Positions 1 to 61,012 of a DNA stretch of 61,012 nucleotides are shown here, in pieces. Position numbers and translations under genes: made by a program. The DNA is from Clostridia bacterium (lineage in GTDB: Bacteria > Bacillota > Clostridia > Oscillospirales > Acutalibacteraceae). Numbering within the stretch: the stretch's first letter is position 1; every line of letters begins with the position of its first letter. The notes beneath the pieces were generated by a model that saw nothing but the letters and a program-made list of their open reading frames with translations, was not told the origin of the DNA and made no database searches. The stretch covers positions 1 through 61,012 of the forward strand of contig JAFSIW010000072.1 of the NCBI GenBank assembly GCA_017439545.1. Direction: 5' to 3'.

Positions 1-353
1 ATAACCACCAAACCAAGCAGAACGTAGGAGGTGAAGTTCTTTTTCAGGTTGCCGAAGAATTTGGGACCTGCAATAAAGCCAACCGAAGTAACAAACAGCA
101 CCAAGCCAAGGTTTTCTACAATGGTCAAGGCTTGTTCGGCGTAGTTGACACCATCAACAATCAATTGACCTTCAAGAGGTTTGAAGAACAGCGCGCCGAA
201 CAGCAAAGCGATAACGAATACCCCTGCATCACCCAGCGAAACCCCTTTGATGGTGATACGACCCAGAGCATAGCCTACAAACAAAATAGCAAACAGGCAA
301 AACAGCAAGAAAGAAATGCCTGTTACGGGAATAACCCCTCCAAATAAATTCAT
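1..353 (-). CDS. AspT/YidE-type membrane transporter, N-terminal part
   Basis: This gene runs off the left edge, so only about 117 N-terminal residues are visible. Read on the minus strand from an ATG at 351-353, they form three very hydrophobic segments separated by short polar loops. The stretch LGLVLFVTSVGFIAGPKFF fits the start of the aspartate-alanine exchanger (AspT/YidE/YbjL) membrane domain, which typically reads LGLxLFVxxxGxxxGPxFF. A weak ribosome site (AAGAAAGG) precedes the ATG. It starts 17 bases after the stop of the fumarate reductase flavoprotein gene and is probably the last cistron of that operon. In that setting export or exchange of a dicarboxylate such as succinate is plausible, but substrate is inferred only from context. 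Confidence 0.7.
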   Translation of the reverse strand, partial: MNLFGGVIPVTGISFLLFCLFAILFVGYALGRITIKGVSLGDAGVFVIALLFGALFFKPLEGQLIVDGVNYAEQALTIVENLGLVLFVTSVGFIAGPKFFGNLKKNFTSYVLLGLVV

Positions 354-370
354 GGGAATGACCTTCTTTC

Positions 371-1969
371 TTATGCTTTACGAGCGTAGCTGGGCAACAG
401 TTTAGGCGAAACCATGTCGCTTGCGATACCGGCATCGGCGCATTCTTTGGCAAATTTTTCTACGTGATCCAAGGAAAGCGCACCAACGGTCACGTCCTTG
501 GACTTGTTGGCGGCATTGCGACCTGCGTTGCGACCGAATACGATGATATCAAGCAGAGAGTTACCCATCAAGCGGTTGCGGCCGTGGATGCCCCCAACCG
601 CTTCCCCTGCTACAAACAGGTTTTCCACGTTGGTGGTCATGCAATCGTCGGAAATATCCAAACCGCCGTTTTGATAGTGGAGGGTGGGATAAATGAGAAT
701 AGGCTCTTTACGGATGTCAATGCCGTATTTGCCGAACATACGCATCATAGCGGGGATGCGTTTTTCAATGGTGCCTTCCCCGTTTTTCAGTTCGATCATG
801 GGAGTATCCAGCCAGATGCCTTCCCCTTCGGGAGTTTTGATGCCCTTGCCTCTGGCAGAGCATTCACGGATGATGGATGCGGCGGACACGTCACGAGTTT
901 CCAGGGGATGCATAAAGGCTTCGCCGTCTACGTTGATGAGTTTCGCACCCAAGGAACGTACCTTTTCGGTAACCAACGCACCGAAGATCTGTTCGGGATA
1001 AGCCGCCCCGGTGGGGTGGTATTGCAAGGTATCGGCATACAGCAGTTTTGCCCCTGCACGGTAACCCAACACCAGACCGTCGGCGGTAGCGCCATAGTGG
1101 TTGGAGGTGGGGAAGCCTTGATAGTGCAAGCGACCTGCACCACCGGTGGCGATGATGACGGTTTTGGCTTTGGCAATCAAAATTTCTTTTGTTTCCATAT
1201 TCATCAGCACGGCGCCTGCGGCATTGCCCTTGTCGTCCAAAATCAGTTCAATGGCGGCGGTAAAGTCTACCACGGGAATCTGACGGTTAAGCACTTCGTC
1301 CCGCAAGGTACGCATAATTTCCGCACCCGAATAGTCCTTGGCGGCGTGCATCCGTTTGCGAGAAGTACCGCCACCGTGGGTGGTAACCATGGTACCATCT
1401 TCGGTTTTGTCAAATTCCACACCCAGCTCATTGAGCCACAAAATGGCTTCGGGGGCTTCGTTGACCAATTTATATAAGAGTTCTTTTTTGGCGGCAAAGT
1501 GTCCGCCGCCGAAAGCGTCCAAAAAGTGTTGGGCAGGAGAGTCGTTGGGCTTGTCGGCGGCTTGAATGCCACCTTCCGCCATCATGGTGTTGGCGTCGCC
1601 CATCCGCAGTTTGGTGACTACCATTACGCTTGCGCCTGCATTGTCGGCTTCGATTGCGGCAGATGCCCCTGCACCGCCACCGCCGATCACCAGCACGTCG
1701 GTTTCATAGTCCACTTTAGAAAGGTCAACCTTCAACTCTTTTACACGGCTGTTTGCTTGCAGCAAGGCTGCCAATTGGGTGGGCACTTTTTCCCCTTTGT
1801 TGGGACCCACTTGCAGCACGGCAAATTCGTCTTGCTTATAGTCGGGATGATAGGTAGCAAGGAGTTGTTCCTTTTCCTCGGCGGTCATACGACGGGGCTC
1901 CAGCACCGCGTTGGCGGCTCTGGCGGCTTCTACCTTTTTCATGGATTCCAGCATTTCTTTGGTATACAT
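371..1969 (-). CDS. frdA: Soluble fumarate reductase / succinate dehydrogenase flavoprotein subunit
   Basis: A 532-residue FAD-dependent fumarate reductase flavoprotein. The dinucleotide-binding motif VLVIGGGGAGASAA starts near residue 92, and the C-terminal FAD motif GEAVGGIHGRNRLMGNSLLD and HPTG are present. The start at 1969 is chosen because AAGGAGG lies seven bases upstream; an upstream in-frame start would overlap frdB. Two oddities: about 85 extra residues precede the FAD fold, and the protein stops soon after the capping domain, without the long C-terminal helical domain of E. coli FrdA. The histidine that binds FAD covalently in membrane enzymes (motif SHT) is replaced by Asn127 (ANT), so the FAD should be non-covalent. 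No membrane-anchor gene is nearby. It follows frdB by 13 bases. L-aspartate oxidase is a related alternative but is unlikely beside an FeS subunit. Confidence 0.88.
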   Translation of the reverse strand: MYTKEMLESMKKVEAARAANAVLEPRRMTAEEKEQLLATYHPDYKQDEFAVLQVGPNKGEKVPTQLAALLQANSRVKELKVDLSKVDYETDVLVIGGGGAGASAAIEADNAGASVMVVTKLRMGDANTMMAEGGIQAADKPNDSPAQHFLDAFGGGHFAAKKELLYKLVNEAPEAILWLNELGVEFDKTEDGTMVTTHGGGTSRKRMHAAKDYSGAEIMRTLRDEVLNRQIPVVDFTAAIELILDDKGNAAGAVLMNMETKEILIAKAKTVIIATGGAGRLHYQGFPTSNHYGATADGLVLGYRAGAKLLYADTLQYHPTGAAYPEQIFGALVTEKVRSLGAKLINVDGEAFMHPLETRDVSAASIIRECSARGKGIKTPEGEGIWLDTPMIELKNGEGTIEKRIPAMMRMFGKYGIDIRKEPILIYPTLHYQNGGLDISDDCMTTNVENLFVAGEAVGGIHGRNRLMGNSLLDIIVFGRNAGRNAANKSKDVTVGALSLDHVEKFAKECADAGIASDMVSPKLLPSYARKA

Positions 1970-1982
1970 TGAAAACTCCTCC

Positions 1983-2657
1983 TTACTTCTCGATTTCGCG
2001 GGTGTTGTACAGTTCTTTGATTTCATCGATGGGCTTATTCATCAAACCTTCAATGAGTTCTTTAAAGTCACCGTTGTTGATTTCTTTGACTCGGTCTTCC
2101 AAATGAGCGGTCTTGGGAGCCAGATATTTGCCGTTGATGCGGCGGGCAAGCATAGCCACTTGAGGATGAGAGATGCCCGCAGGGCAACGGGAGGAGCAGA
2201 CACCGCACATCACGCAGTCGAAGGATTCTTCGGCGCATTTTTCAAAGTCGCCCCGTTGGGCGTAAGCGATGTATTGCATGACGTTCAGTTCTTGGGTGCA
2301 AGCCTTGGTGCAGGCGTTGCAACCGATACAACTGTAAATTTCGGGGTACAGTTGCATCATCACCGATTCGGTGACAGGTACGGTGTTGATATCGTACACT
2401 TGTTTGACCAAGGGGAAGAAAGGCAAGGTTGCCACGTACATATCGTTTTCTACCTTGGTTTGGCAAGCCAAGCAAGCGTTGAGTTGTTGTTGACCTTTAA
2501 TGCGATAAATGGTAGCACAAGCGCCGCAAAAACCGTTACGGCAACCGCAACCACGCACCAGTTCATAACCGGCATATTCCATTGCTTTCATAATGGTAAG
2601 ATTGGAGGGCACTTCATATTTTTTGCCCATCAGATATACATTGACCATTTCAGACAT
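1983..2657 (-). CDS. frdB: Fumarate reductase iron-sulfur subunit
   Basis: A 224-residue iron-sulfur protein that passes electrons to FrdA. The N-terminal half is a plant-type 2Fe-2S domain (CxxxxCxxC at Cys39, Cys44 and Cys47, fourth ligand probably Cys62). The C-terminal half has two four-cysteine motifs, CIGCNACTKAC and CVMCGVCSSRCPAG. E. coli FrdB carries a 3Fe-4S cluster at the second site. ATG at 2657 is preferred over TTG at 2663 because GGAGG is nine bases upstream of the ATG and too close to the TTG. It lacks the C-terminal CCG (HdrB-like) domain that is fused to the equivalent subunit of methanogen thiol:fumarate reductase; here an HdrB-like protein is a separate gene 6 kb upstream in the same unit. 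There is no quinone-site membrane subunit. Confidence 0.88.
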   Translation of the reverse strand: MSEMVNVYLMGKKYEVPSNLTIMKAMEYAGYELVRGCGCRNGFCGACATIYRIKGQQQLNACLACQTKVENDMYVATLPFFPLVKQVYDINTVPVTESVMMQLYPEIYSCIGCNACTKACTQELNVMQYIAYAQRGDFEKCAEESFDCVMCGVCSSRCPAGISHPQVAMLARRINGKYLAPKTAHLEDRVKEINNGDFKELIEGLMNKPIDEIKELYNTREIEK

Positions 2658-2705
2658 AATCAAATTCCTCCTATATGATAATCGTACGCTTCGTTTTTGA
2701 AAATA

Positions 2706-2865
2706 GGATGAGCAAAGTCATAAACGTCATAGGTCAAAGGGAATGATTTTTATGACATTTTCGGTGGCTGAGGATGAACAAAGGCTTTGTGCCTTTGGAA
2801 GACGAAACACCGAAAAGGGCGGAAAAGCAACCCTTTGAGCAGGACGGAGATGGCTTTGGTTATCC
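2706..2865 (-). other. Nested imperfect inverted repeat between flxA and frdB
   Basis: The 208-base gap between flxA and frdB contains four nested complementary segments: GGAT/ATCC with CAAAG/CTTTG (2706-2717 with 2854-2865), TCAAAGGG/CCCTTTGA (2734-2741 with 2831-2838), TTTTCGGTG/CACCGAAAA (2758-2766 with 2808-2816) and AAAGGC/GCCTTT (2780-2785 with 2791-2796). Together they make one long interrupted hairpin ending at the flxA stop codon. No open frame or U-run was found, so a simple terminator is unlikely. It may set the ratio of Flx-Hdr to Frd message by processing or stabilisation; a small palindromic mobile element is an alternative. Confidence 0.6.
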
Positions 2866-3696
2866 TTAATACTCGTTAGGCATCTCATCTAATTGGTCGC
2901 ATCTAAACACCGGACCGTCTTTACAGACGTATTTCGCACCGATGTTGCAACGACCGCATTTGCCCACGCCGCATTTCATTTTCAATTCCATGGTGGTGTA
3001 GACTTGGGTCTTATCAAAGCCCAGTTCAATCAGACCCGCCAAGGTGAATTTGATCATAATGGGAGGTCCGCAAATGATAACGGTTTTGTTGGTATCAAAG
3101 CCCAACTCTTTTACGTAGTTGGGAACGAAGCCTACGTGACCGTCCCATCCTTCTTGCTCACGGTCGATGGTCAGGTACACGTTGATGCCTTCTTCTTTGC
3201 ACCATTCGTCGATGATCTCTTTGTAGTCCACCAGATCGTCCATACTACGGGAGCCGTATACGATATCCACCGTGCCGTAGTCGGCGCGGTTATCCCGCAC
3301 GTAGTTGATGACCGACCGCAAGGGAGCCAGACCGATACCACCTGCCACAAACACCAGATCTTTGCCTTTGAATTCGGTGTCCACGGGGAATCCGTTGCCG
3401 TAAGGTCCGCGGATGGTGATTTGTTGACCCACTTCCATTTGATGAAGCCAGTTTGTGAGGCAACCGCATTTTTTGATGGAAAATTCCATAAATTCGGTGT
3501 TGGTGGGAGAGGAGGTGATGGAGAACATGGCCTCCCCTACGCCGGGGATAGACAGCATAGCGCATTGACCGGGCATATGGTCAAATACCTTGCCCCCGTC
3601 CAAAGCGTTGACTCGGAAGGTCTTTACGTCGGGGGTGTCGATGCGCACGTCGGTTACCACACCGAGTTTCGGAATCAAGGTTTCTTGTACGTTCAT
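2866..3696 (-). CDS. flxA: FlxA-type NAD(P)H:acceptor oxidoreductase (FAD, 2Fe-2S)
   Basis: A 276-residue flavoprotein of the ferredoxin-NADP reductase fold, related to AsrB, PyrK and the Flx flavin oxidoreductases. It is the likely NADH entry point of the Flx-Hdr complex. The FAD half is N-terminal, with GPYGNGFP closing it. The NAD half starts with LVFVAGGIGLAPLRSV near residue 165 and contains IICGPPIM. A C-terminal cysteine cluster (CGVGKCGRC followed by a distal Cys) fits the PyrK/AsrB 2Fe-2S site. It overlaps the previous gene by four bases (ATGA). This gene order, AsrB-like, AsrA-like, dicluster protein, MvhD-like and HdrABC, matches the FlxABCD-HdrABC loci described in sulfate reducers and clostridia. 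Confidence 0.85.
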   Translation of the reverse strand: MNVQETLIPKLGVVTDVRIDTPDVKTFRVNALDGGKVFDHMPGQCAMLSIPGVGEAMFSITSSPTNTEFMEFSIKKCGCLTNWLHQMEVGQQITIRGPYGNGFPVDTEFKGKDLVFVAGGIGLAPLRSVINYVRDNRADYGTVDIVYGSRSMDDLVDYKEIIDEWCKEEGINVYLTIDREQEGWDGHVGFVPNYVKELGFDTNKTVIICGPPIMIKFTLAGLIELGFDKTQVYTTMELKMKCGVGKCGRCNIGAKYVCKDGPVFRCDQLDEMPNEY

Positions 3697-4715
3697 TCGT
3701 TGGCACCTCCCAATGCTTTAATCACTTTTACAATATTCATAGAGATGGGGCATTTGGCAAGGCATCTGCCGCAACCCACGCAAGAGAAGTCGCCGTTGTT
3801 GTTGGCGGGGAAATACACCAGCTTGTGCATAAACCGTTGACGGAACCGTTCCACTTGAGAAAGACGGGGGTTACCGTGGGCACAACGGGTGAATTCGGAG
3901 TACATACAAGAGTCCCAGCAACGGAAGCGTTGAATGCCGTGTCCCGTATCAAAGTCCTTAATATCGTAACATTGACAAGTGGGGCACACAAAGGTACAAG
4001 TGCCGCAACCAAGGCAGGCTTCAGACAGTTTTTTCCATTGCTCACTGCCGAACAGATTCAGCAGATTGTCTTCGGTAAAGGCGGACAGATCCAGATTTTG
4101 GATAGGCAGTTTTGCCATGATTGCCTTTACGGTTTCTTTTACGCCGTCGGCGGCGGAGTCGTCCGCTTCTGCCAGTACGTCGGCCGCGCTTTGGAGCAAG
4201 GCTTCCCCTGCTTCGGTGTTGGCTTGCAGATACAGGGTGTCTGCATCCTGCCAGCAAGCCACGTCACCGCCGGGGGCGGTGGGGTCAATGCCGAAGTTTG
4301 TGCAGAAGCAGGTTTCGGCAGGCTTGTTGCAGCACACGGTAACGATCACGCCGTGTTCACGGCGGTTCTTATAATAGGTATCTACGGGATCGCACAGAAA
4401 GACCTTATCCAGCAGTTCAAAACTGCGAGCATCACAAGCCCGCACCCCGAACACCACGAAATCTTCGTCGGGACGGATGGGTTCGATGATCTCAATGGTC
4501 TTGCCTTCCACCTTAAAGTCCATCATATTTTCGGTTTGGGGGAAGAAAAAGTCCTTGGCCGAGCGGTTGGTGTTTAACGCGCCGCTCCACAGCACACCGT
4601 CTTCATACTTTTTAAAGTCAGCACCTGCGGGGGTATCCACCGGCAGGTACAAAGTACGGGTGGCGGACAAAGCCTTAAACAAAGACTGAATGGAATCGAG
4701 TTTGATTTGCTTCAT
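3693..4715 (-). CDS. flxB: FlxB-type AsrA-like iron-sulfur subunit
   Basis: A 340-residue protein like anaerobic sulfite reductase subunit A and the FlxB subunit, which carries electrons between FlxA and the Hdr part. The first 220 residues form the AsrA-type domain of undefined fold, with scattered cysteines (VCCNKP, CFCTNFG). The C-terminal third has two ferredoxin motifs, CLGCGTCTFVCPTCQC and CVGCGRCLAKCPISM, each able to bind a 4Fe-4S cluster. The start codon lies just after the flxC stop, and the end overlaps flxA by four bases, indicating tight translational coupling. Sulfite reduction itself is unlikely because no AsrC/sirohaem subunit is present. Confidence 0.82.
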   Translation of the reverse strand: MKQIKLDSIQSLFKALSATRTLYLPVDTPAGADFKKYEDGVLWSGALNTNRSAKDFFFPQTENMMDFKVEGKTIEIIEPIRPDEDFVVFGVRACDARSFELLDKVFLCDPVDTYYKNRREHGVIVTVCCNKPAETCFCTNFGIDPTAPGGDVACWQDADTLYLQANTEAGEALLQSAADVLAEADDSAADGVKETVKAIMAKLPIQNLDLSAFTEDNLLNLFGSEQWKKLSEACLGCGTCTFVCPTCQCYDIKDFDTGHGIQRFRCWDSCMYSEFTRCAHGNPRLSQVERFRQRFMHKLVYFPANNNGDFSCVGCGRCLAKCPISMNIVKVIKALGGANE

Positions 4716-4716
4716 C

Positions 4717-5685
4717 TTATTCCACCCCTCTTTCGTGAACGATAGACGGCTCGCAATCGTCGTAAGTAAAGTTGGTCAGAGGACCTTTGGAGTCGGTATC
4801 TTCCCCTGCTTGATATTCCCCATACAACTCGTTAATGTCTTTAATAAACTTGCGGTTGAGAAGGTGCAACGGAATGCCTTGGGGGCAAACACGGGAGCAC
4901 TCACCACAGTCGGTGCATCGGCCTGCCACGTGGAAGGCACGAATCACATGGAACATTTTTTCTTCAAAACTGTCTGCGGCGGCGGTGTTGGCAATACCGG
5001 AATTCACATTGTCAAACACGCATTTTTCACAGGTGCAGGCAGGGCACACGTTGCGGCAGGCGTTGCAACGGATGCAACGGGACAGCTCATTCTGCCAGAA
5101 GGCAAACCGTTCATCGGCGGTCATATTTTCCAATTTTTCCACCATATCAAAGCGGTTGGAGTTGATCACTTCGCCGTCTTCGCCCAAAATTTCGTCATAG
5201 GTCATCAGCTTGCGGCTTTTGCAAACCACGCAACGTTCGGCAAGCACGTCAGTCTTGGCAACGGTTTGGTTACCGTACAGGGTTTCCACCACAAAGTTGT
5301 CACCCTCGGCTTTGATTCCCAAAATGCCGTCAATGCCCAATGCCTTGATTTTTTCCACGTCAGCCTTGCCCTCGCAACCGATGCCCACCACGTACACCTT
5401 GTCACGGTTGACACGGTGTTCTTTGGTGAGTTGGTTTAAGCTGTAAGTATCGCAAGGCTTTAAGAAGGCGAGGATCTTGCCTTCCTGTTTGGTTTCTTTT
5501 ACCAGATATTTGGACAGATTGGCGGCGGTAAAATCGTCATACACAAACTGTTCCAGTTGGTCGGCAGAGTCGAACACAGCGGGAGTATGGTCATAAGCGA
5601 ACTCCCCTTTTTGCCAACCCAGCACACGGTTTACGGTGCCGTCGGCAAGCAGTTCTTTGGCTCTTCTCATCATTGCTTCTTGCAT
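4717..5685 (-). CDS. flxC: FlxC-type 4Fe-4S dicluster electron-transfer protein
   Basis: A 322-residue cytoplasmic iron-sulfur protein with an N-terminal domain resembling FrhB-like or hydrogenase-associated proteins (AFLKPCDTYSLNQL, VVGIGCEGK, CVVCKSRKL). Its C-terminal dicluster ferredoxin region contains CIRCNACRNVCPACTC and CTDCGECSRVCPQGIP. I chose the start at 5685 because GGAGG is seven bases upstream; the longer frame adds 34 residues that overlap flxD almost completely and do not look conserved. It overlaps flxD by 16 bases and ends one base before the flxB start. Assignment of the C letter follows gene order; the exact correspondence to the published FlxC should be confirmed by alignment. 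Confidence 0.78.
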   Translation of the reverse strand: MQEAMMRRAKELLADGTVNRVLGWQKGEFAYDHTPAVFDSADQLEQFVYDDFTAANLSKYLVKETKQEGKILAFLKPCDTYSLNQLTKEHRVNRDKVYVVGIGCEGKADVEKIKALGIDGILGIKAEGDNFVVETLYGNQTVAKTDVLAERCVVCKSRKLMTYDEILGEDGEVINSNRFDMVEKLENMTADERFAFWQNELSRCIRCNACRNVCPACTCEKCVFDNVNSGIANTAAADSFEEKMFHVIRAFHVAGRCTDCGECSRVCPQGIPLHLLNRKFIKDINELYGEYQAGEDTDSKGPLTNFTYDDCEPSIVHERGVE

Positions 5686-6113
5686 CGTAAATCCTCCAAT
5701 CGTTTGTTTTCGCCCAGTTTGGTTACTGCTTCCACAAATTCGTTCATGGTTTTGGCAAACTTGGCGCCTTCCGCGGCAGACACCCATTCCAGACGGGTGC
5801 GATCCCGCTCAATGCCTAAGAAGTCCAGCATACTGAACAGCAAGGTCATACGGCGACGGGCGTAATAGTTGCCGGTGGTATAGTGGCAGTCGCCGGGGTG
5901 GCAACCGCAGATGATCACACCGTCAGCCCCCCGTTGGAATGCCCGCAACACGAACATGGGGTTTACACGGCAAGAGCAGGGCACGCGGATGATCTTTACG
6001 TTGGCGGGGTAGTTCAGTCGGTTGGTACCCGACAGGTCAGCCCCTGCATAAGAACACCAGTTGCAGCAAAAGGCAACAATGGTGGGTTTGAATTCTTTTT
6101 TCTCTACTTGCAT
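5670..6113 (-). CDS. flxD: FlxD / MvhD-family 2Fe-2S electron adaptor
   Basis: A 147-residue MvhD-type protein. In methanogen and Flx complexes this subunit docks on HdrA and relays electrons from the hydrogenase or flavin oxidoreductase module. The typical motifs are all present: AFCCNWCSYAGAD near the N-terminus, VPCSCRVNP, and GCHPGDCHY followed by ARRR. The length is normal for the family. It overlaps the hdrA end by ten bases and the flxC start by 16 bases. Its position between hdrA and flxC is a strong sign that the Flx and Hdr modules form one complex. Confidence 0.92.
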   Translation of the reverse strand: MQVEKKEFKPTIVAFCCNWCSYAGADLSGTNRLNYPANVKIIRVPCSCRVNPMFVLRAFQRGADGVIICGCHPGDCHYTTGNYYARRRMTLLFSMLDFLGIERDRTRLEWVSAAEGAKFAKTMNEFVEAVTKLGENKRLEDLRCKKQ

Positions 6114-8107
6114 ATTGCGTCAACCTCCGCCATAATCTGGCTGTTGGAAAATCCGTTCAAGTCCATCGCACCCGAGGGGCAAGCCACGGTACAAGCGCCG
6201 CAACCTTGGCACACCGCAGGGTTGACACTCGCCACACGGCGAATGGCGGTGGTACGGTCGGGCATACGGAATTCTTTGTCTTGATAGGTGATAGCGCCGT
6301 AGGGACAAACCTTTTCGCAAGCCGAACATCCGTTACACATCAGTTCATCCGAATGGGCAACGCAGGGGTTGCAGGTAAGGCTGTCTTTTACCAGCAAACC
6401 GATGACCTTTGCGGCGGCACCCGATGCTTGGGATACGGTTTCGGGAATGTCCTTAGGTCCTTGACAGCAACCCGACAGGAACACGCCTGCGGTGGGGCTT
6501 TCTACGGGACGGAGCTTGGGATGGGCTTCGGTGAAGAAGTCGTTGGTATCCATACTGGCGGTGAGCATGGTAGCCAAAGGACGGGCGGATTGATCCGGCT
6601 CGATGGCGGCGGCCAGCACCACCATATCGGCTTTGATCTTCAGTTGTTCCCCTTCGATCAGGTCAGAGGCTTGCACCAGCAAACTGCCGTCGGCTTGGGG
6701 AGCAACCTTGCCCACCATACCCTTGATGTATTTCACGCCGTATTCTTCTACGGCACGGCGATAGAATTCGTCAAAGTTTTTCCCCGGTGTACGCACGTCA
6801 ATGTAGAACACGTACACTTCGGTGTCGGGATATTTTTCACGGCACAGCATGGCGTGCTTGGCGGTATACATACAGCAGATCTTGGAGCAATAAGATTTGC
6901 CTTTTTCTGCCCCGTCGCAACGAGAGCCGACACATTGCACAAACACCAGCGTGTGGGGATGCTTGCCGTCGGAGGGACGAAGCAGAGTGCCTGCGGTAGG
7001 ACCTGCGGCGTTGGTCAACCGTTCAAATTCCAAGGAGGTGACCACGTCGGGAGATTGGTTATAGGCAAATTCGTCAAACTGATCCAGATTGATGGGATTG
7101 TAACCGGTGGCTACCACGATAGCGCCGTATTTTTCTTCAATAAAGGAATCCTGTTGGGTGTAGTCGATGGCGCCCGCTTCGCAAACGGTGGCGCACAATC
7201 CGCATTTGCCGGTTTTCATTTTCAAGCAGGCGGTGGGATCAATGGTGGCCACCTTGGGCACTGCCTGAGCAAAGGGAATGTAAATGGCAGAGCGTTTATC
7301 CATACCCAAGTTGAATTCGTTGGGCACTTTTTTCATGGGGCATTTTTCTACGCACAGACCGCAACCGGTACATTTTACGGGGTCAACCATACGGGCTTTT
7401 TGCTTGATCTTCACCGAGAAGTTGCCCACGAAGCCTTTGACCTCGGCAACCTCGCTGTAAGCGTAGATGTTGATTTTATCGTGTTGGGCGGCATCCACCA
7501 TTTTGGGGGTGAGAATACAAGCGGCACAGTCCAGCGTGGGGAAGGTTTTGTCGATTTGCGCCATTTTACCGCCGATGGTGGGCTTGGTTTCCACAATATC
7601 CACGGGGAAGCCTGCGTCGGCAATATCCAAAGCGGTTTGAATGCCTGCGATACCGCCGCCGATGACCAGTGCTCGTTTCACAACGGGGCTTTCGCCAGCA
7701 ACCAGCGGAGCATTGAGATGCACCTTGGCGATGGCGGCACGGCCTAAGATAATGGCCTTTTCGGTACCTACTTCCATATCCTTATGGATCCAAGAGCATT
7801 GTTCACGAATATTGGCAATTTCAACCATATAGGGGTTGAGGCCTGCGGCCGCCGCCGTTTTACGGAAGGTAGCCTCGTGCATACGGGGAGAGCAAGAGCA
7901 CACCACGATGCCGGTGAGCTTATGGTCACGAATAGCATCTTTGATCAGGGTCTGCCCTGCCTCGGAGCACATATATTGATATTGGGTGGCAATGACGACG
8001 CCGGGTTCGGATTTTAAGGCTTCGGCAACCTTATGTACGTCTACCGTGCCGGCGATGTTAGAACCACACCAACATACGAATACACCGATTCTTTGCAATT
8101 TGTTCAC
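6104..8107 (-). CDS. hdrA: HdrA, FAD-containing electron-bifurcating subunit
   Basis: A 667-residue HdrA. In known complexes its FAD splits an electron pair between a high-potential acceptor (through HdrB) and ferredoxin. The order is an N-terminal domain (residues 1-140, with VFVCWCGSNIAG and CSCSPRMHE), a thioredoxin-reductase-like FAD domain opening with ALVIGGGIAGIQTALD near 145, the HdrA-specific LDCAACILTPKM segment using Cys and not selenocysteine, an inserted ferredoxin (CTGCGLCVEKCPMK), and two C-terminal clusters (CNGCSACEKVCPYG and CQGCGACTVACPSG). The GTG at 8107 sits almost on top of its AGGA, so TTG at 8098 (LQRIGVF, closer to the usual HdrA start) is an alternative. It lies eight bases after hdrC. 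Confidence 0.93.
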   Translation of the reverse strand: MNKLQRIGVFVCWCGSNIAGTVDVHKVAEALKSEPGVVIATQYQYMCSEAGQTLIKDAIRDHKLTGIVVCSCSPRMHEATFRKTAAAAGLNPYMVEIANIREQCSWIHKDMEVGTEKAIILGRAAIAKVHLNAPLVAGESPVVKRALVIGGGIAGIQTALDIADAGFPVDIVETKPTIGGKMAQIDKTFPTLDCAACILTPKMVDAAQHDKINIYAYSEVAEVKGFVGNFSVKIKQKARMVDPVKCTGCGLCVEKCPMKKVPNEFNLGMDKRSAIYIPFAQAVPKVATIDPTACLKMKTGKCGLCATVCEAGAIDYTQQDSFIEEKYGAIVVATGYNPINLDQFDEFAYNQSPDVVTSLEFERLTNAAGPTAGTLLRPSDGKHPHTLVFVQCVGSRCDGAEKGKSYCSKICCMYTAKHAMLCREKYPDTEVYVFYIDVRTPGKNFDEFYRRAVEEYGVKYIKGMVGKVAPQADGSLLVQASDLIEGEQLKIKADMVVLAAAIEPDQSARPLATMLTASMDTNDFFTEAHPKLRPVESPTAGVFLSGCCQGPKDIPETVSQASGAAAKVIGLLVKDSLTCNPCVAHSDELMCNGCSACEKVCPYGAITYQDKEFRMPDRTTAIRRVASVNPAVCQGCGACTVACPSGAMDLNGFSNSQIMAEVDAICK

Positions 8108-8115
8108 ATCCTATC

Positions 8116-8508
8116 TTACTTACTGTACTTACGGAAAGCACTGACAATGGCTTGCCCCGGAAGCTTGTCGTTCAGCTTGGCGGGAACGTCTTCGGCCTTC
8201 AAATGATTTTTGCCTTGCTGACGGATCAGCGCCAGACGGGCGGCTTCAATAAAGGAAGCAGGCTCTACCCCGCGGGGGCAACGTTCTACACAGGCAAAGC
8301 AGGAAAGGCACATCCAGATAGATTTAGAGTTCATCAACTCTTCAATTTTGCCTGCTTCTACCATAGATACGAATTGATGAGGATGATATTCCATTTCATC
8401 ATAAGCGGGGCAGGTGGCGGAGCATTTGCCGCATTTCATACATTTGCGAGGATTGACCCCTGCGGTCTCAATCACGATCTCACGCAAGGTTTCTTTGTTG
8501 TGACTCAT
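8116..8508 (-). CDS. hdrC: HdrC, 4Fe-4S electron-transfer subunit
   Basis: A 130-residue HdrC, which wires HdrA to HdrB. Two ferredoxin motifs are complete: CMKCGKCSATCPAY near residue 23 and CLSCFACVERCPRG near residue 67. Its length is at the short end of the family. Its ATGA start overlaps the hdrB stop, and hdrA follows after eight bases, so the three hdr genes are translationally coupled in the order B, C, A. Confidence 0.92.
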   Translation of the reverse strand: MSHNKETLREIVIETAGVNPRKCMKCGKCSATCPAYDEMEYHPHQFVSMVEAGKIEELMNSKSIWMCLSCFACVERCPRGVEPASFIEAARLALIRQQGKNHLKAEDVPAKLNDKLPGQAIVSAFRKYSK

Positions 8509-9299
8509 TGTGCATCCTCCTCTACGCCCAATGCTCTGGCAAGCAGTTGGGTGAAATAGTACACCGGCAGGTTATTCTCCGTGGTGTTGGCATCCAGATT
8601 ATACATACACAGCGGACAAGCGGTGATGATGGCATCGGCGCCCATTTCGGTGGCAGAGGTGCAAATGGTGTTGCACTTTTGGGTGGCGTACTCGTTATTT
8701 TCCATGGCTACGTAGCCGCCGCAGCATTCGTTACGGTAAGGGTACACCACGGGAGTCGCCCCGATAGCCTTGATGAAATCCTCCATAATGGTGGGGTTTT
8801 CAGGATCGTCAAAAGACATGGCCTTGGAGGGACGAAGCAGCAAGCAGCCATAATAGGCGGCAATCTTCATATCCTTCAAGGGGTTGACCACCGCTTTTTT
8901 CAGATTGTCGAATCCCACACGGTCACGAAGCATTTCTAAATAATGGATCACCGTGGTCTCGCCGGTATAGGGAACGTCCAACGCCATATAGTTGTTGGCT
9001 TTCAGTTGCACGTTTTGGTCGTTTGCCATATCATTGTTGACCCGCTTGATTACGTGGTGGCAAGCCGAGCACAGGGTAAGCAGATCCTGCCCCTTGTCAC
9101 GGGCGGCAACCAAGGCGCGCACCGACGACAGTTTGGTGGCAATTTCGTTTTTGGCCATGGGATACACCGCGCCGCAACATTGCCAATCTTCTAATTCTTC
9201 CATGGTAACACCCAAGACCTCGGCGGATTTTACGGCATAGGTTTCCAAATCCTTGCCCTTGGCCTTAAGGGTGCACCCGGGATAATAACTAAAGGTCAT
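8505..9299 (-). CDS. hdrB: HdrB, CCG-domain non-cubane cluster subunit
   Basis: A 264-residue HdrB with two CCG domains. In methanogens this subunit reduces the CoM-CoB heterodisulfide using two unusual non-cubane 4Fe-4S clusters. The ligand sets look intact: Cys9, CCG at 41-43 and CSAC at 77-80 in the first half; AYYGC, NECCGG and CPLC in the second. A strong GGAGG precedes the ATG. The organism is not obviously a methanogen or sulfate reducer, so the disulfide substrate is unknown. In this operon the terminal acceptor could be FrdB-FrdA directly, or a small dithiol protein encoded elsewhere. It follows fumC by 19 bases. Confidence 0.92.
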   Translation of the reverse strand: MTFSYYPGCTLKAKGKDLETYAVKSAEVLGVTMEELEDWQCCGAVYPMAKNEIATKLSSVRALVAARDKGQDLLTLCSACHHVIKRVNNDMANDQNVQLKANNYMALDVPYTGETTVIHYLEMLRDRVGFDNLKKAVVNPLKDMKIAAYYGCLLLRPSKAMSFDDPENPTIMEDFIKAIGATPVVYPYRNECCGGYVAMENNEYATQKCNTICTSATEMGADAIITACPLCMYNLDANTTENNLPVYYFTQLLARALGVEEDAQ

Positions 9300-9318
9300 A
9301 TTCCCATTTCCTCCTTCG

Positions 9319-10695
9319 TTAGATCATTTGTTCGGGATGGAACACTTCGTCGAATTTTTCTTCGGTCAAGAAGCCGAGGGCTACGCAGGCTTCTTTCAGC
9401 GAAATGTTTTCTTTATACGCCTTTTTGGCGGTTTTGGCGGCGTTTTCGTATCCGATATAGGGATTTAGCGCCGTGACCAGCATCAGCGAGTTGTGCAGGT
9501 TGTGGTGCATTTTTTCTTTGTTGGCTTTGATGCCTACCGCGCAGTTGTTGTTGAAGGACACGATGCAGTCTGCAAGCAAGCGAACCGATTGCAGGAAGTT
9601 GTAAATGCACACCGGCATAAACACGTTCAGTTCAAAGTTGCCTTGAGAAGCGGCCATACCAACCGCCACGTCGTTGCCCATTACCTGTACGGCAACCATA
9701 GTAACCGCTTCGCATTGGGTGGGGTTGACCTTGCCGGGCATAATGGAAGAACCGGGTTCGTTTTCGGGAATGAAGATCTCGCCCAGACCGTCACGAGGAC
9801 CGGAAGCCAGCCACCGCACGTCGTTGGCGATCTTCATCATATCGGCGGCCAAGGCTTTGAGAGCACCGTGGGCAAATACCAATTCGTCTTTGGAAGTGAG
9901 AGCGTGGAATTTATTGTCGGCGGTGACAAATTCCTTGCCGGTGATCTCGCTCACCGCTTTGGCAACGGCAACGTCAAAGCCCTTGGGGGTATTGAGCCCC
10001 GTACCAACGGCAGTACCGCCCAAAGCCAATTCTTTTAAAGTGGGCAGGGCGATTTGAAGCATTTTCTTGTCTTTTTCCAAAGAGGAGCGCCAACCGCTGA
10101 TTTCTTGGCTGAAAGAAATGGGGGTAGCATCCTGCAAATGGGTACGACCGGATTTGACAATGCCTTCATTTTCTTGTTCCAACCGTTTAAAGGTGTCAAC
10201 CAGCAGGTCGATGGCGGGGAACAGTTTATCTTCCATGCCCAACACCGCGGCAATGTGCATGGCGGTGGGGAAAGTATCGTTGGAGGATTGGCTCATATTG
10301 ATGTCATCGTTGGGATGCAGCAGTTTTTCTCCTGCGATCTCGTTGCCACGGTTGGCGATGACTTCGTTGGCGTTCATATTGGATTGGGTACCCGAGCCGG
10401 TTTGCCATACCACCAGCGGGAAGTGGTCGTTCAGTTCCCCTGCCATCACCTCATCGCAGGCCTTGCTGATGGCGGCAAGTTTGGCGTCGGTCATTTTTTC
10501 GGGCTTCAAAGCGTGGTTTGCCATGGCGGCGGCTTTTTTCAGAATCCCGAAAGCATGGGTGATCTCACGGGGCATTACCTCGTTGCCCACACCAATGCGG
10601 AAATTTTCACTGCTCCGTTGGGTTTGTGCCGCCCAATACTTGTCGGCAGGTACTTTTACCTCGCCCATAGAGTCATGTTCAATACGATATTCCAT
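9319..10695 (-). CDS. fumC: Class II fumarate hydratase
   Basis: A 458-residue iron-independent fumarase interconverting malate and fumarate. The superfamily signature [16 protein letters not shown] is at about residues 314-329, and the class II fumarase active-site segments [11 protein letters not shown] and [19 protein letters not shown] are intact. Length and start ([16 protein letters not shown]) are typical. It sits between malate dehydrogenase (112 bases upstream) and hdrB (19 bases downstream), so the encoded steps run oxaloacetate to malate to fumarate to succinate. Aspartase is a family alternative, but the [10 protein letters not shown] and GxxxPxxxN pattern and length fit fumarase. 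Confidence 0.95.
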
Positions 10696-10807
10696 TCTGT
10701 TGTCTCCTCGATTCTACAGATTTAGTTATGGTTTCATAATGTCCTATTACGCAGGTCAAGCGGAGTACCCCGTTTGGGATAATCCGCAAGTTCCCGAAAG
10801 TATGCAA

Positions 10808-11755
10808 TTAAATATCCAGCTGGGCAATGATCTCTTTGAGGCAGCCGGCGGATTTTTGCAGCAAGGCTTCTTCTTCGGGGGTGAGAGGAATCAGCACCTT
10901 GCCGGTCACCCCGTCTTGCCCCACAATGCTGAGCACCGACAGGCAAACATCGTCAATGCCGTATTCGCCGTGCATCATGCTGGAAACGGTGAGGGTGGTG
11001 TCAATGCCGCTTAAAATGCAACGGCAGATATGGCAAACCGAAATGGCAACGGCATAAAAGGTTGCCCCTTTGCGTTCAATAATACGACCGCCGGATTTGC
11101 GCATATAATTTTCGATCTGTTCGTGGTCCAAGGGAGGGAAAGGTCCTTTGGTACCGTCGTTAATAAAGGCTTGAAAATCGTCGATGGGAATGTTGGAAAT
11201 ATTTGCCACCGACCAGGGAACAAAGGAAGAATCGCCGTGTTCACCGAACACGTAAGCGTGCACGTTTTGTTGATTCAGGCTGTAATATTCCGAAATGCGG
11301 GAACGCAGACGGGCAGTGTCCAGAATCGTACCCGAACCGATGATCTGACTTTCTTTCAGACCCGAGCATTTGTGGAATACGTAGGTGAGGATATCCACCG
11401 GATTGCTGACGATGATGTATTTGGCATCGGGAGCGTATTTGGTGATCTCGGGAATAATGGATTTGGTGATGTTCACGTTGGTTTGGGCCAAGTCCAAACG
11501 GGATTGACCGGGTTTACGGGCAATACCCGAGGTCAGCACCACAATGTCGGAATCTTTGGCATCCCGATAACTGCCGGCGTACACCGAAACGGGAGGGCAA
11601 AAGGGGGTGCCTTGGCGGATATCCAACGCTTCGCCCAAGGATTTGGCTTCGTTCACGTCGATCATCACGATCTCGGATGCGATGCCGCACACCGCCATGG
11701 TGTAAGCAATGGTAGAGCCAACGCTGCCACTGCCGATGATGGTAATTTTGCTCAT
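10808..11755 (-). CDS. mdh: LDH-fold malate dehydrogenase (NAD-dependent)
   Basis: A 315-residue NAD-dependent 2-hydroxyacid dehydrogenase of the lactate/malate family. Visible are the glycine motif IIGSGSVGSTIAY, catalytic His in GEHGDSS and the substrate-binding Arg in ILDTARLR. The specificity loop reads GIARKPGQSRLDL: the position that is Gln in lactate dehydrogenases (VNQKPG) is Arg here, as in malate dehydrogenases. Together with fumC downstream this favours oxaloacetate reduction. The overall sequence is closer to lactate dehydrogenase, so an activity test would be needed to exclude pyruvate. The start at 11755 gives the standard N-terminus MSKITIIGSG; the longer frame adds 41 unlikely residues. 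It is the first gene of the operon. Confidence 0.82.
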   Translation of the reverse strand: MSKITIIGSGSVGSTIAYTMAVCGIASEIVMIDVNEAKSLGEALDIRQGTPFCPPVSVYAGSYRDAKDSDIVVLTSGIARKPGQSRLDLAQTNVNITKSIIPEITKYAPDAKYIIVSNPVDILTYVFHKCSGLKESQIIGSGTILDTARLRSRISEYYSLNQQNVHAYVFGEHGDSSFVPWSVANISNIPIDDFQAFINDGTKGPFPPLDHEQIENYMRKSGGRIIERKGATFYAVAISVCHICRCILSGIDTTLTVSSMMHGEYGIDDVCLSVLSIVGQDGVTGKVLIPLTPEEEALLQKSAGCLKEIIAQLDI

Positions 11756-12194
11756 ATATGAATCAACCTTTCTTCCGTGTTCTTCATCAATCTGTTTCCT
11801 GCTGTTCGCAAGTTTCTCCATTGTTGATTTTATCAAAAATCGCTTCTTATTAGAAATATAAAAACCGAATATTTTCATTCGGTAATTTATATGTTTTTGC
11901 CCGTCCGTTCAGGAACTTGTTGCAAGAATTGTCAAACTTTTCAAAACAGAACAAATTCTGTTTTCTCATCCACAGCGAACAAGTCGTTGGATTTCACAAG
12001 CAGAGGAACGAACAGAATTTTTTTGTTGCACCCCTTGACCGAAAATTCAAGGAGATGAGGAGTGTTTTTCGTTCATTTTTCCACACTCGATGCCAAACAT
12101 TGATTTTTTGCGTCAATTTTGAAAGGGTTTCCTTTCTTCTCGCCAAAACTTGCAACATTTTTTCACAATCTCGGACAAAACCTGTAGCATATTG
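11756..12194 (-). other. Long untranslated leader of the mdh-fum-hdr-flx-frd operon
   Basis: About 440 bases separate the mdh start from the nearest good promoter (12195-12223). I found no convincing gene here. The minus-strand frame that crosses it lacks a ribosome site and begins inside lysR. A hairpin followed by a T-rich run lies at 11864-11883, about 110 bases before the mdh start. A long leader with a terminator-like hairpin is consistent with attenuation or a regulatory RNA, but I do not recognise a riboswitch class. Confidence 0.45.
11855..11883 (-). terminator. Possible attenuator hairpin in the mdh leader
   Basis: On the minus strand ACCGAAT pairs with ATTCGGT around a six-base loop (stem 11877-11883 with 11864-11870) and is followed at once by TTTTATATTT. 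The seven-base stem has moderate G+C, so termination would be partial at best. It lies downstream of the predicted promoter and upstream of the mdh ribosome site. Confidence 0.4.
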
Positions 12195-12223
12195 ATTATA
12201 GCATATATACATATTGATTTCAA
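12195..12223 (-). promoter_or_regulatory. Sigma-A promoter of the succinate operon
   Basis: On the minus strand TTGAAA (12218-12223) is followed after exactly 17 bases by TATAAT (12195-12200). It lies in the gap between the LysR gene and mdh, pointing towards mdh. Transcription would start near 12188. Confidence 0.75.
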
Positions 12224-12255
12224 TATGTGTTTTCGGCTTTTTTGATAAATTCTTA

Positions 12256-13188
12256 TCAACCCTGTCCAAAGGCAACTTGATTCTTGGTAATAAACAGCAC
12301 GTCGGCAAATTCCCGATCTAAGGGGGACAGGGTGTAGTCCTTGGGATAGACCAACACATCCCGAAAGGTGTTGTTCTCTCTTTGGCATTTGCGCTGTACC
12401 AAACCGTAACGGGACAGCACCTCGGCGGGCACGGGAGGCGCCCACATATAGGAGTCGGTCACGTTGGACAGCATATTATACTGACTGCTCCGCTCCTGCA
12501 CGTGAATGCGGCGGCGGGCGTGAGGGGTCTCTTTTTGCCCTTGAAACTCCTCAATCTGCAGGTAGGGCACCGCAATTTCTTCATAGCAGATCTCAATATA
12601 ATCCCCCAGTGCCTCGTAGGTGATCTCCCCCTGCGCCAAGGGGTGATCTTTGGACATCAGCACGGGATATTCGTACTCCCAGATCAGTTGTCCCACCAAA
12701 TCTTTTTCTTTGAAATAAGCCTGATAGTAGTGGTCGTAATGGCTGGGAATACGCACGATACCAAGGTTAAATTCCCCGTTTGCCACACTGTGCACCGTGT
12801 CCATAGAGCTACTTTCGTTCACGTGGATATCCATCTCTTTTTCGCCTCCCAAGCCTTTCACAAAATTGGTGATGGCGTGAGAAATATAGCTGCCCGCCGG
12901 CACGCAGATGCTAAAGCGATGACCGTCCTCGCTTTGGTGATGTTGCAGGCGCTCCATCCGATCCAATTGGGCGAGGATCCGTTTGGCGTACACCAAAAAC
13001 TGCTCCCCTTTTTCGGTGGGTGCCACCCCCTTGGAGGTGCGGCGAAACACGGTGATACCAAGGGTTTCTTCCAGTTCTTTAATGGCTTTGGAAAGGTTTG
13101 GTTGCGCCATATACAGATTCTCTGCCGCCTGGGTGATCGAGCCGGTTTTTGCCACCTCTACTGCATATTTAAAGTGTAAGGTATTCAT
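12256..13188 (-). CDS. LysR-family transcriptional regulator
   Basis: A 310-residue LysR-type regulator. The N-terminal winged helix-turn-helix is clear (KTGSITQAAENLYMAQPNLS, then LFRRTSKG-like VFRRTSKGVAPTEKG), followed by the linker helix and a substrate-binding effector domain from about residue 90. It is transcribed in the same direction as the succinate operon and its stop lies about 30 bases upstream of that operon's promoter; its own consensus promoter faces the Rnf operon promoter across about 95 bases. It could control either operon. The effector is not predictable, though a C4-dicarboxylate would suit the context. Confidence 0.9.
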   Translation of the reverse strand: MNTLHFKYAVEVAKTGSITQAAENLYMAQPNLSKAIKELEETLGITVFRRTSKGVAPTEKGEQFLVYAKRILAQLDRMERLQHHQSEDGHRFSICVPAGSYISHAITNFVKGLGGEKEMDIHVNESSSMDTVHSVANGEFNLGIVRIPSHYDHYYQAYFKEKDLVGQLIWEYEYPVLMSKDHPLAQGEITYEALGDYIEICYEEIAVPYLQIEEFQGQKETPHARRRIHVQERSSQYNMLSNVTDSYMWAPPVPAEVLSRYGLVQRKCQRENNTFRDVLVYPKDYTLSPLDREFADVLFITKNQVAFGQG

Positions 13189-13260
13189 AAAATGCCCCTC
13201 TTTCTTGCGGGATTATGATATTCTTTCCTATATCCGCTATGTGCAAAATCATATATCTGC

Positions 13261-13289
13261 ATTATAATATCTCCCTCACGGATTGTCAA
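13261..13289 (-). promoter_or_regulatory. Promoter of the LysR regulator gene
   Basis: Minus-strand TTGACA (13284-13289) and TATAAT (13261-13266) are both perfect and separated by 17 bases. The predicted start is about 65 bases before the lysR ATG. Confidence 0.8.
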
Positions 13290-13383
13290 TATGGTGTTAC
13301 AAACTCACAAATTCTGTGAATCGGCGTTTAAAAATCACACAACTGAACACGTTTTCCTTGTCAAGCCCCCAAAAATCCCCTTC

Positions 13384-13412
13384 TTGACAAGATTTGTGTT
13401 TGCCTATATAAT
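13384..13412 (+). promoter_or_regulatory. Promoter of the NusG-II/Gx/Rnf operon
   Basis: TTGACA (13384-13389) and TATAAT (13407-13412) are perfect consensus boxes with 17-base spacing. GGAGGGGAG and the first ATG of the operon follow within 32 bases, giving a very short leader. It is divergent from the LysR gene promoter. Confidence 0.85.
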
Positions 13413-13443
13413 GTAAGAGATTATGATGGAGGGGAGTTTTTTT

Positions 13444-13815
13444 ATGGGACAAGCACCGCCTTTGCTTCGCCGCAAGGAATGGCCGATTTGTTTGGTAATT
13501 CTGTTGTTGGCGGCGGCGTTGTTCCTGCTGACCGCTCTGCCCCACGGACAAACCGCCGTGGTGCGGATTGACGGTGAAAAAACTCACACCCTCCCGCTGA
13601 ATCAGGAGCAAACACTGACGGTGAACGCCCACGGTCACACCCTGACGATACAGGTGCGGCAAGGTGCGGTGGGGGTAAGGGAGAGCGACTGTCCTGACGG
13701 CATTTGCCGCAACACTCCTCCCATTACAAGGCAGGGGCAATCCATTGTTTGCCTGCCTATGGCCTGCTCCATCACCGTAGAAGGCGCCGCCGAATATGAC
13801 GCCGTGACCTATTAA
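13444..13815 (+). CDS. NusG domain II-containing membrane-anchored protein
   Basis: A 123-residue protein with one N-terminal membrane segment (about residues 13-33) and an extracytoplasmic NusG-II-type beta domain containing VRIDG and the typical C-rich end (ESDCPDGIC, then CLPMAC). The start at 13444 is chosen because GGAGGGGAG lies seven to nine bases upstream; the earlier ATGATG overlaps that site. Such proteins are commonly found next to Gx transporters and Rnf genes in Firmicutes. Their biochemical role is not established. It is the first gene of an eight-gene operon. Confidence 0.82.
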   Translation: MGQAPPLLRRKEWPICLVILLLAAALFLLTALPHGQTAVVRIDGEKTHTLPLNQEQTLTVNAHGHTLTIQVRQGAVGVRESDCPDGICRNTPPITRQGQSIVCLPMACSITVEGAAEYDAVTY

Positions 13816-13825
13816 AGGAGACGTT

Positions 13826-14353
13826 ATGATGCATTCCACCGCCGCCCGCAGGGTGGCTTTGATGGGCATTCTTGCCGCTCTTGCGCTGACCTTGTCGGCG
13901 CTGGAGGGGTGGTTGCCTCCCCTCCCCTTTTTACCCCCCGGGGCGAAAGCAGGATTTTCCAATATTATTGTAATGTTCGCCGCCCAGACCTTAGGCGGAC
14001 CCTATGCGCTGGTACTGGCGGTCATTAAGGCGCTGTTTGCTCTGCTCACCCGTGGGGGCGTAGCAGGGGCGATGAGCCTGTTTGGGGGACTGGGCGCCAC
14101 CCTTGTGATGTGGCTGTGCGTGCGACGGCACGCTTCCCTGATCCTTACGGGGATGCTGGGGGCGATCGCTCATAACTCCCTGCAACTTGTGGTGGCCATG
14201 GTCCTGACCGAAACGCCCCTTTTGGTGGGGTATCTGCCTGCCCTGCTGCTGTTTGCCCTTTGCGCCGGCACGGTGACCGGCGTGTTACTGAAATTGCTGT
14301 ATCCTGCTCTTGACAATCTTGTCAGACTTGAATTTTTAAAGAAAAGAGGTTGA
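13826..14353 (+). CDS. Gx transporter family protein (heptaprenyl diphosphate synthase component I-like)
   Basis: A 175-residue protein with about five hydrophobic segments and the family pattern PPGAKAGFSNIIVMFA, ending in a short basic tail. It belongs to the Gx/Hpre_diP_synt_I family, whose members resemble substrate-binding components of ECF-type importers. It starts with ATGATG after AAAGGAG; either ATG could be used. The gene lies ten bases after the NusG-II gene and four bases before rnfC. The recurrent association with Rnf suggests supply or handling of a flavin-related compound, but that is inference. Confidence 0.8.
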   Translation: MMHSTAARRVALMGILAALALTLSALEGWLPPLPFLPPGAKAGFSNIIVMFAAQTLGGPYALVLAVIKALFALLTRGGVAGAMSLFGGLGATLVMWLCVRRHASLILTGMLGAIAHNSLQLVVAMVLTETPLLVGYLPALLLFALCAGTVTGVLLKLLYPALDNLVRLEFLKKRG

Positions 14354-14357
14354 ACCC

Positions 14358-15707
14358 ATGGCAAAACCCCTTCCCTCTTCGGTGTTGTGCAAGCCGGTTT
14401 GCCGCGCCAGAGGCGGCGTGCATCCGCCTCACAACAAGTTTACCGCCCAGTCGGCTACCCAAACCCTTCCCCTGCCCGCTGCCGTGACCATCCCCTTGGC
14501 ACAGCACATCGGCGCGCCCTGCCTGCCCGTGGTCTCCGTCGGTCAGCAGGTGTTTGTGGGCACGTTGCTTGCCGACCGTACCGATGCTCTTTGCGCTCCC
14601 ATTCACAGCAGTGTTTCGGGCACCGTCAAGGCCATCGGCCCTATGATCTGCGCAGGCGGTCGTCTGGCAGACGGCGTTACCATTGAGACCGACGGAAATC
14701 AGACCCCCGATCCCGATTTACAGCCCTTCCCCGTTTCCTCTGCCGAGGATCTGGTAGCCGCCGCCCGCGCCTGCGGGCTGGTGGGACTGGGGGGAGCAGG
14801 CTTTCCTACCCATATCAAGCTACGCCCCTCTCCCGAACAGCCCATTGATACCATTCTGATCAATGCCGCCGAGTGCGAACCGCACATTACGTCGGACGAT
14901 CGGGCTTGCTTAGAGGACACCCCGCTGATCGTGCGGGGGATGCATACTCTGCTTGCCGCCTTGCAACCCAAGCAGGTGATCGTAGGCATTGAAAACAATA
15001 AACCGAAGGCCATTGAAGCCTTGGTTCGTGAGATTGAAGGCAATCCCGATGCCGAAAATTGGCTGAGAGTTATGCCCCTGCCCTCTCACTACCCCCACGG
15101 GGCGGAAAAAATTCTGGTGCAGGTGGCAACCGGTCGCAGAGTGCCCGCAGGCAAGATTCCTTCTTTTGTGGGATGTTCGGTGCTCAACGTTTCCAGTCTT
15201 GCGGTGTTGCAAAACTTTATTGAAACGGGAATGCCTCTGACCCATCGCCGCATCACGGTAGACGGTCCTGCGGTCATCAACCCTCAAAACCTGCTGGCGC
15301 CCATCGGCACCGCCATTCAGGAGTTATTGGATTTTGTGGGGGTACACGAACCCCCCGCCAAGGTACTCAGCGGCGGCCCTATGATGGGCAGTGCCTTGTT
15401 GAATACCGCTATGCCCGTGGTCAAGCAAACCAACGCCGTTCTGGCCTTTGACAAGAAAAACGATCTGTCTGACCGCCATCAAGCCCCCTGTATCCGATGC
15501 GGTCGATGCGCCACCGCTTGTCCCATGTCGCTGATGCCCACCCTCATTGAGCGGTACGCTAAGATCAACGATATTGAGAATCTCCGTCGGGTAGGGGTGG
15601 GAGTTTGTATGGAGTGCGGCAGTTGCGCCTACTCCTGTCCCGCTCACCGACCGTTGGTGCAATATATGCGGCTGGCAAAAGAAATTGAACGAAAGGGGCG
15701 TACCTGA
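14358..15707 (+). CDS. rnfC: Rnf complex subunit C (NADH/FMN and 4Fe-4S)
   Basis: A 449-residue peripheral subunit of the ferredoxin:NAD+ oxidoreductase that carries the NAD site. GLVGLGGAGFPTHIKL near residue 140 is the FMN/NAD-binding signature shared with NuoF. A central SLBB-type domain follows, and two 4Fe-4S motifs lie near the C-terminus (CIRCGRCATACPMS and CMECGSCAYSCPAH). The length is typical. The stop overlaps the rnfD start (TGATGG). Confidence 0.95.
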   Translation: MAKPLPSSVLCKPVCRARGGVHPPHNKFTAQSATQTLPLPAAVTIPLAQHIGAPCLPVVSVGQQVFVGTLLADRTDALCAPIHSSVSGTVKAIGPMICAGGRLADGVTIETDGNQTPDPDLQPFPVSSAEDLVAAARACGLVGLGGAGFPTHIKLRPSPEQPIDTILINAAECEPHITSDDRACLEDTPLIVRGMHTLLAALQPKQVIVGIENNKPKAIEALVREIEGNPDAENWLRVMPLPSHYPHGAEKILVQVATGRRVPAGKIPSFVGCSVLNVSSLAVLQNFIETGMPLTHRRITVDGPAVINPQNLLAPIGTAIQELLDFVGVHEPPAKVLSGGPMMGSALLNTAMPVVKQTNAVLAFDKKNDLSDRHQAPCIRCGRCATACPMSLMPTLIERYAKINDIENLRRVGVGVCMECGSCAYSCPAHRPLVQYMRLAKEIERKGRT

Positions 15708-16690
15708 TGGCTGACTCATCCAAATTAACCGTATCTGCCTCTCCCCATTTTCATTGCGGCGAAACCACCGCCGCTTTAATGGGAGATGTGCTGTTGGCTT
15801 TGCTCCCCGCCGTGGTCATGTCGGGCGTGCTGTTTGGCTGGCACAGCATTTTGCTGATTGCCGTCTCAGTCACCGCCTGCCTTGTGTTTGAATACGTTAC
15901 CCGCCTGTTGCTCAAGCGTCCCAACTCCCTTGCCGACCTGTCGGCGGCGGTCACGGGGGTGTTGCTTGCGCTGAATCTCCCCTCTAACGTGCCTTGGTGG
16001 TTGCCCATCATCGGCGCGTTTGTGGCCATTGTAGTGGTCAAGCAGTTCTTTGGGGGGATCGGGCAAAACTTTGTTAACCCCGCCTTGGTAGGGCGCATCA
16101 CCTTGATGGTGTCCTTTCCCCAGTATATGACCGCCAACCAATGGGCTGTGCCCACTACCGATGCGGTCACCTCTGCCACGCCGTTGGCATCCATTGCCAA
16201 TGGCGATCTGCCGAGTATTACCGAGATGTTTTCCAAAACCGCCGACGTGGATCCTCTTTCTATGTTTTTGGGACTGCGCCCCGGCTCAATGGGAGAAACC
16301 TGCATTGCCGCCCTGCTTTTGGGGGGACTGTATTTGTGTGTTCGCAAGGTGATCTCCCCCGTGATCCCCTTGGTGTTTATGGGCACCACCGTGGGCATTA
16401 CCTGGATCTTCGGGCAAAACCCCTACTACAACTTAATGGCAGGGGGGCTGGTGCTTGGCGCCGTGTTTATGGCCACCGATTACACCACCTGCCCCATCAA
16501 TTTGAAAGGAAAGATCGTGTACGCCATCGGTTGCGGTGTGATCACCGCCGTCATTCGCTTGTGGGGGGGCATGCCCGAAGGGGTATCCATTGCCATTGTG
16601 CTGATGAACATCTTAGTACCCCACATTGAAAAACTGACCACTCCCAAGCCCTTTGGCTATGTAAAAGAGCGTAAGGAGGGGAACGTATGA
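15707..16690 (+). CDS. rnfD: Rnf complex subunit D (membrane, covalent FMN)
   Basis: A 327-residue membrane subunit with about nine hydrophobic segments. The segment TDAVTSATPL near residue 155 contains the Thr expected to carry FMN in phosphodiester linkage. Flavin attachment needs an ApbE transferase, which is not encoded in this window. The start ATG overlaps the rnfC stop, and the end overlaps rnfG by four bases. Confidence 0.95.
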   Translation: MADSSKLTVSASPHFHCGETTAALMGDVLLALLPAVVMSGVLFGWHSILLIAVSVTACLVFEYVTRLLLKRPNSLADLSAAVTGVLLALNLPSNVPWWLPIIGAFVAIVVVKQFFGGIGQNFVNPALVGRITLMVSFPQYMTANQWAVPTTDAVTSATPLASIANGDLPSITEMFSKTADVDPLSMFLGLRPGSMGETCIAALLLGGLYLCVRKVISPVIPLVFMGTTVGITWIFGQNPYYNLMAGGLVLGAVFMATDYTTCPINLKGKIVYAIGCGVITAVIRLWGGMPEGVSIAIVLMNILVPHIEKLTTPKPFGYVKERKEGNV

Positions 16691-17217
16691 AACGGTTAAA
16701 ACCTTTACTGATTCCCACCCTTTCCCTGTTTCTCATTGGGGTGGTAGTAACCGCCGCTTTGAGCGTGACCAATTCCTTCACCAAAGACCGCATTGCCGCG
16801 CAAGAAGAACAGGCTATTGCCGATTCGATGAATCAGCTGTTCCCCGACGCCGCCTTTGATTGCGTGGGCGGCGAAATGGACAGCGACCTTCTGCACTATA
16901 TTGCCACTGCCGACGGAAAGACTGTGGGACACATCATTCGCACCGCCGCCATGGGCTACAAAAGCAAGGTAGAAGTGCTGGTTTCCTTTGATTTACAACA
17001 ATCCGTTTCCGGTGTAGTGGTTACCAACTGTGCCGACGAGAGCCCCGGTATCGGGCAAAAGGTTGGCACCGACCAAGCCTTTTTGAACCAATACAAAGGG
17101 TATCAACAAGGGGATACGGTGGACGCCATTACCGGCGCTACCTATTCGTCGGACGCGGTCACCGAAGCGGTCAATCAGGCGGTTGCCTATATGCAACAAG
17201 GAGGTGGGGGTCAGTGA
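16687..17217 (+). CDS. rnfG: Rnf complex subunit G (covalent FMN)
   Basis: A 176-residue subunit with one N-terminal transmembrane helix and an extracytoplasmic FMN-binding domain. The flavinylation motif DAITGATYSSDAV lies near residue 140; its Thr is the expected attachment site. The stop overlaps the GTG start of rnfE. Length is normal for clostridial RnfG. Confidence 0.95.
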   Translation: MKRLKPLLIPTLSLFLIGVVVTAALSVTNSFTKDRIAAQEEQAIADSMNQLFPDAAFDCVGGEMDSDLLHYIATADGKTVGHIIRTAAMGYKSKVEVLVSFDLQQSVSGVVVTNCADESPGIGQKVGTDQAFLNQYKGYQQGDTVDAITGATYSSDAVTEAVNQAVAYMQQGGGGQ

Positions 17218-17891
17218 AGCACAACTATGCAAAAGCCATCACAAAAGGGTTGGTGATCGAAAATCCCGTGTTGCGGCTGTGCCTTGGTACCTGCCCCACG
17301 CTGGCGGTTACCACCTCGGTATTCAACGGCATAGGTATGGGTCTTGCCGCCACCTTGGTGCTCATCTGCTCTAACGTGGTGATCTCAGCGCTGCGCAAGG
17401 TGATTCCCGACAAGGTGCGCATTCCCGCTTATATTATCATCATTGCAGGATTTGTGACCATGGTGCAAATGCTGGTGCAGGCCTTTTTGCCTGCGGTGAA
17501 CGATGCGCTGGGCATCTTTTTGCCTCTGATCGTGGTCAACTGCATTATTTTGGGACGTGCCGAAGCCTTTGCTTCGAAAAATCCCGTGTTGCTCTCTGCC
17601 GCCGACGGCTTGGGAATGGGCTTGGGCTTTACCCTTGCCCTCACCCTGATGGGGGGCATTCGGGAGTTGCTGGGAGCAGGCACGTTGCTTGGTATTCCCC
17701 TGATGAAAGAGCCCATGCTCATCTTTATTATGGCGCCGGGCGGATTTTTCGTGTTCGGTCTGCTGATTGCCGCCGCCAACGCCCTCGCCAAAAAAATGGG
17801 CAAACAGCCGGTCACCCAAATCGGGTGCGAGGGGTGTCCCAATGCCGCCAACTGCCACGGCTGTGACCAAAAAGGAGGGGACGGGCAATGA
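17214..17891 (+). CDS. rnfE: Rnf complex subunit E with cysteine-rich C-terminal tail
   Basis: A 225-residue six-helix membrane subunit, homologous to RnfA. Conserved half-channel cysteines are visible in LCLGTCPTLAV and VVNCIILGRAEAF; in solved Rnf structures such cysteines hold an iron-sulfur centre between RnfA and RnfE. Translation starts at GTG overlapping the rnfG stop. The C-terminus is unusual: after the last helix comes a tail with C-x2-C-x5-C-x2-C (GCEGCPNAANCHGC), enough to bind zinc or another iron-sulfur cluster. Confidence 0.93.
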   Translation: MKHNYAKAITKGLVIENPVLRLCLGTCPTLAVTTSVFNGIGMGLAATLVLICSNVVISALRKVIPDKVRIPAYIIIIAGFVTMVQMLVQAFLPAVNDALGIFLPLIVVNCIILGRAEAFASKNPVLLSAADGLGMGLGFTLALTLMGGIRELLGAGTLLGIPLMKEPMLIFIMAPGGFFVFGLLIAAANALAKKMGKQPVTQIGCEGCPNAANCHGCDQKGGDGQ

Positions 17892-18481
17892 GTTATTTTA
17901 TGGGTATTTTAGTCCTTTCTATTTTTGCCGAAAACTTTGTGCTCAGCCAATTTTTGGGCATTTGCCCCTTCCTTGGGGTATCCAAAAAGCTGAACACCGC
18001 CGTGGGAATGAGCATTGCGGTTATTTTCGTTATGGTGCTTGCCACCGCCGTCACCTATCCCCTGTTCGCCTACGTGTTAGCGCCAAACGGACTTGCCTAT
18101 TTGCAAACCATTGTCTTTATTCTGGTGATTGCCGCGCTGGTGCAATTGGTGGAGATCGTACTGAAAAAATATATTCCCTCCTTGCACAAGGCGCTGGGCA
18201 TTTATCTGCCCCTCATTACTACCAACTGCGCCGTGCTGGGGGTAACCATTCTGCACTTTACCAAAGGCTACTCTTACGGTGCCGCTTTGGTGAATGCTTT
18301 GGGCTCGGGCATCGGCTTTTTGGTGGCGATGGTGCTGTTTGCGGGGGTGCGGGAACGGCTGGAATCCTGCGACGTACCCAAGTTTTTGCAGGGACTGCCC
18401 ATCACCTTAATTGCGGCGGCCATTGTGTCCCTCTCCTTTATGGGATTCTCGGGCATCGCCAACGGACTGCTGGGAGGATAA
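17888..18481 (+). CDS. rnfA: Rnf complex subunit A
   Basis: A 197-residue integral membrane subunit with six helices. The signatures SQFLGICPFLGVSKK and TTNCAVLGV contain the membrane cysteines that bind the central iron centre together with RnfE. Its start overlaps the rnfE stop by four bases, and rnfB follows after four bases. Confidence 0.96.
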   Translation: MSYFMGILVLSIFAENFVLSQFLGICPFLGVSKKLNTAVGMSIAVIFVMVLATAVTYPLFAYVLAPNGLAYLQTIVFILVIAALVQLVEIVLKKYIPSLHKALGIYLPLITTNCAVLGVTILHFTKGYSYGAALVNALGSGIGFLVAMVLFAGVRERLESCDVPKFLQGLPITLIAAAIVSLSFMGFSGIANGLLGG

Positions 18482-18485
18482 TACT

Positions 18486-19280
18486 ATGACAGAAATTTTA
18501 CTCCCGATTTTAATTGTGGGGGGCATCAGCCTGATTGCAGGGGCAGGACTTGCCATTGCTTCGGTGCTCATGGCCGTTCCCACCGACGAAAAATACGAAG
18601 CCATCCGTGAATGTCTGCCGGGCGCCAACTGCGGCGCTTGCGGCTATTCGGGTTGCGACGGATATGCCGCCGCTCTCGCCTCGGGCGAGACCACCAAAAC
18701 GGGACTGTGTGCTCCCGGCGGTGCCGATACAGTGCAACACATCGCCTCGGTGCTGGGGGTGGAAGCGGACGACGCCAAACGAATGATTGCGGTCATTCAT
18801 TGCATCGGTCGGCGGGATAACAACGCCGATACCAAAATGCATTATCACGGCACCAAAAGCTGTCGCACCGCCAAGCAACTGTACGGCGGCGACAACGCCT
18901 GTCCCTACGGGTGCATCGGCTTGGGAGACTGCAAAAAGTTTTGTCCCTTTGACGCCATCACCATGGAAAACGGCTTTCCCACGGTGCACAAAGACCTGTG
19001 CAAGGGGTGCGGTATGTGCGTAGAATCCTGCCCCAAAGGGCTGATCACGCTGGAAGAATGCGGCGCAACCTACACCGTGCGGTGTCGCAATCAATCCAAA
19101 GGAGCGGCCTGCGTGAAGATCTGCAAGACCTCCTGCATCGGATGCGGACTGTGCGCCAAGGTGTGTGAGTCGGGAGCAGTGAAGGTAGAAAACTTCTGCG
19201 CTACCATCGACTCCACGAAATGTACCGCCTGCGGCAAGTGTAAGGACGCCTGCAAACGGGGCGCCATTACGGTGCAGTAA
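18486..19280 (+). CDS. rnfB: Rnf complex subunit B (ferredoxin-interacting FeS subunit)
   Basis: A 264-residue subunit that accepts electrons from reduced ferredoxin. One N-terminal membrane helix is followed by the 4Fe-4S domain GANCGACGYSGC, then clusters at CPYGCIGLGDCKKFCPF, CKGCGMCVESCPKG, CIGCGLCAKVCESG and CTACGKCKDACKRG. The start at 18486 (MTEILLPI) is taken over a longer upstream frame because it gives the standard N-terminal helix. It is the last gene of the operon; a hairpin begins 41 bases after the stop. Confidence 0.95.
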   Translation: MTEILLPILIVGGISLIAGAGLAIASVLMAVPTDEKYEAIRECLPGANCGACGYSGCDGYAAALASGETTKTGLCAPGGADTVQHIASVLGVEADDAKRMIAVIHCIGRRDNNADTKMHYHGTKSCRTAKQLYGGDNACPYGCIGLGDCKKFCPFDAITMENGFPTVHKDLCKGCGMCVESCPKGLITLEECGATYTVRCRNQSKGAACVKICKTSCIGCGLCAKVCESGAVKVENFCATIDSTKCTACGKCKDACKRGAITVQ

Positions 19281-19321
19281 GAGGCAAATCGTGCTTAAAA
19301 AAGTAAAAGGAGAATGGTATA

Positions 19322-19523
19322 GGCGTTGTACCCGTAAGGATACAACGCCAGTTTTATTCGCCAAGGCGAGTTTTATTGCTTCGCAGTTATATTTGAACTT
19401 CGTTCAAGTTATATTGCCTTCGGCAGTTTATTGGCGAATAAAATATCACTAAAACCGAAAGGTTTTAATATCACTTTGCCGATAGGCAAAATATCACTGT
19501 GAGACCTGTCTCACAATATCACT
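19322..19523 (+). repeat. Hairpin-array repeat, copy 1 (3' of rnfB); first hairpin can act as terminator
   Basis: A 202-base non-coding element. It opens with a perfect nine-base stem (GGCGTTGTA with TACAACGCC, 19322-19349). Small hairpins with TTC- or GAAA-type loops follow (TGAACTTCGTTCA, GCCTTCGGC, AAAACCGAAAGGTTTT, TTGCCGATAGGCAA and a seven-base GTGAGAC stem). They are joined by AGTTATATT-like linkers on the left and AATATCACT linkers on the right. TTTATTCGCC (left) pairs perfectly with GGCGAATAAA at the centre. Left and right linkers are near-complementary, so the whole element could fold as one branched trunk. A related copy is at 28229-28436. Confidence 0.8.
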
Positions 19524-19549
19524 AATAAATTTTTTATTTTGAGATAGTA

Positions 19550-19592
19550 AAACGGATGTGCAGAAATTCTGTACATCCGTTTAAAATTTTGT
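19550..19592. terminator. Bidirectional terminator-like hairpin
   Basis: AAACGGATGT (19550-19559) pairs with ACATCCGTTT (19573-19582), extended by CAGAA/TTCTG in the loop. T-rich sequence lies on both sides. A second, weaker hairpin with GGAAAATGT/ACATTTTCC stands at 19612-19634 and is followed by ACTTTTT. Confidence 0.6.
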
Positions 19593-19639
19593 CTCACACC
19601 ATAACAAGCAGGGAAAATGTATATCACATTTTCCACTTT

Positions 19640-19834
19640 TTAGGAGAACCTAAAACCCTTAACCTTGCTCACTACCAATTGCAGCCTGTGGTGCAGTACA
19701 ACTGGCAATGAGAACAATATCAAAACTATCCCTAAGAGCACAACGCCTAAGCCATTCTCCTTTTTGGTTATCTCCTTGTGTTCTGCCGAATCGTGATTAT
19801 TTGTCGCGATTGATAAATTTTGCCAACAGTTCAT
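19640..19834 (-). CDS. Possible small membrane protein downstream of the Xre regulator
   Basis: A 64-codon frame that begins inside the last codons of the Xre gene (38-base overlap). It encodes a charged N-terminus (HKEITKKENG) and one clear hydrophobic helix (GVVLLGIVLILFSLPVVL), then a basic tail. There is no good ribosome site before its ATG, so it would depend on translational coupling. I do not recognise a family. It could be a real single-pass protein partnered with the regulator, or chance. Confidence 0.3.
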   Translation of the reverse strand: MNCWQNLSIATNNHDSAEHKEITKKENGLGVVLLGIVLILFSLPVVLHHRLQLVVSKVKGFRFS

Positions 19835-20054
19835 TGGGTGACACGCTTAATATTTCACAAATGCAAGCCAATTCATAGTCGGTGACAATGCGACGATTTT
19901 GCTCAATCTTGCTGACCATTTGTTGGTCCATATTGACACCCATCAACTGCATTTTAAATGCCAACTGCTGTTGAGTATATCCCCTTTGCTTGCGATAACT
20001 CCGTACCATAGCTGATACAACATTTTTGTTTTCGTCAAATTCAATCTTTTTCAT
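19797..20054 (-). CDS. Xre-family helix-turn-helix regulator
   Basis: An 85-residue DNA-binding protein made almost entirely of a Cro/C1-type HTH: RKQRGYTQQQLAFKMQ, then MVSKIEQNRRIVTDYELACICEIL. The start at 20054 (MKKIEFDENK) is preferred over 20084 because AGAGGG lies a few bases upstream of it. It is divergent from the MATE exporter with the two promoters back to back in about 170 bases, so it may control that exporter and itself. Confidence 0.85.
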   Translation of the reverse strand: MKKIEFDENKNVVSAMVRSYRKQRGYTQQQLAFKMQLMGVNMDQQMVSKIEQNRRIVTDYELACICEILSVSPNELLAKFINRDK

Positions 20055-20082
20055 AATGCCCTCTTTTCCGTTTATGTAACGC

Positions 20083-20112
20083 ATTATAACGCAAAATCTG
20101 TGGTAATGTCAA
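20083..20112 (-). promoter_or_regulatory. Promoter of the Xre gene
   Basis: Minus-strand TTGACA (20107-20112) and TATAAT (20083-20088) with an 18-base spacer, about 30 bases before the Xre start codon. Two GCGTTA half-sites around the -10 box may be operators. Confidence 0.7.
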
Positions 20113-20164
20113 GAAAATACGTCACATAAACGTATCTCGTTTTTTGTTATCTTACCCCATTCCC

Positions 20165-20193
20165 TTGACATTACCCCTACATTCTGTTACCAT
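20165..20193 (+). promoter_or_regulatory. Promoter of the MATE exporter gene
   Basis: TTGACA (20165-20170), 17-base spacer, then the weaker -10 box TACCAT (20188-20193). It diverges from the Xre promoter 53 bases away. Confidence 0.6.
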
Positions 20194-20223
20194 AGCAAGG
20201 ATATGATGAAAGGAGCCGTCCTT

Positions 20224-21552
20224 ATGCGCATTCCCTTATCCTCACACTTCACCTACTCCAAACTGATTCGGTTTGTGTTTCCCTCGGTGCTGATGATGAT
20301 CTTTACCTCCATTTACAGCATTGTGGACGGCTTTTTTGTATCCAATTACGTGAACACCACCGCTTTTTCGGCGGTGAATTTAATGGCGCCTATTTTTATT
20401 ATCGTCAGCTCGGTTGGCTTTATGGTGGGGGCGGGCGGTACTGCCCTGACCGCCAAATTGTTGGGCGAAAAACGCCCCGACGACGCCAATCGGGTGTTCT
20501 CGCTGATGATCTACGCTTTAATGGCAGGTGGCATTGTGCTTGCGGTGATCAGCGTGGCGGTGTTGAAGCCTATCGCCGTCGCTTTGGGCGCCAAAGGGGA
20601 ACTGCTTACCCTCTCCCTGCGGTACGCCCGCATTATTCTCATTGCCAATCCCTTTTTTATGCTGCAAAACGTGTTTCAAAATTTCTTGATTGCCGCCGAA
20701 AAGCCCAAATTCGGATTGCTCATCACCGTATTCGCAGGCGTGACCAATATGGTGCTGGACTTTCTGTTTGTGGGGGTATTTGCTTGGGGCGTGGAGGGTG
20801 CCGCTTTTGCCACCGCCATCAGTCAGGTGGTGGGCGGTGTGATTCCCCTGATCTATTTTGCTCTGCCCAACAACAGTCTGTTGCGGCTCACCCGCACCCG
20901 TTTTGACGGCAAAGCGCTGCTGAAAGCCTGCACCAACGGCTCTTCGGAACTGATGACCAACGTTTCTGCCTCGGTGGTGACCATGCTGTATAACTTCCAG
21001 CTTCTTCGCTTGGCGGGAGAAGATGGGGTGGCCGCCTACGGCGCCATTATGTACGTGAACTTTTTGTTCGCCGCCGTATTTTTCGGATATTGCCTCGGCA
21101 GTGCGCCTGCGGTGAGTTTTCACTACGGCGCAGGCAACAAAGACGAACTGCACAACCTATTTCGCAAAAGCATGGGGATGATCGGCTGTTTGGGGCTATT
21201 GATGACCGCCGTTTCCTTTGCTATGGCGTCCCCCTTTTCCCACCTGTTTATTAAAAACGATCCCCTGCTTTATCAAATGACCGTGCGGGGATTTCAACTG
21301 TACGCTCCCACCTTTTTATTGTTCGGTTTCAACGTGTTTGGCTCCGGCTTTTTCACCGCGCTGAACAACGGCGGCGTATCGGCGGCTATTTCCTTTTTGC
21401 GAACGCTTTTGTTCCAAGTGATCAGCATTATGGTGTTGCCCCTTTGGTTGGGACTGGACGGCGTATGGCTTTCTAACGTGCTGGCAGAACTGCTTGCCCT
21501 TGCCGTCACGGTGATCTGTGTCGTCAAATACAGAAAACGGTATGGGTATTAA
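20224..21552 (+). CDS. MATE-family multidrug or metabolite exporter
   Basis: A 442-residue inner-membrane protein with twelve hydrophobic helices in two homologous halves, typical of the NorM/DinF-like MATE family (IVDGFFVSNYV, MGAGGTA-like VGAGGTALTAKLLGE, and GVEGAAFATAISQ). It would exchange Na+ or H+ for an organic cation or drug. The start at 20224 follows AAAGGAG by eight bases; ATGATG at 20203 lies upstream of that site. It is a single-gene unit ending at a strong terminator. The substrate is unknown. Confidence 0.9.
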   Translation: MRIPLSSHFTYSKLIRFVFPSVLMMIFTSIYSIVDGFFVSNYVNTTAFSAVNLMAPIFIIVSSVGFMVGAGGTALTAKLLGEKRPDDANRVFSLMIYALMAGGIVLAVISVAVLKPIAVALGAKGELLTLSLRYARIILIANPFFMLQNVFQNFLIAAEKPKFGLLITVFAGVTNMVLDFLFVGVFAWGVEGAAFATAISQVVGGVIPLIYFALPNNSLLRLTRTRFDGKALLKACTNGSSELMTNVSASVVTMLYNFQLLRLAGEDGVAAYGAIMYVNFLFAAVFFGYCLGSAPAVSFHYGAGNKDELHNLFRKSMGMIGCLGLLMTAVSFAMASPFSHLFIKNDPLLYQMTVRGFQLYAPTFLLFGFNVFGSGFFTALNNGGVSAAISFLRTLLFQVISIMVLPLWLGLDGVWLSNVLAELLALAVTVICVVKYRKRYGY

Positions 21553-21564
21553 CTTCCACTAAAA

Positions 21565-21609
21565 AAGGATGTGTTGTTGTAAAACAGTACAACAACACAT
21601 CCTTATTTT

Positions 21610-21611
<2 letters not shown>
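21565..21611. terminator. Strong bidirectional terminator between MATE and ATP synthase genes
   Basis: A perfect 16-base stem (AAGGATGTGTTGTTGT, 21565-21580, with its complement at 21589-21604) around an eight-base loop. It is followed by ATTTTTT on the plus strand and TTTTTT on the minus strand, so it can end both convergent units. Confidence 0.92.
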
Positions 21612-24115
<2,504 letters not shown>

Positions 24116-24117
24116 AA

Positions 24118-26328
24118 TCAGTTCCTCACAAAGAGGGCGCTCAACGCCGCCCGCAGGTCGTTCAGACCGTCGACCTCTACCTTTTTGCCGCTGCGCAGTA
24201 TCGCCACCAAAGACGGATACTCTTGCTCAAAGCGGGCATACAGTTCTTTTTCAAAGAGGGGCATTTCGGTCAGTTCCACCGATTTTGCATATCCCTCGGA
24301 CACCGCAAATAACAGCAAGGCCTGCTTCCAGTCCGCTAAAGGCTGATACCGCCCCTGCTTTAAGGCTTCCATCAATCGGGCGCCATCGTCCAAGGCTTTT
24401 TTGGTAACCTCATCAATTTCACTACCCAGCTGAGTAAAGTCCGAAAGTTCCCGATACTGCGCCAATTTGGTACGCAGGCTGGATGCCATTTGCTTCATCA
24501 GCTTGGTTTGGGCGGCGCCCCCCACACGGGACACCGAAAGCCCCACGTTAATGGCGGGACGTTGCCCTTCGTGGAACAGTTCACTTTCTAAGAAAATCTG
24601 CCCGTCGGTAATAGAGATGACGTTGGTGGGAATGTAAGCCGAAATATCCCCTGCCAAGGTTTCAATGATGGGCAAAGCGGTAATCGAACCGCCGCCGCAT
24701 TCGGGCGAAAGCTGGGCAGAGCGTTCTAACAGACGGGAATGGAGATAGAAAATATCACCGGGATAGGCTTCACGCCCCGAAGGACGGTGCAAAAGCAAGG
24801 ACAGCTCCCGATAGGCTACCGCGTGCTTGGAAAGGTCGTCGTAAATTATCAGCACGTCTTGCCCTGCGTACATAAAATGCTCCGCCATGGCCGTGCCGGA
24901 AAAAGGCGCAATGTATTGGGTGGCCGCCGAACCGGATGCATTGGCCGCCACAATAATGGTGTAGTCCATTGCCCCGTGCTGAACCAGCCGTTCCCGCACC
25001 TCGGCAATAGAAGTTTCTTTTTGCCCGATGGCAACGTAAATGCACACGGTATTTTTGCCTTTTTGATTGATGATGGCATCAATGGCAATGGCGGTTTTAC
25101 CCGTTTGTCGGTCACCGATGATCAACTCACGCTGACCCCGACCGATGGGCACCAGCGCATCAATGGCTTTCAGCCCCGTATGCAACGGACGGCTGACGGG
25201 AGAACGGTTTAAAATGGCAGGCGCGCCGCACTCGATGGGACGGGTCTCGTCCACGTACAACGGGCCGTCCCCGTCAACGGGATTGCCCACGGCATCCACT
25301 ACCCGACCAAGCAAGGAATTGCCCACAGGTACTGCCGCAATGCGACCTACACGGCGCACACGGCTGCCGCTTTCAATATTCTCATATTCGCCGAACACCA
25401 CGCAACCGATGCGGTCGGGCTGAATATCCAGCACCATACCGCTTTCACCGCATTCAAACTCCACCACTTCGCCGTACATAATGTCAGCCAAGCCGTCCAT
25501 CCAGCAGATGCCGTCGGAGATCTGCATGACACGTCCCAACTGATATACCCGAATCATAGGGGTGAACTCGGCGGCTTTTTGGGAGAATTCAGCCAGCACT
25601 TCAGTGGCCGCCTCTTCGGGGGTAACCGGTTGGTTGTTGATGCTTTGCTCGTAATGATACAGTTGCTCCGACACGGTGCCGTCGTACACCGTATCCCCGA
25701 TCCGCAGGCGCAAACCGCCTATAAAGGCGGGATCTTGCAACACCCAAAGAGAGGTCTTGCCCCCCACGGTGTTCAGCAGTTGGGTGGTTGCCTCGTCCAC
25801 CTTTTGCACCAAGGCGGGGTCTAACTCAAACGCCGAGGTCAGGGTGACGTACAGCACGTTATGCCGTTTTAAATAAGCCATATCACCGGGGGTCAAATGG
25901 ATCATAGACAAGATCTTGTCTACCAAAGCCGCTTCTTTTTCCCGAATTTTGGTGTGATAGGGCTCGGTTAAAAACACGTCGGCCACCGCTTGCTTGATTT
26001 GAGCAAAAAACTGCCGTTTGGTTTTTTCTACCATAATGCGGTGGATCTCGTTGCACTCCCGATGACCAAAGGCGTGGATCTGCTCCAACTTGGTTTGGGC
26101 AATCGCCTGCTCGGCGGCAATCTCTTCTTGATAGCCAACAGCAGGCTGGTCAAAATGAGCCTCCGACAAGGTAGGGGGCTCCATTTTCTCCCACTGCTCG
26201 GCTTGTTCTAACTGCCGCAGAATATTCTGCCGACGGTCCCGAAACAGCCGCACAATGGTTTTTCGGCAGAACAGCACAATAATGCCTGCCAAAATCAGAA
26301 AGTTGATAATTACATACTCAATTGCCAT
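24118..26328 (-). CDS. atpA: Fused ATP synthase b'-delta-alpha subunit
   Basis: A single uninterrupted 736-codon frame, about 230 residues longer than a normal alpha subunit. Residues 1-150 begin with a membrane anchor (YVIINFLILAGIIVLFC) and a long charged helical stretch like the b subunit stalk. Residues 155-230 match the C-terminal domain of delta/OSCP (LQDPAFIGGLRLRIGDTVYDG, then SEQLYHYEQSI). From about residue 255 the protein is a complete alpha subunit (GRVMQISDGI, GDRQTGKTAIAIDAI, PIGRGQRELIIG). No ribosome site or Met is seen at the delta-alpha junction. No other delta gene exists in the operon, so the fusion probably supplies the second stalk helix, delta and alpha together. b-delta fusions are known in mycobacteria; I know of no well-described fusion with alpha. 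Confidence 0.88.
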   Translation of the reverse strand: MAIEYVIINFLILAGIIVLFCRKTIVRLFRDRRQNILRQLEQAEQWEKMEPPTLSEAHFDQPAVGYQEEIAAEQAIAQTKLEQIHAFGHRECNEIHRIMVEKTKRQFFAQIKQAVADVFLTEPYHTKIREKEAALVDKILSMIHLTPGDMAYLKRHNVLYVTLTSAFELDPALVQKVDEATTQLLNTVGGKTSLWVLQDPAFIGGLRLRIGDTVYDGTVSEQLYHYEQSINNQPVTPEEAATEVLAEFSQKAAEFTPMIRVYQLGRVMQISDGICWMDGLADIMYGEVVEFECGESGMVLDIQPDRIGCVVFGEYENIESGSRVRRVGRIAAVPVGNSLLGRVVDAVGNPVDGDGPLYVDETRPIECGAPAILNRSPVSRPLHTGLKAIDALVPIGRGQRELIIGDRQTGKTAIAIDAIINQKGKNTVCIYVAIGQKETSIAEVRERLVQHGAMDYTIIVAANASGSAATQYIAPFSGTAMAEHFMYAGQDVLIIYDDLSKHAVAYRELSLLLHRPSGREAYPGDIFYLHSRLLERSAQLSPECGGGSITALPIIETLAGDISAYIPTNVISITDGQIFLESELFHEGQRPAINVGLSVSRVGGAAQTKLMKQMASSLRTKLAQYRELSDFTQLGSEIDEVTKKALDDGARLMEALKQGRYQPLADWKQALLLFAVSEGYAKSVELTEMPLFEKELYARFEQEYPSLVAILRSGKKVEVDGLNDLRAALSALFVRN

Positions 26329-26332
26329 AATC

Positions 26333-26752
26333 TTAATCCTTTATCAGGTTTTGGGCAAAATCGGCCGCCAGCTTTGCGGTGTGACCCTGCAAGGTCTGCA
26401 AAATATCCTGATGCATTTGCTCCGCCTGTACACGGTAGTCTTCTACCTGTTGCAAGCGTTGCTCCTGCGCCAAGATCAATGCCTTTTTGGATTGCACACG
26501 AATTTCTTCCAACTGCTGTTCGGCCTGTTGTTTTTGTTCTTTGGCATAATCGGCGGCCTGCTGTTCCATCGCAGCCTGATGCTCCTGCTCCATTGCCGCA
26601 AACTCCGCCTGCCGTTTTTGGGCAAGGGTGATCTTCTCTTTGCGGGCATCCATCAGGGACAGCATGGGCTTAAACAGCAGGTTGCGCAAGATGATCATCA
26701 GCAAGCAAAAGCAGATGACCGTCCAAAGAGTAACCGAAAGTTGTATGTTCAT
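26333..26752 (-). CDS. atpF: ATP synthase b subunit
   Basis: A 139-residue stalk subunit with one N-terminal membrane helix (VTLWTVICFCLLMIILRNLLF) and a long Gln/Glu/Ala-rich coiled coil to the end. It is shorter than usual, and the next gene, four bases on, starts with a second b-like segment fused to delta and alpha. The two would form a b-b' heterodimer, as in cyanobacteria. Confidence 0.9.
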   Translation of the reverse strand: MNIQLSVTLWTVICFCLLMIILRNLLFKPMLSLMDARKEKITLAQKRQAEFAAMEQEHQAAMEQQAADYAKEQKQQAEQQLEEIRVQSKKALILAQEQRLQQVEDYRVQAEQMHQDILQTLQGHTAKLAADFAQNLIKD

Positions 26753-26759
26753 ACTGCGG

Positions 26760-26987
26760 TTATACCTTTGCCACCAACATAAAGGCGATGAGCAAGCCGT
26801 AGATGGTCAAGGCTTCCATCAAAGCCAGCGAGATGATGAGGGTGGAACGGATGTCTTTGGCGGCATCGGGTTGACGGGCGATGCTTTCCATAGCGCTTTT
26901 GGCGGTCATACCTTGGGCGATGGCAGGGCCAAGGGTACTAATGGCAATGGCAGCCGCCGCCGCGATAGCAATGATAGCAGAATTCAT
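26760..26987 (-). CDS. atpE: ATP synthase c subunit (proton type by its motif)
   Basis: A 75-residue hairpin of two membrane helices. The ion-binding helix reads [13 protein letters not shown], the same pattern as cyanobacterial and chloroplast c subunits. The residues after the essential Glu are Ala and Leu where Na+-binding rings have Ser/Thr and Thr, so proton use is favoured. The polar loop ARQPDA is typical. It lies seven bases upstream of atpF. Confidence 0.95.
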
Positions 26988-27005
26988 AATAACATTCTCC
27001 TTTTT

Positions 27006-27692
27006 TTATTCTTCTATTTCGGTTACTTCGTCCAGATAAATGGACGTAAGCATAGTAAACACAAGGGCTTGCAAAGCGCAGAACAAAATGGACAGCACCA
27101 TCATCACCACGGGCACGCCGATGGGAATCAGGTGATACAGTTCTTCGGTGACCATTTCTTCTCCAAATACGTTACCGAACAACCGCAACGCAAGAGAGGC
27201 GGGCTTGATGAATTCGTCCAGCACCAGCAAGGGAAACATAATAAAGATGGGGCTGAAAAACCGTTTGACGTAATGCTTAACCCCGCAACGCAACCCTGCC
27301 ACCTGCAAAAAGATGAAGGTGAGGGCGCCAAGTCCCAAGGTGACCGACAAAGAGGCGGTGGGGGCTTTGACGTAATCGGTCAGACCCACTCCGGGAACCA
27401 GTCCCGAATAGTTGGCAATGATGATGAAAATAAACAAGGATGCCAAAAAGGTGAAATACTGACGGGATTTTTCACGGCCCAGCAGACCTTCAAAAAAGTT
27501 GTCTAAATATTCCACACCGGTTTCGATCATATTCTGAAACACACCGGGGCGCTCCTTTAAATTGCATTTCACGATCAGACAGATCACCGTAAGCAAGGCT
27601 AAAATGATCCACATGGTGACCACTTCACCGGTGACGTCCAGCACGCCAAACAGCGAAAACAACACTTTGGACTTTTCACCCATCCTGCTCAT
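27006..27692 (-). CDS. atpB: ATP synthase a subunit
   Basis: A 228-residue membrane subunit forming the stator ion channel. The essential Arg lies in SLALRLFGNVFGEE near residue 168, and PTASLSVTLGL is the usual helix-4 motif. It overlaps the upstream gene by 17 bases. Confidence 0.95.
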   Translation of the reverse strand: MSRMGEKSKVLFSLFGVLDVTGEVVTMWIILALLTVICLIVKCNLKERPGVFQNMIETGVEYLDNFFEGLLGREKSRQYFTFLASLFIFIIIANYSGLVPGVGLTDYVKAPTASLSVTLGLGALTFIFLQVAGLRCGVKHYVKRFFSPIFIMFPLLVLDEFIKPASLALRLFGNVFGEEMVTEELYHLIPIGVPVVMMVLSILFCALQALVFTMLTSIYLDEVTEIEE

Positions 27693-27990
27693 CCTCCTTT
27701 TTGGATAGAGAATCGTTGAGTTTGACCAAACGGTAAGTAAACCAGATCATAGGCAAGGTGATGCCCAATCCGCCGCCCACCAGCAGCCACAGCTTGTCCC
27801 ACGGGGTATAATCCCCCAGAAAAAACACCGCCACCAGAAAGCCCACCTGAATGATGCGCCGTGCCACGTCCGAAACGGCATAGTGACGGGGGTGGTGGAG
27901 CAGCATATAGCGGGAAATGGCGTAACAGATTGCTCCAATGCCCACGCCCACCAAAAACGACAGCAGGGCACCGACCCAATTGGCATTCAT
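27676..27990 (-). CDS. atpI: ATP synthase subunit I-like membrane protein
   Basis: A 104-residue protein with about four hydrophobic segments at the head of the ATP synthase operon, where subunit I (AtpI) genes stand. AtpI helps c-ring assembly in some species. Sequence conservation in this family is low, so position and topology carry the call. ATG at 27990 is preferred over GTG at 27999 and ATG at 27996, which are too close to AAGAAGG. The tail is charged (KKEDEQDG). Confidence 0.7.
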   Translation of the reverse strand: MNANWVGALLSFLVGVGIGAICYAISRYMLLHHPRHYAVSDVARRIIQVGFLVAVFFLGDYTPWDKLWLLVGGGLGITLPMIWFTYRLVKLNDSLSKKEDEQDG

Positions 27991-28017
27991 TCTCATCACC
28001 TTCTTTTCTAACTGTAT

Positions 28018-28046
28018 AGTATATCACGCTTCATCCGCTTTTGCAA
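28018..28046 (-). promoter_or_regulatory. Promoter of the ATP synthase operon
   Basis: Minus-strand TTGCAA (28041-28046) and TATACT (28018-28023) separated by 17 bases, about 28 bases before the atpI ATG. Confidence 0.65.
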
Positions 28047-28085
28047 GATGGCAAGGCAAATTGTTACAAAAAAATGCAGCATATG

Positions 28086-28160
28086 GGAGACACTTCGTAA
28101 AGAAGTGCTCTCCTATTTTTGCTGTAAAGAGAAAATGACACTTTCGGTTTGAAAGTGTCA
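28086..28160. other. Two hairpins in the 465-base gap upstream of atpI
   Basis: GGAGACACTTC pairs with GAAGTGCTCTCC with one bulge (28086-28113) and is followed by TATTTTT on the plus strand. TGACACTTTC pairs perfectly with GAAAGTGTCA (28136-28160). No gene is present from 27991 to 28455; the rest of the gap is the hairpin-array repeat. Confidence 0.55.
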
Positions 28161-28228
28161 TAGTGGGTTACATACTTTGAGAAAGTTTATATCTTCCGAG
28201 AAAACAATTTTTCTTTTTCGGTTGGTAA

Positions 28229-28436
28229 AGTTATATTGCAAACTGTCGTTTGCAGTGATATTTTTGCTCTGCGGCAAAAGTGATATTGAAACCTTGCGGT
28301 TTCAGTTGTATTATATTCGCCCTTAAAACTGCCCGAAGGGCAATATCACTATGCGTAGCATAATATAACTGCGAAGCAATATCACTCGCCGTAAGGCGAA
28401 TATAACTGAGGCGCACCTCCTTACGGAGTGCGCCTC
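28229..28436 (-). repeat. Hairpin-array repeat, copy 2 (3' of the phosphodiesterase gene)
   Basis: A 208-base element with the same layout as 19322-19523. Read on the minus strand it starts 20 bases after the phosphodiesterase stop with a strong hairpin (28408-28436, GAGGCGCAC arms). Short hairpins follow (CGCCTTACGGCG, GCTTCGC, ATGCTACGCAT, GCCCTTCGGGC, GAAACCGCAAGGTTTC and GCAAACGACAGTTTGC), joined by AGTTATATT or AGTGATATT on one side and AATATCACT or AATATAACT on the other. The outermost and second linker pairs are perfectly complementary. Confidence 0.8.
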
Positions 28437-28455
28437 ATACCGCGCTTCCTTGTTG

Positions 28456-29229
28456 TTATACTAAGGATCTGCCTTCCCATTCTCGGGGGATGGGCAGGTT
28501 CATCAGGGTGGCGATGGTGGGAGCAAGATCCAAAATGCTCACCCGCTCCAATGCTTTGCCCGGTGTGAATTCCTTGCCCACGAACATCATGGGAATGGTC
28601 ATATCTTCAGGAAGGTCGGTGCCGTGCATACGGTCGTGCCCCCCGTGGTCGGCGGTAATGAGCACGGTATACTCCTCGCCGCAGGCTTCGATCACCCGTT
28701 TTACGTTATCGATGGCCCAAGAAATGTAGTTGAGATAGGTGTCACTCATCCAACCCACGTCGTGACCGCCCTTTTCGTCGGTCTCTACCAGATACAAGAA
28801 CACAAAGTCGGGATGCACCTGATCAATATACGTCAGCGCCTGATCGGTAAGAATGGCATCGGAATGGTCAAAGGAATAGGCATTCCGATAGTTGGCAATT
28901 TGCAAACTACCGGGACGGGAAAGATCCCGAATGGGCTCCCAGCCGAAGAAGAAGCCGCAAATTCCCCCTGCGCGGGAGATCTGTTCACACAGCCCGTCAA
29001 CGGGGCGCACCTGCGGCATATACAGATTGGTGGTGGTACCGTGGCGTTCGGGAGTAACCGAATGGAACATAGACATATGGCAGGGCAAGGTCACCGAAGG
29101 GAACACGGTTTGGGCGTCCAGCGCAAAGGAGCCTATTTTCATCAGTTCCTCCACGTAGGGGTTGCCGCATTGCATGAACCCGTCGGGGCGCATGCCGTCA
29201 ATGGAAATGAGAATGACTTTGTTATTCAT
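28456..29229 (-). CDS. Alkaline phosphatase-superfamily nucleotide pyrophosphatase/phosphodiesterase
   Basis: A 257-residue cytoplasmic (no signal peptide) member of the type I phosphodiesterase/nucleotide pyrophosphatase family. Metal-site motifs are ISIDGMRPD at the N-terminus, the nucleophile region FPSVTLPCHMSMF with Thr, and ITADHGGHDRMHG near residue 190. It is shorter than the secreted members (about 400). Its start overlaps the folC stop by eight bases, so it is the last gene of the hom-lysC-valS-folC operon. The substrate is unknown. Confidence 0.82.
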   Translation of the reverse strand: MNNKVILISIDGMRPDGFMQCGNPYVEELMKIGSFALDAQTVFPSVTLPCHMSMFHSVTPERHGTTTNLYMPQVRPVDGLCEQISRAGGICGFFFGWEPIRDLSRPGSLQIANYRNAYSFDHSDAILTDQALTYIDQVHPDFVFLYLVETDEKGGHDVGWMSDTYLNYISWAIDNVKRVIEACGEEYTVLITADHGGHDRMHGTDLPEDMTIPMMFVGKEFTPGKALERVSILDLAPTIATLMNLPIPREWEGRSLV

Positions 29230-30487
29230 GGCTATCTTCTCCTTTTGGTTTGATCAGCGTTAAGATCTCGCCCGCCAAATACAACGAGCCGAATATCACC
29301 ACGGGACGGGTTTCGCCCCAAAGCGTGTTCAATAAATCTGCATCCACCTCGGCGGTGGCGGTTTCACAGTAAGGGGCAAAGATGTCCGCCACCTGTCGGG
29401 CGGGCAACGCCCTTGGATTATGGGGTGCAACACCAATCAGTTGACACAAATGTCCGCCCATCGCCCCCGCTAAATCGGCGGCGGCTTTATCACTCATCAC
29501 CCCGCATACCCCCACGGCTTTTTGGTCACCCAAAAAGGCGGTCAAGGTTTGCGAGAGAGCCTGCGCCCCCTGAGGATTATGGGCGCCGTCCAACAAAATC
29601 AAGGGGTGGGCTCGCAACACCTGACACCGCGCAGGATGCACCGCCGTGGCAAGCCCTTGCCTGATTGCCTGCTCGGTTACGGGCAAGCGGGCGGCTTTGA
29701 CCGTTTCGATGGCGGTGACTCCGTTATAGGGCTGATATCCGCCCCCAAGAGCCAAAGAATAGGTCTGCCCCCCATAGGCAAATCGGGTGGCGGCAGGCTT
29801 GATCTCCTTCACCGCAACGGCAGACGGGTTGGGCAAGATCACTTGGCTTTGTTGTTTGGCCGCTCGCTCCATGGCTACGGCAATGACTTGGGGTGGTTGA
29901 TCGGGAGAAAGCACCACAGGCACGTTTTGTTTGATAATGCCGCATTTTTCGGCGGCGATTTGCTCCAAGGTATCCCCCAACAGATCGGTATGGTCTAATC
30001 CCACCGACGTAATAGCGGTAACAAGGGGGTGCGTGACCACGTTGGTGGCATCCAATCTGCCGCCCAGTCCTGTTTCTAACACCACAACGTCGCAGGCTTG
30101 CTCATAAAACCAGCAAAATCCCACAGCCGTGATAAAGGCGAATTGAGAAAGTTCTTCGCCAATCTCATCAGTAACGGCTTTCACCTTGGTGGCAAGGCGG
30201 GCGTACTCTTCGGCGGGAATCAGTTCGCCGTTTATTTGGATTCGCTCATAAAAAGACACCAGATACGGAGAGGTGAACAACCCTACCTTGTAGCCTGCGG
30301 CTTGGTAAATTGCGGCGGTCATGGCGCACACCGAGCCTTTACCGTTGGTGCCTGCCACGTGAATGACCGACAAGTTTTCTTGGGGATTGCCCAATTTTTC
30401 CAGCACCGCCTGCAAGCAAGCAAGGCCCGGCGTTTTGCCGAGCCTTTTTAACGAATGGGTATAAGTTAATGCTTGCTGAATATTCAT
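29222..30487 (-). CDS. folC: Bifunctional folylpolyglutamate/dihydrofolate synthase
   Basis: A 421-residue Mur-ligase-family enzyme that adds glutamate to folates. The P-loop VAGTNGKGSVCAMT is at about residue 43, followed by GLFTSPYLVSFYERI. ETGLGGRLDATN and ILLDGAHNPQGA are family signatures. The start at 30487 (MNIQQALTY) is chosen because the longer frame lies inside valS. It begins four bases after the valS stop; valS-folC adjacency is common in Firmicutes. Confidence 0.94.
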   Translation of the reverse strand: MNIQQALTYTHSLKRLGKTPGLACLQAVLEKLGNPQENLSVIHVAGTNGKGSVCAMTAAIYQAAGYKVGLFTSPYLVSFYERIQINGELIPAEEYARLATKVKAVTDEIGEELSQFAFITAVGFCWFYEQACDVVVLETGLGGRLDATNVVTHPLVTAITSVGLDHTDLLGDTLEQIAAEKCGIIKQNVPVVLSPDQPPQVIAVAMERAAKQQSQVILPNPSAVAVKEIKPAATRFAYGGQTYSLALGGGYQPYNGVTAIETVKAARLPVTEQAIRQGLATAVHPARCQVLRAHPLILLDGAHNPQGAQALSQTLTAFLGDQKAVGVCGVMSDKAAADLAGAMGGHLCQLIGVAPHNPRALPARQVADIFAPYCETATAEVDADLLNTLWGETRPVVIFGSLYLAGEILTLIKPKGEDSHE

Positions 30488-30491
30488 AGGA

Positions 30492-33125
30492 CTACCGATT
30501 TTGCATAGAAGCAATGCTCTCGTCGATGAGTTTGATTTTTTCTTGCAATTTTTGGGCGGCTTCCCGTTGATTGTCAACGATGGGCTTGGGTGCTTTGCTG
30601 ACGAAGGCTTCGTTGTTCAGTTTTGCCATAACCCCCGAAAGCAGTTTTTCGGTTTGCTCTTTTTCTTTGGTAAGACGGGCAATTTCCGCTTCAAAGTCCA
30701 CCAACTGATCCATAGGAATGTACATGGTAGCGTCGGCGGTAACAATGGAAACCGCACCGGGCAGATCAAAACTTTCGCCCACGGTCACGCTGGAGGCAGA
30801 CGCCAATTTTTCAAAGAACACCCCACCGGTTTTAAAGGTATCGGCATATTTGGTGGCAACGTACACCGCCGCTTTTTTAGAGGGGGCTACGTTCATTTCG
30901 GCACGGCGATTACGCACGGCACGAATGCCATCCATGATCCGTTCAAACTCGGCGGCATCGGCGGCGAAGTTGAGGGCTTCATCATATACAGGCCAATCGG
31001 ATTTCATCACGGTTTCGCCTTCGTGAGGCAGGGTTTGCCAGATTTCTTCGGTAATGAAGGGCATAAAGGGATGCAGCAGTTTGAGGGTGTTGGACATCAC
31101 ATATACCAATACTGCCTTGGCATCCGCTTTGGCGGCGGCATCGTCCCCGTTGAGGCGAACCTTGGAAAGTTCAATGTACCAGTCGCACAGCACGTCCCAA
31201 ATAAAGTCGTACAGTTTGGCAACGGCGATACCCAGTTCGAATTTTTCCAGATTATCGGTCACTTCTTTTACCACGTCGTTATAACGGGTCAGAATCCACT
31301 TATCTTCCAAAGCAAGTGTTTCGGGCAAGTGGGGAGCGGCGACCTTTTCGTCCAGATTCATCAGCACGAAACGGGCGGCATTCCAGATCTTATTGGCAAA
31401 GTTACGGGAAGCTTCGGCCTTTTCGGGCATATACCGCATATCGTTGCCGGGGCTGTTACCGGTAGCCAAGGTAAAGCGCAAAGCGTCAGCGCCGTATTTG
31501 TCAATTTCTTCCAAGGGGTCAATGCCGTTGCCCAAGGATTTAGACATTTTACGACCTTGCGCATCCCGCACGATACCGTGCATCAGTACGGTATTGAAGG
31601 GCGGGGCTTGCATATTTTCAATTCCCGAGAAGATCATACGGGCAACCCAGAAGAAGATGATATCATAACCGGTTACCAAGGTGTTGGTGGGATAGAAATA
31701 TTTCAAATCTTTGGTTTCGTCGGGCCAACCCAAGGTAGAGAAGGGCCACAAAGCAGAGGAAAACCAAGTATCCAAGGTATCTTCGTCTTGACGGATATGG
31801 GCACTGCCGCATTTGGGGCAGACGGTGACGCTGTCTTCTTTGGTAACTACGATCTCGCCGCAATCGTCGCAATACCATACCGGCAGACGGTGACCCCACC
31901 ACAATTGACGGGAGATACACCAGTCGCGAATGTTTTCCATCCAGTTGTAATAGGTCTTTTCAAACCGTTCGGGAATAATGCGGATCTCCTTGTTGCGAAC
32001 CGCTTCAATGGCGGGCTTTGCCAAGGGTTCCATTTTCACAAACCATTGGTAAGAAACCCAAGGTTCTACGGTAGTGTGGCAACGGTAGCATTCCCCAACG
32101 TTGTGTTTATGGGGTTCCACTTCCAGCAGGAAGCCGCCTGCTTTCAGGTCTTCTACCACCGCTTTACGGGCTTCAAACCGTTCCATACCGCAATATTTGC
32201 CGCCGTTTTCGTTAACAACCGCACCTTCATCAAAAATATTGATGACAGGCAGGTTATGGCGCAGACCCACTTCAAAGTCGTTGGGGTCGTGAGCAGGGGT
32301 GATCTTCACCGCGCCGGTACCGAATTCGGGATCAACGTAGGTGTCGGCAACGATGGGAATCTCACGATTCATCAAGGGAAGCATCAAGGTCTTGCCCACC
32401 AGATCTTTGTACCGTTCGTCATCGGGATGCACTGCCACGGCAGTGTCCCCCATCATGGTTTCGGGACGGGTGGTGGCAAGTTCAATATAACCGCTGCCGT
32501 CGGTAAGGGGATACCGCAAGTGCCAGAAAAAGCTGTCTTGCTCGGTGTATTCTACCTCGGCATCGGAAATGGAGGTCTTACAATGGGGGCACCAGTTAAT
32601 GATGCGCTCGCCACGGTAAATCAGACCCTTTTCATACAAACGGGTAAATACTTCTTTTACGGCTTTGGAGCAACCTTCATCCATAGTAAACCGTTCCCGT
32701 TGCCAGTCGCAAGAAGAACCCAATTTACGAAGTTGGGTGGTAATGCGGTTGCCGTAGGTTTCTTTCCATTGCCAGGCACGTTCCAAAAATCCGTCACGTC
32801 CCAGATCTTCTTTGGTGATGCCTTCTTCCGCCATAGCGGCAACGATCTTGGCTTCGGTGGCAATAGAAGCGTGGTCGGTACCGGGCAGCCACAAGGCGCA
32901 ATACCCCTGCATTCTGCGGAAGCGAATGAGGATATCCTGCAAGGTATTATCCAGCGCGTGACCCATATGGAGTTGCCCCGTAATGTTGGGAGGGGGCATT
33001 ACAATGGTATAGGGCTTTTTGCTCTCGTCTGCCTCCATATGAAAATAGCCGTTTTCTTCCCAAAATTTGTAAAGGCGTTCCTCTACCGATTTGGGATCAT
33101 AAATTTTATCCAGCTGTTTGCTCAT
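30492..33125 (-). CDS. valS: Valyl-tRNA synthetase
   Basis: An 877-residue class Ia synthetase. The HIGH motif appears as HMGH in [17 protein letters not shown], and KMSKS as [10 protein letters not shown] near residue 530. A zinc-binding pair (CDDC and CPKC) is present near residue 420. The C-terminal coiled coil ([16 protein letters not shown]) is typical. It lies inside an operon 13 bases after a methyltransferase gene, so no own T-box leader is expected or seen. Large open frames on the opposite strand over this gene are shadows. Confidence 0.98.
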
Positions 33126-33138
33126 TTTTTTCAGTCCT

Positions 33139-33870
33139 TTATTGTTTCTTCATCACATAAATCAACCGTTGACTGTCGTCTTTCGGTTGATCAAAGGTCA
33201 AATCATCATACACCGCAACCAAGGTGAATGTACCACGGGCGGCAGTTGCGATCTCCTGCGTGGTATACGCCCGCTCGCAGATATGCTCGGTGGAACGTGC
33301 ATAGCCGTTCCCCTTAGGGACAAACAGATCCACCGTCATTCGGGTGGTCAGAGCCTCCGTTTGATTTTGCCACACACAGTACACGTCGGGGGTATCGTAC
33401 ACAAAGGTATTGTTGCCCAGCACCTGCTGATGCTTATAGGGAGTGTTGGCATCAAACACCAGCAACCCGTCGGGATCCAAAAAGAAATACAACCGTTCAA
33501 AAAAGCGGCGCAGATCTCCGTCCCCCGTCAAATGGTTTACACAATCATAGGTAGAAACCGCACCGTTGGACGTGCCGTACAGATCCAACTCCCGCAGGTC
33601 TTGACAAACCCACAAAATACCGCTGTCGGGCGGCGTTTCGGTCATAGCAATGCTCAACATTTCAGCCGATACGTCCACCCCGATCATATCCACACCCTTG
33701 TCTACCAGCAAACGGGTCATCCGCCCGCTGCCGCAGCCAAGGTCAATGAGGCTGTCGGGCGTCATGTTATGCCGTGCGAACACCTGCAGTAAGTAATCCC
33801 CACGCTCTTCATAATCCACCCGACCCATCAAACGGTCGTAATAGGTTGCAAAATTACCGTAACCGCTCAT
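33139..33870 (-). CDS. Class I SAM-dependent methyltransferase
   Basis: A 243-residue protein with a standard SAM-binding motif I ([15 protein letters not shown] near residue 40) and motif II region ([11 protein letters not shown]). The N-terminal [12 protein letters not shown] is common in UbiE-like methyltransferases of Firmicutes. The substrate cannot be told from sequence. It overlaps the YerC-like gene by four bases and precedes valS, suggesting a role tied to translation or tRNA, though that is weak inference. Confidence 0.82.
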
Positions 33871-34157
33871 TGGTCATTCAGACGGGAAAGCACCATATCG
33901 TATCCGTCGTTGCCGTAGGCAAGGGAGCGATTGACGCGGCTGATGGTGGCAGTGGAAGCCCCTGTGGCTTTCACAATGTCGCTGTACACCTTTTTTTCTT
34001 TCAGCATGACCGCAACCTGATACCGTTGGGACATCGCCCGCAGTTCCTGCACGGTGCAAAGGTCGCCAAAGAAATCGGCGCATTCTTCTACGGTTTCTAA
34101 GGTCAAAATGGCACGAAACAACTCTTCGGCCGAGGAGATTTTCATTTTGTCATCCAT
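33867..34157 (-). CDS. YerC/YecD-family TrpR-like regulator
   Basis: A 96-residue protein of the TrpR/YerC/YecD family. The helix-turn-helix is VYSDIVKATGASTATISRVNRSLAYG, and the family signature FFGDLCTVQELRAMSQRYQVA precedes it. Members are small DNA-binding proteins of unsettled function. It follows lysC by 20 bases and overlaps the methyltransferase gene. It might regulate the amino-acid operon it lies in. Confidence 0.88.
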   Translation of the reverse strand: MDDKMKISSAEELFRAILTLETVEECADFFGDLCTVQELRAMSQRYQVAVMLKEKKVYSDIVKATGASTATISRVNRSLAYGNDGYDMVLSRLNDQ

Positions 34158-34177
34158 TTTGTGCCACGTTCCTTTAC

Positions 34178-35386
34178 TTATTTATCAAAAAAACTGTCGT
34201 GAACGGCTTGCACCGCACGGTCGGCATCCTTTTTGTCGATGAGCACCGAAATTTTGATTTCGCTGGTGGCGATCATCTGAATGTTGATGTTGTTAGCAAA
34301 CAGAGCCTCAAACATCTGGCTGGCAACGCCGGGGTGAGATTCCATCCCTGCGCCAACAATAGACACCTTGGCAACGTCGGTATCAACCTTTACTTCCAGC
34401 GCGGTTTGCAGGCATTCCACGTCTTTCAAGGCTTCTACTACTTCGTCTTTTTGGTCGGCAGAAACGGTGAATACAATATCCTTGCTGCCGTCACGACCGA
34501 TGGATTGCAAAATAATATCTACGTTGATCTTGGCTTGGGACAAAACCGAGAAGATCTTATAAGCCATGCCGGGAACGTCGGCAATACCGACGATAGTTAC
34601 ACGTGCTACGTTATTGTCTTTGGCTACGCCGCGAATTAACATTTTTTCCATAGTGTTTGCTACCTCCTTAACCTTGGTGCCGGGCACCCGCTCTAAACTG
34701 GAACATACTTCCATGTTTACGTTGTATTTTTTGGCCATTTCTACCGAACGATTGTGAAGCACTTGGGCACCCAAGGTGGCAAGTTCCAGCATTTCGTCGT
34801 AGGTGATCACATCTAATTTCTTTGCGCCGGTTACTTTACGGGGATCGGCGGTGTACACCCCGTCCACGTCGGTAAAGATCTGGCACAGATCGGCCTTCAG
34901 GGTGGCGGCGATGGCAACGGCGGTGGTATCCGATCCGCCACGGCCCAGGGTGGTGATATCGTCGTATTTATTGATGCCCTGGAAGCCTGCCACGATAATA
35001 ATGTTGCGGCGGGACAGTTCCATATTCAACCGCTCGGTATCGATCTTTTTGATGCGGGCGTTGCCGTAGTTGGAATCGGTTTGCATACCGATCTGCCAAC
35101 CAAGCAGCGAAATAGCGGGCAAGCCCATCGCCTTAATGGCCATGGTAAGCAACGAGGCGGACATCTGTTCCCCTGCGGTCATCAGCATATCCAACTCCCG
35201 CTTGGAAGCGCGGGGATTGATCTCGGCCGCTTTTTCGATCAGATCGTCGGTGGTGTCGCCCTGAGCGGAAACCACAACCACCACATCATTGCCTGCACGG
35301 TAGGTGTCGGCAATAATGGAGGCTACGTTGCGTACCCGCTCGGCATTGGCTACCGAACTGCCGCCGAATTTTTGAACAACTAACAT
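34178..35386 (-). CDS. lysC: Aspartate kinase
   Basis: A 402-residue monofunctional aspartokinase, the first step of the lysine, threonine and methionine pathway. The N-terminal motif QKFGGSSVANAERV and LGRGGSDTTAVAIAA mark the kinase domain. Two ACT domains follow from about residue 260 and give feedback control (VGIADVPGMAYKIFSVL, VGAGMESHPGVASQMFEAL). It lies 17 bases after homoserine dehydrogenase and has a GGAGG site. Confidence 0.96.
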   Translation of the reverse strand: MLVVQKFGGSSVANAERVRNVASIIADTYRAGNDVVVVVSAQGDTTDDLIEKAAEINPRASKRELDMLMTAGEQMSASLLTMAIKAMGLPAISLLGWQIGMQTDSNYGNARIKKIDTERLNMELSRRNIIIVAGFQGINKYDDITTLGRGGSDTTAVAIAATLKADLCQIFTDVDGVYTADPRKVTGAKKLDVITYDEMLELATLGAQVLHNRSVEMAKKYNVNMEVCSSLERVPGTKVKEVANTMEKMLIRGVAKDNNVARVTIVGIADVPGMAYKIFSVLSQAKINVDIILQSIGRDGSKDIVFTVSADQKDEVVEALKDVECLQTALEVKVDTDVAKVSIVGAGMESHPGVASQMFEALFANNINIQMIATSEIKISVLIDKKDADRAVQAVHDSFFDK

Positions 35387-35403
35387 GAGTTCATTCCTCC
35401 AGA

Positions 35404-36642
35404 CTATTCACAAACCCAGAATACGTTAATGGGTTCGATTTGCATACTTAATGATTTGAGTTTTTCTTCCATTTCCCCAACGGGGGCTTTGGGAATTACA
35501 AAAGCGATCTCGTGAGCGGGAGCATCGGCATAATCCAAGGCTTCCACACAGCCGAACACTTGATTTACCTCATCATAAGCGGTTTCAATGTTGGCGGCTT
35601 TGGCGTGTACGTAGACTGCCATTTGTTCGCTCTTATAATCGTCCACGTAATCGGGCGCGCCGTCTTCCCAGAAAATGGCTTTGCGGGCTTCCTTATGCCG
35701 CGCGCAGTCGATCATATCGGCAACCACGGCGCTGGCGGTGGGCAGTTTGCCTGCGCCTTTGCCGTAGAACATCACGTCACCGGTGGCGTCCCCCCGTACC
35801 ATAATGGCATTGAACACGTCGTCTACCATAGACAGCGGGCTCTCCTTAGAAACCAGCATAGGGCTGACGGTGCATTGCACCTTACCGTTTTCTTGCATAC
35901 GGGTGCGGCCGATGAGCTTGATCACGCTGCCGTGTACCTTGGCAAAGGCTACGTCGGTTTCGGTGATCTTGGTAATACCCTCGGTGCGCACCTGCGCGGG
36001 ATACACGTGTTTGCCATAAGCAATGGATGCCAGAATACAGATCTTGCGGCAAGCGTCGTGACCGTCCACGTCGGCAGAGGGATTGCGCTCGGCATAGCCC
36101 AATTGTTGCGCCAAAGCCAGCGCATCGTCAAAGGCCATTCCCTCTTTAATCATTTTAGTCATAATAAAGTTGGTGGTTCCGTTTAAAATACCTAAAATTT
36201 CGGTAATGGTATTGGCCGCCAGACATTGGTGAATGGGGCGGATAATGGGAATCCCCCCGCCAACGCTTGCTTCAAACATATAATTTACGTTGTGCTCCTT
36301 GGCAAGCGCCAACAACTCTGCGCCCTTGGCGGCAACCAATTCTTTATTGGAGGTGACCACGCTTTTGCCTGCCATCAGCAGTTGCTTGGTGTAATCGTAG
36401 GCGGGTTTGAGTCCCCCCATCACCTCGGCCACCACCGTGACCTCGGGGTCACTGAGAATATCGTTAAAATCAGTAGTAAATTTGTCGCTGTAAGCAAGTC
36501 CCGGGAATTCCCGCAGGTCAAGAACGTGTTTCAGTTCCAAAGATTCCCCTGCTCTCGCTTCGATACTGTCCCGATTCATATAAAACAGTTCCACAACACC
36601 GGAGCCTACAACCCCGTGTCCCATCACTGCCAATCCTTGCAT
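35404..36642 (-). CDS. hom: Homoserine dehydrogenase
   Basis: A 412-residue NAD(P)-dependent homoserine dehydrogenase with a C-terminal ACT domain. The N-terminal motif is VMGHGVVGSGVVEL, and the active-site region GILNGTTNFIMTKMIKEGMAFDDAL is intact. The start at 36642 (MQGLAVMG) is chosen because AGGAAGG lies nine bases upstream; ATG at 36651 touches that site. It is the first gene of a seven-gene operon that continues with lysC; thrB and thrC are not in the window. Confidence 0.95.
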   Translation of the reverse strand: MQGLAVMGHGVVGSGVVELFYMNRDSIEARAGESLELKHVLDLREFPGLAYSDKFTTDFNDILSDPEVTVVAEVMGGLKPAYDYTKQLLMAGKSVVTSNKELVAAKGAELLALAKEHNVNYMFEASVGGGIPIIRPIHQCLAANTITEILGILNGTTNFIMTKMIKEGMAFDDALALAQQLGYAERNPSADVDGHDACRKICILASIAYGKHVYPAQVRTEGITKITETDVAFAKVHGSVIKLIGRTRMQENGKVQCTVSPMLVSKESPLSMVDDVFNAIMVRGDATGDVMFYGKGAGKLPTASAVVADMIDCARHKEARKAIFWEDGAPDYVDDYKSEQMAVYVHAKAANIETAYDEVNQVFGCVEALDYADAPAHEIAFVIPKAPVGEMEEKLKSLSMQIEPINVFWVCE

Positions 36643-36682
36643 TTTTGTCATCCTTCCTGTTGGTAGAATCGTATACGGGAAC

Positions 36683-36711
36683 ATTATACAACACTTTCAC
36701 ACTTTAATCAA
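36683..36711 (-). promoter_or_regulatory. Promoter of the hom-lysC-valS-folC operon
   Basis: Minus-strand TTGATT (36706-36711), 17-base spacer, then TATAAT (36683-36688), about 40 bases before the hom start. Confidence 0.7.
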
Positions 36712-36754
36712 GTAAAATTTCACGCTTTTAAGCGGTAAATTTTTGACCGATTGC

Positions 36755-36790
36755 ACAAAAAAAGCGGGAGGCTGACAAGCAAAGCCTCCC
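36755..36790 (-). terminator. Terminator of the 5'-nucleotidase unit
   Basis: On the minus strand GGGAGGCT (36783-36790) pairs with AGCCTCCC (36766-36773) and is followed by GCTTTTTTT. Confidence 0.88.
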
Positions 36791-36799
36791 ACGGATTTT

Positions 36800-38545
36800 T
36801 TATTGTTCTTTGCGCCTGCTCACAACCAGCCACGCCGCCGACAGCAACAGCAGGCCGCCGCTGACGAAAATAACCGCCGACTCGCCGGTTTTGGGGTTCT
36901 CTCCCTTCGGCTCGCTTTCTTCCACCGACGGGAATTGCGCCTTTTGGGTTACGATCCGTCCCTTTGCGTGGGCATACTCTTCACCGATCACGCCCCCCAG
37001 ATGCGCCACGATGTATTGCTCCAGCACCTCCACATCCAGCACGCCGTCGTTTTTCACTACCTTGGCGTTTTTGAACATGGTCGCGCCGCCGCCCTGCTCT
37101 AACAGCAGATAGCTGTGGGATGCCACCGTGTAGGTCTTTGCAAGGTCGATGGGCAAATAGGTACGGGTCGTCTTGTCCAGCACCTTTACGTCAGACACCC
37201 GACGCTCTCCTTGTACCTTGACAAACATCAGATTTTCGTCCAGCACCACGGGGGAAGGAATCTCGCCGTTAATGGCAAAGGTGATGCCCGATACCTGTTG
37301 GAAGGTGCCGTCCTCGTTGGGATAGTTCACCACACCCAATTCCAGCATATCCACGATCTGCTGACCGGTTGCCTCCACCACGCATACGTTATTGTTAAAG
37401 GGGAATACGCTGAGGATATCATTAAAGGTCACGTCTCCCGCGCCCATATCCGCACGGATGCCGCCCCCGTTTTGCAAGCCGATATCCGCCCCCATCACCA
37501 CGCGGTAAGCGTCGGCGCACAGGTCGCCCAGATTGGTCTCCCGATTGCGGATAATCCGCTGACCGTTTTCATCCACAGTGGTCAGATCCACCTTGCTTTC
37601 GCCGATTTTGCGGTTGCCCAGCTTACCGTATTCTTGGTTGATGGCAGCAATATAATCCACCACCGCCGGATCCTCGGCTTCATAGACTTCGGTCGCCACC
37701 AATCGGGTGGTAAATTTGCCCCCCGACAAGGTAAGCTGACCGATGTATTGGAATTTCGTACCGGTTGAGGACAAAAGTACCCCATCTCCGTTTTTATCAG
37801 CCACCGTCAAGGCTTCCACCACGCTGTGGGAGTGACCGTCCAACACCACGTCCAGTCCTGCGGTATTGGCGATCAAGGCTTGCGCACTCCATTGCTCATA
37901 CACACTTTCGGTGCCCAGATGCGTCAAAGCGATCACGTAATCCGCTCCTTTTGCCACGGCGGCATCAATGGTATTCTGCACCGTTTGGTACAGATCGGCA
38001 CCGTGAAAGGTGTAAATATAGTTGCCCTGCTCGTCCATAAACTGAATGGGGGACGAGGAGGTAATGGTATCGGGAGTGGTAACGCCGATATAGGCAATAT
38101 CGGTCTCCCCGTAGGACACGATGGTATAGGGTTGGAACAAGGAGGCATCCTCCCCGATTTTGCCAAAGTTGCAGCAAACAGGCTTGGTGTTCATCAAAGC
38201 AGTCAATTCCTGTAAGCGGGGAAGCTTATAGTCAAACTCGTGGTTGCCCAACGTAAAGGCATCATATCCCACCAGATTCATTGTATTCACAATATATTCC
38301 CCTTGCGAAACGGCACCAAGGCTGCTTCCCTGCACAAAGTCCCCCGACGAAACCAACCCCACGTAAGGTACTGTCTGCGCCAGTTCCTTTTTCATCGCCG
38401 ACAACTTCGCATAGCCCTCAATGGCGCAATGGACGTCATTTTCATACAGAATAACCAGCTCTGCCGCATCCGCCTGCACGCCGAAGGAGAAAACCGAAAG
38501 CAGCAATATCGCCGCCAAACACCATGCCAATCCTCGTTTTTTCAT
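36800..38545 (-). CDS. Secreted, wall-anchored 5'-nucleotidase / metallophosphoesterase
   Basis: A 581-residue extracellular 5'-nucleotidase (UshA/YfkN type) that frees phosphate from nucleotides. Order: signal peptide (1-28), metallophosphoesterase domain (YENDVHCA, GDFVQGSS, TLGNHEFDY), substrate-binding C-terminal domain (LQNGGGIRADMGAGD, then LSVFPFNN), and a sorting signal NPKTGE with hydrophobic helix and RRKEQ tail. NPKTG is a sortase motif variant, so the enzyme should be covalently attached to the wall, unlike its dockerin neighbours. It follows the dockerin-CAP gene by 18 bases and is probably co-transcribed with it. Confidence 0.9.
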   Translation of the reverse strand: MKKRGLAWCLAAILLLSVFSFGVQADAAELVILYENDVHCAIEGYAKLSAMKKELAQTVPYVGLVSSGDFVQGSSLGAVSQGEYIVNTMNLVGYDAFTLGNHEFDYKLPRLQELTALMNTKPVCCNFGKIGEDASLFQPYTIVSYGETDIAYIGVTTPDTITSSSPIQFMDEQGNYIYTFHGADLYQTVQNTIDAAVAKGADYVIALTHLGTESVYEQWSAQALIANTAGLDVVLDGHSHSVVEALTVADKNGDGVLLSSTGTKFQYIGQLTLSGGKFTTRLVATEVYEAEDPAVVDYIAAINQEYGKLGNRKIGESKVDLTTVDENGQRIIRNRETNLGDLCADAYRVVMGADIGLQNGGGIRADMGAGDVTFNDILSVFPFNNNVCVVEATGQQIVDMLELGVVNYPNEDGTFQQVSGITFAINGEIPSPVVLDENLMFVKVQGERRVSDVKVLDKTTRTYLPIDLAKTYTVASHSYLLLEQGGGATMFKNAKVVKNDGVLDVEVLEQYIVAHLGGVIGEEYAHAKGRIVTQKAQFPSVEESEPKGENPKTGESAVIFVSGGLLLLSAAWLVVSRRKEQ

Positions 38546-38563
38546 CAAAATCTCTCCCCTGTG

Positions 38564-39397
38564 TTAATTGAGTCCCAAGAACAACTGCACCCAAGCGTAG
38601 CCGATGTATCCCTCTTGGGTAGCAGGAACAACTCCTACCATCATATGCGTAAAATCTTCACTTAAAATATTCTCCCGATGCCCTTGAGAATTCATCCAAG
38701 CCTCCATCACCTGGGCAGGAGTGACCTGCCCCATGGCGATGTTTTCTCCTGCGGCGTAATAGGGAATGCCCGTAAGCACCGTAAAGCAACTGCTCCCGTC
38801 GGGACGAGTGTGAGAAAATACCTGATCGGTCTCTTGGGCTCGAATATCAGCCGCTGACTGACCCGCTACGTAGTAGGTAAGAGGCGAGAGTCCCGCCTTT
38901 TGCCGTTCTACGTTGACCAGCCGCAGTACCTCAGCTTCCATTTCGCCGATGGCAGGGGTTACGATGGGAGGCAGTTTGGGAAGCTCCCGTTCTTCAAAAG
39001 CATCGCACAAGGCGCAGTCCCGCCGTGCCAGCCCTGCCTGATCCCGAGTGGCAGGCGTTACCTCTTGCCACACCTCCCACCAATGCACGGTAACCGTTTC
39101 GGGGGTGTCCAACAAAGTCGGCTTGCCCACGGTGTGCTTTAAGATCTCCAACGCATCGTTGGCGCCCACGTTCCCGTCACGGGTAACGTCCGCCGCAGGC
39201 AACATACGGTCGTTTTCCGACTTGCCCACCACCAGCTTCAGCACTTCCAGCGCATCCTCCGCACCGATCTTGCCATCCAGCGTCAGATCCCCGTACAGGG
39301 TGTAATGCGCTCCGTATTCCTCTTGCGCCGTCACCAAAGTGGGAAACGCCAGCATCAAAGGAACAATAACCAGCCATACGAGCCATCGGTATTTCAT
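38564..39397 (-). CDS. Secreted dockerin-CAP (SCP-like) protein
   Basis: A 277-residue secreted protein with a signal peptide (1-24), an N-terminal type I dockerin (about 36-93; EF-hand-like loops DLTLDGKIGAED and DVTRDGNVGAND) and a C-terminal CAP domain (about 150-277; ERQKAGLSPLTY, VFSHTRPDGSS, GENIAM, HRENIL). Dockerins bind cohesins of a scaffold protein; CAP domains in bacteria have mostly unknown roles. Position 3 of both Ca loops is Thr where Asp/Asn is more usual. A CxxC pair (CALC) lies in the linker. It starts the two-gene unit with the 5'-nucleotidase. Confidence 0.88.
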   Translation of the reverse strand: MKYRWLVWLVIVPLMLAFPTLVTAQEEYGAHYTLYGDLTLDGKIGAEDALEVLKLVVGKSENDRMLPAADVTRDGNVGANDALEILKHTVGKPTLLDTPETVTVHWWEVWQEVTPATRDQAGLARRDCALCDAFEERELPKLPPIVTPAIGEMEAEVLRLVNVERQKAGLSPLTYYVAGQSAADIRAQETDQVFSHTRPDGSSCFTVLTGIPYYAAGENIAMGQVTPAQVMEAWMNSQGHRENILSEDFTHMMVGVVPATQEGYIGYAWVQLFLGLN

Positions 39398-39433
39398 GAA
39401 AAACTCCTCTTTTCATTTCGTCGTTACCCAATC

Positions 39434-39462
39434 ATTATGCCATACTACGTGACATTTTGCAA
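39434..39462 (-). promoter_or_regulatory. Promoter of the dockerin-CAP gene
   Basis: Minus-strand TTGCAA (39457-39462), 17-base spacer, CATAAT (39434-39439), about 35 bases before the start codon. Confidence 0.6.
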
Positions 39463-39474
39463 GGCTTTCCTTGC

Positions 39475-39511
39475 AAAAGAAAAGCCCCTTTGCCATAGGG
39501 CAAAGGGGCTT
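39475..39511 (-). terminator. Terminator of the giant metallophosphoesterase gene
   Basis: A perfect 13-base stem (AAGCCCCTTTGCC, 39482-39494, with 39499-39511) with four-base loop; on the minus strand it is followed by TTCTTTTGC, a moderate T-run. Confidence 0.85.
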
Positions 39512-39541
39512 GGATTTCAATCAACGGATTGATTGTATTAC

Positions 39542-42500
39542 TTACAGAGCCATTTCCAATTGAACGAAACGATGTTCATTGGTGATGAGCATCTTTTGGT
39601 TAAAGGTCAGGGCGTTGTAAGCGGCACGGGCGGCAGAAATAGCGGCCTGATCGCCGGGTTGAATCGCGTCGATCATAGCGGTTACTTCGGCAACCAGTTT
39701 GGCATCATTTTCCAGTTCTTGCAAGCGAGCCAGATTGGAAACCTTTGCCTTTTGCGCGTCGGTCAGAGCATCGTAAGCGGCGCGAGCGGCGGCAATGCCC
39801 TTCTTGTTGGCGGCAGTCTTGAAGACGGCAATCTTGTCTTCTACTGCTTGTGCGGCGGCGGTATCAGCGGCGGATTCTTCGGCGGCTTTTTCCAGAGCGA
39901 CGATAGCAGCTTCGGCAGCTTCCAAAGCGGCTACGTTGTCAATCAGAGCTTTTTGAGCATCGGTCAAGTCATCGTAAGCGGCGCGAGCGGCTTCTACAGC
40001 GGGTTTATCGTCCAAACTTTGCACGTTGAGAGCGTTGATTTGATCGGTTACGCTCTTTGCTTCAGCCTTGTCGATGGCTTCTTGATCCGCTTGTGCCTGC
40101 AACGCATCAATCTTGGCTTCCGCATCCACCAGTTTTTGCAGGTTGGTAACCAAATCCTTTTGGGTATCGGTCAGCTCATCATAAGCAGTTCGGGCGGCTA
40201 CCACGGCGGGCTTGTCGTCTAAACTTTGCACGTTGAGAGCATCAATTTGCGCAACCACATGGGCGGCTGTTTCCTCGTCGGTAGGACCTACCAAATCCAA
40301 GGTAAACGAAAACTGATTCACGTCCAGGAACCATTGATCCTGCACCGAGGAATAGGTTTCTACCTGCACTTGTCGACCGTCTTCCGAGAAATAGAACATG
40401 GTGATCATACCGGCGGGTTTTTCCAGGTCAACGTTTTGATGATCGGACAGAATCTGGGTCACGCAGTTGCCCTTTTCCCCTTGCTTCTGCCGCACAAGCA
40501 CTTTTTCGCTGATTTCATGACCGCAAACCACCATAGCAACGTTTTCGTTGCCGTTGACCAATTCCTCCCAGATCCGTTTGCCCTCATCGGTCAATTCACG
40601 ATTGGGGAGCATATAAGAGTGAGTGGTGATGATGACGTTATGGTCGGGATGTGCTTTCACCACTTGATCTGCCCAGGACAGCGCATCCACTGTGGGGCTA
40701 AAGTCAAGAGTAAGCAACAAATACTTCACCTGACCCACCGTCATGGTTTTGTACGTGTTGCGCATATCGCCGTACATACCGTCTACGGTACCGCCGTATT
40801 GGTCGACAGAAACATATTGATTGAACTGATTAACACTGTCGTGATTCCCACGAATCAAATTGTACGGCACCACGCCGTCCAACGTATGGATCGATTCCAT
40901 AGCGGTTTCCCATTCTCGCACGGTGTCATCCTGAGTAATATCCCCCAGACCGAACACGAATTGAATCTTTTTCTTTACCACGTTGTCGGTCAGCCAGTTG
41001 TAAACCTTGGGGAACAGGTCGGGATTGTTCTTATTTAAGTATTGGGTATCTCCCACAAAGGCAAAGGAATAAGCATAGTCCCGAATGGCAGGACCCTCTT
41101 GGGCCAAGCGAACACGCTGTACCACAGGATTTTGGTTGTCGCTTTGGTCGGGGATGGTGGTAAAACCATCGGTAAGCCCGCTCATATCATAGGCCACCAA
41201 TAAACCGTCCTTATCCCAAGCATTTCTGTCTGCCCGAATCTCCTCATCGGTACGGGCATCGGCGTAAATGGCCAACGATTTCATGCGACCTTTGAAATAG
41301 CCGGCATTGCCATCGGTATAGTCACCGCCCAGATAAAAGGCAGTGGTAGGTTGCCAGCCGTCATCTGCGATGGTCAAGGATTGTTTGTGCTCTCCCTCTA
41401 TATAGCAATGGATCATGCCCGCCTTTTGGTCCCGCACCAAGGCAAGATGTGTCCATGTGCGATAGGGAACAGCCACCTGATCAAACACATATTGAACCGA
41501 CTGACCGTATTGGTCGTACAGGGTGATCTGAGGTTGCGCCAATCCATTGATCTCCACGTTCATGGCGGGGTTGTTGCTTCCCACGGTACCCAACACAACG
41601 TTTTGTTGATTGCGGATGCGTTCGGGAATATACAAGGTTGCCTCCACCGTACCAAAGGCGCTGCCCAGCTCGTTCTTGATGCGATATTGCGAGGTTGATG
41701 CAAAGGTGATACCTTCCACACCGTCCCGCGCTTCTTCCAACAGTTCCAATACGCTCAAATTGGCAACCAGTTGCTTGGCAGTATGGGACAATCCATCATA
41801 ATTATTTCTGGCTTTTGTCAGATCGGCAGCCTGCTTGGTTTGATAAGCCTCAGCAATATCATGGATCACTGAAAAAGCGGCTTGCTGATGGGTCGTATCT
41901 TGCGTTGCCACATCAGCGCTGACAAAACGAAAATCGTCGAAAATCAGCACGTCACCCTTTTGCATATTGGGCACGGTGGACCAGCGCAAACGGAAATATT
42001 GGGCATTGGTGGCCATGGTCAGATCATCCAGCGGAATGACCACACGGTTCCAACCGGCCTTTAATCCGTTAACATAGGTTTTGAAAGCGGCTTGATCGGT
42101 GGATTTTGCCACCGCATACGCTTGCGCCTGATCCCAATCCATGGTGCTCTTGGTATCATGATCATACACGTACAAATCGGTCCAACCGGTAGCGCCATCC
42201 AGCATGCCGTCTCGGGAAAGCCAAAGGTTAAAACTCATGTAATACGCGCCGGAAATATCAACACTATAGGGCAGAGACGCAAACAAGAAAAACTGATTCT
42301 GTCCCGCATTTTCTTTGGCAACACATTGATAGGCGCCGCTGCCTTCGGTATAATTCACCTGATTGACGGTGCCGTCGTTATCGGCAAAGAAGGTAGAAAA
42401 CCAATCGGTATCAGCCGAGGCAAATTGTACGTCGACGCCGGTACGGATCGCCATTGCCTTGTCTAACAGCCCATCGGGAATATACCGTTTGGCTTCAAGG

Positions 42501-44755
42501 GACAACTCTGCGTAAGCGGCTTTTGCCTCATCGGTATTTCGTTTGGCAATCCCCTGTGTCATCAAAGCGATCACCGCCTTGGCCCGGTTGCGCACGGGCG
42601 CTACTTCATCCAAAACGATTTGATTGACAAAACGGAAATCGTCAAACAAATATACGTCGCCTTGTTTTGTACCGGGAACGTTTCCGATCCGCAAGCGGAA
42701 ATACTGAGCGGCTTTCCCGTCGGTAACGGTGGAATCCAACGGAATCACAATATGATTCCAACCGGCTTTCAGCCCCTCAAAGCAAGCACGGAAATTCTTT
42801 TGGGCATCCGAATTGTTGGAATTGGACCCACCGGCGGTAGCCAAGGCATAAGGCTGTGCTCCGTCCCAGCTAAGCGAGCCTTTTCCTTCGGCAGACCACA
42901 CGTACAGGTCGGACCAGCCCGAAGTTCCGTCGAACACCCCATCACGAGGCACCCACAGATCAAAGGTCATATACTGTGCACCGGTAATATCTACAGGTGT
43001 TTGCACGCTGCTGGCGTACATAGTAAACGTGTTACCGTCTTCTTTGGCAACGCATTCAAAAGCGCCGTCACCTTGGGTATAGTTATAGGTAATCACCTTG
43101 CCGTCGTTATTCGTATAATAGGTGGATACCTCGTCGGTATCCATGCTCATAAAGGGCACGTCTACGTCATTGGCTACGATTGCGGCCATTTTCTCCTTCA
43201 CCGCCATCAGCTTATCGGCACCGATCACGTAAGATTCATATCCGTCGCTCAACCCTTCAAAAGCATCCACCACCGCTTTGACCGTGTCGTAGTCGGTACG
43301 GCTTAAGGATTCGGCGGCAGGCAGAGAACGGATCAACACCGTAACGTCCTTGGCGGCATTGATTTTTTGCCATTGATCATAATACACGTCGGCACTGATA
43401 AAACGGAAATCGTCAAAATATATCAGGTCGCCTTTCTTGACGTTATAAAACTCATCCTGCCCGTTGGCTTGCACCCGCAAACGCAGGCTGACCAGATCGG
43501 TAATGTCGGTAACCTGATCCAGTTGAATGGCCACGTGGTTCCATCCCGCCTTCAATCCCGTGAAGGCTTTGCGGGTATAATCCGTATTGATTGACGCTTG
43601 ACAAGTAGAGGTATAGCTTTCGCTGTAATTGTTGGGGTGAGCCGCATCATCCGCTCGCATATCGGTCCACATCAAAGAAGCGCCATCGTAGTAATTATCC
43701 CGAGGCACCCACAGATCAAAGGTCAGATACTGCGCTCCCGCCACATTGCACGTTGTGCCGTTCTTGCGCAAAAACAGCGTAAGATCATTGCTGTCTTCTT
43801 TTACAAGACAACGGATCGAACCGGTTCCTTCCAGATAGTTTTCGTTGTCGGTATAGCCGGTATTTTCATGGTAATAGGTTTCCATTTGTCCGCCGTTCCA
43901 TTGATCCATATTGCGGAACTGTACGTTTACGTTCGTTTTCATTCCAACGGCGTTTTCCAACAATTCGGACGGTACGTAAGCTTTGGCTTCTGCCGACAAT
44001 TGTTCATATGCCGCCATGGCAGCAGTCACGTCGCCCGTGTTCATTCCTTTGGCAAACAATGCAATCACCTGCTTTGCCTGTGCGCGCACCGGCACTACTT
44101 GCTCCAGCACATCCTGACTGACAAAGCGGAAATCGTCAAAAATCACGGTTTCATTGAGTTTCAGACTGGCTACCGTAGAAACCCGCAAGCGGAAATACTG
44201 AGCACCTGCTCCGTTGGTCACTTCGGCATCCAAAGGAATGACCACCGTGTTCCAGCCTGCTTTTAACCCGTGAAAATTGGCACGAAAATTGTTTTGCTCG
44301 GTCGACGTGTTGGAATTGGATTTGCCGGCGGTGGCAATAGCATTGGGCTGTGCGCCATCCCACGAGTAGCCGTCTTTTCCTTCTTTGGTCCAGACGTACA
44401 GATCCGACCAGCCGGAGGAGGTATCAAACATACCGTCCCGTTCACACCACAGGTCAAATACCATGTGGGTGGCACCGGTAATATCCACCGCATTTTGCAC
44501 GCCGCTGGCATACATATGAAAGTTATTGCTTCCCTCGGCGTCTTTGGTAACGCAAGAAAAAGCACCGCTACCTTCGGTATAGTTTTCAGCGGTAATCGTC
44601 CCGTTGTTATCCTTAAAATAGGTAGAGCATTCGTCTGTATCCATAGACATAAACTGCACGTCCACCCCGGTTGCGGCCGACGCCGTCAAACCGCCCAGGG
44701 GCAGAGCCGTCAGCAACAGACACAGGACCAAAAACAAACTGAGTTTTCTTTTCAT
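39542..44755 (-). CDS. Giant secreted multimodular metallophosphoesterase (four beta modules, LamG, phosphoesterase, helical repeats)
   Basis: A 1,737-residue exported protein. Order (rough): signal peptide 1-28; four related modules of about 200 residues (each from V(D/N)VxF to FDDFRFV), likely jelly rolls that bind carbohydrate; one short helical repeat after each; a LamG-like domain near 1040-1220; a calcineurin-like phosphoesterase near 1235-1500 with AFVGDTQ, GLGDITQD, RGNHDS, TTHSYM and CGHE metal motifs; then four helical repeats of about 55 residues (AAR-AYD-LTD-QK pattern). No dockerin, sortase signal or SLH domain ends it, so surface attachment is unclear. It is divergent from an AraC gene. 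The substrate is unknown; a phosphorylated glycan or lipid-linked polymer would suit the architecture. Confidence 0.85.
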   Translation of the reverse strand: MKRKLSLFLVLCLLLTALPLGGLTASAATGVDVQFMSMDTDECSTYFKDNNGTITAENYTEGSGAFSCVTKDAEGSNNFHMYASGVQNAVDITGATHMVFDLWCERDGMFDTSSGWSDLYVWTKEGKDGYSWDGAQPNAIATAGKSNSNTSTEQNNFRANFHGLKAGWNTVVIPLDAEVTNGAGAQYFRLRVSTVASLKLNETVIFDDFRFVSQDVLEQVVPVRAQAKQVIALFAKGMNTGDVTAAMAAYEQLSAEAKAYVPSELLENAVGMKTNVNVQFRNMDQWNGGQMETYYHENTGYTDNENYLEGTGSIRCLVKEDSNDLTLFLRKNGTTCNVAGAQYLTFDLWVPRDNYYDGASLMWTDMRADDAAHPNNYSESYTSTCQASINTDYTRKAFTGLKAGWNHVAIQLDQVTDITDLVSLRLRVQANGQDEFYNVKKGDLIYFDDFRFISADVYYDQWQKINAAKDVTVLIRSLPAAESLSRTDYDTVKAVVDAFEGLSDGYESYVIGADKLMAVKEKMAAIVANDVDVPFMSMDTDEVSTYYTNNDGKVITYNYTQGDGAFECVAKEDGNTFTMYASSVQTPVDITGAQYMTFDLWVPRDGVFDGTSGWSDLYVWSAEGKGSLSWDGAQPYALATAGGSNSNNSDAQKNFRACFEGLKAGWNHIVIPLDSTVTDGKAAQYFRLRIGNVPGTKQGDVYLFDDFRFVNQIVLDEVAPVRNRAKAVIALMTQGIAKRNTDEAKAAYAELSLEAKRYIPDGLLDKAMAIRTGVDVQFASADTDWFSTFFADNDGTVNQVNYTEGSGAYQCVAKENAGQNQFFLFASLPYSVDISGAYYMSFNLWLSRDGMLDGATGWTDLYVYDHDTKSTMDWDQAQAYAVAKSTDQAAFKTYVNGLKAGWNRVVIPLDDLTMATNAQYFRLRWSTVPNMQKGDVLIFDDFRFVSADVATQDTTHQQAAFSVIHDIAEAYQTKQAADLTKARNNYDGLSHTAKQLVANLSVLELLEEARDGVEGITFASTSQYRIKNELGSAFGTVEATLYIPERIRNQQNVVLGTVGSNNPAMNVEINGLAQPQITLYDQYGQSVQYVFDQVAVPYRTWTHLALVRDQKAGMIHCYIEGEHKQSLTIADDGWQPTTAFYLGGDYTDGNAGYFKGRMKSLAIYADARTDEEIRADRNAWDKDGLLVAYDMSGLTDGFTTIPDQSDNQNPVVQRVRLAQEGPAIRDYAYSFAFVGDTQYLNKNNPDLFPKVYNWLTDNVVKKKIQFVFGLGDITQDDTVREWETAMESIHTLDGVVPYNLIRGNHDSVNQFNQYVSVDQYGGTVDGMYGDMRNTYKTMTVGQVKYLLLTLDFSPTVDALSWADQVVKAHPDHNVIITTHSYMLPNRELTDEGKRIWEELVNGNENVAMVVCGHEISEKVLVRQKQGEKGNCVTQILSDHQNVDLEKPAGMITMFYFSEDGRQVQVETYSSVQDQWFLDVNQFSFTLDLVGPTDEETAAHVVAQIDALNVQSLDDKPAVVAARTAYDELTDTQKDLVTNLQKLVDAEAKIDALQAQADQEAIDKAEAKSVTDQINALNVQSLDDKPAVEAARAAYDDLTDAQKALIDNVAALEAAEAAIVALEKAAEESAADTAAAQAVEDKIAVFKTAANKKGIAAARAAYDALTDAQKAKVSNLARLQELENDAKLVAEVTAMIDAIQPGDQAAISAARAAYNALTFNQKMLITNEHRFVQLEMAL

Positions 44756-44771
44756 TGTGATTCCTCCTATA

Positions 44772-44803
44772 TTGACAAATCATTGCTTTGCTATTATTAT
44801 AAT
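44772..44803. promoter_or_regulatory. Overlapping divergent promoter region, giant gene / AraC-1
   Basis: On the plus strand TTGACA (44772-44777) and TATTAT (44795-44800) have 17-base spacing and point to the AraC gene. On the minus strand a TATAAT (44796-44801) without a good -35 box points to the giant gene, as expected for an activator-dependent promoter. The whole gap is 108 bases. Confidence 0.6.
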
Positions 44804-44863
44804 ACATATAATTCCGTATAACATTCAACATCGTTTTATATACGAATTCAGAGGTGAAAGCTC

Positions 44864-45754
44864 ATGCCGTTATATCCCGATGGTGAAATGTGGGATATTC
44901 ATGAAAATTCCCATCAGCGCAAGCTCTACACCTGCCACGATGTGACCGTAGAGGGACTACACGCGATTGGCTGGCAATGGTTTAAGCAAACCAAGCTGTA
45001 TATTCCCCCCCATCACCACAAGCAATGTTTTGAATTCCATTACGTTCAGGAAGGACGCATCACCTTTCGGGTGGACGATAGATCCTATACCGTGAACAGC
45101 GGTCAGGTGTTTGTTAATTTCCCCAACGAGACCCACGGTGCCGACCGCCAAGAATTGTTCGTAGGTCACAAAATGTTCTGGTTTGATCTGAAAATGCAAA
45201 AGCAGATCTTGGGACTCTCCGACCAAGCCAGCCAGGTTCTTTTGCACCGATTGGGGGAACTGAATCAGCGGATCTATTCGGCAGACGAGGGAATGAACGC
45301 CGCCATAGAAGAAGTCCTTCGTTACAGCTGCTCAAGCGACGAATATTATCAACAATACGCCGCCAATCAGTTAGCTTATTTTCTTCATCAGCTGGTTCAA
45401 AAAAATATTCCCTCCCAAGAGAAAAAAGTGTCCGCAGAAGTCCAACAAGCGTTGGATTATATGCAGAACCACTTGCATCGTAACGTCACATTGAACGAAA
45501 TCGCTGTCGCTGTGGGATATTCCCTGCCCACATTAAAGTTAAAATTCAAAAAAGAGATCGGGATTTCACCGGCAGGCTATTTCGTCAGTTTGCGAATCAA
45601 CCGAGCGAAACAATTATTGCAACAGGGGTATTCCGTAACCGAAACCGCCAATGCGCTGGATTTCTCTACCCCAAACTATTTTGCCACCGTGTTTCATCGG
45701 GTCACCAATATGACCCCATCGGCATACAAAAGTCAAAACGGTAGGAAGGATTAA
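44864..45754 (+). CDS. AraC-family transcriptional regulator 1
   Basis: A 296-residue AraC regulator. The N-terminal cupin sensor domain (PPHHHKQCFEFHYVQEG, then GQVFVNFPNETHG) is followed by a C-terminal double helix-turn-helix (NVTLNEIAVAVGYSLPTLKLKFKK; SVTETANALDFSTPNYFATVF). Start at 44864 has AGAGGTGAAAG upstream. It is divergent from the 1,737-residue protein and probably activates it in response to a sugar. Close to the regulator at 50996-51910 (both have ETAxALDFSxxNYFATVFxRVT). Confidence 0.93.
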   Translation: MPLYPDGEMWDIHENSHQRKLYTCHDVTVEGLHAIGWQWFKQTKLYIPPHHHKQCFEFHYVQEGRITFRVDDRSYTVNSGQVFVNFPNETHGADRQELFVGHKMFWFDLKMQKQILGLSDQASQVLLHRLGELNQRIYSADEGMNAAIEEVLRYSCSSDEYYQQYAANQLAYFLHQLVQKNIPSQEKKVSAEVQQALDYMQNHLHRNVTLNEIAVAVGYSLPTLKLKFKKEIGISPAGYFVSLRINRAKQLLQQGYSVTETANALDFSTPNYFATVFHRVTNMTPSAYKSQNGRKD

Positions 45755-45770
45755 CCTTCCTACCGTTTTA
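45738..45770. terminator. Bidirectional terminator between AraC-1 and the small metallophosphoesterase
   Basis: ACGGTAGGAAGG / CCTTCCTACCG stem around ATTAA (45738-45765) followed by TTTTA; the AraC stop codon lies in the loop. The minus-strand reading ends in GTTTTGAC. Confidence 0.85.
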
Positions 45771-45792
45771 TTATGAATGGATGATCAATGGT

Positions 45793-46731
45793 TTACCAAC
45801 CGATGGTAAACTGATTCTGCTGTTTAAAGGCAAGATCGTGGTGCACGGGGGAAAAATAATTCAGGTCCACCGTTTTGCCGCCGTCACGAAAGCGCAACAT
45901 CAGCAGCAGTCCCACACCGCCCCGCGTACCGTCTACGTCTTGGGAGTTGGCCATGATCTGATGCACCACATTGCCGTGAACACCCCGATCGGCCCGATAA
46001 TTCAGCGAGCCGGGATCGTGGGCCATACGGTCGTGTCCGCAGATCACCAGAATCACGTTGGGGTGCTGACTGACAAGGTCATTCCAAAGCGCCTGCCCGT
46101 TAGGCGCATACTGCCCGTACTGATTGCTGAGATATTGATGGGTCACTATGATGGTTTGATGATGGGGATGGCGGGCGATCACCTCGTTTGCCCATGCCAC
46201 GGTGTTGGGCTCGGGCGAAATTTCCAACGACACCACCAAATACCGATTGCCTGCCGCTTCAAAGCAAAAGTAGGTGTTTTCGGAATTGTTGGGAGTCATA
46301 GTACCGCCGTAGGAGTCAAACCCGCTCAAAACCGACCAAGGGAAATACTGATTGAACAGTCGGGTATCCCGCCCATTCCCCGGGGTGTAGTCGTGGTTGC
46401 CGTAGCAGACCGAATACTCGATCCCCGCCGACCGCAGTTTTTGAAAGGCGTCCGCCGCCGTTTGGTATTCCACCGTATTCATGGCGTGACCGTTCCAGGT
46501 CACGTCCCCCACGTCAATGACAAAACGAATATTTTCTTTGTCTTTGTTGGCTACGATCCAATCCATTAAACGATTGAGCTTTTCGGGATAAATGGCGGTC
46601 AGCTCTTGCACGTCGGGAATGACTACCATAGAGTACTCCCCCGGTGAGGGGGTGTGGTCGTATACCCAATCCATCCAAAAGGGATCGCTATCCTTATATT
46701 GTTCACGCAGTTGTTCTGCCGAAGGGTTCAT
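45793..46731 (-). CDS. Single-domain calcineurin-like metallophosphoesterase
   Basis: A 312-residue protein without signal peptide that consists only of the phosphoesterase domain seen in its two giant neighbours (IPDVQELT, DVGDVTWNGH, YGNHDYT, VTHQYLS, CGHDRM). Because it lacks export and binding modules it probably acts in the cytoplasm, perhaps on the imported product of the secreted paralogues. It has its own promoter and terminator. The substrate is unknown. Confidence 0.85.
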   Translation of the reverse strand: MNPSAEQLREQYKDSDPFWMDWVYDHTPSPGEYSMVVIPDVQELTAIYPEKLNRLMDWIVANKDKENIRFVIDVGDVTWNGHAMNTVEYQTAADAFQKLRSAGIEYSVCYGNHDYTPGNGRDTRLFNQYFPWSVLSGFDSYGGTMTPNNSENTYFCFEAAGNRYLVVSLEISPEPNTVAWANEVIARHPHHQTIIVTHQYLSNQYGQYAPNGQALWNDLVSQHPNVILVICGHDRMAHDPGSLNYRADRGVHGNVVHQIMANSQDVDGTRGGVGLLLMLRFRDGGKTVDLNYFSPVHHDLAFKQQNQFTIGW

Positions 46732-46764
46732 ACGGATTCATCCTATCTGTGGTTGTTTTAAGGT

Positions 46765-46793
46765 ATTATACCATCGTTTTTCCCACAATGCAA
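46765..46793 (-). promoter_or_regulatory. Promoter of the small metallophosphoesterase
   Basis: Minus-strand TTGCAT (46788-46793), 17-base spacer, TATAAT (46765-46770); the -10 lies in a GGTATAATACC palindrome. Confidence 0.6.
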
Positions 46794-46826
46794 CAAAAAG
46801 CGGATCGCCCGAAGGTGATCCGCTTT
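46790..46826 (-). terminator. Terminator of the dockerin metallophosphoesterase gene
   Basis: AAAGCGGATC (46797-46806) pairs with GATCCGCTTT (46817-46826); on the minus strand the stem runs into TTTTTG. Confidence 0.85.
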
Positions 46827-46841
46827 AACTATGAGAGGAAG

Positions 46842-49800
46842 TTATTGTTCCACAGGGAATTTGTCGATTTTGCCGACCACCTTTTTCAGGATGTTGAGGG
46901 CATCGGTGGCATCGGCTTTGCTGTTGCCGTCGGTGTCGGCTTTCACAAGTTGTTCATCGGTCAAGGTGACTTTACCAACCACGCTTTTGAGCACTTCCAG
47001 CGCGTCCACGGCTTCTACCTTTCCGTTGCCGTCCACGTCACCGTAGGTGACGTCAAGAATCGGTTCATCTCCCACCAAATCCAGTTCAACCGTAAACTGA
47101 TTGGTGGTAGAATACCATTTTTGCTGAATGGTAGAATACCAACGTACTTGTACGGTTTTTCCATCTTGTGAAAAGTGCAACATAGCCACCATACCAAGCA
47201 TACCCTGACCGCTGTGATTGGTATCAATCTCTTGGGGATTGATCAGCATGGTGGTTACGGTATTGCCGTGCACACCCTTGGTTTGGTTCACCACAATTTG
47301 GCTGGAAGACACGTGACCGGCCAATACCATCGTAATATTGGGATACCGCGAAATCAACTTATCCCACATATCGTCGCCATCGTTATATCCTCGGGTACCA
47401 TTGGCATAATCGCCCTTCATCGTGGGGCCGTTATCCTCCGCATCATGGGTGGTACCGTCTGTATCCAAATAGCTGTGGGTATTGATGATTACATTGTGCT
47501 CAGGATGTGCTTTAATCACGTTGCCAGCCCACGCAAGAACGGCGTCCGAAGGGCCGTAATCCAGATTAACAAGCAAATATTTGATTTGACCTATTTCCAG
47601 AGTTTGCCAGGTATTCAGCATGGTGCCGTCATAACTGCCGAAGGTTGTGTGGGAAAAATCCGAAGCAGGAAAATATTTATTGTATTGCTGGATGGTATCG
47701 TGATTACCACGCACAATGGAATAAGGGATTATTCCGTCTAACCGATGGTATTGCTCTTGATTTGCCAACCATTCCCGATCGCTGTCAAGGTCGGTGATAT
47801 CGCCCAGACCGATCACATATTGCAGGTTAGTGGATTCTTTCTTTTCCAGCAAATAATCAAATATGCGAGGCAGGTTTTCGGGGTAGCGGTTGGAAACCGA
47901 CTGGGTGTCGCCGATGACGGCAATCGTATAGGCATAGTCGTCGGTTTGCGGTTCTTGGGATACCAACCCGAAGGAAGTTTTCAGAGGAATCATATCGTTG
48001 TGATTGTCACTCGTATCTTGCACCACAGCGGCATTTTGCTCTGCCGAAGACAAATCATAAGCAAACAACAAACGATCGGATCCCGGGGCATCAACATCCC
48101 CTTTGATTTCCTCGGGGGTACGCACGTCGCTGTAAGCAGCCACATTCAGCAGTTGACCTTTAAAATGAGAAGCATTGCCCCCTCGCAAGTCACCGCCGAT
48201 AAACAGCGGGCTGTGAATACTGCCGGTATATTTAATGCGGGAGGAAATGGTTTGTGCCAATTCCCCATTGATGTAGCAAGACGCCGTTTTCGTGGCAGGA
48301 TCAATGGTCACCGCAATATGCATCAGTCCGCCGGTGCGCACGTCGGTTTGTGTAAACAAGAAGTGTTGTTGCGCTATGCCGGAAATATACATCCGCACCT
48401 GACCGTTGGTATAAATTTCAAAGGAATACACCTGCAGGTTACCGGGAGAGTTGCCAAAAATCACACCGCCTTGGGCATCATCGGCAAAATCCTTTGGCAA
48501 GCAAATGGTGGCTTCTACCGTCAACGGAAGTTTGTCGATGGTATCTTCCGTTTGATAGGTGTTGGTGGTATCAAAGCGCCACAAAGAATTCATATCCACG
48601 TCGGGTTTGTCCAACGGTTCATAGGTAGGCTTTTCAAGTTCGGTGCCGCCGGAAGAACCGCCACCGTCGGACGTGCCGCCGGAGGGATCTTCCACAGGCG
48701 GCGTGGGCAACGCATTCCACTTGTGGGCATTGGTTACCAGCGCCTTTTGCGCATCGGTAAGAGCGGTATATGCTTGCCACGTATCATACAACTCCTGAGG
48801 AGAGGAAGCGGCGGTCAGCGCGCTCAAAGGCGCAATAACGTCCTTGGCGGCAAGGGTATCGGCATACGCCGCACTCGATAAATAGGCTTGGTTCACAAAC
48901 CGCACGTCATCCAACATAAACACCGTATCTACATCAAAGGTGGCTGATGAAAAGTAGAAACGGAAATTATGTAAAACGGTACTAACGGCAGAGGAGTTGT
49001 TGATCGGCAACACAATGTGATTCCATCCGCTTTTAATATGTTCAAACTGTGAACGAAGAGTAGTGTTATCGATATATCCGCATTGGTTGTTATCCCAGTT
49101 GGCGGCATTGGAGTTCAGATTGATGGTGCCGCTACCGAAATAAATGTCCCACTTCGCAACGTCACTGATGTAAAAATCAAAGATCATATGCGTAGCACCG
49201 TCAATATCCGTACCCGCCGAGGTGGCATAGTTTTTACAACGAACATACCAGAAAAGTCCTGTACGCTCGAACTTCCACTCATACCGCACGGCAGCAGAGC
49301 CTTCGGTATACGGTGCCGACAGGGTACGGCTGGGGGTTCCTTCGTTATCAAGCCCTTCCGTAAAATCCATGGAATGGAACTGAACGTTCACCGGCTCCAA
49401 ACCCACGCCGCCGTAATTGGGCACCAGTGCTTTTTGGGAATCGGTCAACCCCTCGTAAATGGCATAGGCTGCATCAAGTTCATCTTGGGAAGAGTGGACG
49501 GTCAGCTTACTAAATGCAATGGTGGCTTGTTTGGCGGCAACCATATCGGTATAGTCAGCACTATCAAGATAGGCTTGATTGACAAACCGCACATCGTCCA
49601 TAATGGCGTAAAATCCGGTTTGGCAAGTAGCCCCGGAAAAATAAAAACGGAAATTATTTAAAGCCGTAGAAGTAGCCGCAGAAGTGTCAATGGGCAAAAT
49701 CATATGATTCCAACCGGTTTTTACGGTAGCAAAAGCGCTTTTCATGGTATCTACCGTTACTTGACCGCAGGCGTTGTTGTCCCATCCGTCTCCGTTGTTG

Positions 49801-50885
49801 TTCAAGTTGATGCGAGTGCCGCCGGAGCCGCCGGGGAACAGTTCCCACTTGGCGGTATCACTGATGTAAAAATCAAATATCATATGGGTAGCACCGGTAA
49901 TATCCACCGAAGTTGTTTCGTAATTGTCGCAACGAACATACCAAAACAACCCGCCAGTACGGGCATCTGTCCATTCAAATTTGACCGCACCGGTTCCTTC
50001 CGTATAAGGGCTTACCACAGAGCGGCTTACCGTGCCTTCGTTAGAAAGCCCCAAAGCGTTGTCCATAGCACGAAAGGGAATGTTCACTATTTCGCTTGTT
50101 ATTTTTTTCGCATTAAATACAAAAGTTTTTTGGGAATCGGTCAAGGCATCATAAGCTGAACGGACGGCGGCAATCTCTTCTTTGGTAGAAGTATTCGTCA
50201 AAGCACTGATTTGAGCAATCACGTCTTTGGCGGCCACCGTATCAGTGTAGTCAGCACTATCAAGATAGGCTTGATTGACAAACCGCACATCGTCCATAAT
50301 GGCGTAAAATCCGGCCTGGCAAGTAGCCCCGGAAAAATAAAAACGGAAATTATTTAAAGCCGTAGAAGTGGCCGCAGAAGTTTCGATGGGCAAAATCATA
50401 TGATTCCAACCGGTTTTTACGGTAGCAAATGCGCTTTTCATGGTATCTTCCGTCACTTGACCGCAGGCGTTGTTGTCCCATCCGTCTCCGTTGTTGTTCA
50501 AGTTGATGCGAGTGCCGCCGGAGCCGCCGGGGAACAGTTCCCACTTGGCGGTATCACTGATATAAAAATCAAAGGTCATGTGGGTGGCACCGGTAATATC
50601 CACCCCCGGGGAGTTGGCGTAGTCATCGCAACGAATATACCAAAACAGTCCCCCGGTACGGGCGGCGGTCCATTCAAATTTAACGGCACCCGCCCCTTCC
50701 ATATAAGTAGAAGAAACCGAACGGGAAACCGTGCCTTCGTTGCTCAGGTCGACAGTAGTGTCCATGCTTTTGAACTGAACATTTACTGCGGTAGTTTCAG
50801 CGGTCGAAGCCACCGCAAACAAATGAACCAACATAAGCAATGACAACAATAGCGCCATATACTTTTTCAGATTATTTTTCTTCAT
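46842..50885 (-). CDS. Giant secreted dockerin-bearing metallophosphoesterase (three beta modules, LamG)
   Basis: A 1,347-residue paralogue of the 39542-44755 product. Order (rough): signal peptide 1-31; three beta modules of about 200 residues (V(N)VxFxxMD to DVRFVNQAYLDS), each followed by a short helical repeat; a Gly/Ser linker (GGTSDGGGSSGG); LamG-like domain near 800-960; calcineurin-like phosphoesterase near 985-1265 (VIGDTQS, GLGDITD, RGNHDT, NTHSYL, AGHVSSS); C-terminal type I dockerin with two intact Ca loops (DVDGNGKVEAVD, DTDGNSKADATD). ATG at 50885 follows AGGAGG; the longer frame adds nine residues. The dockerin predicts docking on a scaffoldin encoded elsewhere. It is divergent from AraC-2. 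Confidence 0.87.
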   Translation of the reverse strand: MKKNNLKKYMALLLSLLMLVHLFAVASTAETTAVNVQFKSMDTTVDLSNEGTVSRSVSSTYMEGAGAVKFEWTAARTGGLFWYIRCDDYANSPGVDITGATHMTFDFYISDTAKWELFPGGSGGTRINLNNNGDGWDNNACGQVTEDTMKSAFATVKTGWNHMILPIETSAATSTALNNFRFYFSGATCQAGFYAIMDDVRFVNQAYLDSADYTDTVAAKDVIAQISALTNTSTKEEIAAVRSAYDALTDSQKTFVFNAKKITSEIVNIPFRAMDNALGLSNEGTVSRSVVSPYTEGTGAVKFEWTDARTGGLFWYVRCDNYETTSVDITGATHMIFDFYISDTAKWELFPGGSGGTRINLNNNGDGWDNNACGQVTVDTMKSAFATVKTGWNHMILPIDTSAATSTALNNFRFYFSGATCQTGFYAIMDDVRFVNQAYLDSADYTDMVAAKQATIAFSKLTVHSSQDELDAAYAIYEGLTDSQKALVPNYGGVGLEPVNVQFHSMDFTEGLDNEGTPSRTLSAPYTEGSAAVRYEWKFERTGLFWYVRCKNYATSAGTDIDGATHMIFDFYISDVAKWDIYFGSGTINLNSNAANWDNNQCGYIDNTTLRSQFEHIKSGWNHIVLPINNSSAVSTVLHNFRFYFSSATFDVDTVFMLDDVRFVNQAYLSSAAYADTLAAKDVIAPLSALTAASSPQELYDTWQAYTALTDAQKALVTNAHKWNALPTPPVEDPSGGTSDGGGSSGGTELEKPTYEPLDKPDVDMNSLWRFDTTNTYQTEDTIDKLPLTVEATICLPKDFADDAQGGVIFGNSPGNLQVYSFEIYTNGQVRMYISGIAQQHFLFTQTDVRTGGLMHIAVTIDPATKTASCYINGELAQTISSRIKYTGSIHSPLFIGGDLRGGNASHFKGQLLNVAAYSDVRTPEEIKGDVDAPGSDRLLFAYDLSSAEQNAAVVQDTSDNHNDMIPLKTSFGLVSQEPQTDDYAYTIAVIGDTQSVSNRYPENLPRIFDYLLEKKESTNLQYVIGLGDITDLDSDREWLANQEQYHRLDGIIPYSIVRGNHDTIQQYNKYFPASDFSHTTFGSYDGTMLNTWQTLEIGQIKYLLVNLDYGPSDAVLAWAGNVIKAHPEHNVIINTHSYLDTDGTTHDAEDNGPTMKGDYANGTRGYNDGDDMWDKLISRYPNITMVLAGHVSSSQIVVNQTKGVHGNTVTTMLINPQEIDTNHSGQGMLGMVAMLHFSQDGKTVQVRWYSTIQQKWYSTTNQFTVELDLVGDEPILDVTYGDVDGNGKVEAVDALEVLKSVVGKVTLTDEQLVKADTDGNSKADATDALNILKKVVGKIDKFPVEQ
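46857..47050 (-). repeat. Dockerin-coding DNA block, copy A
   Basis: About 194 bases encoding the C-terminal dockerin are nearly identical to 51955-52148 in the GH116 gene, 5,098 bases away in the same orientation. Differences are few and mostly third-base changes, implying recent duplication or gene conversion of the dockerin segment. Confidence 0.8.
49554..49907 (-). repeat. In-frame tandem repeat, copy A (beta module)
   Basis: This stretch matches 50250-50603 with about a dozen differences over 354 bases, at a constant offset of 696 bases (232 codons). It encodes the core of the second beta module; the third module (towards 48,900) is clearly more diverged. Confidence 0.85.
50250..50603 (-). 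repeat. In-frame tandem repeat, copy B (beta module)
   Basis: Partner of 49554-49907, 696 bases away. It encodes the core of the first beta module after the signal peptide. Confidence 0.85.
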
Positions 50886-50905
50886 GAGTGCTCCTCCTTT
50901 TTCTG

Positions 50906-50934
50906 TTGACAAACCAGATTAATTTCATTATAAT
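50906..50934 (+). promoter_or_regulatory. Promoter of AraC-2, overlapping the divergent giant-gene promoter
   Basis: Perfect TTGACA (50906-50911) and TATAAT (50929-50934) with 17-base spacing. A minus-strand TATAAT at 50927-50932, lacking a good -35, overlaps it and faces the giant gene. Confidence 0.75.
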
Positions 50935-50995
50935 TGGCATATGATTTTTTTGCATTCTATTTTTACTGTCAAATAAATTCAAAGGTTTGGTGCAT

Positions 50996-51910
50996 ATGAA
51001 ACAACACGCTGTCGCCTCAGTCGAAACCTATCACGTTCGAAAAGGTCACCCATTTTTGCCTGATTCCACCAACTATACGTTTGATGAAATGGCGGTGGAT
51101 GGTTTAGCCTGCTTTTGCCTGCGGTATCTGAATATGGGCAAGTTTCCTGTGGGGAATCATTATCATCCTGGACGCTTTGAATTTCAGTATGTAAAAAGCG
51201 GGGTGGTAACCTTTGCCGTAGGAGAAGAAACCTACGAAGTCAGCGGCGGCCATGTGTTCGTCACCTTCCCCGATGAGGTTCATTCGATTCCGGGGGGCTC
51301 CTCTTCCGGCCATACTATTCTATACTTTCAACTGGAAGATAAGGACACCTTTTTGCAAATGGATGCTATGAACACTGGGTTGTTGTCGGAACAATTGCAC
51401 CAATTACAAAAGCGGGTAATTCCCGTGAATCAATTTATGGATTATTGTTTAACCAATGCATTTAATTTAGCATTTTTCCCCAATGAATTTCAACGGCAAT
51501 GTGTTGCCAATCAGGTGTGTTCCTTCCTGCATCAGTTAATCGAGATGGAAAAAACCGCTGTATCTTCGCGAAACACCAACGAAATCGACCGCGTTTTACA
51601 GTATATGAAAAACCATGTTTATGAGAAAATAGACTTGTCTTTTTTTGCATCCTATTGCGGATATACCTATGCGTACTTTAATACCAAATTCAAAAAAGTA
51701 GTGGGAGTAACCCCTGCCGACTATTTTTTGGGACTTCGGGTTGACGAAGCTAAAAAAATGCTTTTAGAGGGGCGTTCCATCACCGAAACCGCTATGGCAT
51801 TGGATTTTTCTTCCTCCAATTATTTTGCCACCGTTTTTCGACGGGTAACCGGCAAATCCCCCACGCAATGGATAAAAGATAATCAAAAGAAAGGTGTATC
51901 ACAAACGTGA
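50996..51910 (+). CDS. AraC-family transcriptional regulator 2
   Basis: A 304-residue AraC regulator. An N-terminal cupin domain (NHYHPGRFEFQYVKSG, then GGHVFVTFPDEVHS) and a C-terminal double HTH (KIDLSFFASYCGYTYAYFNTKFKK; SITETAMALDFSSSNYFATVF) are clear. ATG at 50996 is preferred over TTG at 50987, with AAAGG ten bases upstream. It is divergent from the 1,347-residue dockerin protein and is most similar to AraC-1. Confidence 0.93.
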   Translation: MKQHAVASVETYHVRKGHPFLPDSTNYTFDEMAVDGLACFCLRYLNMGKFPVGNHYHPGRFEFQYVKSGVVTFAVGEETYEVSGGHVFVTFPDEVHSIPGGSSSGHTILYFQLEDKDTFLQMDAMNTGLLSEQLHQLQKRVIPVNQFMDYCLTNAFNLAFFPNEFQRQCVANQVCSFLHQLIEMEKTAVSSRNTNEIDRVLQYMKNHVYEKIDLSFFASYCGYTYAYFNTKFKKVVGVTPADYFLGLRVDEAKKMLLEGRSITETAMALDFSSSNYFATVFRRVTGKSPTQWIKDNQKKGVSQT

Positions 51911-51926
51911 TACACCTTTCTTTTTT
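51888..51926. terminator. Terminator between AraC-2 and the GH116 gene
   Basis: A perfect 15-base stem (51888-51902 with 51907-51921) around AAAC, followed by TTTTT on the plus strand. The AraC stop lies in the right arm. It can also serve the convergent GH116 gene, although the minus-strand T-run is short. Confidence 0.88.
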
Positions 51927-51939
51927 AGGAATCATGTTG

Positions 51940-54900
51940 TTATTCTTCCACCGGGAACTTATCGATCTTGCCGACCACCTTTTTCAGGATGTTGAGGGCA
52001 TCGGTGGCTTCGATCTTGCTGTTGCCGTCGGTGTCGGCTTTCACAAGTTGTTCATCGGTCAAGGTGACTTTACCGACCACGCTCTTGAGTACTTCTAAAG
52101 CATCGGTGGCTTCTACCTTGCCGTTGCCGTCCACGTCACCGTAGGTAACGGTTACGGGAGGATCCACAGGTTTTTCCAGCTGGGCAATCTTGGCTTCGGC
52201 ATCCACCAGTTTTTGCAGGTTGGTGACCAAGTCTTTTTGGGTGTCGGTCAGCCCATCATAGGCGGTGCGAGCGGCTACCACGGCGGGCTTGTCGTCCAAG
52301 GATTGCACGTTCAGTTCATCGATCTGATCCTGCACCGCTTTGGCGGCGGCTTTGTCGATGGCTTCCTGATCGGCTTGTGCTTTCAGTTCGTCGATCTTAG
52401 CTTCGGCATCGGTCAGTTTTTGCAGATTGGTGACCAGATCCTTTTGAGCATCGGTCAGCCCATCATAGGCTCTTCTGGCGGCGGCCACGGCAGAGGCATC
52501 CTCCAAAGATTGCACGTTGAGGGCATCGATCTTCGCTATGACTTCATCGGCAATTTCTTGATCGGTGGGTTCCTCCTCCGTGGTGATCAGTTGGAAGCCA
52601 AAGGTCAGATTCTTATCCCCTGCGGAATACACTACAGGTTGACCGTCTGCCATTTTCCACACGTAACCCACATACTCTGCCTTATTGGCTCCCAAGTTGG
52701 CACCGTGAGCAATGCACACGTTGCCGGCTTCTCTGGCGGTCAGATAATACACCAGATAATACAGTTTTTGCGGCTCGACCGTTACCTTTTCAGTAAACCG
52801 CACGTCGTAAAACGCTACGCCGTTGCCCTTGCTTTCAATCATTTGCTCGGTGGTGGCCAGCGCTTGCCCGTTGGGCTCATTGCGCAGTTCCATATGCACG
52901 GTGGCCTTACCTGCGGTGAGATTCAGTGCCAACGCCGCACCGTACAAATCTGCCTTGGTCGGCACGACTTCTTGGGCGATATAGCGGTAATCGGTCCAAT
53001 GAGCATCCTGTTCAGTTGCTCCTGCTAATCCCAAATGATAGATGGGGGTTGCCACGTCGGTAAACTTGTCAAAGGGGGTAAGGATTCGTTCCTTTTCAAA
53101 GGTGAAGGTGGTGTAATTAAACAAGAAATCGCTGTTGGGGTGGAACACCAGACAAATATCTTGCACGCCCGAAAGGGGTTGGCTTAATTTTACGATTTGT
53201 TCCTCATACTTAGCCCAATCTCCGGTGGGGGTAAAGTCCAGCACACCAATCACCGTACCGGTGGGAGAGTTCAAACGCAGTTCCATGGTGCCGCCTTGTG
53301 AGTGCTCGTTATTAATAGCGCCTGCCATAATTTTGAAGGTGTAATTTTGAGGGGTTTCTCCAAAATCCAGATTGGTATACAAAGCGTAGGCATTCGGTCG
53401 GGTCCAAGCCATGTGGTCCCCTTCAATTTCAGCGGTGGCGTCGGTAAAGCTTTTGCCGTCAATGATAGAGGTAGCCAAAGCCATAGCGCCGCCGTCCCCC
53501 GCTCGGGCAAAGGTAAACTGGTCATAGTTCATTAAAAAGCCGTTGCTTACCTTGGGTTGGAACACAAGACAGATATCTACGGTTCCTTTTAAGCCCGATG
53601 GGATATGCATAAGCGTGGAACTCCAAACGTAAGTACCCCAACCGGTATCGGAGGTGGGTTCAAATTCCAAAGTACCCAACAATTCGCCATCTTTATTATT
53701 CCGACGGATTTGCAAGGTGCCCCCTTGAGACAGTTCGTTGCGAATGGCGGCGGCGTGGATCTTAAAGATATAGTGGTTGCCGCCGTCACCGAAGTCAATG
53801 CCGGAATACACCGCATAGGTACCGGGGTTGGTGTAGGCCACGTGCTCGTTTTCTATTTGCACCGTTCCGTCGGTAAATTCCACGCCACGAATCATGTCGT
53901 TGTGTTGGATCACCGGATACATCCGTTCTTTAATGACCAATCCCATTTGTTGGGTAGTGGACCACCAAAGGAAGCGGAGCACGTCGTCGGTGGCATCGGA
54001 CACGTCCCCTTTATAGGTGATCTTCACCGAATAGAAGGTGCCCCCTTCCAGCCCCATGGTAATGACACGCAGAGCGCACCCTGGGGTGGGAGTGAACTGT
54101 TGAGATTCCACCGCCGAAATGTCGGTGCCGTAGTCGGTTACCACTTTGCCGTCGATTTCAATGATCAGATCGTCGGGATTGCCCGTATATTCGAACAGCA
54201 ACTGATATTTTTGGCTGTATTTGGGCAAAATGCGTCCTTTCAGATCCAAAGTGTAAGCGCCGGTTACGTTGTCGGCAGGCAAATTGTCTTTGTTAAAGCG
54301 GAAGTTAACGCTTTCGGTTTTGGGCAGGGACATGGTTTGACCGTCCACAGTCAGACGGGTGGTAAGCCCCGTACCGTTGGCCACCACTTCCTTTTGGGGA
54401 GGTTCGTATTCTGCTACGGGTTGCAACAGTTTTTCTTTGGTCACCCCTTGGAATTTGCCCACGTTTGCCGACAGATCCAGCACCGCGCCTTCGGTCACCG
54501 TAAAGGTGCTGCCAAGGGTAACGGTTTGAGCATCGGTGGTTTGTACGCCGGCAGGAGAAGCAATCACCTTGTTGATGGTGATGGGTTGTTCTCCGTTTTC
54601 GTAGAAGGTCTTGATGATCTTATACGTGAACGAACCGCTGGTTTGGTTATAGTTGACGGTTGCCCAATATTTGGGATAATACAGGGTAACGGTCAGATTA
54701 TCACTAACGCCAACCCCCTCATTAGCAACGCAGGAGGGTCCCAAGGTCAGGGTATGATTGGGAGCATCCACGCTGGCGCCTGCCAGCACGTCACCGATCA
54801 TCCAACTGACCGGTGCGGTCATATAGGTGATGTAGTTGCGAGTCCACAGACTGCGAGTCCAGGTGTAACCCAACCGCAGGTCTACCAGAGAGGTATGTTC

Positions 54901-57108
54901 CAGAATTTCCAGACCGTCTTCCAGATAACCTGCCTGAATGGCCGCCATACCGCCGTAACTTTCCAAATAGAAAGGCCAACAGTTGGAGCTGAGCCAGTCC
55001 AATCCTTGCTCGGTACGGATATTGTATACCTTGGGTGCCATATAGTCGTTGGTTTGTTGCACCGAGGTTTGCAGGAAGGTCTTCATATGAGAAACGAACT
55101 GATCAAAGGGAAGCACGTCCCCTTGTCCGTTCATACGGCTGATGAACTGTCCCGCCATGGCCCCCGAGAACATAATGGCGCTTTCCACGTCGCCGCTTTG
55201 TCCGTTGGAAGAAAGGAACTCTCCGTTACTGCCGTAGGCATAAAACCCATCGTAACCAAGGTCGGCTGACCAAGCGTTATAATAAAGGTTCACGTCGTCA
55301 AAGGCTTCTTGATATTCGGCGGCATAGGCTGCGGCTTGGTCGGATTCGCCCATCAAGGTTGCCCAACGCTGTGCCAAGTCCAGCATATGCAGCCACACCG
55401 TACCCGAATAGACCATCACTTGGGGATGAGCGTAATCGTCGTAGGTGGTGTTATAAGAAGGAATATGGGTGCCTGCAGGATACCGTGCCTGCAGGAAGTT
55501 CATAGACTGCTTCATCACGGGATAATACTCTTGCAGATAGGTCACGTCGGCGGTATGCCGATAGTGATTCCACATTTGCATCATCCAGGTGCCGGAGTTG
55601 TCGATCATACTGCCGGCGGGGGTGGGATTGTCTTTGTTTTCATAGTCGGACATCCCGTAATAATAGTGAATGTCAAAGTGCTGGATTTCTCCGTTTGCAC
55701 CCGTTACGTTGGCAAACTGACGGTTTTCGGTCAGGTTCAGTTCAGGGAACAGTTTTTCGTAAACGGGATAAGAACTCATCTTTTGGTCCATGGTGCCGCC
55801 GTAGCCGCCCATTTCCCCTTCCAGCGTGGAGAAGTTGCCCCGTTTGTTCAGTACACCGCAACTATACAGGGTATAACCGCTGTTGATCTGCTTAAATTGC
55901 AACCATTCGGGCATGGAACTGTTCAGAATAGGATCTTGCCACTGGGCAATGCCGGCTCGTTGGGCATCCCGTGCGCCGATGGCGTAAGCGGTCATCTGGT
56001 CGATGGTAGAAAAATAATTGTGATAATATTTGTTGAAATCGCAGGTGGAGAACCGATGCATATTGGCATATTGCGCCTCGGTGATTTCGGGGGCAAACCA
56101 AGAAACCATCAGCTTCACGGTCACCGATTGCCCTGCGGGCACGGTGGCAGAAACCGCCACGGCACTGCCGTTGGTGGTGGAGCGGCTTCCGTTGGTGGGG
56201 GCAGACAAGGCTACTTCCGCGGTATCGTATCCGTTCAGTTTACCCGAAGAAGTATAGGCAGACAAAGCGTTGCTGTTGTTTACGTCAAAATTCTTTAAAA
56301 TGGTAACGTCGGTAGCGGCGGTATCTTCTGCCAAAATCATAAAGGCATTGTTATAGTTCTGGAAGGTAGCACGCTTGGGAAGCAACTGGTCTTTGGCGTA
56401 TTGCATAACACCGGTGTAGGTGGTGCCGCCGTTTTGCACCTGCACGCCCTTGGCGTAGGTTTGGGGAGTGGGCATATCATACCAATCCGCCGATTCCCCG
56501 TTTAAGTCGGTAAGGGTTGCTTTATCCGAATCCCGCATACCACGACCGATCAGGTCGCCCCAGGTCATAATGGTAGACATGGTTTTGGCAGACGTGCCGT
56601 CGTTTTTCAGCACCACGTCATAATAAACTACGGGCAGAGAACTGTCTTTTACGTTATGGGCGGTCAGACCCGAATAAGCCGAAAAGCCCATATCCGCCGT
56701 GCCGGATTGGCTGTTTTTAAAGTCGATGTTCATATAGGGCCACAAGCCGGTATAGTAGCTGTCGGTATAGCCTTTCATACCGTATACCGTGGTGTTGTCC
56801 CGTTGCAGACGGGTGGCGGTTTGTCCGTCCCACACCCCAACCAAAAAGCCATTGGGTTTATCGGCAAAGGATTTGTGAATATTGTTCACACAGTTACGGG
56901 TGAATTTCCCCGTAGGATCAATTTCGTAATAGCCGACCCCGATGCCGCCCAAGGCAACACCCGACGGGCCGTTTGCATTCTTCAGGTACATGTAATCCAA
57001 CTCCTCATTGGTCGTGTTGGCGGCAAGCGCCGTTGGAACGGTTGTGATGAACATGGACAGAATCATTGCCACCATCAACAATATGGATAATCCTCGTTTA
57101 CACAGCAT
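51940..57108 (-). CDS. Secreted GH116-family glycoside hydrolase with CBM6-like modules and dockerin
   Basis: A 1,722-residue exported enzyme. Order (rough): signal peptide 1-30; GH116 N-terminal beta domain about 45-340 (SGVALGGIGVGYYEID); (alpha/alpha)6 catalytic domain about 370-830; beta linker regions; two CBM6-like domains near 1080-1230 and 1240-1390; another beta region; two helical repeats; type I dockerin at the end with intact Ca loops. GH116 catalytic residues appear kept: the nucleophile motif TLEGE (428-432; human GBA2 has YLEGQE) and acid/base TYDD with Asp557 (GBA2 has TYDGW). Family members are retaining beta-glucosidases, beta-xylosidases or beta-N-acetylglucosaminidases. 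ATG at 57108 follows AGGAGG; the longer frame is rejected. Divergent from AraC-3. Confidence 0.87.
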   Translation of the reverse strand: MLCKRGLSILLMVAMILSMFITTVPTALAANTTNEELDYMYLKNANGPSGVALGGIGVGYYEIDPTGKFTRNCVNNIHKSFADKPNGFLVGVWDGQTATRLQRDNTTVYGMKGYTDSYYTGLWPYMNIDFKNSQSGTADMGFSAYSGLTAHNVKDSSLPVVYYDVVLKNDGTSAKTMSTIMTWGDLIGRGMRDSDKATLTDLNGESADWYDMPTPQTYAKGVQVQNGGTTYTGVMQYAKDQLLPKRATFQNYNNAFMILAEDTAATDVTILKNFDVNNSNALSAYTSSGKLNGYDTAEVALSAPTNGSRSTTNGSAVAVSATVPAGQSVTVKLMVSWFAPEITEAQYANMHRFSTCDFNKYYHNYFSTIDQMTAYAIGARDAQRAGIAQWQDPILNSSMPEWLQFKQINSGYTLYSCGVLNKRGNFSTLEGEMGGYGGTMDQKMSSYPVYEKLFPELNLTENRQFANVTGANGEIQHFDIHYYYGMSDYENKDNPTPAGSMIDNSGTWMMQMWNHYRHTADVTYLQEYYPVMKQSMNFLQARYPAGTHIPSYNTTYDDYAHPQVMVYSGTVWLHMLDLAQRWATLMGESDQAAAYAAEYQEAFDDVNLYYNAWSADLGYDGFYAYGSNGEFLSSNGQSGDVESAIMFSGAMAGQFISRMNGQGDVLPFDQFVSHMKTFLQTSVQQTNDYMAPKVYNIRTEQGLDWLSSNCWPFYLESYGGMAAIQAGYLEDGLEILEHTSLVDLRLGYTWTRSLWTRNYITYMTAPVSWMIGDVLAGASVDAPNHTLTLGPSCVANEGVGVSDNLTVTLYYPKYWATVNYNQTSGSFTYKIIKTFYENGEQPITINKVIASPAGVQTTDAQTVTLGSTFTVTEGAVLDLSANVGKFQGVTKEKLLQPVAEYEPPQKEVVANGTGLTTRLTVDGQTMSLPKTESVNFRFNKDNLPADNVTGAYTLDLKGRILPKYSQKYQLLFEYTGNPDDLIIEIDGKVVTDYGTDISAVESQQFTPTPGCALRVITMGLEGGTFYSVKITYKGDVSDATDDVLRFLWWSTTQQMGLVIKERMYPVIQHNDMIRGVEFTDGTVQIENEHVAYTNPGTYAVYSGIDFGDGGNHYIFKIHAAAIRNELSQGGTLQIRRNNKDGELLGTLEFEPTSDTGWGTYVWSSTLMHIPSGLKGTVDICLVFQPKVSNGFLMNYDQFTFARAGDGGAMALATSIIDGKSFTDATAEIEGDHMAWTRPNAYALYTNLDFGETPQNYTFKIMAGAINNEHSQGGTMELRLNSPTGTVIGVLDFTPTGDWAKYEEQIVKLSQPLSGVQDICLVFHPNSDFLFNYTTFTFEKERILTPFDKFTDVATPIYHLGLAGATEQDAHWTDYRYIAQEVVPTKADLYGAALALNLTAGKATVHMELRNEPNGQALATTEQMIESKGNGVAFYDVRFTEKVTVEPQKLYYLVYYLTAREAGNVCIAHGANLGANKAEYVGYVWKMADGQPVVYSAGDKNLTFGFQLITTEEEPTDQEIADEVIAKIDALNVQSLEDASAVAAARRAYDGLTDAQKDLVTNLQKLTDAEAKIDELKAQADQEAIDKAAAKAVQDQIDELNVQSLDDKPAVVAARTAYDGLTDTQKDLVTNLQKLVDAEAKIAQLEKPVDPPVTVTYGDVDGNGKVEATDALEVLKSVVGKVTLTDEQLVKADTDGNSKIEATDALNILKKVVGKIDKFPVEE
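51955..52148 (-). repeat. Dockerin-coding DNA block, copy B
   Basis: Partner of 46857-47050 at an offset of 5,098 bases, same orientation, encoding the GH116 dockerin. Confidence 0.8.
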
Positions 57109-57130
57109 AGTATCGTCCTCCTTTGTATTT

Positions 57131-57159
57131 ATTGTAAACCATTCCTCTTGACAAGGCAA
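57131..57159 (-). promoter_or_regulatory. Promoter of the GH116 gene
   Basis: Minus-strand TTGCCT (57154-57159), 17-base spacer, TACAAT (57131-57136), about 23 bases before the start codon. Its -35 end overlaps the AraC-3 promoter. Confidence 0.5.
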
Positions 57160-57176
57160 GACATTGGTTGTATCAT
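57148..57176 (+). promoter_or_regulatory. Promoter of AraC-3
   Basis: TTGACA (57148-57153), 17-base spacer, TATCAT (57171-57176), about 36 bases before the ATG. Confidence 0.7.
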
Positions 57177-57211
57177 TATAGACAAAAGTTAAGATTTTGG
57201 CTGGTGATTTT

Positions 57212-57976
57212 ATGCAATACGAAACGACTGCTTCTCACTTAAACCATATGATTCGCGCCGAGCGGGTGCAGGGGATGACCTTTGGTCGGCATATGCAATA
57301 CAGTTTTGAGTTTTTTTACGTAAAAAAGGGAGAGGTTTTGTGCACGGTAGAAGACGAAACCTATCCCTTACAAGAGGGAGATGCTGTGCTGGTGTTGCCC
57401 AATCAACCCCACAGTTATCATACCCCCATCTTTTCGGATGCGGTGATGCTGATTTTTGACCCCATTTACGTCAACGAATTCTTTCAATATACCCGTAACA
57501 AGGAGTTTGTTTGTCCCGTGTACCGTCCCGACGGCAGGCTGTTGGAGCAACTGCCCCACCAAAAGGACGTGTTTGGTTGGAAAAGTTTGCTGTATTCCTT
57601 GTGCGCCCAAGCCAACCAACAAGGCACCCTGCGGCAAGCCACCCGCAAAAACAGCGACCTGATCGAAAAGGTGATCGCCTACATTCACGATCATTTGCAG
57701 GATAAACTGTCTATGGAGCAGTTGGCAGAGGAGTTGGGGTACAGTTATCACTATCTTTCCAACTGCATGAAAGACCATTTCGGTATGAACTTTTGCACGT
57801 TGGTGAATCATTATCGCATTGACCGCGCCGCCACACTGCTTCGCACCACCGATCTTCCCATGACCCGAGTGGCCGACCAAAGCGGATTTTCCACCATTCG
57901 CAGTTTTAACCGCGCTTTTCTTAACATTCACGGCATCACCCCCACTCAATTTGCTAAAAAGGTCAAATATGAATGA
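57212..57976 (+). CDS. AraC-family transcriptional regulator 3
   Basis: A 254-residue AraC regulator with a compact cupin sensor (FEFFYVKKGEV, then GDAVLVLPNQPHSYH) and a C-terminal double HTH (KLSMEQLAEELGYSYHYLSNCMKD; MTRVADQSGFSTIRSFNRAF). ATG at 57212 is preferred to TTG at 57197. It is more distant from AraC-1 and -2 than those are from each other. It is divergent from the GH116 gene. Confidence 0.93.
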   Translation: MQYETTASHLNHMIRAERVQGMTFGRHMQYSFEFFYVKKGEVLCTVEDETYPLQEGDAVLVLPNQPHSYHTPIFSDAVMLIFDPIYVNEFFQYTRNKEFVCPVYRPDGRLLEQLPHQKDVFGWKSLLYSLCAQANQQGTLRQATRKNSDLIEKVIAYIHDHLQDKLSMEQLAEELGYSYHYLSNCMKDHFGMNFCTLVNHYRIDRAATLLRTTDLPMTRVADQSGFSTIRSFNRAFLNIHGITPTQFAKKVKYE

Positions 57977-58024
57977 ATTTTCACAAAACACGATGATTTC
58001 TTATCTTTTTTTGCCAAAAAAATA

Positions 58025-58033
58025 TGGTATACT
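58025..58033 (+). promoter_or_regulatory. Extended -10 promoter of the esterase-nagB-nagA unit
   Basis: TGG directly followed by TATACT (58025-58033) forms an extended -10 element; no good -35 box is seen. It lies 20 bases before the ATG, after GAGGAG only. Confidence 0.45.
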
Positions 58034-58053
58034 CAATGTAGAGGAGTGGTAAT

Positions 58054-59061
58054 ATGCGTCGTTTCCTTGCTGTCATCATCACAATCGGACTCTTATCGGT
58101 TTTGTGGTTGCCTGCGGCATCGGCTGAAGACCTTATTTTAGGAATGTCTGCCCAAAGTTTTACCGCCGCTGACCTGACCGAGTTACCCTATCGGTTGTAT
58201 CTGCCCGAAGCACAGGTCCCCGCCGATGGCTATGCGGTGTTCATTCACCTCCACGGCATTGGCGAATGCGGTGTTGATAACGAAGCCCAGACTACCACGG
58301 GGATGGAATTGGTAAAGTCGATCATGTCAAAGCAGGGAGAGGATACCATTATCATCGTCCCCCAATCCCCCGAAAAATGGGTGAACTGTATGCCGTCCGA
58401 CGGCACCTATTCGGTAGACAAAACTACCCCCTCCCCTTATCTCGTGGCGGTCATGGAGTTGCTGAACCAAATGCAACAAACCTACACAATAGACGCCAAC
58501 CGCTTGTACGTGGCAGGTCTGTCTATGGGCGGCTACGGCGTATGGGATCTGCTGGCTCGCTACCCTCACACCTTTGCGGCGGCCATTCCCGTGTGCGGCG
58601 GGGGCGATCCCACCAAAGCATCCCTGATGACCGACGTGGCCATTCGCACCTATCACAGTGCCGACGACCCCATTGTGCCGGTCACAGGCACCCGTGCCAT
58701 GGTGGAAGCGGTACAAAAAGCAAACGGCAACATCTCCTACACCGAGTACACCAACTTAAGTCACAGTTGCTGGAGCCGCGCTTTCCGCGCCACAGACCAA
58801 GTTTCATGGCTGTTTTCTCAGGTGAGGACTACCCAGCAACCGCCCTCACCCCCCACAGAGCCGCCTATGGCAGGGGACGTGGATCAAAACGAAACCATTT
58901 CCGCCGCCGATGGGCTGGAGGTGCTGAAAAGTGTGGTGGGTAAGGTGACCTTGACCGACCGTCAGGCTACCGCCGCCGACGTAAATATGGACGGTGTGGT
59001 CTCCGCCGCCGACGCTTTACTGATTTTGCAATACATTGTGGGGAAAGTCCCCGCTTTATAA
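58054..59061 (+). CDS. Secreted dockerin-bearing alpha/beta-hydrolase (esterase)
   Basis: A 335-residue exported enzyme. Signal peptide 1-24; alpha/beta-hydrolase domain with oxyanion motif HLHGIGECG, nucleophile elbow GLSMGGYG (Ser near 168), Asp in HSADDPIVP and catalytic His in NLSHSCW; Pro-rich linker (PPSPPTEPP); C-terminal type I dockerin with intact loops DVDQNETISAAD and DVNMDGVVSAAD. It resembles CE1/phospholipase-carboxylesterase-like enzymes that remove acyl groups from polysaccharides. nagB follows after 17 bases with no terminator, so the esterase is probably co-expressed with amino-sugar catabolism; the exact substrate is unknown. Confidence 0.87.
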   Translation: MRRFLAVIITIGLLSVLWLPAASAEDLILGMSAQSFTAADLTELPYRLYLPEAQVPADGYAVFIHLHGIGECGVDNEAQTTTGMELVKSIMSKQGEDTIIIVPQSPEKWVNCMPSDGTYSVDKTTPSPYLVAVMELLNQMQQTYTIDANRLYVAGLSMGGYGVWDLLARYPHTFAAAIPVCGGGDPTKASLMTDVAIRTYHSADDPIVPVTGTRAMVEAVQKANGNISYTEYTNLSHSCWSRAFRATDQVSWLFSQVRTTQQPPSPPTEPPMAGDVDQNETISAADGLEVLKSVVGKVTLTDRQATAADVNMDGVVSAADALLILQYIVGKVPAL

Positions 59062-59078
59062 AAAAGGATGGATCGAAA

Positions 59079-59801
59079 ATGAACGTATTGGTTTTTGACA
59101 CGTATGAAGAACTGTCTGCCGCCGCAGGACAAATGTACGTCCGCTTGCTGCAGCAAAAGCCCGACTGTGTGCTGGGCTTTGCCACCGGCAGTACCCCCTT
59201 GGGGCTGTATCGGTTTTTGGCAGAACAAAATCAAAAAGGGGTGGTGGATTTTTCCCGCGTGACCACCTTTAATCTGGACGAATATTATCCCATGGATCCC
59301 GCCCACGATCAAAGTTATCGGTATTTTATGAACAAAAACCTGTTCGACAACATTAACATTGACAAAGCCAACACCTTTGTGCCCGACGGCACCGCCAAAG
59401 ACTGCACCAAAGTGGGAGCGGCTTATGACCAAGCCATTGAAGCCCACGGCGGCATTGATCTGCAACTGCTTGGCGTAGGTCGCAACGGTCACATCGGCTT
59501 TAACGAGCCCGACACCGCTTTGGTAGCAGGCACCCACGTCACCGATCTGACCGACGACACCATTGATGCCAACGCCCGTTTCTTTGAAAAGAAAGAAGAC
59601 GTGCCCACCAAAGCCATCACCATGGGCATGGGCACCATTATGAAAGCGCGGCAGATCGTATGCATCATTTCGGGCAAAAACAAGCACGAGGTGGTCAAAG
59701 CCTTGCAAAACGATCTGGTTACCACCGATTGCCCTGCCACCTTCTTAAAAATGCATCCCAACGTCACCATTTTGTGCGATAAAGAGGCGTATGAAGGATG
59801 A
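59079..59801 (+). CDS. nagB: Glucosamine-6-phosphate deaminase
   Basis: A 240-residue deaminase/isomerase converting glucosamine 6-phosphate to fructose 6-phosphate and ammonia. Motifs: GFATGSTPLGLYR (phosphate site), FNLDEYYP with catalytic Asp, and LGVGRNGHIGFNEP. Length is typical. It overlaps nagA by four bases (ATGA). Confidence 0.96.
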   Translation: MNVLVFDTYEELSAAAGQMYVRLLQQKPDCVLGFATGSTPLGLYRFLAEQNQKGVVDFSRVTTFNLDEYYPMDPAHDQSYRYFMNKNLFDNINIDKANTFVPDGTAKDCTKVGAAYDQAIEAHGGIDLQLLGVGRNGHIGFNEPDTALVAGTHVTDLTDDTIDANARFFEKKEDVPTKAITMGMGTIMKARQIVCIISGKNKHEVVKALQNDLVTTDCPATFLKMHPNVTILCDKEAYEG

Positions 59802-60862
59802 CCGTATATAAAAACGCTCGCATTAACGGGATTCTCACCGATTTCGGGGTAGAAAAGGGCAAATTCACCTTTTTCGGAACTTCCGCCAAAGAAGGCATTG
59901 ACCTGATGGGTCAAACGGTCATTCCCGGACTCATTGACATTCACACCCACGGCTGTGTGGGACACGACGTGATGGACGGATCGGCTCATCTGAATGAAAT
60001 GAGCAGGTTTTATCTGAAAAACGGCGTTACCGCCTGGTATCCCACCACCATGTCTATGGCAAAGGACACCGTTGCGGCGGTCACCGCCAACCTTCCCGAC
60101 ACCGACGGGGCAAAAGCCTTGGGGTATCATTTGGAAGGGCCGCTCATCAACCCCGCCTATAAGGGGGCGCAGGCAGAAGAGGCCATTACCGCCGCCCGTT
60201 TTGAGCATTTATCTGATTATCATCACTTGGGGCTGATTACTCTCGCTCCCGAGTTAGAGGGCGCATTGCAAGCCATCAAAGATTCCTCTATCCCCGTGTT
60301 TTTGGGGCACACCGCCGCCGATTACGATTTGTCTTTCCGGGCTTTTGAAGCAGGCGCTGTGGGACTGACCCACACCTTTAACGCCATGAAGCCTCTCCAC
60401 CACCGCAACCCCGGTCCCGTGGGGGCGGCGCTCACAAAGGATGCCTACGTGCAGGTCATTTGCGACGGATTCCACCTGCATCCCGCCGTGGTGATGATGC
60501 TGTATAAAGCCTTTGGTCCACAGCGGATGATCCTCATCAGCGACTCCATGCGCGCCACGGGGCTGACCGACGGCGAGTATGATTTAGGCGGTCAAACGGT
60601 GTTTGTCAAAGAGGGCACCGCCCGCCTTGCCGACGGCACCATCGCAGGCTCTACCGCTACCCTGCTCACCTGCGTCAAGCAGGCCATCCGATTCGGTATT
60701 CCCCAAGCCGACGCCGTAACAATGGCAAGCACCACCCCCGCCGCTGTGATGGGGCTAAACAAAGGCAAGCTGGCCGCAGGCTATGATGCCGACTTTGTGG
60801 TAACCGATGATTCCCTCACCCCCGTTGCCGCCTGCGTGGAAGGCACCTATCACATCTTGTAA
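59798..60862 (+). CDS. nagA: N-acetylglucosamine-6-phosphate deacetylase
   Basis: A 354-residue amidohydrolase that deacetylates GlcNAc-6-phosphate before NagB. Metal and substrate motifs are visible: PGLIDIHTHGCVGHD, HLEGPLINPAYKGA, GHTAADYD, HTFNAM and SDSMRATGL. It ends the plus-strand unit; a hairpin follows 20 bases after the stop. Confidence 0.96.
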   Translation: MTVYKNARINGILTDFGVEKGKFTFFGTSAKEGIDLMGQTVIPGLIDIHTHGCVGHDVMDGSAHLNEMSRFYLKNGVTAWYPTTMSMAKDTVAAVTANLPDTDGAKALGYHLEGPLINPAYKGAQAEEAITAARFEHLSDYHHLGLITLAPELEGALQAIKDSSIPVFLGHTAADYDLSFRAFEAGAVGLTHTFNAMKPLHHRNPGPVGAALTKDAYVQVICDGFHLHPAVVMMLYKAFGPQRMILISDSMRATGLTDGEYDLGGQTVFVKEGTARLADGTIAGSTATLLTCVKQAIRFGIPQADAVTMASTTPAAVMGLNKGKLAAGYDADFVVTDDSLTPVAACVEGTYHIL

Positions 60863-60882
60863 ATAACAAGCAAAATAATAAT

Positions 60883-60907
60883 CCACCCGCATAGCGGGTG
60901 GTATTTC
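60883..60907. terminator. Terminator-like hairpin after nagA
   Basis: CCACCCGC (60883-60890) pairs with GCGGGTGG (60894-60901) around ATA, followed by TATTT; read on the minus strand it runs into ATTATTATTTTG, a better T-run. Confidence 0.7.
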
Positions 60908-61012
60908 AGTTTCGGGCATAGCCCTAATACTACAGGCTACGCACAAGTGCGTCTTTTATTGGCCTGTCAGCCATGCATTTGTTACGAAACCCCGCTCAAG
61001 CGGGACTAAAAC
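60908..61012. other. Incomplete structured element at the right edge (possible mobile-element end)
   Basis: No gene is seen. Nested pairings are GTTTCG with CGAAAC (outer), GGGC/GCCC, ACAGGC with GCCTGT, ACGCAC/GTGCGT inside it, then a CCCGC/GCGGG hairpin. This branched fold, next to the hairpin at 60883-60901, resembles a structured RNA or the subterminal hairpins of IS200/IS605-type elements. The window stops before any transposase could be seen. Confidence 0.4.

What the first reader, a model, noticed from the sequence alone, without database searches (positions are those of the whole stretch)
371..11755. Flx-Hdr electron-bifurcating complex built into a fumarate-reduction operon
Ten genes (mdh, fumC, hdrB, hdrC, hdrA, flxD, flxC, flxB, flxA, frdB-frdA) run in one direction, mostly with overlaps or short gaps. 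FlxABCD-HdrABC is known to oxidise NADH and split electrons between ferredoxin and a disulfide acceptor. Here the acceptor genes next to it are a fumarate reductase pair. I infer: 2 NADH + fumarate + oxidised ferredoxin gives succinate and reduced ferredoxin. That would be a soluble energy-coupling route for succinate formation, which I do not know as an established system.
Basis: partly seen in the sequence, partly recalled or inferred. Interest (0 to 1): 0.88.

Follow-up and report, generated by a model that had tools for sequence, protein, structure and literature searches.

The report
Bifurcating NADH-fumarate reductase operon
A gut bacterium carries one operon that joins an electron-splitting NADH enzyme to a soluble fumarate reductase, so that making succinate could also charge ferredoxin for energy gain; the idea is already in print for another bacterium, and here its genes prove to be tightly tied together across many gut species but remain biochemically untested.

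Summary
The operon is real: mdh/ldh-like, fumC, hdrBCA, flxDCBA, frdBA on the minus strand (eleven genes, not ten), with the expected catalytic and cluster residues. The idea is not new: the 'succinate operon' of Pseudoclostridium thermosuccinogenes has this order and was proposed to couple fumarate reduction to ferredoxin (PMC7282089). My survey adds evidence. Among 80 kept loci, mostly gut Clostridia, hdrBCA-flxDCBA-frdBA is complete in 55 of 57 with enough flank. In 29 distant genomes of the phylum frdBA lies with hdr genes in 16, in several orders. HdrB of this type (210 bits or more) occurs in 21 of 30 genomes with this FrdB and 0 of 269 without and forms one clade (100/98), also where frdBA lies elsewhere. 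So HdrB looks like the fumarate-reductase-facing subunit. No DsrC, other CCG protein or SDH/QFR C-terminal domain was found in the genome, which is 87% complete. Most likely: 2 NADH + fumarate + oxidised ferredoxin give succinate + reduced ferredoxin, which may feed the Rnf encoded next door. No biochemistry, expression or structure was available. New member of a known, unproven kind.

The parts
371..1969 (-). frdA: soluble fumarate reductase flavoprotein with a conserved N-terminal extension of about 90 aa, Asn in place of the FAD-binding His, and no SDH/FRD C-terminal domain
1983..2657 (-). frdB: iron-sulfur subunit, one 2Fe-2S and two CxxCxxCxxxC motifs, no CCG domain
2866..3696 (-). flxA: FAD/NAD(P)H-binding reductase
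3693..4715 (-). flxB: sulfhydrogenase-beta/AsrA-like iron-sulfur protein
4717..5697 (-). flxC: 4Fe-4S dicluster protein (open frame runs to 5787)
5670..6113 (-). flxD: MvhD/FlpD-type subunit
6104..8107 (-). hdrA: candidate bifurcating FAD / iron-sulfur subunit, aligned end to end with solved HdrA (5odc_A)
8116..8508 (-). hdrC: short form (130 aa), two 4Fe-4S
8505..9299 (-). hdrB: two CCG domains, all ten cluster cysteines; member of the FrdBA-associated HdrB clade; only CCG protein found in the genome
9319..10695 (-). fumC: class II fumarate hydratase (over curated cut-off)
10808..11755 (-). LDH-family dehydrogenase, probably malate dehydrogenase
12195..12223 (-). promoter-like site (11 of 12, TG before the -10) upstream of the operon; consensus match only
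12256..13188 (-). LysR-type regulator (below the cut-off of each named family), possible operon regulator
14358..19280 (+). rnfCDGEAB: ferredoxin:NAD+ ion pump, likely user of the reduced ferredoxin (RnfG below its model cut-off, 83.6 against 102 bits)
   Evidence: adjacency also in G002 (L172, L240) of the same genus

Best explanation
The operon encodes a soluble NADH-dependent, electron-bifurcating fumarate reductase. NADH reduces FlxA; electrons pass through FlxB, FlxC and FlxD to the FAD of HdrA, which splits them. One goes to ferredoxin. The other goes through HdrC and HdrB into FrdB and to the (probably non-covalently held) FAD of FrdA, which reduces fumarate. Twice round gives 2 NADH + fumarate + oxidised ferredoxin -> 2 NAD+ + succinate + reduced ferredoxin. 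FumC and the malate dehydrogenase-like enzyme supply fumarate from oxaloacetate. Reduced ferredoxin can drive the Rnf pump encoded about 2.6 kb upstream and so ATP synthesis. Shown: genes, residues, conserved gene order, an HdrB clade found, in the genomes searched, only with this FrdB. Inferred: electron path, bifurcation, direct HdrB-FrdB contact, stoichiometry.
For: Complete parts. FlxA and FrdB occur in exactly the same 8 of 40 relatives, own genome counted. In the phylum draw, frdBA lies with hdr genes in 16 of 29 distant genomes: 5 with full flx-hdr, 8 with other HdrA arrangements, 3 with hdrCB only; the flx-hdr label needs 4 changes on the FrdBA tree, 3 forced. HdrB at 210 bits or more: 21 of 30 FrdB genomes, 0 of 269 others (Fisher 1.5e-25, genomes not independent); one clade 100/98. 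In five of these genomes no hdr lies near frdBA (G049, G129, G223, G248, G273). No DsrC, no other CCG protein, no Succ_DH_flav_C found in the genome. The TfrB model, a single fused chain, matches FrdB 14-89, HdrC 20-98 and HdrB 188-256 at successive places, all weakly (27-38 bits; FlxC also matches its middle at 23 bits). Energetics with recalled standard potentials: -33 to -49 kJ/mol.
Against: No biochemistry, transcript, complex or structure. HdrB keeps all ten cluster cysteines (27 of 27 of this type, 15 of 15 others), so it may still reduce a disulfide. 13 of 29 distant frdBA loci have no hdr/flx in the stretch; two of these have a cytochrome b561-type neighbour by Pfam (L168, L169) and a third (L167) a protein with a like start: the FrdBA family as such does not need Flx-Hdr. 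Three FrdB genomes (G106, G109, G334) show no partner. The 208-bp spacer in the window could let frdBA be expressed apart. The genome is 87% complete, so absences are soft. In the Riftia symbiont tfrAB did not follow the expression of the rest of its cluster (passage). In relative G001 the flxA match holds two stops.
Confidence: 0.66

Rival explanations
1. Thiol shuttle: Flx-Hdr bifurcates NADH electrons to ferredoxin and to a small disulfide at HdrB; the dithiol then donates to the fumarate reductase, as CoM/CoB thiols do for methanogen Tfr. Overall stoichiometry is the same, the coupling diffusible.
For: HdrB keeps all ten cluster cysteines; the best-scoring named FrdA model is TfrA (343.6 bits).
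Against: FrdB has no CCG domain, the part where Tfr is held to oxidise thiols (recalled), and HdrB is the only CCG protein found in the genome. DsrC was not found.
Confidence: 0.12
2. Flx-Hdr and FrdBA share an operon only for redox balance. HdrB has its own disulfide substrate, and FrdBA takes electrons from another carrier.
For: FrdBA occurs without nearby hdr in 13 of 29 distant loci, some with a cytochrome b561-type neighbour. FlxA-like proteins are common without FrdB (103 of the 269 genomes without it).
Against: The HdrB clade tracks FrdB even when unlinked. No alternative HdrB partner is visible.
Confidence: 0.12
3. The complex works but does not bifurcate: a plain soluble NADH:fumarate reductase.
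For: NADH to fumarate alone is strongly downhill (-68 kJ/mol).
Against: HdrA aligns end to end with solved HdrA (5odc_A, 688 bits), from a bifurcating complex (recalled); a plain reductase would not need HdrA and FlxBCD (inference).
Confidence: 0.06
4. It runs backwards: succinate plus reduced ferredoxin drive formation of NADH (confurcation).
For: Related frdBA loci occur with genes that look, by eye, like succinyl-CoA synthetase or 2-oxoacid:ferredoxin oxidoreductase (L145, L148, L154, L156), so the direction may vary among lineages.
Against: Asn replaces the flavin-linking His in 97 of 97 FrdA; in E. coli the covalent link is needed for succinate oxidation but not fumarate reduction (recalled). 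FumC and the MDH-like gene fit the reductive branch.
Confidence: 0.04

Closest known systems
'Succinate operon' of Pseudoclostridium thermosuccinogenes (PMC7282089; preprint Koendjbiharie and van Kranenburg 2019, title seen only in its reference list)
   Same: Fumarate hydratase, seven Flx-Hdr locus tags, then two fumarate reductase locus tags in the same order; ferredoxin-linked fumarate reduction proposed there (passages).
   Different: Thermophile, with a candidate succinate transporter at the end; here an LDH-family dehydrogenase leads and Rnf lies next door. Sequences not compared.
FlxABCD-HdrABC of Desulfovibrio vulgaris (Ramos et al. 2015; recalled and via citations, not read)
   Same: Same seven subunits.
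   Different: There linked with ethanol metabolism and, as recalled, a DsrC-type partner. Here linked with frdBA; HdrB/HdrC of a distinct short type (compared with Flx-Hdr of this phylum only); no DsrC found.
Tfr, thiol:fumarate reductase of methanogens
   Same: TfrA is the best-scoring named model for FrdA; the TfrB model matches FrdB, HdrC and HdrB in succession, weakly.
   Different: TfrB is one fused chain; scores are far below cut-offs (343.6 against 718; 37 against 385).
tfrAB-flx-hdr-kor rTCA cluster of tubeworm symbionts (PMC6315080, PMC11636981)
   Same: Fumarate reductase genes interspersed with flx-hdr; direct transfer suggested, or by way of ferredoxin and a DsrC-like protein.
   Different: Autotrophic carbon fixation, Gammaproteobacteria, kor genes inside; tfrAB did not follow the expression of the cluster.
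8-methylmenaquinol:fumarate reductase (SdhABE/MfrABE)
   Same: HdrB matches the SdhE model about as well as the HdrB model (146 against 147 bits): precedent for a CCG subunit on a fumarate reductase.
   Different: Membrane and quinol-linked (recalled); below cut-off (500).

Membership tests
FlxABCD-HdrABC | all seven subunits in one operon | tested here: met
FlxABCD-HdrABC | HdrB with two five-cysteine CCG motifs | tested here: met
   ten cysteines, 27 of 27 of this type
FlxABCD-HdrABC | FlxA with FAD and NAD-binding domains and an Fe-S motif | tested here: met
FlxABCD-HdrABC | NADH-driven ferredoxin reduction by bifurcation | not testable with these tools
   needs purified enzyme
Fumarate reductase (FrdA family) | fumarate-binding and proton-transfer residues (His232, Glu245, Arg287, His355, Arg390 of E. 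coli, numbering recalled) | tested here: met
   identical in 97 of 97
Canonical membrane QFR/SDH | covalent FAD His, Succ_DH_flav_C domain, membrane anchor genes | tested here: not met
   Asn in 97 of 97; no PF02910 match in the genome; no anchor gene in the operon
Tfr thiol:fumarate reductase | TfrA/TfrB model cut-offs and fused CCG domain | tested here: not met
   343.6 against 718 and 37.2 against 385 bits; FrdB lacks CCG
SdhE/MfrE-type anchor | NF042965 cut-off | tested here: not met
   146.2 against 500 bits
P. thermosuccinogenes-type succinate operon | order fumarate hydratase, Flx-Hdr, fumarate reductase | tested here: met
   order as printed in PMC7282089; sequences not compared

The most novel reading that the evidence does not exclude
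HdrB here is no disulfide reductase. Its CCG clusters serve as a wired relay docked to FrdB, so that FlxABCD-HdrABC-FrdBA is one soluble nine-subunit NADH:ferredoxin:fumarate oxidoreductase. It would be one of a family in which an FrdBA core with an FrdBA-specific HdrBC pair is plugged into different donor modules (Flx-HdrA, larger HdrA forms, or, with other adaptors, cytochrome b).
Probability: 0.45. Interest if true: 0.75.

Novelty: new member of a known kind. Interest (0 to 1): 0.56.

Why it matters
If true, many gut Clostridia make succinate through a soluble reductase that also yields reduced ferredoxin for Rnf, hydrogenases or biosynthesis, which would change ATP and hydrogen budgets assigned to rumen and gut succinate formers. 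It would also give Hdr-type bifurcation a non-thiol acceptor. The HdrB clade gives a sequence marker and a specific interface to test.

Tried and rejected
A chance neighbourhood was rejected: order complete in 55 of 57 loci with room. DsrC as acceptor: not found in the own genome. A second fumarate reductase: the other strong FAD_binding_2 hit is nadB between nadA and nadC (named by eye from the translations); two 645- and 675-aa flavoproteins on C80 score about 79 bits. The claim that Rnf adjacency is general was rejected: seen in the window and G002 (same genus); not found in the 14-20 kb upstream stretches taken from G011, G034 and G007, nor in those from G044 and G095. ATP-dependent PEPCK was not found; a PYC/OADA protein was; GTP-PEPCK was not tested.

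A first HdrB tree showed one exception, L154. It came from a stretch that stopped just short: G319 has a 44%-identical HdrB at C3:79077-79868, which joins the clade, while the copy first taken falls outside. Long-branch rows are placed unsurely (L165 and L166, L206). L146 was left out of the FrdBA tree (contig too short) and L040 out of the first HdrB tree (no hdrB hit). The non-Frd HdrB rows were chosen by me (13 genomes; 21 rows, two of them repeats) from many; the 0 of 269 count does not depend on that choice. The Frd-type rows were picked by likeness to the window's HdrB, so the clade is partly by construction; its absence from genomes without FrdB is not.

Searches for print: within open-licence PMC only. 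They found the P. thermosuccinogenes and tubeworm proposals, but no biochemical proof and no report of this operon in gut Oscillospirales; most of the listed papers were not opened. Papers seen as passages only: PMC7282089, PMC6315080, PMC5861303 (matches in its reference list only), PMC12773636, PMC4149029, PMC11636981, PMC13014828, PMC12918512; the rest as listings. The 2019 preprint and Ramos 2015 were not read.
Full report
WHAT IS THERE. On the minus strand, window 371-11878 holds, in order of transcription, an LDH-family dehydrogenase, fumC, hdrB, hdrC, hdrA, flxD, flxC, flxB, flxA, frdB and frdA, with family matches for all but fumC, which is. The finding says ten genes but lists eleven. 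Gaps are mostly overlaps or under 20 bp; mdh-fumC is 112 bp and flxA-frdB 208 bp. In 80 related loci the flxA-frdB gap is 10-70 bp in 78 and 248 and 302 bp in two, so the long spacer is unusual. It occurs once in the genome and holds no minus-strand terminator-like site in the scan. The best promoter-like site for the operon is at 12223-12195 (a consensus match only). A LysR gene lies upstream.

PROTEINS. FrdA (532 aa from the likely start) aligns with E. coli FrdA, SdhA and L-aspartate oxidase. The residues that match His232, Glu245, Arg287, His355 and Arg390 of E. coli FrdA (numbers recalled) are identical in 97 of 97 FrdA sequences, 28 of them from the distant genomes; Asn stands at the flavin-linking His in all 97. 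FrdB has the four usual 2Fe-2S cysteines and two CxxCxxCxxxC motifs, all conserved in 116 of 116, and no CCG domain. HdrA aligns end to end with HdrA of 5odc (688 bits). HdrB has two CCG stretches with all ten cysteines. FlxA aligns with the gamma subunit of sulfhydrogenase 1. The first gene is LDH-family by model, with Arg at the site where malate dehydrogenases of this family have Arg (recalled), as has its best match 1y6j.

GENOME CONTEXT. The own genome (1.88 Mb, 87% complete) gave no DsrC, no CCG match outside this HdrB and no Succ_DH_flav_C domain. The other strong FAD_binding_2 protein looks like NadB, between NadA- and NadC-like genes. An rnfCDGEAB set (14358-19280, plus strand; RnfG below its model cut-off) and an F1Fo ATP synthase lie beside the operon (a and c subunits read by eye). 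G002, of the same genus, also has Rnf next to its operon. The stretches of 14-20 kb upstream in G011, G034 and G007 gave no Rnf match, so this adjacency is local.

CONSERVATION NEAR BY. flxA and frdB are both present in 80 of 80, and of 57 loci with enough flank 55 have hdrBCA-flxDCBA-frdBA complete and in order; for the other two the script gave no frdA coordinate, although one search shows a frdA match in both. fumC lies upstream in 55 of 57, an mdh-like match in 40 of 57. Among 40 relatives (own genome counted) FrdB of this type (E below 1e-70) and FlxA (E below 1e-45) occur in the same 8; as the genes are linked this is expected, but no genome of this set has such a FlxA without FrdB. In one of the eight, G001, the flxA match holds two stops and FrdB is split over two contigs.

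CONSERVATION FAR OFF. In 299 genomes drawn from the phylum, 30 (own counted) have this FrdB. Stretches round the 29 others show 5 with full flx-hdr, 3 with hdrC-hdrB only, 8 with other HdrA arrangements and flxD but no flxA (hdrC and hdrB seen in 7 of the 8; L158 is cut by a contig end), and 13 with no hdr or flx in the stretch. Stretches are 3.8-20 kb. Orders differ: frdBA-hdrBCA-flxDCBA in L144, L147, L149 and L150; hdrCBA-flxDCBA-frdBA in L160; hdrBCA-flxDCBA-frdBA in the window's group. On the FrdBA tree the flx-hdr label needs 4 changes, 3 of them forced by supported branches. Of the 13 without hdr near, L168 and L169 have a downstream iron-sulfur protein with a cytochrome b561 domain (Pfam), L167 one with a like start, and L145 and L166 an upstream iron-sulfur protein with a hydrophobic tail (read by eye): other donors may serve this reductase.

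AN HDRB OF ITS OWN. I searched the window's HdrB in the same 299 genomes. The 20 best non-self hits (216-291 bits, 42-52% identity) are all in genomes that have FrdB; the next (202 bits) is not. So 21 of 30 FrdB genomes and 0 of 269 others reach 210 bits (Fisher 1.5e-25; genomes are related, so the figure is not a true probability). The cut at 210 was set after seeing the list. The nine without it are G072, G078, G113 and G118 (cytochrome- or membrane-type neighbours), G168 and G292 (contig ends at the hdr genes), and G106, G109 and G334 (no partner seen). Five of the 21 have no hdr within the stretch fetched round frdBA (G049, G129, G223, G248, G273). In the tree these HdrBs, with L031 and L174, form one clade (100/98; 100% of bootstrap trees); second HdrB copies of G083, G161 and G319, and the best copy of G072, fall with those of genomes without FrdB. 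HdrC beside this HdrB measures 130-164 aa stop to stop, against 178-228 aa beside the other type (L154, with the other type, 210). Conserved differences include Ser78 (Ala in the other type) and Val83 (Arg) near the first cluster. This ties HdrB to FrdBA independently of gene order, and is the strongest evidence here that HdrB, not a free thiol, faces the fumarate reductase. FlxA-like proteins (E below 1e-45) are in 29 of the 30 FrdB genomes and 103 of the other 269 (test), a looser link.

MECHANISM. The likely path is NADH - FlxA - FlxBCD - HdrA, where electrons split to ferredoxin and, by way of HdrC and HdrB, to FrdB and FrdA. With recalled standard potentials the net reaction is -49 kJ/mol (ferredoxin at -420 mV) or -33 kJ/mol (-500 mV). 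A direct HdrB-FrdB contact has precedents: the TfrB model matches FrdB, HdrC and HdrB at successive places (weakly; FlxC matches its middle too), and HdrB matches the SdhE model about as well as the HdrB model. Loss of the flavin-linking His fits a one-way fumarate reductase (recalled from E. coli mutants). Not shown: any activity, complex or transcript.

WHAT IS KNOWN. PMC7282089 (passages) describes in P. thermosuccinogenes a succinate operon of fumarate hydratase, Flx-Hdr and fumarate reductase in this order, raised about 4-fold under CO2 limitation (not significant for all subunits), and assumes fumarate reduction linked to ferredoxin 'as proposed previously', citing Ramos 2015 and a 2019 preprint. 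PMC6315080 and PMC11636981 (passages) suggest direct transfer from Flx-Hdr to tfrAB in tubeworm symbionts, or a route by ferredoxin and a DsrC-like protein; there tfrAB did not follow the expression of the cluster. My searches found no biochemical proof and no account of the gut Oscillospirales operons.

Noticed in passing
24118-26328 (-): A 736-aa ATP synthase subunit with an N-terminal hydrophobic (b-like) segment, an OSCP/delta domain and a full alpha subunit in one chain; beta and gamma follow, a- and c-like genes precede, read by eye.
   Followed up: partly
2658-2865 (-): A 208-bp spacer between flxA and frdB, where 78 of 80 relatives have 10-70 bp; single copy in the genome.
   Followed up: partly
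L145:10378-10857, L166:9034-9516, L167:4848-5855, L168:7027-8013, L169:6953-7942: Iron-sulfur proteins with hydrophobic tails (L145, L166) or cytochrome b561 domains (L168, L169 by Pfam; L167 by likeness) beside the same FrdBA family: perhaps quinol-linked versions.
   Followed up: partly
L156:4629-7805; L154:11922-16391: Very large HdrA-like proteins (1058 and 1489 aa) near frdBA in loci that lack flxA.
   Followed up: no
13423-14353 (+): A NusG_II protein and a heptaprenyl diphosphate synthase component I-like protein precede rnfC.
   Followed up: no
39542-57159 (-): Three very large proteins: two with Metallophos and LamG domains (one with a dockerin), one GH116 with CBM6 and a dockerin.
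   Followed up: no
L178:877-2814, L179:799-2826: Two adjacent, distinct 645- and 675-aa FAD_binding_2 flavoproteins of unknown role in the own genome (Pfam of the first).
   Followed up: no
L090: The operon appears in a MAG labelled Treponema, inside the Clostridia clade: transfer or a mislabelled bin.
   Followed up: no
G001 (same genus): flxA match with two stops inside, and FrdB split over two contigs: assembly fault or decay.
   Followed up: no
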